Shown: positions 1 to 42,236 of the stretch, one piece after another
How the letters are laid out: every line of letters starts with the position of its first letter
Position numbering within the stretch: the stretch's first letter is position 1
Assembly: GCF_030270585.1 (NCBI RefSeq)
Contig: NZ_BSYI01000048.1
Span: 1 to 42,236 of the forward strand
Reading direction: 5' to 3'
DNA from: Paralimibaculum aggregatum
Lineage (GTDB): Bacteria; Pseudomonadota; Alphaproteobacteria; Rhodobacterales; Rhodobacteraceae
Length of the DNA: 42,236 nt
Notes under the pieces: model-generated
Databases searched by the model: none
The model's input: the letters and a program-made list of their open reading frames with translations, nothing else
Told to the model about the DNA's origin: nothing
Made by a program: the position numbers and the translations under genes

Positions 1-64
1 CCGCCGCTTTGCCTCGGCGCTTGTGCATCGGGGGGTCCTGCCGATCAGGGAGATCACGGGTCAT
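1..64 (-). CDS. possible start of an unidentified gene, cut by the window edge
   Basis: An ATG on the minus strand at 64 opens a frame that stays open to the window edge (about 21 codons, beginning MTRDLPDRQ, with a second Met at codon 13). It lies about 100 bp downstream of pyrB on the same strand, where many alphaproteobacteria carry pyrC. The visible residues do not resemble a PyrC N-terminus and no strong ribosome binding site precedes either Met, so the identity and even the reality of the gene are uncertain. Confidence 0.25.
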   Translation of the reverse strand, partial: MTRDLPDRQDPPMHKRRGKAA

Positions 65-163
65 CGCGCCGCGGCGGCTCCGGCGGCGGGCCGGGCCGGG
101 GAAGGCGCGCGCGGCGGCCCGGGCGCCGTCACGGGCGCCGCAACGGGCGCTGCGGGCACCGGC

Positions 164-1111
<948 letters not shown>

Positions 1112-1245
1112 AGCCGGCCCGGAGCGCGCCGTCACCTCCCCGCGCGCGGGGCGCGGCGCGGCGTCTCACCGGGCGCTGGCGGGGCGCCCCTGGGGCCTGC
1201 GCGGGGCGTGTGCGGAGGCCGGCCGCGGGGGCCGGCGGGGGCGGC

Positions 1246-1713
1246 TCAGCGGCGCATCCGCGCCATGCTGCGGGCCATGTTGCCGACGGCATAGGCGAAG
1301 ATCCAGCGCAGCCCGAGCAGCAGGATCGCCAGCGCGCTCAGGGCGGTGACGGCGACGACCGCGAGCGCCGTCGGCTCGGCCAGCGGCGCGGCGGCGGCGG
1401 CCAGCGCGGCGCGGTCCTCCGGGCCGAGCGCGAGCGCCGCCCAGACCCCGGTCAGCAGCGCCGAGACCAGCAGCGTGACCCCGAGCAGCGCGAAGGCGAG
1501 GCGCCAGGCGGCCGGGCCCCGCGGCGCGGCGCCGCCGCGCATCGCATGGCGGCTGCCGGCGAAGAAGGTCGCGGCCAGCACCGGCACCACGGCGATGCCG
1601 CCGCCGATCTCCGGCCCGCCGAGGGCGGCGAGGCCGGCGAGCAGGGCGCCGAGGGCGATGGTCGCGGCGAGCAGGGCGAGCGCATGGTCGCGGAGGATGC
1701 GGCGGTCGGGCAT
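1246..1713 (-). CDS. small four-helix membrane protein, ABZJ_00895-like
   Basis: A product of 155 residues made almost entirely of hydrophobic stretches: about residues 8-31 (LALLAATIALGALLAGL), 35-50 (GGGIAVVPVLAATFFAG), 68-95 and 112-135. This predicts four inner-membrane helices with short polar links. The order of the helices and the GIAVVPVLAATFFAG segment recall the ABZJ_00895 family of uncharacterised membrane proteins; that assignment is from memory of the pattern. The Met at 1713 (MPDRRILRDH) is preferred to the in-frame Met 20 codons upstream because the extra residues are Pro/Arg-rich and unlike a membrane-protein start. It lies 134 bp upstream of pyrB on the same strand. No function can be assigned. 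Confidence 0.6.
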   Translation of the reverse strand: MPDRRILRDHALALLAATIALGALLAGLAALGGPEIGGGIAVVPVLAATFFAGSRHAMRGGAAPRGPAAWRLAFALLGVTLLVSALLTGVWAALALGPEDRAALAAAAAPLAEPTALAVVAVTALSALAILLLGLRWIFAYAVGNMARSMARMRR

Positions 1714-1807
1714 GGATGCGGGTCCCTTTGGCGTCTGCAGGCGAGACGGCTTGGCGGGGCCCGGCCGTCCCATTAGCTTATGGCCTGATCAGAAGAGGAA
1801 TTGCGCG

Positions 1808-2446
1808 ATGCTGCCGAAACCCGTGCTGCTCTACGACCAGCCCCTGGCGCCGAACCCGATGCGGCTGAACCTGTTCCTCGCCGAGAAGGGCATCGAGATC
1901 GAGCGCATCCCGGTAGACCTGATGGCCGGCGCGCACAAGAGCCCGGACTATCTCGCCCGGGTCGGCGCGCCGCAGGTGCCGGCGCTCGAGCTCGAGGACG
2001 GCACCGTGATCACCGAGACCCAGGCGATCGCGCGCTATCTCGAGGCGCTGCATCCGGAGCCCAACCTGCTCGGGCGCGGCCCGCTGGAGGCGGCGCTGAT
2101 CGAGATGTGGCAGCGCCGGGCCGAGTTCGGCCTGTTCGCCGCGGTCGGGCACAGCTTCCGGCACAGCAATCCGAAGATGGCGGTGCTCGAGCAGCAGTGC
2201 CCGGACTGGGCCGAGGTCAACCGCGGCCGCATCGACGGGCATCTCGCGGCGCTGGACCGGCGCCTCGAGGGGCGCGACTGGATCGCCGCCGACCGGCTGA
2301 CCATGGCCGACATCACCGCCTATGTCGCGGCGAACTTCCGGCGGATCATCCGCCACGAGATGCCCGGCGGCCTCGACAACCTCGCGGCCTGGATGGCGCG
2401 CATCGCGGCGCGCCCTGCCACCGCGGCCCTGGAGACGAAACGATGA
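1808..2446 (+). CDS. glutathione S-transferase family protein
   Basis: A cytosolic GST of 212 residues. The thioredoxin-like N-terminal domain (about 1-85) includes the glutathione-binding region YDQPLAPNPMRLNLFLAE, the cis-Pro segment AGAPQVPALELEDG and the ETQAIARYL motif that contacts the gamma-glutamyl group. The helical C-terminal domain (about 95-212) carries the usual N-capping box AADRLTMADITAY. The ATG at 1808 is preceded by AGAGGAA at a good distance. Its stop overlaps the start of the M3 peptidase by 4 bp (ATGA), so the two are translationally coupled. Substrate is unknown; such GSTs conjugate or reduce electrophiles. Confidence 0.9.
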   Translation: MLPKPVLLYDQPLAPNPMRLNLFLAEKGIEIERIPVDLMAGAHKSPDYLARVGAPQVPALELEDGTVITETQAIARYLEALHPEPNLLGRGPLEAALIEMWQRRAEFGLFAAVGHSFRHSNPKMAVLEQQCPDWAEVNRGRIDGHLAALDRRLEGRDWIAADRLTMADITAYVAANFRRIIRHEMPGGLDNLAAWMARIAARPATAALETKR

Positions 2447-4515
2447 GCGAGAGCGTGAACCCGGCGATCACCGACTGGACCGGGCCCTTCGGCCTGCCCG
2501 ATTTCGGAGCGATCGCGCCGGCGGATTTCGAGCCGGCCTTCGCCGCGGCGATGGGCGATCACAATGCCGAGATCGCGGCGATCCGCGACAACGCGGCGGC
2601 GCCGGACTTCGCCAACACCATCGAGGCGCTGGAGCGCGCCGGCGAACGGCTCGACCGGGTGGCCAGCATCTTCTTCACGCTGGCCGCCTCGGACACCAGC
2701 GCCGAGCTGCAGGCGATCGAGCGGCGGCTCAGCCCGCAGCTCGCGGCGCATGGCCAGGCGATCCTGACCGATGCGGCGCTCTGGGCGCGGGTCAAGGCGG
2801 TGACGGCCGAGGGGCTCGGGCCGGAGGCGGCGCGGGTGACCGAGCTGGCGCAGCGCCGCTTCCGCCGCGCCGGCGCGGATCTCGACGCGGCCGGCCGGGC
2901 GCGGATGCGCGAGATCGGCACCCGGCTGGCCGAGCTCGGCACCGCCTTCGCGCAGGCGGTGCTGAAGGACGAGCAGGACTGGTCGCTGGCGCTCGGCGAG
3001 GACGACATGGCCGGGCTGCCGGATTTCCTCGTCGCCGCGGCGCGGGCCGAGGCGGCGGCCCGCGGGGCGGATGCGGCCGGGGTGATCACGCTGTCGCGCT
3101 CCTCGGTGGAGCCGTTCCTCGCCCTCTCCGACCGGCGCGACCTGCGCGAGGCGGCCTGGCGGGCCTGGACCGGGCGCGGCGAGAGCGGCAGCGAGGGCGG
3201 CGCTGGCGGCACCTGGCCGATCATCGCCGAGACGCTGGCGCTGCGCGACGAGAAGGCGAAGCTGCTCGGCTTCGAGAGCTTCGCGGATTTCCGCCTCGCC
3301 GAGGAGATGGCGAAGACGCCGGACCGGGTGCGCGGGCTGCTGATGCAGGTCTGGCGCCCGGCCCGGGCGAAGGCCGAGGCCGACCGCGCGGCGCTGGAGG
3401 CGCTGGCGCAGGAGGCCGGGATGAACGATCCGGTCGAGGCCTGGGACTGGCGGTATCTCGCTGAAAAACAACGGAAAAAACTCCACGATCTCGATGAGGC
3501 GGCGCTCAAGCCCTATCTCGCGCTGGACAATGTCATCGCCGCCGCCTTCGATGTGGCCGGGCGGCTCTTCGGGCTGGAATTCCGCGAGGTCGAGGGGCTG
3601 CCCCTGCCCCACCGCGATGCGCGGGCCTGGGAGGTGACGCGCGGCGGCGCCCATGTCGGGCTCTTCGTCGGCGACTATTTCGCGCGCAGCTCGAAGCGCT
3701 CGGGCGCCTGGGCGAGCGCGCTGCGCCGGCAGCAGAAGCTGACCGAGCCGCACCGGCCGATCATCCTCAACACCTGCAACTTCGCGAAGGGCGCGCCGAC
3801 GCTGCTGAGCTTCGACGATGCGCGGACGCTGTTCCACGAGTTCGGCCATGCGCTGCACGGGCTGCTCTCGGACGTCACCTATCCCTCGATCAGCGGCACC
3901 GCGGTGGCGCGCGACTTCGTCGAGCTGCCGAGCCAGCTCTACGAGCACTGGCTGGCGGTGCCGGAGGTGCTGGCCAAGCATGCCCGCCATGTCGAGACCG
4001 GGGCGCCGATGCCCGAGGCGCTGGTGGCGCGGCTGAAGGCGGCGGAGACCTTCGGCCAGGGCTTCGCCACGGTGGAATATCTCGGCTCGGCGCTGGTCGA
4101 TCTCGAGATGCACGGGCCGCGCGCGGCCGCGGCGGCGGCCGACCCGGCGGCGTTCGAGGCGGCGGTGCTGGCGGAGATCGGCATGCCGCGGGAGATCGCG
4201 ATGCGCCACCGCAGCCCGCATTTCCTGCATGTCTTCGCCGGCAGCGGCTATGCCTCGGGCTATTACAGCTACATGTGGTCGGAGGTGATGGATGCCGATG
4301 CCTTCCGCGCCTTCGAGGAGACCGGCGACGTGTTCGACCGGGCGACCGCGGCGAAGCTGGAGGCGCATGTGCTCTCGGCCGGCGGGCGCGCCGAGCCGGA
4401 GGCGGCCTATCTCGGCTTTCGCGGCGCCATGCCGGGGCCGGAGGCGCTGCTGGAAGGGCGCGGGCTGGCCGATGCCGGGACCGGTGCGGGTGCGGATGCC
4501 GGCGCCGCCGGCTGA
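2443..4515 (+). CDS. M3 family zinc oligopeptidase, peptidyl-dipeptidase Dcp type
   Basis: A metallopeptidase of 690 residues, close to E. coli Dcp in length, that trims short peptides in the cytoplasm. The thermolysin-like zinc motif HEFGH is at residues 465-469, with the third ligand Glu494 in DFVELPSQ 25 residues later, as in the M3A subfamily. The helical N-terminal half (about 30-250) and the YYSYMWSEVMDADAF segment near 610 also fit. The C-terminus ends in a short Gly/Ala/Asp-rich tail (GTGAGADAGAAG) beyond the family core. It overlaps the GST stop by 4 bp. The TGA lies inside an inverted repeat that also contains the stop of the convergent quinone oxidoreductase gene. Dcp and oligopeptidase A are close relatives; length and context favour Dcp. 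Confidence 0.92.
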   Translation: MSESVNPAITDWTGPFGLPDFGAIAPADFEPAFAAAMGDHNAEIAAIRDNAAAPDFANTIEALERAGERLDRVASIFFTLAASDTSAELQAIERRLSPQLAAHGQAILTDAALWARVKAVTAEGLGPEAARVTELAQRRFRRAGADLDAAGRARMREIGTRLAELGTAFAQAVLKDEQDWSLALGEDDMAGLPDFLVAAARAEAAARGADAAGVITLSRSSVEPFLALSDRRDLREAAWRAWTGRGESGSEGGAGGTWPIIAETLALRDEKAKLLGFESFADFRLAEEMAKTPDRVRGLLMQVWRPARAKAEADRAALEALAQEAGMNDPVEAWDWRYLAEKQRKKLHDLDEAALKPYLALDNVIAAAFDVAGRLFGLEFREVEGLPLPHRDARAWEVTRGGAHVGLFVGDYFARSSKRSGAWASALRRQQKLTEPHRPIILNTCNFAKGAPTLLSFDDARTLFHEFGHALHGLLSDVTYPSISGTAVARDFVELPSQLYEHWLAVPEVLAKHARHVETGAPMPEALVARLKAAETFGQGFATVEYLGSALVDLEMHGPRAAAAAADPAAFEAAVLAEIGMPREIAMRHRSPHFLHVFAGSGYASGYYSYMWSEVMDADAFRAFEETGDVFDRATAAKLEAHVLSAGGRAEPEAAYLGFRGAMPGPEALLEGRGLADAGTGAGADAGAAG

Positions 4516-4547
4516 GGGCGGCGCCGGGGTCTCGGGCCGGCCCTCAG
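4512..4547. terminator. inverted repeat spanning both convergent stop codons
   Basis: CTGAGGGC at 4512-4519 is exactly complementary to GCCCTCAG at 4540-4547, with a 20-nt GC-rich loop. The left arm contains the TGA of the M3 peptidase and the right arm the stop of the convergent oxidoreductase. There is no U-tract. Its position suits a bidirectional terminator or RNA 3' stabiliser; that role is inferred. Confidence 0.4.
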
Positions 4548-5530
4548 GGCTTCAGGATCAGCGAGCCGGTGGTGGCGCGGCCCTCGAGCGCGGTATGCGC
4601 CGCCACCGCCTCGGCCAGCGGGAACACCGTCGGCTCGGCGAGCCTGACCGCGCCGGAGGCGAGCACGGCGAAGAGATCGTCGGCCGCGGCCTGCAGCGCC
4701 TCGCGGGTGGCGACATAGCTCGCCAGCGTCGGCCGGGTCACGAAGAGCGAGCCCTTGGCGGCGAGGATGCCGAGATCGACGCCGGTGATCGGGCCCGAGG
4801 CATTGCCGAAGGTGACGAAGAGCCCGCGCGTGCGCAGGCAGTCGAGCGAGGCCATGAAGGTGTCGCGGCCGACGCCGTCGAACACCACCGGCACGCCCTC
4901 CCCGCCGGTGATCTCGCGCACCTTCGGCGCGATCGCCTCGACGCCCTCGGCGCGGTAGTCGATCACATGATCGGCGCCGAGGCCGCGCACCAGGGCGCAT
5001 TTCTCGGCCCCGCCGGCGGTCGAGATCACCGTCGCGCCGAGGGATTTCAGCCATTGCACCGCGATCTGCCCGACGCCGCCGGCGCCGGCATGGAAGACCA
5101 CGGTCTCGCCGGCCTCGACGCGGTGGATCTGGCGGATCAGGTATTGCACCGTCAGGCCCTTGAGCAGGCTGCCGGCGGCGGTCTCGAAGGCGATCGCCTC
5201 GGGCAGGCGGACGGCGCGGTCGGCCTTGACGACATGGGCCTCGGCATAGGAGCCGATCGGGCCGGAGCAGTAGACCGCGCGCTCGCCGACCTCCCAGCCG
5301 GCGCCTTCGCCGACCGCCTCGACGGTGCCTGCGGCCTCGAGCCCGATGCCGGAGGGCAGCGGCACCGGGTAGAGACCCGAGCGGTGATAGGTGTCGATGA
5401 AGTTGACGCCGATCGCGGCATGGCGGATGCGGATCTCGCCGGGGCCGGGCTCCGGCAGCGGCACGCGGGTGGCGGTCATGACGGCGGGGCCGCCGGTCTC
5501 GGTGATGCGGATGGCGTCGATCTCGGCCAT
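4544..5530 (-). CDS. NADPH:quinone oxidoreductase, QOR type (MDR superfamily)
   Basis: A zinc-less medium-chain dehydrogenase/reductase of 328 residues, expected to reduce quinones with NADPH in the cytosol. The N-terminal GroES-like domain (about 1-125) contains GVNFIDTYHRSGLYP, the quinone oxidoreductase signature. The Rossmann domain has the nucleotide motif AGAGGVGQIAVQ at about 148-159, and the C-terminus ends in the typical LEGRATTGSLILKP. No structural-zinc cysteine cluster is visible, in line with QOR. The ATG at 5530 is preceded by AGGAAAGGA on the minus strand. It is convergent with the M3 peptidase and divergent from mnmE. Physiological substrate unknown. Confidence 0.9.
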   Translation of the reverse strand: MAEIDAIRITETGGPAVMTATRVPLPEPGPGEIRIRHAAIGVNFIDTYHRSGLYPVPLPSGIGLEAAGTVEAVGEGAGWEVGERAVYCSGPIGSYAEAHVVKADRAVRLPEAIAFETAAGSLLKGLTVQYLIRQIHRVEAGETVVFHAGAGGVGQIAVQWLKSLGATVISTAGGAEKCALVRGLGADHVIDYRAEGVEAIAPKVREITGGEGVPVVFDGVGRDTFMASLDCLRTRGLFVTFGNASGPITGVDLGILAAKGSLFVTRPTLASYVATREALQAAADDLFAVLASGAVRLAEPTVFPLAEAVAAHTALEGRATTGSLILKP

Positions 5531-5657
5531 GGGCGGGGTCCTTTCCTGGGCTGCCGGGGGTCCGCGCGGCGCGGCCCGCCGGTCTGGGCGGATAGAATTG
5601 AGCCGGGCCGCGGCGGCGGGTCAAGGCCGGGAGACTGTGGGTCATGAGCGGGCGGGC

Positions 5658-6965
5658 ATGAGCGGGCAGCGGGCGACGATCTATGCGCCGGCGACGGCGC
5701 CGGGGCGGGCCGGGATCGCGGTGGTGCGGATCTCCGGCCCGGCGGCGGATGCGGTGCTGGCGGCGCTGACCGGCGGGCCGCTGCCGGCGCCGCGGCGGGC
5801 GGCGCTGCGGCGGCTGCGCGACGGCGCCGGCGGGCTGCTGGACGAGGCGCTGGTGCTGCGCCTCGCCGCGGGCGCCAGCTTCACCGGCGAGGCGATGGTC
5901 GAGCTGCACTGCCATGGCGGGCTCGCGGTGCTGCGCGCGGTGCTGGCGGCGGTGGCGGCGGTGCCGGGCACCCGGCTCGCCGAGCCCGGCGAGTTCACGC
6001 TGCGCGCCTTCGAGGCCGGGCGGATGGATCTCGCCGAGGTCGAGGCGCTGGGCGACCTGATCGCGGCGGAGACCGAGGCGCAGCGGGCCCAGGCGGTGCG
6101 CCAGCTCGGCGGGCTGTCGCGGCTGGCGGAGGGCTGGCGCGGGGCGCTGGTGCGGGCGCTGGCGCTGACCGAGGCGGTGATCGACTGGGCCGACGAGGAG
6201 GTGCCGGAGCGGGTCGAGCCGGAGGTCGGCACCCTGCTCGGCGGCGTGGTGGCGGAGATCGACCGGGCGCTCGCCGTCTCGGAGGGGGCGGAGCGGCTGC
6301 GCCAGGGCTTCGAGGTGGCGATCCTCGGCGCGCCGAATGCCGGCAAGTCGAGCCTGCTGAACGCGCTCGCCGGGCGCGAGGCGGCGATCACCTCGCCGAT
6401 GCCGGGCACCACGCGCGACGTGGTCGAGCTGCGCTACGATCTCGAGGGGCTGCCGGTGGTGTTCCTCGACATGGCCGGGCTGCGCCCCACGGCCGACCCG
6501 GTGGAGGCGATCGGGGTGGCGCGCGCCACCGCGCGGGCCGAGGCGGCGGCGCTGCGGCTGCTGCTGGCGGCGCCGGATGCGCCGCTGCCGCGGGAGGCGC
6601 TGGCGCTGGAGCGGCCGGGGGACCTGCGGCTCGCCAGCAAGGCCGATCTCGGCGGCGCCGCGGCGGGCCTTGCGGTCTCGGCGACCACCGGCGCGGGGCT
6701 GCGGGCGCTGCTCGGCGCGATCGCGGCGCGGCTCGGCGAGCGGGTGCCCTCGGAAGGGCTGGTGGCGCATGAGCGGCAGCGGCTGGCGCTGGAGGCGGCG
6801 CGAAATGCGCTGGCGCAGGCCGCCGAGGGGCTGGATTTCCGCCCCCCCGAACTGATATCGGAGGACATCCGCACCGGGCTCCGCGCGCTGGAACGGCTGA
6901 TCGGGCGGGTGGACACCGAAGAGGTTCTGGGCGAGGTCTTCGCGCGGTTCTGCCTCGGCAAGTGA
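5658..6965 (+). CDS. mnmE: tRNA uridine-5-carboxymethylaminomethyl GTPase MnmE
   Basis: Partner of MnmG in making the cmnm5U34 modification of the tRNA wobble base. The 435-residue product has the N-terminal tetrahydrofolate-binding domain (TIYAPATAPGRAGIAVVRISGP), a helical domain, an inserted GTPase domain with P-loop GAPNAGKS at 224-231 and TTRD, and the C-terminal catalytic motif CLGK at 432-435 (CIGK in most orthologues). The G3 motif reads DMAGL rather than DTAGL and G4 reads SKAD rather than NKxD; the stretch between them is short. Start: the in-frame ATG at 5658 gives the conserved N-terminus. An out-of-frame ATG at 5644 opens a five-codon frame whose TGA overlaps this ATG. First gene of the mnmE-mnmG-rsmG-parAB block. 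Confidence 0.95.
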   Translation: MSGQRATIYAPATAPGRAGIAVVRISGPAADAVLAALTGGPLPAPRRAALRRLRDGAGGLLDEALVLRLAAGASFTGEAMVELHCHGGLAVLRAVLAAVAAVPGTRLAEPGEFTLRAFEAGRMDLAEVEALGDLIAAETEAQRAQAVRQLGGLSRLAEGWRGALVRALALTEAVIDWADEEVPERVEPEVGTLLGGVVAEIDRALAVSEGAERLRQGFEVAILGAPNAGKSSLLNALAGREAAITSPMPGTTRDVVELRYDLEGLPVVFLDMAGLRPTADPVEAIGVARATARAEAAALRLLLAAPDAPLPREALALERPGDLRLASKADLGGAAAGLAVSATTGAGLRALLGAIAARLGERVPSEGLVAHERQRLALEAARNALAQAAEGLDFRPPELISEDIRTGLRALERLIGRVDTEEVLGEVFARFCLGK

Positions 6966-6978
6966 GCGCGGCCCGGCC

Positions 6979-6994
6979 TGTTCCACGTGGAACA
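6979..6994. promoter_or_regulatory. parS site 1 (ParB-binding centromere site)
   Basis: TGTTCCACGTGGAACA is a perfect 16-bp palindrome. It differs from the consensus parS TGTTTCACGTGAAACA only by a symmetrical T-to-C/A-to-G pair. It lies in the mnmE-mnmG gap, about 3.4 kb upstream of parB. It should load ParB near the chromosome origin. Confidence 0.85.
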
Positions 6995-7047
6995 TCGGCA
7001 CGGGCACGGACACTGGAACGGGCACGGGCTCCCGGCGGCGGGCGGAC

Positions 7048-7063
7048 TGTTCCACGTGAAACA
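7048..7063. promoter_or_regulatory. parS site 2
   Basis: TGTTCCACGTGAAACA has one half-site like site 1 and one consensus half-site. It lies 69 bp start-to-start from site 1 in the same gap, 14 bp before the mnmG start, so ParB bound here could also touch mnmG transcription or translation (inference). Confidence 0.87.
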
Positions 7064-7076
7064 ACCGGGTGACGGG

Positions 7077-8941
<1,865 letters not shown>

Positions 8942-8945
<4 letters not shown>

Positions 8946-9586
8946 GCCCGGAGGCCTTCGCCCGGGCCTTCGATGTTTCACGTGAAACGCTGGCCCGGCT
9001 CGAGATCTTCGCCCGGGTGCTGGAAACCTGGACCCGGCGGATCAACCTGATCGCGCCTTCCACCGTGCCGGAGCTCTGGTCGCGCCACATCGCCGACTGT
9101 GCCCAGCTCTGGCCGCTGCGGCCCGCGGGCGCCCGCAGCTGGGTCGATCTCGGCGCCGGCGCCGGCCTGCCCGGGCTGGTGATCGCGGCGCTCGCCGCCG
9201 AGGCCGGCGGCCCGGCGGTGACGCTGGTCGAGTCGGACCGGCGCAAGGCCGCCTTCCTCGCCACCGCGGCGCGCGAGATGGGGCTGGCGCCGGCGATCCG
9301 CGCCGAGCGCATCGAGGCGCTCGCGCTGCCCGCCCCGCCGGAGGTGATCTCGGCCCGGGCGCTGGCCCCGCTGCCGGCGCTGCTGGCCCATGCCGCCCGC
9401 CTCGGCGGCCCGGAGACGGTGGCGCTGTTTCCCAAGGGCGCACGTGCCGATTCCGAATTGACCGCGGCGGCGGAGCGCTGGCATTATCACGTGACAAAGA
9501 TCGCGAGCCGCACCGACGGCAACGCGACGATCCTGAGGCTAACCCATATTCGGAGCATCGAGCAGAGCCATGACCCAACATCTTGA
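8942..9586 (+). CDS. rsmG: 16S rRNA (guanine527-N7)-methyltransferase RsmG
   Basis: SAM-dependent methyltransferase acting on G527 of 16S rRNA (formerly GidB); loss in other bacteria gives low-level streptomycin resistance. The product has 214 residues, the usual length. Visible features are [18 protein letters not shown], the SAM motif [11 protein letters not shown] at about 72-82, and [16 protein letters not shown]. It starts at a GTG that overlaps the mnmG stop (GTGA). A parS site is embedded in the codons for DVSRET near the N-terminus. The C-terminus overlaps the start of parA by 17 bp. Confidence 0.95.
8974..8989. promoter_or_regulatory. parS site 3, inside the rsmG coding region
   Basis: TGTTTCACGTGAAACG matches 15 of 16 bases of the consensus parS. 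It lies in frame within rsmG, where the palindrome dictates the residues VSRET. A parS inside rsmG/gidB is a known arrangement in several bacterial lineages. Confidence 0.88.
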
Positions 9587-10394
9587 GCCGCCATCGGCGG
9601 CAGGCCGGATCATCGCGATCGTCAACCAGAAGGGCGGCGTCGGCAAGACGACCACCGCGATCAATCTCGGCACCGCGCTCGCGGCCCGCGCCCAGCGCGT
9701 GCTGATCGTCGATCTCGACCCGCAGGGCAACGCCTCCACCGGCCTCGGCATCGACCCCGAGGCCCGCGCCCGGACCACCTATGACGTGCTCTGCGGCGCC
9801 ACCCCGATGGCCGCCGCGATCCAGAGCTCGGGCCATGAACGGCTCGACATCGCCCCGGCCACCGTCGATCTCTCCGGCGTCGATGTCGAGATGGTCGACG
9901 ACCCGGACCGCGCCCGCCGCCTGCGCGCGGCGCTGCGCGCGCCCGAGGCGGCGGCCGATCTCGCCGCCTACGACTTCGTGCTGATCGACTGCCCGCCCTC
10001 GCTCAACCTGCTCACCGTCAACGCGATGACCGCGGCCGACAGCGTGATGGTGCCGCTGCAATGCGAGTTCTTCGCCCTCGAGGGCCTGACCCAGCTGCTC
10101 GGCACGATCCGCCGGGTGCAGCGCGGGCTCAATCCGGGGCTGCGCATCCACGGCATCGTGCTGACCATGTTCGACCGCCGCAACCGGCTCTCCGCCCAGG
10201 TCGAGGAGGATGTCCGCGCCACCCTCGGCGAGGTCGTCTACCAGACCGTGATCCCGCGCAATGTCCGGCTCTCCGAGGCGCCGAGCCACGCCCTGCCGGC
10301 GCTGGTCTACGACCGCGACTGCGCCGGCAGCCGGGCCTATCGCACGCTGGCCACCGAGGTGCTGTCGCGCGACGGCGTGACGCTGGCGGCATGA
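9570..10394 (+). CDS. parA: chromosome-partitioning ATPase ParA
   Basis: Walker-type ATPase that binds DNA non-specifically when ATP-bound and drives origin segregation with ParB-parS. The 274-residue product has the deviant Walker A motif KGGVGKTT at 21-28 (signature Lys21 and Lys26). The A' segment VDLDPQGNASTGLG, the Walker B-like FVLIDCPPSLNLLTVNA and the switch residues that follow are also present. ATG 9570 lies inside the end of rsmG, giving a 17-bp overlap. The stop is followed 14 bp later by parB. Confidence 0.96.
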   Translation: MTQHLEPPSAAGRIIAIVNQKGGVGKTTTAINLGTALAARAQRVLIVDLDPQGNASTGLGIDPEARARTTYDVLCGATPMAAAIQSSGHERLDIAPATVDLSGVDVEMVDDPDRARRLRAALRAPEAAADLAAYDFVLIDCPPSLNLLTVNAMTAADSVMVPLQCEFFALEGLTQLLGTIRRVQRGLNPGLRIHGIVLTMFDRRNRLSAQVEEDVRATLGEVVYQTVIPRNVRLSEAPSHALPALVYDRDCAGSRAYRTLATEVLSRDGVTLAA

Positions 10395-10408
10395 GGGAGG
10401 AGAAACCC

Positions 10409-11368
10409 ATGAACGCGCATCCCCCCGCCCGCAAGTCCGAACCGCGCCGGGGCCTCGGCCGCGGCCTCTCCGCGCTGCTCGGCGAGGAGCCGGTCGCGGT
10501 TGCGCCGGAGACCAAGGCGGTGCCGTTCGGCGCCGAGCCCCGCACCACCGGCGAGGCGCTGGTGGTCTCGATGCCGATCGACCTGGTGGCGCCCAACCCC
10601 GACCAGCCGCGCCGGCGCTTCGACGAGGCGGCGCTCGAGGAGCTCGCCGCCTCGATCCGCGAGCGCGGCGTGCTGCAGCCGATCATCGTGCGCCCGGACC
10701 CGGCGAAGAGCGGCCTGCACCAGATCGTCGCCGGCGAGCGGCGCTGGCGCGCGGCACAGCGCGCCGGGCTGCACGCGCTGCCGGCGATCGTCCGCGAGGT
10801 CGACGACCGCACCCTGCTCGAGGTCGCGATCATCGAGAACGTGCAGCGCGCCGATCTCAACCCGATCGAGGAGGCCGAGGGCTATGCCCAGCTGATCGAG
10901 ACCTTCGGCTACACCCAGGAGGATCTCGCCCGCGTCGTCGGCAAGAGCCGCAGCCACCTCGCCAACCTGCTGCGCCTGCGGCTGCTGCCCGAGGAGGTCC
11001 AGGCGATGCTGCGCGAGGGCCGGATCTCCGCCGGCCATGCCCGCGCGCTGGTCACCGCGCCGAACCCGGCGGCGCTGGCCCGCGAGGCGGTGGCCAAGGG
11101 CATGAGCGTGCGCCAGATCGAGGCCCGCGCCAAGGAGGCAAGGGCGGCCGGCGACGGCAGCGTCGGCGGCGCGGCCGAGGGCCGCTCCGGCGGCAGGGCG
11201 GCGCGGCCCGAGAAGGACGCCGACACCCGGCTCCTCGAGGGCGACCTCTCCGCCGCGCTCGGCATGCGGGTGGAGATCGTCCACGAGGCCGGCGGCGAGG
11301 GCGAGCTGCGCATCCGCTACCGCAACCTCGACGATCTCGACCGGATCTGCCAGCGCCTCGCCGAGTAG
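10409..11368 (+). CDS. parB: chromosome-partitioning protein ParB (CTPase, parS-binding)
   Basis: Centromere-binding CTPase clamp of 319 residues. The N-terminal ParA-stimulating peptide LGRGLSALLGE is at about 16-26. The ParB/Srx domain includes NPDQPRRRFDE and the CTP-binding C-motif GERRWRA at 109-115. The helix-turn-helix domain has YTQEDLARVVGKSRSHLANLLRL, a Gly-rich linker follows (about 245-265), and the C-terminal dimerisation domain ends RIRYRNLDDLDRICQRL. An in-frame ATG at 10391 overlaps the parA stop, but GGGAGGAG sits 8 bp before ATG 10409, which decides the start. Its parS targets are at 6979, 7048 and 8974. Confidence 0.96.
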   Translation: MNAHPPARKSEPRRGLGRGLSALLGEEPVAVAPETKAVPFGAEPRTTGEALVVSMPIDLVAPNPDQPRRRFDEAALEELAASIRERGVLQPIIVRPDPAKSGLHQIVAGERRWRAAQRAGLHALPAIVREVDDRTLLEVAIIENVQRADLNPIEEAEGYAQLIETFGYTQEDLARVVGKSRSHLANLLRLRLLPEEVQAMLREGRISAGHARALVTAPNPAALAREAVAKGMSVRQIEARAKEARAAGDGSVGGAAEGRSGGRAARPEKDADTRLLEGDLSAALGMRVEIVHEAGGEGELRIRYRNLDDLDRICQRLAE

Positions 11369-11664
11369 CGCCGGCCCCGCCCCACCCGGCCCGGGCCGGC
11401 CCCGACCCGACCCGCGGCGCATCCCGCACGCCGCCGCGGCGCTGCGCCGCCGCACCAGGGCGCCTCCGGGGCGCCGCGTCGGGCGCGCCGCCCGTGGCAG
11501 GGTCACGCCCGCGGCGCATGACCGCCGGGAGCGCCGGTGGCAACCCTGCCATCGCCCGGCCGCCACCGGCGCTGCCCTCGCCTCTCGCGCCGCGGGCGGA
11601 CCGCCGCCGTCCCGCCCGGGGGCCGACGCGGCGCGCCCGGACCGGGCGCCGCGAAGGCCATGCC
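11369..11664. other. non-coding gap between convergent parB and RNase T2-type gene, with a 9-bp inverted repeat
   Basis: This 296-bp GC-rich stretch has no credible gene. TGGCAGGGT at 11495-11503 is perfectly complementary to ACCCTGCCA at 11543-11551, a stem with a 39-nt loop that could end transcription from either side. Frames crossing the gap are Arg/Pro/Ala-rich shadows of parB. Confidence 0.4.
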
Positions 11665-12351
11665 TCAGCGCATCGGCGGCAGCAGCGCCTGGCTGCGCCG
11701 GCAGTCGCGCCGGGCGCTGTGGCTGCAGGCCCGCGGCTCGAGGCTCCGGGTCAGGCAGATCCGCACCTCCCGGATCAGCCCGTCGCCGCAGGTGACGAAG
11801 ATCGCATCCGGATCAAGCCCCGGATTTTCCTCGAGAAATGCCGCCTCCACCACATCCGGGTCGAGCCGCATATCGGTGTCGATCCGGCGCAGGATCTCGG
11901 GCCGGCGCACCCGCGCATAAGCCTCGCGCGCCAGCCTGAAATAGTCCCGCGACGACATCCCGGAGCAGCGCCCGTGCTTCTTCCACTGGTACCAGGCGAG
12001 CCCGCCGCTGCCGAAGATGTCGGCCATCGCCCGGGTCTCGCGCTTCGAGGGGTCACGCCCGCGGCTGCGGCAGAATTCCGGCCAGTCGTCCTCGCCCTGC
12101 GGCCAGAGGCCGTGCAGCAGGAAGCCGTGATCGTGCCGCGGGTCGCATTGCGGGGCGTTCCGGCGATCGCCCTCGGCGCGGCACCAGGAGGCGTTCCAGG
12201 ACAGCGCCAGCACGTAGTAGTCGAACCCCTCGGCCCGGGCCCGCTGGCCCGGCAGTCCCGCCCCGAAACCGATCGCGAGGCCGATCCCGAGGGCGAGGAC
12301 CCCGCCCAGCCTGCGCCATCCGGCACCTGCGGAATATTGCTTTATTTGCAT
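11665..12351 (-). CDS. RNase T2 family protein with altered second active-site motif
   Basis: A 228-residue protein with a hydrophobic N-terminal segment (about 14-33, followed by AERA-type residues) that should act as a signal peptide, so the product is probably periplasmic or secreted. The T2 fold is recognisable from LSWNASWC at 50-57 and the first catalytic box HGLWPQ at 80-85 (His80). The second box is W-Y-Q-W-K-K-H-G-R-C at 120-129, where active RNases have HEWxKHGTC. Lys125 and His126 are kept, but the first His is Tyr121 and the catalytic Glu is Gln122. Cysteines at 57, 69, 94 and 129 could form family disulfides. The Met at 12351 is chosen because it directly precedes the signal sequence. 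Divergent from trcR. Confidence 0.82.
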   Translation of the reverse strand: MQIKQYSAGAGWRRLGGVLALGIGLAIGFGAGLPGQRARAEGFDYYVLALSWNASWCRAEGDRRNAPQCDPRHDHGFLLHGLWPQGEDDWPEFCRSRGRDPSKRETRAMADIFGSGGLAWYQWKKHGRCSGMSSRDYFRLAREAYARVRRPEILRRIDTDMRLDPDVVEAAFLEENPGLDPDAIFVTCGDGLIREVRICLTRSLEPRACSHSARRDCRRSQALLPPMR

Positions 12352-12470
12352 CGCTGCATGTCCTATATGTCGGTTGACCCGGCGCGGCCACCCGCGCACG
12401 GCGCGGCCTTGCTTTGCCTGCGCCGACGGTTTGGCTGCCCGCCCCCGAACAGATCGTGCCGAGGACCCCG

Positions 12471-13238
12471 ATGACCGACACCCTGCCCTTGATGCCCAAG
12501 GCGACCGCCGTCTGGCTGGTCGACAACACCACGCTCACCTTTCGCCAGATCGCCGAGTTCTGCGGCATGCACGAGCTCGAGGTGGCCGGCATCGCGGATG
12601 GCGAGGTGGCGGTCGGCATCAAGGGGCTCGACCCGGTGCAGAACAACCAGCTCACCGCCGAGGAGATCCGGCGCTGCGAGGCCGACCAGATCGCCCGGCT
12701 GCGGCTGATCCGGCGCAGCGTGGCGCCGCCGCCGAAGAAGAAGACGCCGCGTTACGTGCCGGTCTCCAAGCGGCAGGACCGGCCCTCGGCGATCGCCTGG
12801 CTGGTGCGCTACCATCCCGAGATCGAGACGCCGCAGATCGCCAAGCTCGTCGGCTCGACCAAGCCCACCATCGAGGCGATCCGCAACCGCACGCATTGGA
12901 ACTCCGCCAATATCCAGCCGGTGGACCCCGTGGCCCTCGGCCTCTGCTCCCAGATCGAGCTCGACGCCGTCGTCGCCAAGGCCCAGGAGAAGAAGGCCAA
13001 GAAAGCCGGCGATGTGCAAGAGGCGGCGGGCGGGCTGATGTCGACCGAGGAGAGCCTGGCGCTCGGCGAGCCGGAGGAGAGCGCGGCGCTGCCGCAGCCC
13101 TCGGCCGAGTTCATGTCGCTCGGCGACCCGCGCGGCGAGGGCGAGGAGGGCGAGGAGCCGGACGGTTTCGAGCGCGGCCGCGCGATCGACCCCGAGGCGC
13201 TGTTCAACCTGCCCCGCGGCGACGGCGCCAAGGAGTAA
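12471..13238 (+). CDS. trcR: DUF1013 family cell-cycle transcriptional regulator TrcR
   Basis: A 255-residue cytosolic protein. The conserved core (1-175) begins MTDTLPLMPKATAVWLVDN and contains a first predicted helix-turn-helix (LTFRQIAEFCGMHELEVAGI). A second helix-turn-helix-like segment (TPQIAKLVGSTKPTIEAIRNR) lies near 120-145 and ends THWNSANIQPVDPVALGLC. In Caulobacter this family member binds RNA polymerase and affects cell-cycle transcription. The tail (about 190-255) is acidic and Gly/Glu-rich. A 19-codon upstream extension is open, but the conserved N-terminus and GAGGA before ATG 12471 decide the start. Adjacent to a divergent secreted RNase-like gene. Confidence 0.88.
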   Translation: MTDTLPLMPKATAVWLVDNTTLTFRQIAEFCGMHELEVAGIADGEVAVGIKGLDPVQNNQLTAEEIRRCEADQIARLRLIRRSVAPPPKKKTPRYVPVSKRQDRPSAIAWLVRYHPEIETPQIAKLVGSTKPTIEAIRNRTHWNSANIQPVDPVALGLCSQIELDAVVAKAQEKKAKKAGDVQEAAGGLMSTEESLALGEPEESAALPQPSAEFMSLGDPRGEGEEGEEPDGFERGRAIDPEALFNLPRGDGAKE

Positions 13239-13364
13239 CCCCCGCGCCCGCCACGGTTTCGTGACGCGATGTGAGCCCGGCGCCGGGCCGCCGGCGGCCC
13301 GTGGGAGGCCGCGGCCCGCGGTCAAGGCTTGTGCCGTCCGCCCGATTGGCCTATCCGCCCAGAA

Positions 13365-13392
13365 CCTGAATGCAGGCCCCTGAATGCAGGCA
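13365..13392. repeat. two tandem 14-bp repeats upstream of gshA
   Basis: CCTGAATGCAGGCC (13365-13378) is followed directly by CCTGAATGCAGGCA (13379-13392). Each unit has a CCTG/CAGG inverted pair around AATG. The pair ends 19 bp before the gshA start, so it may be an operator or an untranslated-region element, or a simple duplication. Confidence 0.6.
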
Positions 13393-13411
13393 CTGGTGGA
13401 GGAGCGCCCCC

Positions 13412-14782
13412 ATGTCCATCCCGCAGAGCGGCGGCGGCACGATCGAGCGCCGCGAGGATCTCGCCGGCTATCTCGAGGCCGGCTGCAAGCCCAAGGATCA
13501 CTGGCGCATCGGCACCGAGCACGAGAAGTTCGGCTACGATCTCGCGACCCGCAAGCCGCTGCCCTACGAGGGCGCCTGCTCGGTGCGGGCGATGCTCGAG
13601 GGGCTGCGCGACGGCTTCGGCTGGGCGCCCGTCGAGGAGGCCGGCAACATCATCGGCCTGGTCAAGGACGGCGCCAATGTCTCGCTCGAGCCGGGCGGCC
13701 AGCTCGAGCTCTCCGGCGCGCCGCTGGAGACCATCCACCAGACCTGCGACGAGGTGAACAGCCATCTCGCCGAGGTGCGCCAGGTCGCCGACCGCATCGG
13801 CGCCGGCTTCATCGGCCTCGGCGCCGCGCCGGACTGGACGGCGGCCGAGATGGACATGATGCCGAAGGGCCGCTACCGGCTGATGACCGACTACATGGGC
13901 CGCGTCGGCACCCATGGCACCCACATGATGTACCGCACCTGCACCGTGCAGGTGAATCTCGACTTCGCCTCCGAGGCCGACATGGTGCGCAAGCTGCGCG
14001 TCGCGCTGGCGCTGCAGCCGGTGGCCACCGCGCTGTTCGCCAATTCGCCGTTCTGGGAAGGCAGGCCGAACGGGCTGCTCTCCTACCGCTCGCGGGTCTG
14101 GCGCGACCTCGATGCCGACCGCACCGGGATGCTGCCCTTCGTCTTCGAGGAGGGGTTCGGCTTCGAGGCCTGGGTCGATTACGCGCTCGATGTGCCGATG
14201 TATTTCGTCTATCGCGACGGGAAGTACATCGACGCGCTCGGCCAGAGCTTCCGGGATTTCCTGAAGGGCGCGCTGCCGGCGCTGCCCGGCGAGGTGCCGA
14301 CCCTGTCGGACTGGGCCGACCACCTGACCACGATCTTCCCCGAGGCGCGGATCAAGAAGTTCATCGAGATGCGCGGCGCCGATGGCGGGCCGTGGCGGCG
14401 GCTCTGCGCGCTGCCGGCGCTCTGGGTCGGGCTGCTCTACGACGCGGGCGCGCTCGATGCCGCCTGGGATGTCTGCAAGGGCTGGACCGCCGAGGAGCGC
14501 GAGGCGCTGCGCGTCGGCGCCTCCGAGCGCGGGCTGAAGGCCGAGATCCGCGGCCGCAGCCTGCAGGACATCGCGCAGGAGGTGCTCGGCATCGCCGAGG
14601 CCGGGCTCAGGGCGCGCGCCCGCCCCGGCGCCGACGGGCTGATCCCGGACGAGACGCATTTCCTCAACGCGCTGCAGGAGATCGCCGCCACCGGCACGAC
14701 CCCGGCGGAGGAGCTGCTGGCGCATTACCACGGCGACTGGGGCGGCGACCTCTCCCGCCTCTACGCCGAATACAGCTACTGA
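13412..14782 (+). CDS. gshA: glutamate-cysteine ligase (plant/alphaproteobacterial type)
   Basis: ATP-dependent ligase making gamma-glutamylcysteine, the first step of glutathione synthesis; 456 residues. The product matches the GCS2-type enzymes of alphaproteobacteria and plants rather than the E. coli type. Visible family segments are HWRIGTEHEKFGYD near 30-43, EPGGQLELSGAPL near 93-105, PKGRYRLMTDYM, GTHGTHMMYRTCTVQVNLDF and FANSPFWEGRPNG. The C-terminus ends AHYHGDWGGDLSRLYAEYSY. GGTGGAGGAG precedes ATG 13412; longer in-frame starts upstream would run through the 14-bp tandem repeat. It stands alone on the plus strand, followed by a strong hairpin. Supplies glutathione also used by the GST at 1808. 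Confidence 0.94.
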   Translation: MSIPQSGGGTIERREDLAGYLEAGCKPKDHWRIGTEHEKFGYDLATRKPLPYEGACSVRAMLEGLRDGFGWAPVEEAGNIIGLVKDGANVSLEPGGQLELSGAPLETIHQTCDEVNSHLAEVRQVADRIGAGFIGLGAAPDWTAAEMDMMPKGRYRLMTDYMGRVGTHGTHMMYRTCTVQVNLDFASEADMVRKLRVALALQPVATALFANSPFWEGRPNGLLSYRSRVWRDLDADRTGMLPFVFEEGFGFEAWVDYALDVPMYFVYRDGKYIDALGQSFRDFLKGALPALPGEVPTLSDWADHLTTIFPEARIKKFIEMRGADGGPWRRLCALPALWVGLLYDAGALDAAWDVCKGWTAEEREALRVGASERGLKAEIRGRSLQDIAQEVLGIAEAGLRARARPGADGLIPDETHFLNALQEIAATGTTPAEELLAHYHGDWGGDLSRLYAEYSY

Positions 14783-14818
14783 GCCCGCCCCGCCCCGGGC
14801 CTCCCCGGGGCCGGGCCT

Positions 14819-14841
14819 GCCCCGGCGCGCGCCGCCGGGGC
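14819..14841 (+). terminator. GC-rich hairpin downstream of gshA
   Basis: GCCCCGGC (14819-14826) pairs perfectly with GCCGGGGC (14834-14841) around a 7-nt loop, 37 bp after the gshA stop. No U-run follows (CGGACAAAA instead), so it is a terminator-like or RNA-stabilising stem. Confidence 0.45.
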
Positions 14842-14941
14842 CGGACAAAACGACGTTCACGGCAACACGGGCGTTGTGTGCCGCCACTTCCGAGGCTAGG
14901 CTCACGTCAGGTGAGGTTCTTGCTTCGAGGGGTGGCGTGGA

Positions 14942-15523
14942 ATGGCAATCGGAAACAGTGTAATTGGGCGGATCGCCGCGGCCGCCGTGCTGGCGGCGGG
15001 GCTCGGCACCGCGGCGCCGGCGGCGAGCCTTGTCGGCGCCACCGTGAGCTGCGCCGGCTCGGGGTCGTTCAACTGCTCGCCGGCCAGCGTGGTGATCGCC
15101 CCGGCCCCCTATGCGCCCTCGCCGGAGTTCATCTTTACCGACAGCCCGACGCTCTACGAGCTCGAGATCGACTTCATGGGCGGCTGGGTCGACATCACCT
15201 TTACCCCGATCCTGTCGGGCCTGCTGTCGACGACCTTCAGCTCCGTTTCGCCGGCCACCCTCACGCTCTCCGGGCTGTCCGATCCGTCGATGCCCGGCAC
15301 CCCGTTTCGGCTCTACGGGCCGACCATCTCCGGGATCCTCGGGATGACGGCGGATGATTTCCTGTTCTCGGGCGACACGCTGACCATCGATTTCGCCGGC
15401 ACCACCTGGGGCCCGACGAGCCGGGTCAGCTTCGACGTGGCGGTGCCGCTGCCGGCCGGGCTGCTGCTGCTCGGCAGCGCGCTCGCCGGGCTCGGCTTCG
15501 CGGCCCGGCGCCGGGCCGCCTGA
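14942..15523 (+). CDS. VPLPA-CTERM sorting domain protein
   Basis: A 193-residue exported protein. Residues about 8-28 form a signal peptide (AAAAVLAAGLGTAAPAAS). The middle is a low-charge, Ser/Thr/Gly/Pro-rich beta-type region with two cysteines near the mature N-terminus. The C-terminus is the tripartite sorting signal: VPLPA, a hydrophobic helix (GLLLLGSALAGLGF) and the basic end AARRRAA. Such tails are handled by an exosortase in Rhodobacterales; none is encoded in the window. Function of the mature domain is unknown, but substrates of these systems are usually extracellular or matrix proteins. The upstream 80 bp are less GC-rich and probably hold its own promoter. Confidence 0.85.
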   Translation: MAIGNSVIGRIAAAAVLAAGLGTAAPAASLVGATVSCAGSGSFNCSPASVVIAPAPYAPSPEFIFTDSPTLYELEIDFMGGWVDITFTPILSGLLSTTFSSVSPATLTLSGLSDPSMPGTPFRLYGPTISGILGMTADDFLFSGDTLTIDFAGTTWGPTSRVSFDVAVPLPAGLLLLGSALAGLGFAARRRAA

Positions 15524-15540
15524 GGGACGCCTGAGGGACG
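15519..15540. repeat. 11-bp tandem duplication at the VPLPA-CTERM stop codon
   Basis: CCTGAGGGACG occurs twice head to tail (15519-15529 and 15530-15540) and a third partial copy (CCT) follows. The first copy contains the TGA stop, so the repeat adds a second out-of-register TGA just downstream. It lies at the convergent junction with the pigment operon. Confidence 0.6.
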
Positions 15541-15570
15541 CCTCCGGGCGCCGCCGCGGCCGGCTGCCGG

Positions 15571-16935
15571 TCAGCCCCGCGGCGCGCCCATCAGCGCCTC
15601 GAGCAGCGCGCCCTGCGCCTCGGCCGGGATCTTGCCGGTGCCGCCGCGCGGCAGCGCCTCGGCAAAGCGGATCCGCTGCGGCAGGAACACCGGGTCGAGA
15701 TGGGCGCGGAACTGCCGGCGGATCGCGGCGCCGAGGCCGGCCTCGTCCTGCCCCGCCTGCGGCACCGCGACGACGCCGATCCAGTCGCCCTCGTCGCGGC
15801 GCTGGCGCAGCACCACGCCGTCGGCCAGGCCCGGGGTCTCGGCCAGCACCGCCTCGAGGGTGCCGAGGCTGGTGCGCTTGCCGGCCACCGTCACCATGTC
15901 GCCGAGCCGCCCGAGCAGGCGGAAGCGGCCGTCCGGCGCCAGCTCCACCGCATCGCCGAGCAGCACCGACGCGTCGAGATGCGGCGCCGCGGCGCGGCAG
16001 CCCTCGGGCAGCTGCTCCAGCGTGAAGCCGGCGATCGGCTGCCAGAGCGGGTCGGCGGCGGTGCGGCGGATCGCCAGCGAGCCGGTCTCGGTGCTGCCAT
16101 AGATCTCGAACACCCGGGTGCCGGCCGCCTCGATGCGCTCGGCCAGCGCCAGCGGCAGCGGCGCGGTGGCCGAGATGATGCTGCGGATCTCCGGCAGCGC
16201 GGCGAGCGCCGGCTCGAGGAACCTGAGATGCGCCGGGCTGGTGACCAGCACGCAGGCGCCGAGCCCGGCGGCCCGCGCATCGGCGACCGCGGCCTCGAGA
16301 TCGGCGGGATAGAAGATCGTGCCCCGGTGCAGCGCCCGGCCGAAGGCGAGGCCGCTGAACACCGCCGCCTCCAGCCCGTACATGTGCTGGTGCGGCGTGC
16401 TGCCGAGGATCGCGAAGGGCTGCGCGCCGGCGCCCGCGGCGCCGTGTCCGGCCGCCGCCAGCACCGCCTCGGTGACCAGCGCGCCGCCGGCCAGGGTGGC
16501 CCAGCGCTTGCGGTGGCGCACCGGCAGCCCGGTGGAGCCGGAGGTGAAGACATGGATCTCGCCCGGCGCGGTCTCCAGTGCGCGGCGGAGCGCCCGGCCG
16601 GCGCCCGGCTCGGCGGCCAGCCCGTCCGGCAGCGCCCCGATCCGCCGGGCGCTGCCCTCGGGCGCCGCCTCGCCGCCGAGCACCAGGGTCTCGCCGGGCC
16701 CGTCGAGCGCCGCCTCGACGGCGCGCGGCGCGGTCGAGGCCGGCAGCACCACGGCCTGCCCGTTGAGCAGCGCCGCGGCGAGGCCGACCATGTAGACATA
16801 GCGGTCGCGCATCAGGTTGCAGACCCGCTCCGGCCCGGCGATCCGGGCTCGCGCCGCGGCGACATCGGCGGCGAAGCCGTCCCAGCGGCGCAGGCCGGCG
16901 GCGGAGAAGCAGAGGATGTCGCCGGGCCCGGCCAT
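15571..16935 (-). CDS. aryl-polyene pathway acyl/aryl-ACP ligase (ApeH-like, ANL superfamily)
   Basis: AMP-forming ligase of 454 residues, last gene of the pigment operon. The adenylation core motifs are FTSGSTGLPVRHRK near 130 (P-loop-like), EIYGSTETGS near 275 and RLLGRLGDMVTVAGKR near 340, and the C-terminal catalytic Lys is in GGTGKI near 435. ApeH-type enzymes activate the aromatic starter acid (for example 4-hydroxybenzoate or coumarate) and load it on ACP. The sequence does not show which acid is used. It starts 3 bp after the stop of the COG4648 membrane protein and shares its transcript. It is convergent with the VPLPA-CTERM gene. Confidence 0.85.
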   Translation of the reverse strand: MAGPGDILCFSAAGLRRWDGFAADVAAARARIAGPERVCNLMRDRYVYMVGLAAALLNGQAVVLPASTAPRAVEAALDGPGETLVLGGEAAPEGSARRIGALPDGLAAEPGAGRALRRALETAPGEIHVFTSGSTGLPVRHRKRWATLAGGALVTEAVLAAAGHGAAGAGAQPFAILGSTPHQHMYGLEAAVFSGLAFGRALHRGTIFYPADLEAAVADARAAGLGACVLVTSPAHLRFLEPALAALPEIRSIISATAPLPLALAERIEAAGTRVFEIYGSTETGSLAIRRTAADPLWQPIAGFTLEQLPEGCRAAAPHLDASVLLGDAVELAPDGRFRLLGRLGDMVTVAGKRTSLGTLEAVLAETPGLADGVVLRQRRDEGDWIGVVAVPQAGQDEAGLGAAIRRQFRAHLDPVFLPQRIRFAEALPRGGTGKIPAEAQGALLEALMGAPRG

Positions 16936-16938
16936 GGC

Positions 16939-17580
16939 TCAGATCTCCAGCCGCGCCCAGATCCCCGGGCGGGCCATGATGGTGAGGGTGTCGCGCCAGG
17001 TCTCCGGGCGCCGGTAGCGCCGGTTGGCATAGCGGTGGGTGCTGACGAACCAGACCGCCTGCGCCACGACGAGGCCGGTGGTGGCGGCGCCGGCGGCCTC
17101 GCGCCAGGCCGGCGCGACCACGGCGATGGCGGCGGCCAGCGCGGTGACGGCGGCGAGCCCGGCCCAGACCCAGCACTGCCGCCGCAGGAAGCGCTGGAAC
17201 GCCGGCGTGCCGCGGTCGCCCAGCCCCATCTGGCGGACCACCTGCAGCAGGATCGGCGTGCGCCCCGGCAGCACCCCGCGCAGGAAGGCATAGGCCACCG
17301 CGAGATGGATCAGCAGCACCCCGAGAAACGGCGCATAGCGCAGCCCCGGCCAGAGCGCCTGCGCCGCCAGCGCGCCCGCCGCCAGCCCCGCCGCCGCGCC
17401 CAGCGCCGCGCGCCGCGGCAGCCCGGCCCCCGGCCCGGCGCGCCAGAGCCCGAGCGCCAGCACCAGGATGAACACCGTGTCGAGCGCCCGCGGCGTGATC
17501 GCCCCGAGCCCGGCCAGCAGCATCGCGGCGGCGACCAGCCCGACCATCGCCGGGGTCTCGTAGCGGCCGCGGCGCGTCAC
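16939..17580 (-). CDS. COG4648-type membrane protein of aryl-polyene clusters (ApeG-like)
   Basis: A 213-residue integral membrane protein with hydrophobic segments near 12-30, 34-48, 55-75, 82-102, 138-158 and 165-180, predicting six inner-membrane helices. The conserved soluble loop GVLPGRTPILLQVVRQMGLGDRGTPAFQRFLRRQCWVWAG splits the last pairs. Proteins of this kind (annotated as xanthomonadin/APE membrane proteins) sit beside the ligase and ACP in aryl-polyene loci; their biochemical role is not established. It uses a GTG start that overlaps the ACP stop (GTGA). Confidence 0.82.
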   Translation of the reverse strand: MTRRGRYETPAMVGLVAAAMLLAGLGAITPRALDTVFILVLALGLWRAGPGAGLPRRAALGAAAGLAAGALAAQALWPGLRYAPFLGVLLIHLAVAYAFLRGVLPGRTPILLQVVRQMGLGDRGTPAFQRFLRRQCWVWAGLAAVTALAAAIAVVAPAWREAAGAATTGLVVAQAVWFVSTHRYANRRYRRPETWRDTLTIMARPGIWARLEI

Positions 17581-17864
17581 TTCGTCCGGTTCTCCGCGAT
17601 ATGGCGGGCGAGGGCGTTCAGCGAGGCGAAGATCTCGCCGTTGCGGTCGTCGTCGGAGCGCAGCTTGAAGCCGTAGGTCTGGTTGATCGCGAAGGCGAGC
17701 TCCAGCGCGTCGATCGAATCGAGCCCCAGCCCGTCGCCGAACAGCGGCGCATCGGGGTCGATGTCCTCCGGCGCGATGTCCTCGATCACCAGCGCCTCGA
17801 TGATCAGCGCCGCCACTTCCTGGCGCAGCTCCGGGCTCGCCATATCGCCCGCTTCGTCACGCAT
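17577..17864 (-). CDS. acyl carrier protein of the pigment operon
   Basis: An acidic ACP of 95 residues. The phosphopantetheine attachment Ser50 lies in GLGLDSIDALELA, helix II of the carrier fold, and helices I and IV are visible (LRQEVAALIIEAL and SLNALARHIAEN). It carries the starter and growing polyene chain for the KS/CLF, KR and dehydratases of the same operon. Aryl-polyene loci usually encode two ACPs; this is the only one in the window. Its start (ATG 17864) overlaps the halogenase-like gene by 8 bp and its stop overlaps the next gene by 4 bp. The 4'-phosphopantetheinyl transferase must be encoded elsewhere. Confidence 0.92.
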   Translation of the reverse strand: MRDEAGDMASPELRQEVAALIIEALVIEDIAPEDIDPDAPLFGDGLGLDSIDALELAFAINQTYGFKLRSDDDRNGEIFASLNALARHIAENRTK

Positions 17865-19143
17865 GGGCCTTCACCTTGGATGCCTTGTTACGCTCGACGC
17901 TGCGCCGGATGACCTTGAACAGCCAGATCCGCGAGCGCAGGCGCCAGTCCTTGCGGAAATCCCCGGCGAGCAGCGAGATCACCGCCTGCTCGATGCCGAG
18001 GAAGTTCCGCGGGTTCATGAACATCTCCCGGAACACCGGTTCGTTGATCCGGTAGACGAACCAGGAGGCGTAGTCGAGGCGCGCCCGCATGTTGCGGTCG
18101 TAGCGCGCCATGATCCGCGCCCGCTCGGCCGGCCGGGCGCGGGCGGCGACCACCGCCTCCGTCGCCTCGACCGCGCCGAGCAGCGCCAGATGGATGCCGG
18201 TGGAGAAGATCGGGTCGAGGAAGCCGTAGGCGTCGCCGACCTTGATGTGGCCCGGCCCGTGCGCCGCCGCGGCGCGGTAGGAGAAGTTCCCCGTCGCGCC
18301 CATCGGCACCGCCGATTCGGCGTTCCCGACGATGCGGGCGATCTCCGGGTGCCGGGCGCAATGGCCGCGGAAGAAGCTCTCGATGTCGCCCTTGCGGGTC
18401 AGCATGTAGTCCTTCGGCGCCACCAGCCCCATCGAGGTCATGCCCTCCGGCAGCGGGATCTGCCAGACCCAGCCGGGATCGGTGAGATGCACCCGGATGT
18501 TGCCCCCGGCCGGCCCCTCGGCCCGCGGCACGCCGCGGAAATGCGCGAAGATCGCGGCGGAGGTGTTGCGCGGGTCCGGCGTCTTCTCGGCGCGCAGCCG
18601 CGCGGTGACGGTGGAGCGCCCGGAGGCGTCGACCAGGATCCCGGCCTCGACCAGCCGGGTGCCGTCCGGCCCGCGCAGCGAGATCACCGCGCGCTCGCTG
18701 TCGCAGGAGACCACCTCGGCCAGCGTCTCCTCGCGCGTGGTCACGCCGACCGCGCGGGCGCGCTCGAAGAGGATCCGGTCGAACTCGGCGCGGCGCACCT
18801 GGAAGGCATGGTCCGGCCCGTCGAGCAGCTGGTTGGCGAAGTCGAACACCACGGTCTTGGTGCCGCATTCGCTGACGAACTCGGCGCCGGGCTTGTAGAC
18901 GCCGATGCCGCGCACCGCCTCCAGCACCCCGAGCCGCTCGAGGATCGGCAGGCTGTGCGGCAGCAGCGACTCGCCGACATGGAAGCGCGGGTGCCGGTCC
19001 TTCTCGACCAGCACCACATCGAGCCCCGCCTCGGCCAGCAGGATCGCCGTGGCCGCGCCGCCCGGGCCGCCGCCCAGCACCAGCGCGTCGCAGGTGTCGA
19101 CCGCCTGCCCGTCTTCGGGTCCGTTCTCTGCATGCGCGTTCAA
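17857..19143 (-). CDS. flavin-dependent halogenase-like protein of the pigment operon
   Basis: A 428-residue FAD-dependent enzyme. The N-terminal dinucleotide motif is GGGPGGAATA at 24-33, followed by RFHVGESLLPHSL. Lys84 in VYKPGAEF sits where phenol-type halogenases have their catalytic Lys, and the halogenase signature WVWQIP is at 225-230. A DASGRST segment is near 172-178 and GDAYGFLDPIFSTGI near 300. No ATG lies in frame near the N-terminus. A TTG at 19143 overlaps the ketoreductase stop (TTGA) and gives a start just before the flavin motif, matching the coupling seen across the operon. The likely role is halogenating the aryl ring. The alternative is a halogenase-fold oxidoreductase, because aryl-polyene loci also contain related flavoproteins of uncertain activity. 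Confidence 0.8.
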   Translation of the reverse strand: MNAHAENGPEDGQAVDTCDALVLGGGPGGAATAILLAEAGLDVVLVEKDRHPRFHVGESLLPHSLPILERLGVLEAVRGIGVYKPGAEFVSECGTKTVVFDFANQLLDGPDHAFQVRRAEFDRILFERARAVGVTTREETLAEVVSCDSERAVISLRGPDGTRLVEAGILVDASGRSTVTARLRAEKTPDPRNTSAAIFAHFRGVPRAEGPAGGNIRVHLTDPGWVWQIPLPEGMTSMGLVAPKDYMLTRKGDIESFFRGHCARHPEIARIVGNAESAVPMGATGNFSYRAAAAHGPGHIKVGDAYGFLDPIFSTGIHLALLGAVEATEAVVAARARPAERARIMARYDRNMRARLDYASWFVYRINEPVFREMFMNPRNFLGIEQAVISLLAGDFRKDWRLRSRIWLFKVIRRSVERNKASKVKAHA

Positions 19144-19856
19144 CTGCTGCCACCATCGAGACAAATCACCTGTCCGGAACAATAACCCGCGGAAGGCGAG
19201 ATTAGGAAGCGCACCAGTGCCGCGACCTCTTCCGGCGTGCCGGCGCGGCCGGCCGGGGACAGCCGGCGCAGCTCGTCGAAATTCGCCAGCGCGCGGGTCT
19301 CGGGCGTGTCGATCAGCCCCGGCGCGACGGCGTTGGCGGTGATCCCGCGGCTGCCGTATTCGCGGGCCAGCGACTTGATCGCGGCGTGCAGCCCGGCCTT
19401 GGCCGCGGCATAGTTCGCCTGCCCGCGGTTGCCCATCACCGCGGCCAGCGAGGAGATCGCCACGATCCGCCCCCAGCGCCGGCGCATCATCGGCAGGATG
19501 ATCGGGCGCAGCGCCGCGAAGAAGCTGCAGAGGTTGAGCTCGATGATCTCCGACCAGTCCTCCCGCTCCATCGCCGCGAAGGGCATGTCGCGCTGGCCGC
19601 CGACGGCATGGACGAAGATCTCGATCGGGGTGACCGCGGCGAGCTCGGCGAGCCGGTCGGTCGCCGCATCGGCGGTGAGGTCGAGCGAGACCGCCTGCGC
19701 CTCGCCGCCGGCGGCGCGGATCCGCGCGGCGGCGGCCTGCGCCCCGGCGAGGTTGCGATGGGCCTGCAGGATCACGGCATGGCCCTCCTGTGCCAGCGCC
19801 TCGGCGATGGCGGCGCCGATCGGGCTCGAGGCCCCGGTGACGAGCGCGGTCTTCAT
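19140..19856 (-). CDS. 3-oxoacyl-ACP reductase, FabG/ApeQ type
   Basis: Short-chain dehydrogenase of 238 residues that should reduce the 3-oxo group of the growing chain with NAD(P)H. The cofactor motif TGASSPIGAAIA is at 7-18. The catalytic Ser is in VAISSLAAVMG near 130-140 and YAAAKAG supplies Tyr and Lys. The C-terminal GYCSGQVICLDGGSS is typical of FabG. Compared with classical FabG, SP replaces RG in the glycine loop (TGASSPIG), as in other aryl-polyene ketoreductases. Its start overlaps the upstream dehydratase stop (ATGA), and its stop overlaps the TTG of the halogenase-like gene. Confidence 0.92.
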   Translation of the reverse strand: MKTALVTGASSPIGAAIAEALAQEGHAVILQAHRNLAGAQAAAARIRAAGGEAQAVSLDLTADAATDRLAELAAVTPIEIFVHAVGGQRDMPFAAMEREDWSEIIELNLCSFFAALRPIILPMMRRRWGRIVAISSLAAVMGNRGQANYAAAKAGLHAAIKSLAREYGSRGITANAVAPGLIDTPETRALANFDELRRLSPAGRAGTPEEVAALVRFLISPSAGYCSGQVICLDGGSS

Positions 19857-20281
19857 TCCAGCCCCCGGATGCTGAGGAGCGCCTCGCCGGCCAGCACGGC
19901 CGGCCCGCCCCCGGGGGGCTCCAGCGTGAAACGATAGCGCGCGCCGATTCCGTCGACGGCGATGCGCCGGGCCTCGGCGCGCAGCGGGGCGGCAATCGCG
20001 TCGGCCTCGGGCACGCCGATCGCCAGGTCGCGCAGCGCCAGCAGCATGCCGATATGCGCGCCGCCGATGCCGTGCAGCGAGGCATGGGCGGCGGCGGCCT
20101 GGGCGCCGATCTCGGCCAGCGCCGCGGTCATCAGCCGGCCGCGCCGGCGCAGCGGGTGATCCGGCGCGCGGTGGTCGGTGGCCTCGGCGAGGATGCGCTC
20201 GGGATCGGCCTCGAGCACCCGCGCGATCAGCAGCATCGGCCCGCGATGCGGCATCCGGGACAGCGCCGCGTCCAGCGTCAT
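19853..20281 (-). CDS. hotdog-fold 3-hydroxyacyl-ACP dehydratase (ApeP-like)
   Basis: A 142-residue hotdog protein. The motif MPHRGPMLLIARVLE at 10-24 (His12) and the central helix segment TAALAEIGAQAAAAHASL match ApeP, one half of the ApeI:ApeP dehydratase described for aryl-polyene synthesis. It would remove water from 3-hydroxyacyl-ACP to form the conjugated double bonds, with the second hotdog protein at 25908 as the probable partner. It overlaps the chain-length factor gene upstream and the ketoreductase downstream by 4 bp each. Confidence 0.85.
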   Translation of the reverse strand: MTLDAALSRMPHRGPMLLIARVLEADPERILAEATDHRAPDHPLRRRGRLMTAALAEIGAQAAAAHASLHGIGGAHIGMLLALRDLAIGVPEADAIAAPLRAEARRIAVDGIGARYRFTLEPPGGGPAVLAGEALLSIRGLE

Positions 20282-21072
20282 GCCGCCTCCAGGCCGAGCG
20301 CCAGCACCTGCGTGCCCTGCAGGCCGAGCGCCGCCACCCCGCTGCGCTCCGCGGCCAGCAGCTCGAGCAGCGGCAGCAGCGCCGCGGCCGGGTTGCCGCT
20401 GGCGGCCAGCGCGCGGCCGATCTCGGTGCCGGGCGGCGTGGGCGGATGCGTCGCCGCCGGGGCGAGGCGCGCGCTGAGCCGCAGGCCCGGCGCCTCCGGT
20501 CCCTCCGGCACCAGCGCCAGCGCCACCGCCAGCGGCAGGCCGAAGGGGCGCTTCTCGTGCAGCGGCGGCGGCATCGGCGCGTCATAGACCACCAGCCCCA
20601 CCGGCAGCCGTTCGAGCCGCAGCTGCATCAGCGCCTTCAGCAGCGCCGCCCCGGCGGTGTCGTCATGCGCGGCGAGGCTGGTCGAGGGCCCGCGCAGCCC
20701 GGCGGCGATCGACCATTGCCCGGCGGCGGCGTTGTGCACCGCGTTCTGGAACCTGAGCGGCTGGATCGCCGGCGCCTCGGCCCGGAGCGCCTCGAGGATC
20801 ACGTTCAGCGTCTCGCCCTCGCCGACCGAGGAGGCGAACACCCAGGCCGCCTCGGCCGGCAGCGCCGGGCCGATCTGCTCCGCCGCCATCAGCGCCAGCC
20901 GGATCGTCGGGCTGAGCCGCCGCGCGGCGCGCGAGGGCAGGCAGGCCGGCTGCGGCTGCCAGCCCGGCTCCGGGGCCCAGGGCGCGCCGGCGATCGCGGC
21001 GGACAGCGCCGGCCAGTCGGCCAGCCCCGGGCCGGCGAGGCCGACGCCCCCGATCCGCGCCGACAGCTTCAT
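20278..21072 (-). CDS. beta-ketoacyl synthase chain-length factor (ApeC-like)
   Basis: A 264-residue ketosynthase-like protein, shorter than a real KS. The active-site Cys region is replaced (LAAHDDTAGAAL where a KS has TACSSS). QNAVHNAAAGQWSIA just before it is typical of the Ketoacyl-synt_2 chain-length factors of aryl-polyene clusters. It would pair with the KS encoded immediately upstream and set chain length. ATG 21072 (MKLSARIGGVGL) lies 11 bp after the KS stop and is preceded by a G-rich ribosome binding site. An open frame continues far upstream, antisense-like and without family similarity. Confidence 0.85.
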   Translation of the reverse strand: MKLSARIGGVGLAGPGLADWPALSAAIAGAPWAPEPGWQPQPACLPSRAARRLSPTIRLALMAAEQIGPALPAEAAWVFASSVGEGETLNVILEALRAEAPAIQPLRFQNAVHNAAAGQWSIAAGLRGPSTSLAAHDDTAGAALLKALMQLRLERLPVGLVVYDAPMPPPLHEKRPFGLPLAVALALVPEGPEAPGLRLSARLAPAATHPPTPPGTEIGRALAASGNPAAALLPLLELLAAERSGVAALGLQGTQVLALGLEAA

Positions 21073-21083
21073 GCGCCCCCCGC

Positions 21084-22280
21084 TCACCGCGCCAGCACCA
21101 GCGCGCAGTTGTTGCCGCCGAAGCCGAAGGCGTTGCTCAGGAGATGGCTCAGCGGCGCCTCGCGGCTCTCGGCCAGCACGGCGCAGGCGATCTCCGGGTC
21201 CGGCGTGGCCAGCCCGGCATTGCCCGGCAGCAGCCCGGCCTCCATCGCGATCAGCGCCATCACCGCCTCCACCGCCCCGGCGGCGCCGAGGGTGTGGCCG
21301 ACCAGCCCCTTCAGCGAGGAGACCGGCACCTGCGCCCCGAAGAGCCGCGCCACCGCGGCGCATTCGGCGCTGTCGTTCGCCGGGGTCGCGGTGCCGTGGA
21401 GATTGACATAGCCGACCGCCGCCGGCGCGATCCCGGCGCGTTGCAGCGCCGCCGCCATCGCCGCATGGGCGCCGGCGCCGTCCTCCGGCGGGGTCGACAT
21501 GCTGGTGCCGTCGGTGCTCTCGCCGAAGCCGGCGAGCCGCGGGCCGCTGCCCTCGCGCTCCACCAGCAGGAAGGCCGCGCCCTCGCCGATCGAGAGCCCG
21601 TCGCGCGCCGCGTCGCAGGGCCGGCAGGGCGCGCGCGAGACCAGCTCGAGCGCGTCGAAGCCGGCGAGCGAGGTGCGGCAGAGGCTGTCGACCCCGCCGC
21701 AGAGCACCGCATCCGCCAGCCCGGCCTCGATCAGCTGCACCGCGTCGACCAGCGCCTTGGCCGAGGAGGAGCAGGCGGTGGAGATCGTGTAGGCCGGCCC
21801 GTCGAGCCCGCAGAGCCGCTGCAGGAAGGCCGCCACCGCCTGGTGGTCGTTGTGGTGGCGCAGCGAGTAGCCGGCCGCCAGCGGCGCGCCGTCCGCCCGC
21901 GCGCGATAGGCCCGCTCCAGGGTCTCGACGCCGGAGGTCGAGGTGCCGATCACCACCGCGCAGCGCGCCGCGCCCCAGCGGCTGCGGGCGGCGGCGATGC
22001 GGCCCGTGATGCCGTCGGCCTCCAGCGCGGCGAGCGCCAGCCGGGTGGCGCGGTTGTCCCAGGCCGCGAGATCGCCGGGGAAGGGGTCCGCCTCGATGCC
22101 GGCGACCCGGCCGATATGGCAGGCGATCGGCAGCCCGCCCCAGTCGCAGGGCGCGAGCCCGCTGCGGCCGCTGCGCATCGCCGCCAGATGCGGCGCCGCG
22201 CCGCGGCCGAGGCAGGTGGCGATCGCGGTCGCGGTGATCGGCGGCACCGCGGCGGCGGCGGTCTCGGGCGAAGGGGTCAT
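21084..22280 (-). CDS. beta-ketoacyl-ACP synthase of the pigment operon (ApeO/FabF-like)
   Basis: A condensing enzyme of 398 residues. The nucleophile Cys170 is in STACSSS at 167-173, the two catalytic histidines are in NLHGTATPAND and KGLVGHTLGAAGA, and the C-terminal FGFGGNNCALVL is FabF-like. It should extend the polyene chain with malonyl-ACP together with the chain-length factor that follows. Start: an in-frame ATG at 22304 lies inside the exporter gene, but ATG 22280 overlaps the exporter stop by exactly 4 bp, as at most junctions here, and is preferred. It is the only KS in the window; a second KS (ApeR) found in model clusters is missing. Confidence 0.9.
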   Translation of the reverse strand: MTPSPETAAAAVPPITATAIATCLGRGAAPHLAAMRSGRSGLAPCDWGGLPIACHIGRVAGIEADPFPGDLAAWDNRATRLALAALEADGITGRIAAARSRWGAARCAVVIGTSTSGVETLERAYRARADGAPLAAGYSLRHHNDHQAVAAFLQRLCGLDGPAYTISTACSSSAKALVDAVQLIEAGLADAVLCGGVDSLCRTSLAGFDALELVSRAPCRPCDAARDGLSIGEGAAFLLVEREGSGPRLAGFGESTDGTSMSTPPEDGAGAHAAMAAALQRAGIAPAAVGYVNLHGTATPANDSAECAAVARLFGAQVPVSSLKGLVGHTLGAAGAVEAVMALIAMEAGLLPGNAGLATPDPEIACAVLAESREAPLSHLLSNAFGFGGNNCALVLAR

Positions 22281-24496
22281 GGCGCCGGTCTCGCGTCTCG
22301 GCATGGCGGAATTGTTGCATGCATGAGTAACATTGCTCCGACCCCGATGGAAACCGCCAGGCCGATCTCCGAGAGAAGCGCCACCGGCGACAGCGCCATC
22401 ACCGCGAAGGCGATCAGCGTGGTGCTGGCGCAGAGCCCGGTCGAGCGCCGCGCCGCGCTGTCCTCGGCAACGTCGCGGGCGAGCCCGAGGAACAGGCCAT
22501 AGTCGATCCCGATGCCGACCACCAGTGTCAGCGCGACGATCTGGAAGATCCCCGGCGGGCCGGAGACCAGCCAGAGCAGCGCCGCCGCCAGCCCCAGCGC
22601 CGCGCCGGTGCCGCGCGCCAGCCGCAGCGCCGGGCGCCAGCGGCCGAGGCCGAGCGCCAGCACCCCGAACGCCGCCGCGGCGCCGACCGCGAACCAGGTC
22701 AGCACGGCGCCGCGGATGCGCTCCAGCATCGCGGCGATCCCGGCCGCGCCGTCGACCAGCCGGGTGCCCGCGATGCCGGCCTGGGCGATCGCGGCGCGGA
22801 GCCGCTCCGGCGCCACCGGGCCGCTCAGGCGGATGCGCTCCCGCGCGCCGCCGGGGCCGGTCTCGAGCCCGGCGGCGAGCGGCGCCAGCGCCGGCAGCGC
22901 CGCGAGATCCGCCGGGGTCACCGGCGGCGCCTGCAGCGCCTCGGCATAGGCCGCCGCGATCGCCCCGGCGAAGCCCTCCGCCATGCCGGCCGCGGAGAGC
23001 GCCGCGCCGGCCGCCGCGGCCAGCGCATCGGGCTCCGGCAGCGCGGCCAGCGCCGCCGCCTGCGCGCCGAGCGCCGGCAGATGCCGCGCCAGCGCCGAGT
23101 CGCCGCCGAGATCGCCCGATGCCCGCGCCGCCTCGAGCACCGGCAGGAGCGCCGCGCCGCGCGCCAGCACCGTCTCGGCATCCGGCCCGGCAACCGCGAT
23201 GTGGTAGCGCGCCGAGGGCAGCGGCAGCATGTCGCGGAACGCCGCGAGCGTCGCCGCGGTCTCCGGCGGCAGCTCGAACAGCCGCTCGCGCCCGGCGCCG
23301 GGCTGCACCAGCACCGCGAGGCCGAGCCCGATCAGCGCCAGCTCGAGCCCGGCGCGCCCCGGCAGCCGCAGCCGCGGCGGCAGCGGCAGCTGCGGCGCGC
23401 GCGGCGCGGCAGGCGGCGCCAGCAGCCCGGCGGCCAGCGCCGAGACGGTGAGCCCGGTGGCGACGAACACCCCGGTCTGCGCCAGCGCCTCGATCTCCGA
23501 GCCGGTCAGCGCCAGGAAGGCCACGGCGGTGGTCACCGCGCCGAGCCGCACCAGACGCCGCGCCCGCGCCGCCGCGCCGCCGGGGTGCTGCGCGAGATGC
23601 AGCGGATAGTCCATGGCGAGCCCGGTGAGCGCGCCGCCGAAGCCGAGGGCGATCACGTGCACCGCGCCGAACAGCGCCGCCACCGCCAGCACCGCGCTCG
23701 CCACCCCGATCGCCAGCGGCAGGAACACCGCCGCCACGCCGCGCGCCGAGCGCAGGGTCCAGACCAGCCAGCCGAGCAGCAGCGCCAGCGCGATCGCCAC
23801 CGCGGTCGCCGAGGCGCGCTGCACGTGGCGGCTGACCTCGGCGGTGACGATGCGCGGGCCGGTGAGCCGGGCATCGAGCCCGCGCGCCGCAGCCATGTCC
23901 CGGATCCTGTCGGCGAGCGCCTGCATGGCCGCGACATCGAAGGGCGCCGGCGCCAGCTCGAGGAACACCAGCGCCGCCCGGTCGTCGCGCGACTGCCAGA
24001 CGCCGCGATGGCTGGGCAGCCCCGGGCCGGCGGCCGCGAGCCGGGCGACGAGGCGGGCGAAGCTGCCGGTCGGGTCGCGCAGCAGCCGGTCGCCCAGCAC
24101 CGCGCCCTGCGCGCCGGTGAGCGCGGCGCGGGCCTCCGCGAGCCGCGCCGCGAGCGCCGCGGGGGCGAGGTCCTCCGGCGCCGGCGGCGCGAGGCGGAAG
24201 CGGTGGCGCCAGAGCCAGTCGAGCAGCGGCCGGTCCGGGGTGATGCCGGTGCGGGCGGCGGCGATGCGCGGATCGGCGGCGAGCGCGGCGGCGATGCCGC
24301 GGGCGGCCTCGGCGCGGGCGTCGCGGTCGGGGCCGATGAGCGCGAGGGTCACCTGCCGGCCCTCGGGGCGCTCCAGCAGCGCCGCCGCCGGGCCGTCGCC
24401 GCCGAGGGCGCTGCCGGCATCGGTGCGCAGGCCGATCTGGGTGAGCCCCGCCGCCAGCGCCGCGAGCACGGCAAGCCCCGCGAGCCAGCGGGTCAT
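22277..24496 (-). CDS. MMPL/RND-type exporter of the pigment operon (ApeM-like)
   Basis: A 739-residue inner-membrane transporter with the two-fold RND/MMPL layout. An N-terminal anchor helix (about 4-22) and a periplasmic domain are followed by a helix bundle near 235-390, a second periplasmic domain (about 400-590) and a second bundle near 610-735. The proton-relay-type motifs are LTGLAMDYPLHLA in the first bundle and VGIGIDYGLFLGL in the second, each with a buried Asp. It is expected to move the lipid-linked polyene away from the inner membrane, working with the LolA-like protein. Start and stop both overlap neighbours by 4 bp. Confidence 0.9.
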   Translation of the reverse strand: MTRWLAGLAVLAALAAGLTQIGLRTDAGSALGGDGPAAALLERPEGRQVTLALIGPDRDARAEAARGIAAALAADPRIAAARTGITPDRPLLDWLWRHRFRLAPPAPEDLAPAALAARLAEARAALTGAQGAVLGDRLLRDPTGSFARLVARLAAAGPGLPSHRGVWQSRDDRAALVFLELAPAPFDVAAMQALADRIRDMAAARGLDARLTGPRIVTAEVSRHVQRASATAVAIALALLLGWLVWTLRSARGVAAVFLPLAIGVASAVLAVAALFGAVHVIALGFGGALTGLAMDYPLHLAQHPGGAAARARRLVRLGAVTTAVAFLALTGSEIEALAQTGVFVATGLTVSALAAGLLAPPAAPRAPQLPLPPRLRLPGRAGLELALIGLGLAVLVQPGAGRERLFELPPETAATLAAFRDMLPLPSARYHIAVAGPDAETVLARGAALLPVLEAARASGDLGGDSALARHLPALGAQAAALAALPEPDALAAAAGAALSAAGMAEGFAGAIAAAYAEALQAPPVTPADLAALPALAPLAAGLETGPGGARERIRLSGPVAPERLRAAIAQAGIAGTRLVDGAAGIAAMLERIRGAVLTWFAVGAAAAFGVLALGLGRWRPALRLARGTGAALGLAAALLWLVSGPPGIFQIVALTLVVGIGIDYGLFLGLARDVAEDSAARRSTGLCASTTLIAFAVMALSPVALLSEIGLAVSIGVGAMLLMHATIPPCRDARPAP

Positions 24497-25020
24497 GGGG
24501 CGCCGAAGCGGATGCGCCGGCGGGTGCCGCCGGGCTCGGCGATCTCGAGCCCGGTCAGCCGGTCGCCGCAGCCGTACAGCGTCAGCCCCGGCCCGCCGCC
24601 GGCGAAGCCGAGCGCGAGGCGCCAGCCCTCCGGCGCCGCGGCAAGCTCGGCGCTGCTGCGGGCGATCGCCGCCTCCGGCGCGCCGGCCAGCAGCGCGCGC
24701 ATGGCATCGAGCATCGGGGCCATCTCGTCGGGGATCGGGAGCAGCTCCGTGCCGGTCTCGCCGGGGCGCATCACGGTGATGTAGCCGGCGCCGATCCGCG
24801 AGGTCTCCTCGCGCGGCGCGGTCTGCTCGCGGATCAGCGCGCCGTCCGGCGCCCGGCGAAACCGGCCGCGGGCGATCTCCGGCGCGGCGAGGGCGGGGTG
24901 GCTGATCTCCTCGGTATAGGGCAGCGGGGTCTCCGGCCCGGCGCCGGAGCGCGCGGCGAGGGCCGCGCCGACGCCGGCCGGCATCGGCGCGCTGCAGGCC
25001 GGCTCACTCGCCCCAGACAT
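24493..25020 (-). CDS. LolA-like periplasmic carrier protein, no signal peptide visible
   Basis: A 175-residue protein. From residue about 35 (PYTEEISHPALAAPEIARGRF) it follows the LolA-like fold found in aryl-polyene loci, with GYITVMRPGETG, a variable helical insert (MAPMLDAMRALLAG) and a C-terminal beta stretch (GLEIAEPGGTRRRIRFGAP). Such proteins ferry lipid-like cargo across the periplasm. The start at ATG 25020 overlaps the upstream acyltransferase by 17 bp. An alternative Met is at 24984. With either start the N-terminus lacks the hydrophobic export segment expected for a periplasmic carrier, which is odd. The stop overlaps the exporter start (ATGA). Confidence 0.72.
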   Translation of the reverse strand: MSGASEPACSAPMPAGVGAALAARSGAGPETPLPYTEEISHPALAAPEIARGRFRRAPDGALIREQTAPREETSRIGAGYITVMRPGETGTELLPIPDEMAPMLDAMRALLAGAPEAAIARSSAELAAAPEGWRLALGFAGGGPGLTLYGCGDRLTGLEIAEPGGTRRRIRFGAP

Positions 25021-25915
25021 CGAAGAAATTGAACCAGTTGTAAGGATGGCGGCGGCACAGATCCTCGAGATGGCCGAGATAGGCCGCGGCCAGCCGCGCG
25101 GCCTCGGCGCGGCGCTCCGCCCGCGGCACCGGGCGGCCGTCATGCAGCAGGTGGAACTCGATCGCATAGCTGTCCCTCCCGACCCGCGGCGCGGCGCAGA
25201 GGATGAGTGGCACGCCGGCGGCCATCGCGGCAAGATAGGGCGAGAGCGGCACCCGGACATGCCCGCCGAGAAAGCCGATGCGCGCCTGCGAGCGGCTCTC
25301 GCGCCCCGGCAGCCGGTCGCCGAGAAAGGCGACGAACTCGGCCCGCTCCAGCGCCTCGGCCGCCGCCAGCATGGCCTGCGGCCCCTGCCCGAGCGGGATC
25401 ACCCGCGCCGCCACCTCGGGGTTGAGCGCGCCGTAGACCCGTGTCGAGGCCGCGGCGGCGCCGTCATACATCATGTAGCGCACGGTGAGCCCGGGCAGCA
25501 TCCGGTCATAGGCGCGCAGCGCCTCGAAGCTGCCGAAATGCGCGCCGAGCAGCACCCCGCCGCGGCCCGCCGCCAGCGCCTCGTGCACCGCCTGCGCGCC
25601 GGTGGCGGCGAGCGTGAAGCCCGCGCCGCCGCCGGTCAGCAGCCGCGCCCGGTCGCGCAGCATCAGCCCGAAGAGGAAGGCGTGGCGGTGCAGGTCGGCG
25701 AACCGTGCCGGCCGGCCGAGAATGCGCGAGAGATAGCGGCGCGAGGCGGCGTTTTCCGGCCGCCCGGGCCAGGCGGCGAAGCCCGCCGCCAGCAGCCAGA
25801 TCACCGCGCGGGAGAGCGGCTCGGGCGTGTTCAGCGTGATCCAGCCCATGACGCGGAAGCCCGCGCCGGTGCCGCTCTCGCCCTGCCGGACCCAGCCCGC
25901 GGCCTCCTCAGCCAT
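25004..25915 (-). CDS. LpxL-family lysophospholipid acyltransferase of the pigment operon
   Basis: A 303-residue LPLAT of the lipid A lauroyl-transferase family. The catalytic box is GAHFGSFEALR near 140-150 (H-x4-E form of the H-x4-D motif). The second conserved segment is FLGDRLPG near 200. A hydrophobic stretch near 36-50 (AVIWLLAAGFAAW) should hold it at the inner membrane. Aryl-polyene clusters carry one or more such enzymes, thought to attach the polyene or a fatty acid to the lipid anchor. Its start overlaps the upstream dehydratase by 8 bp. Confidence 0.87.
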   Translation of the reverse strand: MAEEAAGWVRQGESGTGAGFRVMGWITLNTPEPLSRAVIWLLAAGFAAWPGRPENAASRRYLSRILGRPARFADLHRHAFLFGLMLRDRARLLTGGGAGFTLAATGAQAVHEALAAGRGGVLLGAHFGSFEALRAYDRMLPGLTVRYMMYDGAAAASTRVYGALNPEVAARVIPLGQGPQAMLAAAEALERAEFVAFLGDRLPGRESRSQARIGFLGGHVRVPLSPYLAAMAAGVPLILCAAPRVGRDSYAIEFHLLHDGRPVPRAERRAEAARLAAAYLGHLEDLCRRHPYNWFNFFDVWGE

Positions 25916-26228
25916 CCGCGGGCGCGAGCGTGACGCTGCCCTCGGCCAGCAGGGTGTCGCCGCGCAGCCAGCGCAGCGCGAGCCCGCCGCGCCCCGGCAC
26001 GGCGCGGATCTCGAAGGGCTCGCCGGGGCCGAGCGCGGCGACGAACTTCACCCGCCGCACGCCGCGCACCTCGTGGCCGAGCTCGGCCAGCCAGGCCAGC
26101 GCCTCGCCCAGCAGCACCGCCGCCGGCACCACCGGGCGGCCGGGGAAATGCCCGTCGAGACAGGCCGCCTCGGCCGGGATCCCCTGCGGCAGGGACAGCA
26201 CCCGGCCGGCCTGCGGCGCGGCGGCCAC
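25908..26228 (-). CDS. small hotdog dehydratase (ApeI-like)
   Basis: A compact 106-residue hotdog protein. The motif DGHFPGRPVVPAAVLLGEAL at 25-44 (His27) is the FabA/FabZ-type active-site helix entry, and residues 45-106 form the following strands (VRRVKFVAALGPGEPFEI). It is likely the partner of the ApeP-like protein at 19853 in a dehydratase heterodimer. It uses a GTG start 3 bp after the lipoprotein stop and overlaps the acyltransferase start by 8 bp. Confidence 0.82.
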   Translation of the reverse strand: MAAAPQAGRVLSLPQGIPAEAACLDGHFPGRPVVPAAVLLGEALAWLAELGHEVRGVRRVKFVAALGPGEPFEIRAVPGRGGLALRWLRGDTLLAEGSVTLAPADG

Positions 26229-26231
26229 GCC

Positions 26232-26648
26232 TCAGCTCGCCCGGAGGAGCTGCACCTCGGCGCGGATGTCGTTCTCGAGGTTCTGGATCCAGGCGTTGTA
26301 GTTGGAATGGATCGTGCCCTGGCCGGGGTTGTAGTCGAGCCCGCTCGAGGCCTTGTGGATGATCGAGAAGCTCTCGGTGTCGAAATAGATGTCGACCACC
26401 GCGTTGTGCTTGCCGCGCACGGTGAGCGAGCCCTCGAGATGGCCCTGCCCGATGCGGCGGAACACCCAGTTGCGCTTGGTGCCGGCGCGGATGATGGCGT
26501 TCTCGTAGTCGCGGTAGGACAGCCGCTGGTAGGAGGTCGCCGCGCCATAGGGCGCGCCCTTGATGTCGAGCAGCGGGGCGGAGCGGCATCCCGCGAGCGC
26601 AAGGGCGAGCGTCATGGCCGCGACCGCGGCGAAACGGGTAAAGGTCAT
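26232..26648 (-). CDS. small outer-membrane-type lipoprotein of unknown function
   Basis: A 138-residue lipoprotein with a signal peptide and lipobox LALAGC (Cys21). Residue +2 is Arg, not Asp, so outer-membrane sorting is expected. The mature part has a repeated Tyr/Asn-rich pattern and ends IHSNYNAWIQNLENDIRAE. From memory, small uncharacterised lipoproteins of other Proteobacteria share this IHxNYNxWIxNL ending. It lies between the glycosyltransferase and the ApeI-like gene on the pigment transcript, so it may serve pigment anchoring or transport at the outer membrane (inference). ATG 26648 is preceded by a G-rich ribosome binding site. Confidence 0.75.
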   Translation of the reverse strand: MTFTRFAAVAAMTLALALAGCRSAPLLDIKGAPYGAATSYQRLSYRDYENAIIRAGTKRNWVFRRIGQGHLEGSLTVRGKHNAVVDIYFDTESFSIIHKASSGLDYNPGQGTIHSNYNAWIQNLENDIRAEVQLLRAS

Positions 26649-26683
26649 CGGGCGTACCCCCAGATTTCACGAATGCGTCAGGC

Positions 26684-27415
26684 TTAGCGCAGCAGTCCGA
26701 GCGCAATCAATAGCCCGCGCGGGCGGAAGCCCCGGCTGACGATGAAACGCGTGATCGCCAGGGTGATCGCCACGAAGTCGGCCACCGGGCGGAAATGGCT
26801 GGCCCGCCGCAGGTGGCCGCCATAGCGCGCCCGGACCGGCACCGTGACGAAGCGGGTGCCGATATCGGCGGCGTGCAGCAGCAGCGCGGTCTCGAACACG
26901 AAGCCGCGGCAGTAGGAACGCGGGATCCTGAGCGCCCGCCACATCGCCGCGGGATAGAGCCGCATCCCGCATTGCGCATCGGTGATCCGCCGGGCGCAGC
27001 CCCAGCCGATGAAGAAGTTGCTGAGCCGGATCGAGCGCCCCCGCCCCTTCGGCACGTTGGCCATGTCGGCCGAGCGGTCGCCCAGCACCAGCGCGCCGGG
27101 GGCCTCGGCGGCGCGGGCGCGGAAGGCGGGGATGTCGGCCGGGTCGTGCTGGTCGTCGCCGTCGAGGGTGATCACCGCCCCGGCGCCCTCGGCGACCGCG
27201 AGATCGAGCCCCTCGACCAGGCAGGGGCCCTTGCCGCGGTTCTCGGCGTGGCGAATCACCCGCGCGCCGCTGCCCTCGAGCGCCTCCGCGGTGCCGTCGG
27301 TGGAGCCGTCGTCGATCACGATCACCGCATCGACATGGGGCAGCGTGGCGGCGACGATCGCGCGGATCGTCTGCACCTCGTTATAGGCCGGGATCAGCGC
27401 CACGCAGCGGGTCAT
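26684..27415 (-). CDS. family 2 glycosyltransferase, dolichol-phosphate-mannose-synthase-like
   Basis: First gene of the pigment operon; 243 residues. The GT-A fold is shown by LIPAYNE at 7-13, IDDGSTDGT near 34-42 and the metal-binding GDDQHDPADIPAF near 85-97. The acceptor segment RLSNFFIGWGCARRITDAQCGMRLYP follows near 130-155. In model aryl-polyene clusters a GT2 domain is fused to an acyltransferase (ApeJ); here the two activities are separate genes. It probably glycosylates the lipid or aryl head group. Three tandem 11-12-bp repeats begin 11 bp upstream of its start. Confidence 0.87.
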   Translation of the reverse strand: MTRCVALIPAYNEVQTIRAIVAATLPHVDAVIVIDDGSTDGTAEALEGSGARVIRHAENRGKGPCLVEGLDLAVAEGAGAVITLDGDDQHDPADIPAFRARAAEAPGALVLGDRSADMANVPKGRGRSIRLSNFFIGWGCARRITDAQCGMRLYPAAMWRALRIPRSYCRGFVFETALLLHAADIGTRFVTVPVRARYGGHLRRASHFRPVADFVAITLAITRFIVSRGFRPRGLLIALGLLR

Positions 27416-27425
27416 GCACGAGTCC

Positions 27426-27459
27426 TTGCGGAAAACTTTCGGAAAACTTGCGGGAAAAG
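27426..27459. repeat. three tandem 11-12-bp repeats in the divergent promoter of the pigment operon
   Basis: TTGCGGAAAAC (27426-27436), TTTCGGAAAAC (27437-27447) and TTGCGGGAAAAG (27448-27459) lie head to tail in the 134-bp gap between the glycosyltransferase (minus) and plsC-like (plus) starts. The 11-bp period equals about one helical turn, so a regulator could bind all three on one face. They overlap the expected promoter and leader of the pigment operon. Confidence 0.65.
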
Positions 27460-27549
27460 GGCCCGTCCGGGCGGGCAGGCCAAAAAAGGGCTTGCGCCGG
27501 GGGATGTCAATTCATAGCCGGCAGGGGGGCGGGACCACCGGGAGGGGCA

Positions 27550-28329
27550 ATGGCAGGGACAGAGAGCAAGGCGGCGGTGGCACTGGCCTGGATCCGGACC
27601 CGGATCTTCGATCTCGCGGTGATCGTGATGAGCCTCTGCCAGGGGCTGGCGATCGTGACCTATTTCCAGATCCGCCGGCGGCCCGAGGAGGTGCGCTTCC
27701 TGCTGCGCAGCTGGTCCTGGGGCTTCCTCTGGATGGCGCGCTGGCTGCTCGGCGTGCGCTGGCACCTGGAGGGCCACGACCGGGTGCCGGACGAGCCGGT
27801 CTTCTACATCTCCAACCACCAGTCGGCCTGGGAATCCATCGCGCTCAGCGTCTTCGCGCCGAAGGCCAACATCATCACCAAGCGCAGCCTGATGAAGATC
27901 CCGGTCTTCGGCTGGGGGCTGCGGCATGCGCCGATGATCCCGGTGGACCGCGACCAGCCCGGGCAGAACATCCGCCGCATCCTGCGCGAGGGGCAGAAAA
28001 CGGTCGCCGGGGGGCGCAGCCTGCTGATCTTTCCCGAGGGCACCCGCCTCGCCCCCGGCACCCGCGCGCCCTTCGCCCGCGGGCTGGGGCTGCTCTATGC
28101 CCGGCTCGGCGTGCCGGTGGTGCCGGTGGTGCACAATGCCGGGCTGGTGTGGCGCAAGGGCTTCGCCGCCAAGCGCCCGGGGCTGGTGACCATGCGCTTC
28201 CTGCCGGCGATCCCGCCGGGGCGCGACCCCGAGGTGTTCGCCCGCGAGATCGAGGCGCTGCTCAACACCGAAAAGGATCGTCTGCCCGGCATAGCTCCGG
28301 CGCGGCCTGACGATCCGCCGCCGCGCTGA
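27550..28329 (+). CDS. PlsC-type 1-acyl-sn-glycerol-3-phosphate acyltransferase
   Basis: A 259-residue membrane-associated acyltransferase. A hydrophobic segment at about 18-38 precedes the catalytic box SNHQSAWES near 92-100 (H-x4-E in place of the usual H-x4-D, as in many proteobacterial PlsC proteins). The second box FPEGTR is near 165. It transfers an acyl chain to a lyso-phosphatidate-like acceptor. ATG 27550 is preceded by GGGAGGGG; the upstream open frame is not conserved-looking. Divergent from the pigment operon and sharing its repeat-bearing promoter region, it may supply the lipid anchor. Its 3' end overlaps the convergent MlaC-like gene by 68 bp. Confidence 0.87.
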   Translation: MAGTESKAAVALAWIRTRIFDLAVIVMSLCQGLAIVTYFQIRRRPEEVRFLLRSWSWGFLWMARWLLGVRWHLEGHDRVPDEPVFYISNHQSAWESIALSVFAPKANIITKRSLMKIPVFGWGLRHAPMIPVDRDQPGQNIRRILREGQKTVAGGRSLLIFPEGTRLAPGTRAPFARGLGLLYARLGVPVVPVVHNAGLVWRKGFAAKRPGLVTMRFLPAIPPGRDPEVFAREIEALLNTEKDRLPGIAPARPDDPPPR

Positions 28330-28945
28330 GATCGGCGATCAGCCGCTCGACATCGCCGCCGCGGCTGGCGAACATGTCCTGCAGGATCTCGCGCTGGGTG
28401 ATCGCGAGGGAGATCCCCGCCACCGTCATGTCGACGATCACCGGCCGGCCGGGCCGGTCGCTGACCAGGAAGCCCATCTCCACCGCCGGCGCGCCCGGCG
28501 GGGTGATCGCGACGCGGACGTAGAGCCCCTTGGCCCCGGCATCGGTGACGCCGGAGACCGCGACATGGCGGTGCAGGTCCTCGGCCCGGACGTCGTAGCC
28601 CGCGAACTGCCGGCCATAGGTGGCCGAGACGCTGGCCGCGAAGGCATCGGTGAAGCGCGCGCGCTGGCCCTCGTCCATCCCCGCCCAGTGGGGCCCGGCG
28701 GCATAGCGCGCCAGCGCCGGCACCGAGGAGCGCGTCTCGATGATCCGGCGCAACTCCGGCACCGCCCGCTCCGGCCCGGCGCCGGAGGCGAGCAGCGCGA
28801 TGATGTCGGCGATGGCGCCCTCGACGAGGCTGCGCGCCGCCCCCGGATCGAGCGCGCGGGCCGGCGCCGCGGCGAGCACCAGGGCGGCCAGCGCGGCCAG
28901 CAGGGCCCGGCGAAGGGCGGTCGTCCGGCGTGTCAGGGTTCCCAT
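28262..28945 (-). CDS. MlaC/Ttg2D-family phospholipid-binding periplasmic protein
   Basis: A 227-residue exported protein. The signal peptide ends near AAPARA (about residue 31). The mature domain has the MlaC layout: paired helices, YAAGPHWAGMDEGQRARFTDAF, then the sheet YGRQFAGYDV and GFLVSDRPGRPVIVDMTVAGISLAITQR. Relatives ferry phospholipids between membranes (Mla) or belong to hopanoid loci (HpnM). No MlaFEDB partners are in the window. A GTG 9 bp upstream is in frame, but AAGGAGG is correctly spaced only for ATG 28945. Its 3' end overlaps plsC tail to tail. Confidence 0.83.
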   Translation of the reverse strand: MGTLTRRTTALRRALLAALAALVLAAAPARALDPGAARSLVEGAIADIIALLASGAGPERAVPELRRIIETRSSVPALARYAAGPHWAGMDEGQRARFTDAFAASVSATYGRQFAGYDVRAEDLHRHVAVSGVTDAGAKGLYVRVAITPPGAPAVEMGFLVSDRPGRPVIVDMTVAGISLAITQREILQDMFASRGGDVERLIADLSAAADRQAAPELCRADDPFRC

Positions 28946-29051
28946 GCGCGGCACCTCCTTGGGCCCTCAGGCTATCCGACAGCGCGGGCCGGGGATCAAG
29001 CCCGGCGGCGTTCGTGGCGCGATTGTATCCGGTTTCCGAACACTGAAGCTC

Positions 29052-29078
29052 TGAATCGACGAATTCAACGGAATTCCG
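29052..29078. promoter_or_regulatory. overlapping palindromes upstream of the MDR oxidoreductase
   Basis: The region has lower GC than its surroundings. TGAAT (29052-29056) pairs with ATTCA (29063-29067), and CGGAATTCCG (29069-29078) is a perfect 10-bp palindrome. They lie 47-73 bp before the start at 29125 and may be an operator for an unseen regulator. Confidence 0.3.
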
Positions 29079-29124
29079 GAGGGGTTATCTAGGGGGCGAT
29101 CCAGAACGCAACGGGAGCCTTCCG

Positions 29125-30126
29125 ATGAAAGCCATGATCCTCAACGCCTATGGCGAGACCGCCGCCTTCGAGCCGGCCGAGCTGCCCCGCCCCGCGGTGA
29201 AGCCGGGCCATGTGGTGCTGCGCGTCGCCGCGACCAGCGTGAACACGGTCGACACGATGATCCGCCAGCTCGGCCGCGAGAACCTGCCGCTGGCGCCGGA
29301 GCTGCCCGCCGTGCTCGGCATGGATTTCGCCGGCACCGTCGAGGAGGTCGGCGCGGGCGTCACCGGCTTCGCGCCGGGCGACGAGGTCTATGGCTGCGCC
29401 GGCGGGCTGGTCGGCCTGCAGGGCGCGCTGGCGGAATACATGCTCGCCGATGCGCGGCTGATCGCGCGGAAGCCGGCGGCGCTCTCGATGCGCGCGGCGG
29501 CGGCGCTGCCGCTGGTCGGCATCACCGCCTATGAGGGGCTGCTGCGCGCCGGGATCGGCGCCGGGCAGGGTGCCGGGCGGATGATCCTCGTGCATGGCGG
29601 CGCCGGCGGGGTCGGCCATCTCGCGGTGCAGCTCGCGCGGCATTTCGGCGCCGAGGTCTTCGCCACCGGCACCGGCGGCAAGCAGCTCGGCGCGATCGAG
29701 GGCTATTGCGCCACCGCGATCGACTTCCGCGCCGAGACGGTCGAGGACTATGTCGCCCGGCACACCGGCGGCGCCGGCTTCGACGTGGTCTTCGACACCG
29801 TCGGCGGCGCCAACCTCACCAACTCCTTCGCCGCCGCGGCGCTCAATGCCCATGTCGCCACCACGGTCTCGCTGGTCGAGCTCGACCTGAGCCCGGCGCA
29901 TTTCAAGGGCCTGTCGCTGCATGTGGTGTTCATGCTGATCCCGATGCTGCACGACCACGGGCGCGAGGCGCATGGCGCGATCCTGGCGCGGCTGGCCGAG
30001 ATCGTCGATGCCGGCGCGCTCGTCCCGATGCTCGACGAGGCGCGCTTCACCCTCGCCGAGGTCGGCGCCGCGCATGACCGGCTGACCGGCGGGCAGGCCA
30101 TCGGCAAGGTGGTGGTCGAGGTCTGA
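29125..30126 (+). CDS. zinc-less MDR oxidoreductase (quinone oxidoreductase-like)
   Basis: An MDR-superfamily enzyme of 333 residues. The GroES-like domain (1-125) has ATSVNTVDTMIRQLGR and LGMDFAGTVEEVG. The NADP motif VHGGAGGVGHLAVQLA is near 153-168, with FDVVFDTVGG later. There are no zinc-ligand cysteines. It is distinct from the paralogue at 4544 (different N-terminus and cofactor loop). Such enzymes reduce quinones or activated alkenes. It is a single gene with its own AT-richer promoter region and convergent with the M20 peptidase gene, only 4 bp between stops. Confidence 0.88.
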   Translation: MKAMILNAYGETAAFEPAELPRPAVKPGHVVLRVAATSVNTVDTMIRQLGRENLPLAPELPAVLGMDFAGTVEEVGAGVTGFAPGDEVYGCAGGLVGLQGALAEYMLADARLIARKPAALSMRAAAALPLVGITAYEGLLRAGIGAGQGAGRMILVHGGAGGVGHLAVQLARHFGAEVFATGTGGKQLGAIEGYCATAIDFRAETVEDYVARHTGGAGFDVVFDTVGGANLTNSFAAAALNAHVATTVSLVELDLSPAHFKGLSLHVVFMLIPMLHDHGREAHGAILARLAEIVDAGALVPMLDEARFTLAEVGAAHDRLTGGQAIGKVVVEV

Positions 30127-30130
30127 GCCC

Positions 30131-31288
30131 TCAGCCGAGCCGATCGACGATGCGGTCGAGCATGGCATCGCAGGCGGCAAGCTCGGCAAGTTCGATGAAC
30201 TCGTCGGGCTTGTGGCCCTGCGCCATGTCGCCCGGCCCGCAGACGATCACCGGCAGGCCGAGCGCCGCCGCGAACACCCCGCCATCGGTGCCGTAGTTCA
30301 CCTTGGTGGTCGGGCCGATGCCGCCGACCGCGCCGATGAAGGCCTCCGCCGCGCTGCCCGGCGCGAGGTCGAAGCCCGGATAGCGGTTGATCTCACGGAT
30401 GCCGATCGCGGCGGCCGGGTGGCGCGCGCGCAGCCCGGCGACCAGATCCGCCGCCTCGGCCCGGACCCGGGCGAGCAGGCCGTCCACGTCGTCCTCCGCG
30501 AGGTGGCGGATCTCGAATTCGAGCTCGGCCCGCGCCGGCACCATGTTGAGCGCGGTGCCGCCCGCGAGCCAGCCGACATGGATCGTCGCATGCGGGATCG
30601 CATAGGCCGGGTTGCGCGCGCCGGTCTCGGCGATCTCCGCCTGCATCCGGCGCAGCACGCCGACGAAATCGGCCGCGAGGTGCAGCGCGTTGAGATGGCG
30701 CGGCGCCTCGGCGGAGTGCCCCGGCTCTCCGCGCACCGTGGCGCGGCAGGAGAGCTTGCCCTTGTGCCCGGTGGCGATGCGCATGCCCGTCGGCTCGCCG
30801 ACGAGGCAGAGCTCGGGCCGGCCGATGCTGTCCTCGAGCGCGCCGATCATCTCGGAGATGCCGACGCAGCCGCTCTCCTCGTCATAGGAGAAGGCGAGCT
30901 TCAGCGGGCGCTTCAGCCGCCGCCCCGCGGCCCGCGCCATGGCGCGGATCGCGCAGGCCGCGAAGCCCTTCATGTCGGTCGCGCCGCGGCCGAAGATCCG
31001 GCCCTCGCGCTGGATCCCGGCGAAGGGGTCGAGGCTCCAGTCCTGCCCGGCCGCCGGCACCACGTCGAGATGCGCCGAGAGCAGCACCCCGCCCGGCCCC
31101 TCCGGCCCGGTGGCGGCGAAGAGCCCGGCCCGCGTGCCGGTGGCGTCCGGCATCCGGTGGCAGCGCACGCCGAGGGGGGCGAGCAGGCCGATGACATGGT
31201 CGGTGATCGCGGCATAGTCCGGCGCGGTGTGCACCGATGGGAAGGCGATCAGCCGCTGCAGCAGGGCGGCGGAGCTGGAACAGGGCAA
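30131..31288 (-). CDS. M20-family deacylase (ArgE/DapE-like)
   Basis: A two-zinc amidohydrolase of 385 residues. Metal and catalytic residues are visible: His73 and Asp75 in SAHLDVVP, Asp in GRGATDMKG near 106, DEESG near 136, GEPT near 160 and the C-terminal His in GHKPDEF near 360. ArgE-type members remove N-acetyl or N-succinyl groups from amino acids. The start is a TTG at 31288, supported by GAAAGGAG 5 bp upstream. It is the last gene of the dppABCDF-DUF6963 transcript; with the racemase at 38849 it suggests use of N-acyl amino acids. True ArgE of arginine synthesis is possible but the context argues otherwise. Confidence 0.85.
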   Translation of the reverse strand: MPCSSSAALLQRLIAFPSVHTAPDYAAITDHVIGLLAPLGVRCHRMPDATGTRAGLFAATGPEGPGGVLLSAHLDVVPAAGQDWSLDPFAGIQREGRIFGRGATDMKGFAACAIRAMARAAGRRLKRPLKLAFSYDEESGCVGISEMIGALEDSIGRPELCLVGEPTGMRIATGHKGKLSCRATVRGEPGHSAEAPRHLNALHLAADFVGVLRRMQAEIAETGARNPAYAIPHATIHVGWLAGGTALNMVPARAELEFEIRHLAEDDVDGLLARVRAEAADLVAGLRARHPAAAIGIREINRYPGFDLAPGSAAEAFIGAVGGIGPTTKVNYGTDGGVFAAALGLPVIVCGPGDMAQGHKPDEFIELAELAACDAMLDRIVDRLG

Positions 31289-31299
31289 GGCGGCTCCTT

Positions 31300-32250
31300 T
31301 CAGGGCGTTTCGGGGGCGGCATAGGGGATCGCGAAGCGCGCCTGCCCGCTCAGGCGCAGGATGCGCCCACCCTCCACCAGCACGTTGGGTTCCTCCATCG
31401 TGGTGCCGAGCAAGGTGCCGTCATGCACCACCTCCGCCCCCAGCATCACCGCCGCGCAGGCGAGCCGCCCGGTGAGCAGCAGCGGCGCGGTCACCTCGAC
31501 CCGCAGCGCGCGGCCCCCGGCATCCACCACCACGCGGTTGGCCGGGCCGAGCGCCAGCGGCGTGCCGGCCTCGACCACGGCATGGCCGGCGGCGGCGGGC
31601 GGCGGCGCCAGCACCGCCATGGCGATCTCGGCGACCAGCGGGGCGAGGCTGGCGGCGGGGCGGATCGCGTTGTGCAGCACCTCCACCGCCGCATCGCCGC
31701 GGCGCAGGCCGGCGGTGCCGAGATCGGGCCGGCCGGCGACGAGGCGGCTGTTGCCCGCCGCCACCCCGCCGGCGCGGTCGAGCGCGATCATCCCGGCATC
31801 GATCTCCGGATTGGCGCCGAGCACCGCCGCCAGCGCCTCGCCGGCCGCGAGCCCGGCCGCCATCCCGGCCAGCACCGCCTCGTTCACCGCGCGGCCGTCG
31901 GCGCCGGGGGTGTTCGGCAGCCGGTGCCCGGTGACGAGGCCGGCGGCCGGGTCGGCGGCGAGGAACCGGCTGAGCGGCGCCGGCCGGTCCGGCCCGCTCG
32001 ACATCACCGCGGCGACGGGCGCGGCGGCGATCTCCGGCGGCGGCGGGGTGCCGGTGCGCTCGCCCTCGGTGAACAGCGTCGCGGTGCCGCCGCGCTGGGT
32101 CTCGGCGCGGTGCAGCCGGCCGGCGGCATCGATCGCGGCGAACACCGCGAAGCCGCCGATGGCGCCCTGCCCGACGCGCTCCGCCGCTTGCAGCGCGCGG
32201 AACACCGCGAGCCCGGCATTCTGCCCGGCGGCGCCGATCCCGATGGTCAT
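31300..32250 (-). CDS. DUF6963-like protein in a peptide-uptake operon
   Basis: A 316-residue cytosolic protein of unknown function with no signal peptide. It begins [20 protein letters not shown] and contains [13 protein letters not shown] near 80-92, [15 protein letters not shown] near 112 and [11 protein letters not shown] near 138. The pattern recalls DUF6963 (from memory) and also the DUF1028 proteins, thought to be Ntn-hydrolase-like, which likewise accompany Dpp transporters. It overlaps dppF by 4 bp (ATGA) and ends 11 bp before the M20 deacylase start, so it very likely acts on the same substrate. Catalytic residues cannot be named. Confidence 0.65.
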
Positions 32251-33244
32251 GCCGCCGCCTCCGGCGCGCGCAGATGGCAGGCCACGGCATGGCCCCCTGC
32301 GCCCTCGACCAGCGGCGGCACGGCGCTGGCGCAGATCTCCGCGGCGAGCGGGCAGCGGGTGCGGAAGGGGCAGCCGGAGGGCGGGTCGATCGGGCTCGGC
32401 ACATCGCCCTTCAGCACGATCCGCGGCCGGCTGCGGCGCGCCGGATCGGGCACCGGCACGGCCGAGATCAGCGCCTCGGTATAGGGATGGCGCGGGCCGG
32501 CGAACAGCGTCTCGCGCGGCGCGGTCTCGACGATCCGCCCGAGATACATCACCGCGACGCGGTGGCTGACATGCTCGACCACGCTCATGTCGTGCGAGAT
32601 GAACAGCAGCGCCAGCCCCATCTCCTGCTGCAGCCGCACCAGCAGGTTGATCACCGAGGCCTGGATCGAGACGTCGAGCGCCGAGACCGGCTCGTCGGCC
32701 ACGATCAGCTCGGGGCCGACCACCAGCGCCCGGGCGATCGACAGGCGCTGGCGCTGGCCGCCGGAGAACTCGTGCGGGTAGCGCGCCATCTGGTCGGGCC
32801 GCAGGCCGACCTTGCGGAAGGTCTCCGCCACCATCCGCCACTTCGCCGCGCCCGAGGCGAGGCCGTGGATCGTCAGCGGCTCGGCGACGATCTCGCCGGC
32901 AGTCATGCGCGGGTTGAGCGAGGCGAAGGGGTCCTGGAAGATCGTCTGCACCCGGCGCCGCACCGGCTTCATCGCGGCGCGGCCGAGGGCGGCGATGTCC
33001 TGCCCGTCGACCAGGATGCGCCCGCTGGTCGGCTCGTGCAGCTTCATGATCGCCTTGCCGACGGTGGACTTGCCGCAGCCGCTCTCGCCGACGAGGCCGA
33101 GGGTCTCGCCGGGGCGGATCGCGAGGGAGACCCGGTTGACCGCGTGCAGCAGCCGGCCGCCGCCGAGCAGGCCCCGCTGCACCGGGAACGACTTGACCAG
33201 ATCCTCGAGCTCAAGGATCGGCTGCGGCTCGGTGCCCGGCGCGC

Positions 33245-33248
<4 letters not shown>
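32247..33248 (-). CDS. oligo/dipeptide ABC transporter ATP-binding protein (DppF type)
   Basis: A 333-residue ATPase. Walker A is GESGCGKST near 54-62, the Q-loop is FQDP, the signature is FSGGQRQR near 160, Walker B is LIVADEP and the switch is ISHDMSVV. The C-terminal oligopeptide/dipeptide domain has the cysteine pattern [11 protein letters not shown], which in relatives holds an iron-sulfur cluster. It forms a heterodimer with the DppD-like ATPase to power peptide import. ATGA overlaps join it to dppD upstream and the DUF6963 gene downstream. Confidence 0.92.
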
Positions 33249-34314
<1,066 letters not shown>

Positions 34315-34318
<4 letters not shown>

Positions 34319-35253
34319 CTGTGTTTCTGCCGCGGGTCGAGGGCCTCGCGGATGCCGTCGCCCAGCAGGTTGAAGGCGAGCACCGCCACCATGATCGCGA
34401 GGCCGGGATAGATCATGATCCAGGAGGCCTGGGTGAAGTAGTCGCGCCCGGCCGAGAGCATCGCGCCCCATTCCGGCGAGGGCGGCTGCGCGCCGAGGCC
34501 GAGGAAGCTGAGCCCGGCCGCCGCCAGCACCGCCGAGGAGACCCCGAGCGTCGCCACCACGATCAGCGGCGGCAGGATGTTGGGCAGCAGATGCACGAAG
34601 ATCAGCCGCATGTGCCCGGCGCCGGCAACATAGGCGGCATCGAAATAGGCGCGGTTGCGCTCGACCAGCGTCACGCTGTAGGCGACGCGGGCATAGAACG
34701 GGATCGCCGCGATGCCGACGGCGATCATCGCATTGGTCAGGCTCGGCCCCATCACCGCCACCGCGGCCAGCGCGATCAGCGTCTCGGTGAAGGAGAACAC
34801 CACGTCCACCAGCCGCATCAGGATGCGCTCGGTCCAGCCCCCGGCATAGCCGGCGACGAGGCCGACCAGCGTGCCGACGGTCAGCGAGATGCCGACCGCG
34901 ATGACGCCGACCTGGATGGTCAGCCGCGCGCCGTGGATCACCCGGCTGAAGATGTCGCGGCCGAACTCGTCGGTGCCGAACCAGTGCGCGGCGCTCGGCG
35001 GCGAGAGGAACATGCCGGCGCCCATCTCGTCCGGGTCGAAGGGCGCGATCCAGGGTGCGAAGACGGCGGCGAAGACCAGGGCCAGCACCAGCGCGAGGCC
35101 GATCCGGGCGCCGCGGTTCACCGTCGCCGCGGCGAGCAGGGCGCGCAGGCGGCGCCAGATCCCGGGCCGGCGATAGCTCTCCTCCCCGGCCGGGCCGGGC
35201 ATCGCGCCGGCCGCCTCGGCGAGCTCCACGGCACGGTTCACGCGGTTCTGCAT
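34315..35253 (-). CDS. oligo/dipeptide ABC transporter permease (DppC type)
   Basis: A 312-residue inner-membrane permease with an N-terminal cytosolic extension, a first helix near 50-70 and the [19 protein letters not shown] segment typical of DppC. Five further helices follow. The EAA coupling loop is near 205 ([23 protein letters not shown]). The Met at 35253 is preceded by GGGAGG, which decides it over a longer frame. Ends in an ATGA overlap with dppD. Confidence 0.92.
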
Positions 35254-35263
35254 CGCGGCCTCC

Positions 35264-36184
35264 CTATCGCCGGATGCGCGGATCGAGCCACGCATAGATC
35301 AGGTCCATCAGCAGGGAGACGGTGACCACCACCACCGCGAACATCAGGATGAAGCCCTGGATCAGCGGGTAGTCGCGCTGGAAGATCGCCTGGATCGCCA
35401 TGCGCCCGACGCCGTTCCAGCCGAACACGTTCTCCACCACGATCGCGCCGCCCATCATGTAGGTGAACTGCAGCCCGATCATCGTCACGATCGGCACCAG
35501 CCCGGCGCGCAGCGCATGGCGCGACAGCACCACCGCCTTGGGCAGCCCCTTGGCATGGGCGGTGCGGATGAAGTCCTGGTCGAAGATGTCGATCATCGAG
35601 GAGCGGGTCAGCCGCGCGATGATCGCCGCGTTGGTCAGCCCCAGCGTCACCGCCGGCAGCACCAGGTTCTCGATGCCGTTGCCGGCCACCGGGAACCACT
35701 GCAGCTGCACCGCGAAATAGAACAGCAGGATCAGCCCGAGCCAGAAATGCGGCATCGAGACCCCGAGGATCGCCGTCGTCATCAGCACCGTGTCGATCCA
35801 GGTGCCGCGCTTGTAGGCCGCGACGAAGCCCAGCGTCATGCCGATGGTGGCGGCGATCAGCAGCGCCGCGCTCGCCAGCACCAGCGTGTTGGGCAGGCGC
35901 AGCAGCAGCAGCTCGAGCACCGGCTGCTCGCCGCGGATGGTGTGGCCGAGATCGCCCTGCAGCACCCGGCCGATATAGGTGACGTACTGCTCCACCAGCG
36001 GCCGGTCGAGCCCGAGCCGGGCGCGCACCTCCTCGAGCTGCTCCGGCGTGGTGCCCTGGCTCTGGGCATACATGATCTGCACCGGATCGCCCGGCACCAG
36101 ATGGATCAGCATGGAGACGGCGATGGTGGTGACGAAGACCGTCAGGATCGCCGCGAAGACGCGCTGCAGCAGGTATCGGGCCAT
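35264..36184 (-). CDS. oligo/dipeptide ABC transporter permease (DppB type)
   Basis: A 306-residue permease starting MARYLLQRVFAAILTVFVTT, a first helix typical of DppB. The periplasmic loop LVPGDPVQIMYAQSQGTTPEQ follows. The EAA-type coupling loop FIRTAHAKGLPKAVVLSRHALRAGLVP is near 220, and the C-terminus ends YAWLDPRIRR. Six helices are expected. GGGAG precedes the ATG. It lies 64 bp after the binding-protein gene, across a hairpin, and 10 bp before dppC. Confidence 0.92.
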   Translation of the reverse strand: MARYLLQRVFAAILTVFVTTIAVSMLIHLVPGDPVQIMYAQSQGTTPEQLEEVRARLGLDRPLVEQYVTYIGRVLQGDLGHTIRGEQPVLELLLLRLPNTLVLASAALLIAATIGMTLGFVAAYKRGTWIDTVLMTTAILGVSMPHFWLGLILLFYFAVQLQWFPVAGNGIENLVLPAVTLGLTNAAIIARLTRSSMIDIFDQDFIRTAHAKGLPKAVVLSRHALRAGLVPIVTMIGLQFTYMMGGAIVVENVFGWNGVGRMAIQAIFQRDYPLIQGFILMFAVVVVTVSLLMDLIYAWLDPRIRR

Positions 36185-36212
36185 GATGCTCCCTCGGGGG
36201 GTGGCACGGGGT

Positions 36213-36240
36213 CCGGGCGGCAGCCGCTGCCGCCGCCCGG
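36213..36240 (-). terminator. intercistronic hairpin between the binding-protein gene and dppB
   Basis: CCGGGCGGC (36213-36221) pairs with GCCGCCCGG (36232-36240) and the loop can pair further (GGCAGC/GCTGCC with a bulge). A stem here often protects the binding-protein mRNA and lowers downstream expression; no U-tract is present. Confidence 0.45.
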
Positions 36241-36248
36241 GCGCGGGC

Positions 36249-37790
36249 TCAGGGGGCCGCCATCGCGGTGAACTGGGCGCGGTTGAACGGGCCGATCTTG
36301 AAGCCCGGGTTCTCGGCCGAGACGGCATAGAGCCAGAGCCAGCCGGGGGTGTAGATCGGCACCTGCGCCGCCTCCTCGAGCAGCACCTTGAAGATCGCCT
36401 TCACCACCTCGGCGCGCTGCGCCGGATCGACCGTGGTGCGGCTCGCCTCGAGCAGGGCGTCGAGCTCGGGCGTGTGGAAGCCCTCATAGGCGCCCGGCGA
36501 ATGCCAGAGCAGGTAGAGCAGATCCGGGTCGAACCAGGTCCAGCCCATCAGGTCCATGTAGCCCGGACCCTCGGCCTTGTTGTTCTCCTGGGTGTCGCGG
36601 GCGTTCAGCGTGCCGATATCCATCACCTCGATGCTGGCCTTGATGCCGACCTTGCCGAGCATGTTCTGGATCACCTGCAGCATCCGCTCGCGGCTGTCGC
36701 CGGTCCAGGTGGCAAGGATCACCTCCATCGGCCTGTCCGGCCCGTAGCCGAGCTCGGCGAGCAGCGCCTTGGCCTTCTCGGGGTCGTAGTCCTGGTCGTG
36801 CTGCTGGCAGAATTCCGGGTCGTTGCCGAACACCCCGCGCGACAGCGGGCAATACTGCCGCTCCACCAGGTCGCCGTAGACGATCTTGATCGCGATGTCC
36901 TTGTTGATCGCGTGCGAGACCGCCCGGCGGGCGCGGGCATCGTCGAAGGGCGGGCGGTTGACGGCGAATTGCAGGAACATGTTCTGCCCGGTGCCGGAGG
37001 CGACATGCACCTCGACCGAGGCGTCCTCCTGCAGCGCCTTGACCTCCTGGATCGGCGGCACGATGACGTCGAGCTCGCCGGTGCGCAGGCCGGCCATCCG
37101 GGTCTGCGCCTCGGGCATGGTGCGGATCACCAGCCGCTCCGCCATGGCGGCGCCGGGGTTGTCGACCGGGCGGCCGTGGTTGACATAGCCGTCGTTGCGG
37201 CCGAGCACGAGCTCGGAGCCCTTGGTCCAGGAGGCGAGCTGCCAGGGGCCGGTGCCGATCGCCGAGCCGGTGCCGAAATCATCCGCCCCGGCATTGCTGT
37301 CGCAGAGCATCGCGGTGAACTGGTCGGCCATGAAGGGCACGAAGGCGCCGAACGGTTTGGCCAGCTTGAACGAGACGGTCAGCGCATCGACCTTGTCGAC
37401 CGCGGTGACCTCGCCCCAGCTTGCCTTGGTGAGGCTCGGATTGTCGGAGAACAGCGCCCGGTTCGCGGTCCAGAGCACGTCGTCGGCGTCGAAGGCGCTG
37501 CCGTCGTGACAGAGGATGCCCTCGTGCAGGCTGAAGACCACCTCGGTGCCGTCCTCCGACACGGTCCAGCTCTTGGCGAGGTTGGGCACCGGGGTGCCGC
37601 TGTCGTCGAATTCGAGCAGCGAATCGTAGATCTGGTACCAGACCTGCCGGGAGAGGGTGGAGGTGGCGCGGTGCGGATCGAGCGAATCGATGTCGCCGTC
37701 CCGCGCCCAGACGATGTCGCCCGCCGATGCCGGCAGCGCGAACCCCAGCGCCAGTGCGGCGGCAACCAGGGGTTTCGATCCTCGAAGCAT
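36249..37790 (-). CDS. peptide/opine-type ABC transporter substrate-binding protein (DppA-like, SBP family 5)
   Basis: A 513-residue periplasmic binding protein, first gene of the importer operon. The signal peptide is MLRGSKPLVAAALALGFALPASA. The SBP_bac_5 domain follows with WARDGDIDSLDPHRATSTLSRQV, LAKSWTVSEDGTEVVFSLHEGI and, near 300, MFLQFAVNRPPFDDARARRAVSHAINKD. GGAGACACGAC precedes ATG 37790; the longer frame upstream runs through the operator region and is not used. The ligand cannot be read from the sequence. The operon also holds a DUF6963 protein and an M20 deacylase, and the divergent unit an acylamino-acid racemase, so N-acyl amino acids or small peptides are plausible. Confidence 0.92.
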   Translation of the reverse strand: MLRGSKPLVAAALALGFALPASAGDIVWARDGDIDSLDPHRATSTLSRQVWYQIYDSLLEFDDSGTPVPNLAKSWTVSEDGTEVVFSLHEGILCHDGSAFDADDVLWTANRALFSDNPSLTKASWGEVTAVDKVDALTVSFKLAKPFGAFVPFMADQFTAMLCDSNAGADDFGTGSAIGTGPWQLASWTKGSELVLGRNDGYVNHGRPVDNPGAAMAERLVIRTMPEAQTRMAGLRTGELDVIVPPIQEVKALQEDASVEVHVASGTGQNMFLQFAVNRPPFDDARARRAVSHAINKDIAIKIVYGDLVERQYCPLSRGVFGNDPEFCQQHDQDYDPEKAKALLAELGYGPDRPMEVILATWTGDSRERMLQVIQNMLGKVGIKASIEVMDIGTLNARDTQENNKAEGPGYMDLMGWTWFDPDLLYLLWHSPGAYEGFHTPELDALLEASRTTVDPAQRAEVVKAIFKVLLEEAAQVPIYTPGWLWLYAVSAENPGFKIGPFNRAQFTAMAAP

Positions 37791-37879
37791 GTCGTGTCTC
37801 CTCTGTTGAACAGGGCGCCCGTTGCCGTTCGCTCGGAAATCTGTGGCGTCTCTTGCGGCGTTGCGGAAAAGGCTGAAAC

Positions 37880-37895
37880 ACAAATTTTAGTTTGT
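37880..37895. promoter_or_regulatory. predicted RpiR operator, copy 1
   Basis: ACAAATTTTAGTTTGT is a 16-bp inverted repeat (ACAAA/TTTGT). It shares the core AAATTnTAGTTT with a second copy 24 bp downstream. It lies in the AT-rich 151-bp region between the divergent binding-protein and rpiR-family genes. RpiR-family regulators are known to bind TGAAA/TTTCA-type palindromes. Confidence 0.65.
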
Positions 37896-37903
37896 CAAGC
37901 TTG

Positions 37904-37919
37904 TGAAATTCTAGTTTCA
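37904..37919. promoter_or_regulatory. predicted RpiR operator, copy 2
   Basis: TGAAATTCTAGTTTCA is a 16-bp inverted repeat (TGAAA/TTTCA) ending 22 bp before the regulator start. With copy 1 it could allow autoregulation and control of the importer operon from one site cluster. Confidence 0.68.
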
Positions 37920-37941
37920 TGAGCGCGAAAGGGGAGGTCCG

Positions 37942-38814
37942 ATGACGAAGGACGATCCGTCGACCGCGAGGCCGCGGGCGATCGAGCGGCACATCCGCTC
38001 CGTCTACGAGCAGATGCCGAAGAGCGAGCGCGCGCTGGCCGATCGCGTGCTGGAATATCCCAACGAGGTGCTGCTGCATTCCGCCACCGAGCTGGCCGCG
38101 ATCGCCGGCGCCTCGAAGGCCGCGGTCTCGCGCTTCGTCAAGCGGCTCGGCTTCAGCGATTTCCGCGAGATGCAGCGCGAGTTCCGCCAGGCCCAGACCA
38201 CCGGCGACCCGATCTTCCTCACCGCCTCGCCGGAGGCCGGGCGCGGCACCCTCGCGGCGCATCTCGAGAACGATGTCGCCTGCCTGCGTCAGACCATCGA
38301 GGCCATCGACAGCGCCGCGGTGGAGGAGGTCGCCCGGCGCATCATCTCGGCCCGCCGGGTGGTCTGCCTCGGCTATCGCAACAGCTACTTCTTCGCCTCC
38401 TACATGCGCCGGCAGCTCGTGCTGGTGCGCCCGGACGTGGCGCTGGTGCCGGGGGCCGGGCAGATGCTGATGGAGGAGATCGGCGCGCTGGGCCCGGACG
38501 ACCTGCTCTTCGCCTTCGGCGTGCGCCGGCGCGCCGCCAAGCTCGGCCCGGCGATGCGGATGATGCACGAGCGCGGCGTGCCGATCGCCTATGTCACCGA
38601 CCGCCGGGCGGTCACCACCCTGCGCCATGCCACCTGGGCCTTCCCCTGCCAGGTGCGGGGCATGTCGCTGTTCGACAGCTATGTCGGGGTGATCAGCCTG
38701 ACCAATTTCATCTGCACCCGGGTGCACGACCTGGTGGGCACCGAGGGCCGCGCGCGGCTGCGCATGGTCGAGGAGGCGCTGGACCAGCTCGGCGAGCTCG
38801 ACCCGGACAACTGA
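37942..38814 (+). CDS. RpiR (MurR/RpiR) family transcriptional regulator
   Basis: A 290-residue regulator. The N-terminal helix-turn-helix domain (about 12-90) contains LLHSATELAAIAGASKAAVSRFVKRLGFSDF. The C-terminal SIS domain (about 125-260) has RRVVCLGYRNSYFFASYMRRQL, ALGPDDLLFAFGVRRR and a final YVGVISLTNFICTRV helix. SIS domains bind phosphosugars in classical members, but several RpiR proteins in alphaproteobacteria control amino-acid or peptide uptake. AGGGGAGG precedes ATG 37942. It is divergent from the dpp-like operon with twin palindromes between, and is followed 34 bp later by the racemase gene, probably on the same transcript. Confidence 0.9.
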   Translation: MTKDDPSTARPRAIERHIRSVYEQMPKSERALADRVLEYPNEVLLHSATELAAIAGASKAAVSRFVKRLGFSDFREMQREFRQAQTTGDPIFLTASPEAGRGTLAAHLENDVACLRQTIEAIDSAAVEEVARRIISARRVVCLGYRNSYFFASYMRRQLVLVRPDVALVPGAGQMLMEEIGALGPDDLLFAFGVRRRAAKLGPAMRMMHERGVPIAYVTDRRAVTTLRHATWAFPCQVRGMSLFDSYVGVISLTNFICTRVHDLVGTEGRARLRMVEEALDQLGELDPDN

Positions 38815-38848
38815 CGGGGCACGACCATGCCCGCAAGGAAGGATGACG

Positions 38849-39946
38849 ATGCATATTGACGAGATCCGGGTGTTCCACGTGTCGATGCCCCTCAAGGAGC
38901 CCTGGAGGACCGCCTTCAGCGAGGAGCATGCCATCGACACCGTGCTGGTGCGCATGCGCAGCGGCGATCTCGTGGGCTGGGGCGAGGCCGCGCCCTATGC
39001 CGTGCCGCAGTTCTCGCCGGAATGGACCACCGGCTGCCTCGCGCTGATCCGCGACGTCTTCGCGCCGCTGCTGGTCGGGCAGGAGATCGCCTCCGGCGCG
39101 GCGCTGCAGGCGCGGCTGGCCAGCTTCAAGGGCAACTACTTCGCCAAGGCGGCGCTCGACACCGCCTGGTGGGATCTCCACGCGAAGGCCCGCGGCCTGC
39201 CGCTCTGGCGGCTGATCGGCGGCGCCGCGCCCGAGGTGCGGGTCGGGGCGGACATCCCGGTGCAGGCGGACCGCGCCGCCCTGCTCGCCCATGTCGGCCG
39301 CGCGGTGGCCGGCGGCTTCGGGCGGATCAAGCTGAAATACCGCCGCGACAGCACGCCCGAGATGGTCGCCGCGGTGATGGCGGCGGCGCCGGGGGTGCCG
39401 GTGCATATCGACTGCAATGCCGGCTTCGGGCTCGAGGACCTGCCGGTGTTCCGCGCGCTCGACGGGCTCGGCCTCGCGATGATCGAGCAGCCGCTCGGCT
39501 GGACCGATCTGATCGACCATGCCCGCCTGCAGGCCGAGCTCGAGACGCCGCTCTGCCTCGACGAATCGATCACCTCGCTGGAGGCGGCGCGGCAGGCGGT
39601 GGAGACCGGCGCCACGCGCAAGCTCAACATCAAGCACGGCCGCGTCGGCGGGCTCACCAACGCGCTGGCGATCCATCGCTATTGCCGGGAGGCGGGAATT
39701 CCCTGCTGGGTCGGCGGCATGCTCGAATCCTTCGTCGGCCAGGGCGTGTCGCTGGCGCTGGCGACGCTGCCGGGGCTCGACTACCCGGCCGACATCTTCC
39801 CCGACGGGCGGCTCTATGCGGCGGATCTCGCCGGGCCGGCGCTGGATCTGAGCGGGCCGGGCGAGATGACCGCGCCGGAGCGCCCCGGCCACGGCTTCGC
39901 GCCGCTGCCCGGGCGGCTCGCCGCGGTGCTGGTGGCCGAGGGCTGA
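38849..39946 (+). CDS. enolase-superfamily N-acylamino-acid racemase / MenC-like enzyme
   Basis: A 365-residue muconate-lactonising subgroup enzyme. The catalytic set is complete: Lys161 and Lys163 in IKLKYRR, metal ligands Asp188 (IDCNAGF), Glu213 (IEQPLGW) and Asp238 (LDESI), and Lys262 in NIKHGRVGG. This spacing matches N-succinylamino-acid racemase/o-succinylbenzoate synthase. The neighbouring importer and M20 deacylase favour racemising N-acyl amino acids; no other menaquinone gene is present. Two in-frame ATGs occur at 38843 and 38849; AAGGAAGG at 38835-38842 is correctly spaced only for 38849. Dipeptide epimerase is an alternative. A strong hairpin follows. Confidence 0.87.
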   Translation: MHIDEIRVFHVSMPLKEPWRTAFSEEHAIDTVLVRMRSGDLVGWGEAAPYAVPQFSPEWTTGCLALIRDVFAPLLVGQEIASGAALQARLASFKGNYFAKAALDTAWWDLHAKARGLPLWRLIGGAAPEVRVGADIPVQADRAALLAHVGRAVAGGFGRIKLKYRRDSTPEMVAAVMAAAPGVPVHIDCNAGFGLEDLPVFRALDGLGLAMIEQPLGWTDLIDHARLQAELETPLCLDESITSLEAARQAVETGATRKLNIKHGRVGGLTNALAIHRYCREAGIPCWVGGMLESFVGQGVSLALATLPGLDYPADIFPDGRLYAADLAGPALDLSGPGEMTAPERPGHGFAPLPGRLAAVLVAEG

Positions 39947-39951
39947 GCCCG

Positions 39952-39972
39952 GGCGCCGCCCGCGGCGGCGCC
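39952..39972 (+). terminator. hairpin after the racemase gene
   Basis: GGCGCCGCC (39952-39960) pairs perfectly with GGCGGCGCC (39964-39972) around a 3-nt loop, 5 bp after the stop. A short ATTTCT follows about 9 bp later. It likely ends the rpiR-racemase transcript before the acyl-CoA dehydrogenase gene. Confidence 0.55.
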
Positions 39973-40043
39973 GGCGCGGCATTTCTCTGGCCTTGCGCGC
40001 GGGCCGGGCATAGGTGTTCCTCGAGCCTCGAAAGGAGTTCGCG

Positions 40044-41213
40044 ATGCCCGCCGCCGCCGCCCCCGACGACCCCCATGCCGATCTCCGCGAGGGCGTGCGC
40101 GCGCTCTGCGCCGAGTTTCCCGCCGAGTACCACCGCAGGATCGACGCCGAGCGCGGCTATCCGGAGGAGTTCGTCGAGGCGCTGACCCGCGCCGGCTGGA
40201 TGGCGGCGCTGATCCCGGAGGCCTATGGCGGCTCGGGGCTCGGCCTCACCGAGGCCAGCGTCATCATGGAGGAGATCAACCGCGCCGGCGGCAATTCCGG
40301 CGCCTGCCACGGCCAGATGTACAACATGAACACGCTGGTCCGGCACGGCTCGGAGGCGCAGCGCCGGGAGTTCCTGCCGGCCATCGCCGAGGGCCGGATC
40401 CGGCTGCAGTCGATGGGCGTCACAGAGCCGACCACCGGCACCGACACCACCCGGATCAAGACCACCGCGGTGCGCCGCGGCGACCGCTGGGTGATCAACG
40501 GCCAGAAGGTCTGGATCAGCCGGGTGCAGCATTCCGACTACATGATCCTGCTGGCGCGCACCACGCCGCTCGCCGAGGTGGCGAAGAAATCCGACGGGCT
40601 GTCGATCTTCCTCGTCGACATCAAGGCGGCGATGGCCTCGGGCATGGCGGTCCGGCCGATCCCCAACATGGTGAACCACGAGACCAACGAGCTGTTCTTC
40701 GACAATCTCGAGATCCCGGCCGAGAACCTGATCGGCGAGGAGGGCAAGGGGTTCAGGTACATCCTCACCGGCCTCAATGCGGAGCGGGTGCTGATCGCCG
40801 CCGAATGCATCGGCGACGGCTACTGGTTCACCGACAAGGTCACCGCCTATGTCGGCGAGCGCCAGGTCTTCGGCCGGCCGATCGGCCAGAACCAGGGCGT
40901 GCAGTTCCCGATCGCCGAGGCCTATATCGAGGTCGAGGCGGCGAACCTGATGCGCTGGAAGGCGGCCGCGCTCTACGATGCCGGCCAGCCCTGCGGCGCC
41001 GAGGCCAACATGGCCAAGTATCTCGCCGCCAAGGCCTCCTGGGAGGCGGCCAATGCCTGCATCCAGTTCCATGGCGGCTTCGGCTTCGCCGAGGAATACG
41101 ATGTCGAGCGCAAGTTCCGCGAGACCCGGCTCTACCAGGTGGCGCCGATCTCCACCAACCTGATCCTCTCCTATGTCGCCGAGCACGTGCTCGGCATGCC
41201 GCGCTCCTTCTGA
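40044..41213 (+). CDS. acyl-CoA dehydrogenase
   Basis: A FAD-dependent dehydrogenase of 389 residues, usual ACAD length. Visible are the N-terminal helical domain with MAALIPEAYGGSGLGLTEAS, the FAD segment SMGVTEPTTGTDTTRIKTTA near 130-150 and KVWISRVQHSDYMILLAR. The C-terminal region is IQFHGGFGFAEEYDVERKFRE. The usual catalytic Glu of medium-chain enzymes (in YEGT near the C-terminus) is replaced by the segment QVAPISTN. Glu247 in LNAERVLIA occupies the position used by long-chain and isovaleryl-CoA dehydrogenases. AAAGGAG precedes ATG 40044, deciding it over an upstream GTG. Substrate unknown. Separated from the racemase by a hairpin. Confidence 0.9.
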   Translation: MPAAAAPDDPHADLREGVRALCAEFPAEYHRRIDAERGYPEEFVEALTRAGWMAALIPEAYGGSGLGLTEASVIMEEINRAGGNSGACHGQMYNMNTLVRHGSEAQRREFLPAIAEGRIRLQSMGVTEPTTGTDTTRIKTTAVRRGDRWVINGQKVWISRVQHSDYMILLARTTPLAEVAKKSDGLSIFLVDIKAAMASGMAVRPIPNMVNHETNELFFDNLEIPAENLIGEEGKGFRYILTGLNAERVLIAAECIGDGYWFTDKVTAYVGERQVFGRPIGQNQGVQFPIAEAYIEVEAANLMRWKAAALYDAGQPCGAEANMAKYLAAKASWEAANACIQFHGGFGFAEEYDVERKFRETRLYQVAPISTNLILSYVAEHVLGMPRSF

Positions 41214-41280
41214 CCGGCCGCCCGGCCCTCCGCCGGCGCGCCCGCGGTCGCCGCCCGCGAAGCGCAGACCGGGAAGCCGG

Positions 41281-42236
41281 AGCGGGATTCTCCGCGCCGC
41301 CGCGCGGGGCAGGCGCCGCGATATCGGCCTCGGCGGCGATCCGGCGGTCGGCCTGCCGGGGCCCGGGAGCGGGCGGGCGAGCTGCGCGGGATCGCGACGA
41401 GCGGCGGCGACCCGGTCGCGGCGAATGCCCCGGCCGGGCCCGCGCCGAGCTTCGAGACGGTGGCGCGGACCGTCTACGCGGGGCTGCTGCCGACGTGGAA
41501 GCCCGGCGGCGTCCATGTGCGGCACTGGATCGCCTCGCTGGAGCGGCACGTCTTCCCGACGCTCGGCCAGATCCCCATCGTCCGCATCACCAGGCAGGAC
41601 ATCGCGCGGGTGCTGCAGGCCATCCGGTTCGAGCGGCCGGAGACCGCGCGCCGGGTCCGGCAGCGGCTCCGCGCGATCATGGCCCGGGCGAAGGCCAACG
41701 AGAAATATGCGGGCGAGACCCCCGTGGAGATCGCGTCGGGCGGACTGGCGGACAACCGCCCGGAGGGCCCCGATCATCACCCGGCCCTGCCCCGTGATGC
41801 CCTGCCGGGCGCGATGCAGGCACCGGCTGCGCAGGACAGCGTCAGCGGCCTCGCCCTCAGGTTCATCACCCTCCCGGCCGTCCGGTTGGACGAGGGGCGC
41901 GGCGCATGCTGGGGCGAGATCGACCGCGAGACGCGGATCTGGACCGTCCCGACGGCGCGGATGAAGACCCGGCGGGACCACCGGGTGCCGTCGAGTGCAG
42001 CGGCGCTCGAGGTTCTGGAGGACGCCAGGGGCCTCGATGACGGCCCGATCTTTCCCGGACAGAGATCCGGCAAGCCGCGCACGGATGTCGCGGTGACCAG
42101 GGCCCTGCGCCGGGCCGGGCGGGACGACTGCTCGGCCCGCGGCATGCGCTCCACCTTCCGCGACTGGGCCTGGGAGCAGACCGGCACACCGCGCGAGATC
42201 GCCGAACTCTGCCTCGCCCATCAGGTCGGCAACGCC
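41281..42236 (+). pseudogene. decayed P4-type tyrosine integrase, frameshifted and cut by the window edge
   Basis: Translation gives pieces of a prophage/island integrase of the P4 type. The first, GRRRDIGLGGDPAVGL (to about 41355), is in one frame. The continuation ARERAGELRG (from 41361) lies in another, so one base appears lost at 41356-41360. The second frame then stays open to the edge: a SAM-like core-binding region (SFETVARTVYAGLLPTW), the catalytic region with Arg in LPAVRLDEGRG and the Lys hairpin ARMKTRRDHRVP. The box RGMRSTFRDW follows, where active enzymes have HGFRSTFRDW, and then LAHQVGNA at the edge. The Tyr lies outside. The N-terminal domain is missing and no start codon fits. 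No tRNA or attachment repeat is seen beside it. Confidence 0.75.

Follow-up and report, generated by a model that had tools for sequence, protein, structure and literature searches.

The closest described systems are the pigment gene clusters of Lysobacter, Xanthomonas, Azoarcus, Acinetobacter and Xenorhabdus (three papers on these are cited in part, here and below). Lysobacter enzymogenes no longer makes its xanthomonadin-like pigment once either the ketosynthase (KasI/ORF17) or the chain-length factor-like ORF16 has been deleted, and its white mutants show greater sensitivity to light; deletion of ORF5, a xanB2 homologue, lowers pigment by about 90% with restoration by 3-HBA (PMC3691225). 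Glutamine Q166 of the Lysobacter chain-length factor is reported to be essential. Two Xanthomonas species are reported to have a halogenase in their xanthomonadin clusters, and Azoarcus has one named arcA (PMC3691225, PMC3949708). Structures 7f28 and 6qsp are those of ApeO-ApeC (PMC8358021).

Paralimibaculum aggregatum NKW23T is a marine isolate obtained on a medium that contained KBr. Its species description reports pale orange colonies, production of ubiquinone-10 and one antiSMASH arylpolyene cluster. The description also lists a terpene cluster, so carotenoids could account for the colony color. An earlier note on DNA from this strain had correctly called the genome Rhodobacterales-like; the family is Paracoccaceae.

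Results

Gene organization

The window is the whole 42,236-nucleotide stretch of P. aggregatum DNA analyzed here. An ORF check located all fourteen genes that the earlier note had assigned to one strand, running on the minus strand from 27415 to 15571 in the order GT2, LP, DH2, AT, LolA-like, MMPL, KS, CLF, DH1, KR, HAL, ACP, MEM and LIG. The junctions are as tight as had been claimed. The 13 values range from -17 to +35 bp, nine being overlaps of 4 to 17 bp (exactly 4 bp in six) and the other four gaps of 3, 3, 11 and 35 bp; the AT-LolA and MMPL-KS values rest on the chosen starts 25020 and 22280. Scans gave no terminator signal above chance, no Rfam match and no sigma-70-like promoter (0 found versus 0.2 expected, which is little informative at 74% GC). 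Gene content, gene order, membership of the core enzymes in their families and conservation of catalytic residues are established directly, and the whole set is very probably one aryl-polyene, xanthomonadin-like pigment operon with a flavin-dependent halogenase. Its product would most likely be a yellow-orange membrane pigment that may be brominated.

Conservation of the locus and its tailoring and transport genes

We compared 86 loci: the window, five manually chosen stretches (L032-L036), and the 80 best of 578 relatives among the matches listed. This sample favors close HAL relatives, and one organism is represented in it twice, by L035 and L049. The exact 14-gene order was found in six of these loci, the window included (an apparent DH1/CLF swap in L034 was an artefact of sorting frames by their ends, and its order is normal). 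With a 3-kb fragment added, the neighborhood occurs in seven loci including the window and therefore did not arise by chance; the 14-gene order marks a conserved lineage. The own gene order that the earlier note had proposed is indeed distinct, but it is common to five other genomes. At least three of seven core genes were seen in 72 of the 86 HAL loci, for example in Xanthomonas, Azospirillum and Acetobacteraceae, and 11 loci had none in the stretch seen, some of these being short contigs. Thus, the core genes do not accompany every HAL homologue in the stretches seen.

The first operon gene encodes a GT2 glycosyltransferase (26684..27415, minus strand; Pfam PF00535, E 7.5e-20) that is conserved in place in L032-L034, L038 and L039. 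LP (26232..26648, minus strand) is a small lipoprotein with a LALAGC lipobox recognized by eye; it matched no Pfam family at E 0.1 and has homologues in 12 of the 86 loci, window included. AT (25004..25915, minus strand) is an LpxL/HtrB-type acyltransferase by matches to NCBIfam PRK07920 (E 6.9e-6, under cut-off) and Pfam PF03279 (E 0.15), and its HX4(D/E) motif is found in 60 of 60 aligned rows, with four rows gapped. The LolA-like carrier protein (24493..25020, minus strand; ORF start probably near 25020) scored 23.6 bits with Pfam PF19574 (LolA_3), against a cut-off of 23. Taken singly the AT and LolA assignments are weak; the conserved context supports both. An MMPL/RND-type exporter (22277..24496, minus strand; Pfam PF03176, E 1.1e-7) follows. 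Hence the block holds the acyltransferase, glycosyltransferase, LolA-like protein and MMPL exporter of APE clusters.

MEM (16939..17580, minus strand; GTG start) is a membrane protein, hydrophobic by eye, that lacked a Pfam family match and has homologues in eight of the 86 loci including the window. A single weak BLASTP stretch (E 0.004) aligned it with L115:8657-9475, and it may correspond to the membrane protein encoded next to the Xanthomonas ACP gene. A divergent gene absent from the list of the earlier note, PlsC (27448..28329, plus strand; real start probably about 27550), encodes a 1-acylglycerol-3-phosphate acyltransferase-like protein (PF01553, E 1.4e-21). It adjoins the operon in all six full-order loci, a PlsC-like gene occurs in 34 of the 86 loci, and it is probably part of the pigment locus.

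Comparison with described clusters

The Xanthomonas xanthomonadin cluster (X. hortorum L115 and others) has a HAL relative of 43-47% identity among the matches listed, and the L115 stretch seen, which excludes KS and CLF, shares ACP, LIG, KR, DH1, DH2, LolA, MMPL, AT and PlsC with the window. In Xanthomonas the HAL gene lies on the opposite strand and is followed by XanB2, whereas in the window HAL lies between KR and ACP within one operon. The yellow-pigment cluster of L. enzymogenes shares the ketosynthase with a half-size chain-length factor, the ACP, two dehydratases, ketoreductase, acyltransferase, LolA-like protein, exporters and a dolichyl-phosphate-mannose-synthase-like glycosyltransferase; that cluster as described in the cited part of PMC3691225 contains the xanB2 homologue and no halogenase, the reverse of the window. 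The arcuflavin clusters of Azoarcus sp. BH72 share the halogenase, acyltransferase, glycosyltransferase, LolA, exporter and ligase arcT but, unlike the window, form two loci with a chorismatase (arcB) and dialkylresorcinol genes (PMC3949708). The Ape clusters of Acinetobacter and Xenorhabdus share the ApeO-ApeC-type pair and an ApeP-type dehydratase and have a second ketosynthase (ApeR) and two ACPs (PMC8358021), in contrast to the one KS, one CLF and one ACP of the 14-gene block. HAL loci of Azospirillum, Acidocella, Acetobacteraceae and Arboricoccus have core genes in common with the window in a different order and on different strands. The locus thus has the half-size CLF beside KS and the flavin halogenase of xanthomonadin clusters proper, with no XanB2-type chorismatase found.

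Two features that the earlier note had taken as marks of novelty lose that standing. Glycosyltransferase and acyltransferase are usually separate genes in xanthomonadin-type clusters also, as far as the cited parts of PMC3691225 and PMC3949708 describe them, and the halogenase has the Xanthomonas relative given above and reported counterparts in Xanthomonas and Azoarcus clusters.

The halogenase

The HAL gene (17857..19143, minus strand) has a TTG start that overlaps the KR stop; a frame at 17888-19132 was rejected as a shadow frame. The protein matches PF04820 (E 5.3e-30), has the FAD fold and counts the solved halogenases 8zop, ChlB4, CmlS, 5buk, 5bul and PltA among its relatives. The motif WxWxIP and the catalytic lysine separate halogenases from hydroxylases, and together with FxxPxxSxG we take these to be the named motifs of flavin-dependent halogenases. 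In the alignment of the best 80 of 578 relatives plus six, Lys84 (K84) is present in all 86 rows, and WxWxIP and FxDPxxSxG in 85, the remaining row (L113) being gapped at both. HAL is by sequence a flavin-dependent halogenase, in line with the halogenase-like flavoprotein of the earlier note, and halogenation of the pigment is predicted.

It is unlikely that the operon functions as proposed with a flavoprotein that hydroxylates or is inactive, to give an unhalogenated pigment. Xanthomonadin-type bromination does vary, with zero to two bromines in Xanthomonas (PMC3691225), but a quick tree of 85 HAL rows (the 86th fell below the length limit) showed that the window clade retained WxWxIP and the catalytic lysine over a long stem, and the marine origin of the strain and the KBr of its isolation medium also favor a halogenating enzyme. 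L036 and L053 sat on long branches of this tree and their placement is unsure. The halogenase gene was found at E 1e-80 in 4 of 394 genomes drawn from the host family.

Ligase and starter supply

LIG (15571..16935, minus strand; PF00501 and PF13193) is an AMP-forming ligase, presumably of aryl acids, whose closest NCBIfam model is the 4-coumarate-CoA ligase TIGR02372. XanB2-type chorismatase gave no match in the window genome (G000) or in genomes G001, G003 and G008, and UbiC, Rv2949c-like and FkbO/Hyg5-like families gave none in the window genome. In the UbiC search the E. coli control was above cut-off; in the FkbO/Hyg5-like search no control genome exceeded the cut-off, whereas G074 and X. 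hortorum did. A UbiC candidate in G005 (17.2 bits) and a FkbO/Hyg5-like candidate in G002 (13.1 bits) were under cut-off and were dismissed.

PF00221, the aromatic ammonia-lyase family, was found in seven of eight genomes, with five matches in G008 and two in G002. The window-genome protein was considered as a tyrosine ammonia-lyase that could provide the starter and was taken to be HutH because its gene adjoins hutI and because the family is also present in G002 and G004, where the pigment cluster was not found at the thresholds used. A tyrosine ammonia-lyase may be among the G008 proteins.

The strain makes ubiquinone-10, yet among the families searched its genome had no recognized hydroxybenzoate-forming enzyme, which leaves the pigment starter unexplained. 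Several of the Azospirillum, Acidocella, Acetobacteraceae and Arboricoccus HAL-locus genomes likewise lack a chorismatase. A follow-up sample took 21 of 44 XanB2-negative loci and two positive ones (L115 and L063) and covered 22 genomes. In the 20 further HAL genomes chosen for a XanB2-less locus, there was no chorismatase match genome-wide in 13 and no UbiC in any.

An arylpolyene operon that uses another aryl-acid starter, for example an imported acid, in place of chorismate-derived 3- or 4-hydroxybenzoate would fit the missing XanB2/FkbO-type, UbiC and Rv2949c-like proteins, the position of the sole ammonia-lyase gene of the genome and the 4-coumarate model nearest to LIG. However, that match is far under cut-off (92.6 versus 334.7 bits), and as ubiquinone-10 is made, 4-hydroxybenzoate should come by some route; we consider the other starter improbable. 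Put forward tentatively, and rather unlikely, is an alphaproteobacterial lineage of brominated arylpolyenes without a known chorismate-to-hydroxybenzoate enzyme, in which an unrecognized enzyme would supply both the starter and ubiquinone-10 synthesis.

Core polyketide enzymes

KS (21084..22304, minus strand; start 22304 or 22280) is an aryl-polyene ketosynthase of the ApeO type that scored 434 bits with PRK09185 (NCBIfam cut-off 407). Its best structure matches were 7f28_B and 6qsp_A, ahead of FabF, its catalytic cysteine and two histidines are conserved in the alignment of relatives, and it is the one KS of aryl-polyene type in the whole genome at E 1e-60. CLF (20278..21072, minus strand; 264 residues) is a half-size chain-length factor of the ApeC/Lysobacter ORF16 type (Pfam PF13723, E 3e-27; the Pfam and NCBIfam searches used the ORF with a longer start), and its profile A4 matched 6qsp_B and 7f28_A. 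The ACP (17577..17864, minus strand) scored 123 bits with PRK09184 (cut-off 70) and its serine is present in 48 of 48 aligned rows. KR (19140..19856, minus strand; start 19856) is a FabG-type ketoreductase (Pfam PF13561, E 4.3e-53) with Ser-Tyr-Lys in 63 of 63 rows.

DH1 (19853..20281, minus strand) is an ApeP-type hotdog dehydratase by profile A2, of which 6qsr_B was the top match (E 6.4e-12); as a single sequence it had no Pfam match. DH2 (25908..26228, minus strand; GTG start) is a FabZ/ApeI-like hotdog dehydratase by comparison of profile A3 with structures, and the histidine of its GHF motif is found in 55 of 55 rows. Both dehydratase assignments are weak when single sequences are used. 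The earlier note had named assignment of the KS/CLF/DH set to fatty-acid synthesis as the outcome that would speak against it: KS, CLF and DH1 lie nearest the aryl-polyene structures, and DH2 alone is nearer FabZ, with 6qsr_A also matched. The aryl-polyene/xanthomonadin-type operon of that note is borne out by the ACP and KS scores and by the ApeO-ApeC-type pair, which the block combines with a dedicated ACP, a KR and two hotdog dehydratases as in APE clusters. A cispentacin-type or other type II polyketide or fatty-acid-like product in place of a pigment is very improbable, as the weak match of CLF to the cispentacin model AmcG, the match of KS to AmcF under cut-off and the 10% similarity to oryzanaphthopyran in the species description are set against ApeO-ApeC as best structural relatives and a tailoring set (two DH, LolA, MMPL, AT and GT2) that fits arylpolyene clusters.

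Discussion

For the arylpolyene pathway we infer as follows which substrate and halogen are used, when halogenation takes place, and how the product is anchored, exported and put to use. LIG would activate a (hydroxy)benzoate-type acid and load it onto ACP, and KS-CLF would elongate this starter with malonyl units, each of which KR and the two dehydratases would convert to a double bond to give a conjugated ACP-bound arylpolyene. HAL would add bromine or chlorine to the aryl ring or the chain, most likely at the ACP-bound stage; the HAL gene adjoins that of ACP, and its halogenase relatives are enzymes that we take to act on carrier-bound substrates. The chain would be joined by AT, GT2 and PlsC to a lipid or a sugar-lipid. 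Transport to the outer membrane would fall to MMPL together with the LolA-like protein and LP, and there the pigment would quench oxidants and light damage. Lipid anchoring and protection from light and oxidants are putative properties of the product.

As a halogenase relative is known in Xanthomonas and the arylpolyene cluster is already in the species description, the novelty is weaker than the earlier note had supposed. What sets this locus apart is the lineage with a conserved 14-gene order, the probable membership of PlsC and the lack of a recognized hydroxybenzoate source among the families searched. The analysis places a xanthomonadin-like, halogenase-bearing arylpolyene pathway, rare in the family (4 of 394 genomes), in a marine Rhodobacterales isolate, in a one-operon version handy for expression work. 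It also exposes a gap, a ubiquinone-10 producer without a detected UbiC, XanB2/FkbO-type or Rv2949c-like enzyme. If an unrecognized enzyme does supply both pathways, the pigment operon, with HAL and LIG close around ACP, would provide a color readout in seeking it.

Operon structure and the predicted halogenase

The 14 minus-strand genes that the earlier note had listed between 15571 and 27415 were verified. Read from 27415 to 15571 on the minus strand, they encode a glycosyltransferase (GT2), a small lipoprotein (LP), the hotdog dehydratase DH2, an LpxL-type acyltransferase (AT), a LolA-like protein, an MMPL exporter, the ketosynthase (KS), the chain-length factor (CLF), the hotdog dehydratase DH1, the ketoreductase (KR), a predicted flavin-dependent halogenase (HAL), ACP, a membrane protein (MEM) and a putative aryl-acid ligase (LIG). 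Junctions range from -17 to +35 bp, with overlaps at 9 of 13; the HAL frame (17857-19143, minus strand) has a TTG start and overlaps the KR stop. Comparisons were made across 86 loci: the window, five chosen by hand (L032-L036) and the best 80 of 578 HAL relatives recovered by an HAL-alignment scan of named genomes.

HAL matched Pfam PF04820 (E 5.3e-30), and its solved relatives included halogenase 8zop, ChlB4, CmlS, FADH2-dependent halogenases and PltA. Lys84 lies opposite a lysine in all five printed alignments with solved relatives and is invariant in the 86 HAL rows. The HAL sequence WVWQIP conforms to the WxWxIP motif typical of halogenases; this motif and FxDPxxSxG are intact in 85 of 86 rows, and L113, the one exception, has gaps at these positions. 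Among the solved relatives are several that act on carrier-bound substrates, which agrees with HAL adjoining ACP. These features support HAL as a predicted halogenase.

The earlier note had named assignment of the KS, CLF and dehydratases to another family as a result that would count against its reading. Among solved structures the DH1 profile gave 6qsr_B as top match, whereas DH2 gave FabZ structures first with 6qsr_A lower in the list (6qsr being the ApeI-ApeP pair). KS passed NCBIfam PRK09185 (434 bits, cut-off 407) and ACP passed PRK09184 (123 bits, cut-off 70). Among Protein Data Bank entries, KS of the window matched 7f28_B (E 2e-69) and 6qsp_A (E 3e-68), with the best fatty-acid synthase well behind (E 1.5e-52), and the CLF profile matched 6qsp_B and 7f28_A; 6QSP and 7F28 are described as the ApeO-ApeC pairs of Xenorhabdus doucetiae and Acinetobacter baumannii, respectively (PMC8358021). 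Hence, KS, CLF and DH1 favour aryl polyene and DH2 is neutral. Catalytic residues were well kept in related loci: the KS cysteine in 45 of 47, the remaining two having gaps, and the two KS histidines in 47/47, KR Ser-Tyr-Lys in 63/63, the ACP serine in 48/48, the DH2 histidine in 55/55, the DH1 histidine in 62 of 64 (one gap and one glutamine, in L082) and AT HX4(D/E) in all 60 aligned rows, four more being gapped. Judged by its genes, the arylpolyene operon is well formed and its halogenase gene is intact.

Precedents, gene order and distribution

The best 80 of the 578 HAL relatives came from Xanthomonas, Pseudoxanthomonas, Azospirillum, Acidocella, Acetobacteraceae and others. In the stretch seen, at least one of seven core arylpolyene genes was present in 75 of the 86 loci and at least three in 72, with none in 11. 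Given these loci, the halogenase reported for the xanthomonadin clusters of two Xanthomonas species (PMC3691225) and the halogenase arcA reported within the arcuflavin cluster (PMC3949708), a halogenase in an arylpolyene-type cluster is already known, and separate GT and AT genes are likewise not new, so neither marks a variant of its own as had been proposed. Published work already alludes to the operon through an antiSMASH call: the description of P. aggregatum NKW23T, isolated from a brittle star on medium containing KBr and having pale orange colonies and ubiquinone-10, reports one arylpolyene cluster and a terpene cluster (PMC11426391). A search on the name Paralimibaculum found nothing beyond that description and a list of names.

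The proposal of an own gene order held for a small lineage rather than for the window alone. Six of the 86 loci share the exact 14-gene order. Besides the window they come from the genomes G001 and G003 of its genus, from G008, which belongs to a different genus in its family, Paracoccaceae, and from two MAGs, L038 (Geminicoccaceae) and L039 (alphaproteobacterial). A 3-kb fragment, L037, is consistent with this order, and in the HAL tree it forms one group with the six (seven rows, SH-aLRT 100, stem 1.33). Two further genomes of the genus, G002 and G004 (85% complete), had no close HAL and no KS at the thresholds used, and at E 1e-80 HAL was found in 4 of the 394 family genomes drawn, the fourth (G453) being known from the HAL match alone. 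The operon is thus a coherent, patchily spread lineage. L037 is a contig of a MAG labelled Chloroflexi, with DH1-KR-HAL-ACP-MEM ordered as in the window, and is perhaps a misbinned alphaproteobacterial contig.

Flanking the operon, a divergent plus-strand PlsC gene (acyltransferase-like) adjoins it in all six full-order loci. An MlaC/HpnM-like gene lies nearby (28262-28954, minus strand); its homologues are at the opposite end, adjoining LIG, in L032 and past PlsC in L033 (3 of 86 loci, a single genus). Past the downstream end are a VPLPA-CTERM sorted protein (14942-15523, plus strand; TIGR03370 just above cut-off) and a glutamate-cysteine ligase of the TIGR01436 kind (13370-14782, plus strand; 658 bits). 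On the minus strand, 34315-37883 holds genes for an oligopeptide/dipeptide-type ABC transporter, namely two permeases together with a binding protein of family 5. In L053, L057, L078 and L102 the LP domain matches the C-terminus of longer frames, delimited from stop to stop, that lie downstream of HAL, so in these loci the lipoprotein may belong to a larger protein.

Source of the probable hydroxybenzoate starter

A XanB2-type chorismatase was present in 42 of 86 loci. The XanB2 query found no match in the whole genomes of NKW23T, G001, G003 and G008 and matched 1 of 101 genomes (G074), which was again the only one of nine to pass the PF21168 cut-off; UbiC passed in none of eight and Rv2949c-like enzymes were found in none of nine. 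The sole aromatic ammonia-lyase of NKW23T adjoins hutI and so was read as HutH; G008 also carries members of this family, with five matches. Of 22 further HAL genomes of unstated completeness (20 picked for a locus without XanB2, plus two positives), nine had a chorismatase (7 of the 20 and both positives) and none UbiC; the remaining 13 of the 20 had no chorismatase match elsewhere in the genome, with UbiC in 0/20. The L038 and L039 MAGs had neither enzyme. As it recurs among these genomes, the lack of a recognised hydroxybenzoate enzyme is not special to the window operon. Two HAL loci, L084 and L095, have an aromatic ammonia-lyase near, possibly a different starter route.

Lysobacter deleted for its xanB2 homologue is reported to keep about 10% of its pigment (PMC3691225). 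Because Q-10 is produced by NKW23T, the strain should have some way of obtaining 4-hydroxybenzoate. An unrecognised enzyme may supply both the pigment and Q-10 pathways. The plain alternatives are a divergent hydroxybenzoate enzyme missed by the family models or a gene in sequence missing from the draft genome. The modest interest of the operon rests on this missing starter enzyme and on its value as a tidy system for testing halogenation.
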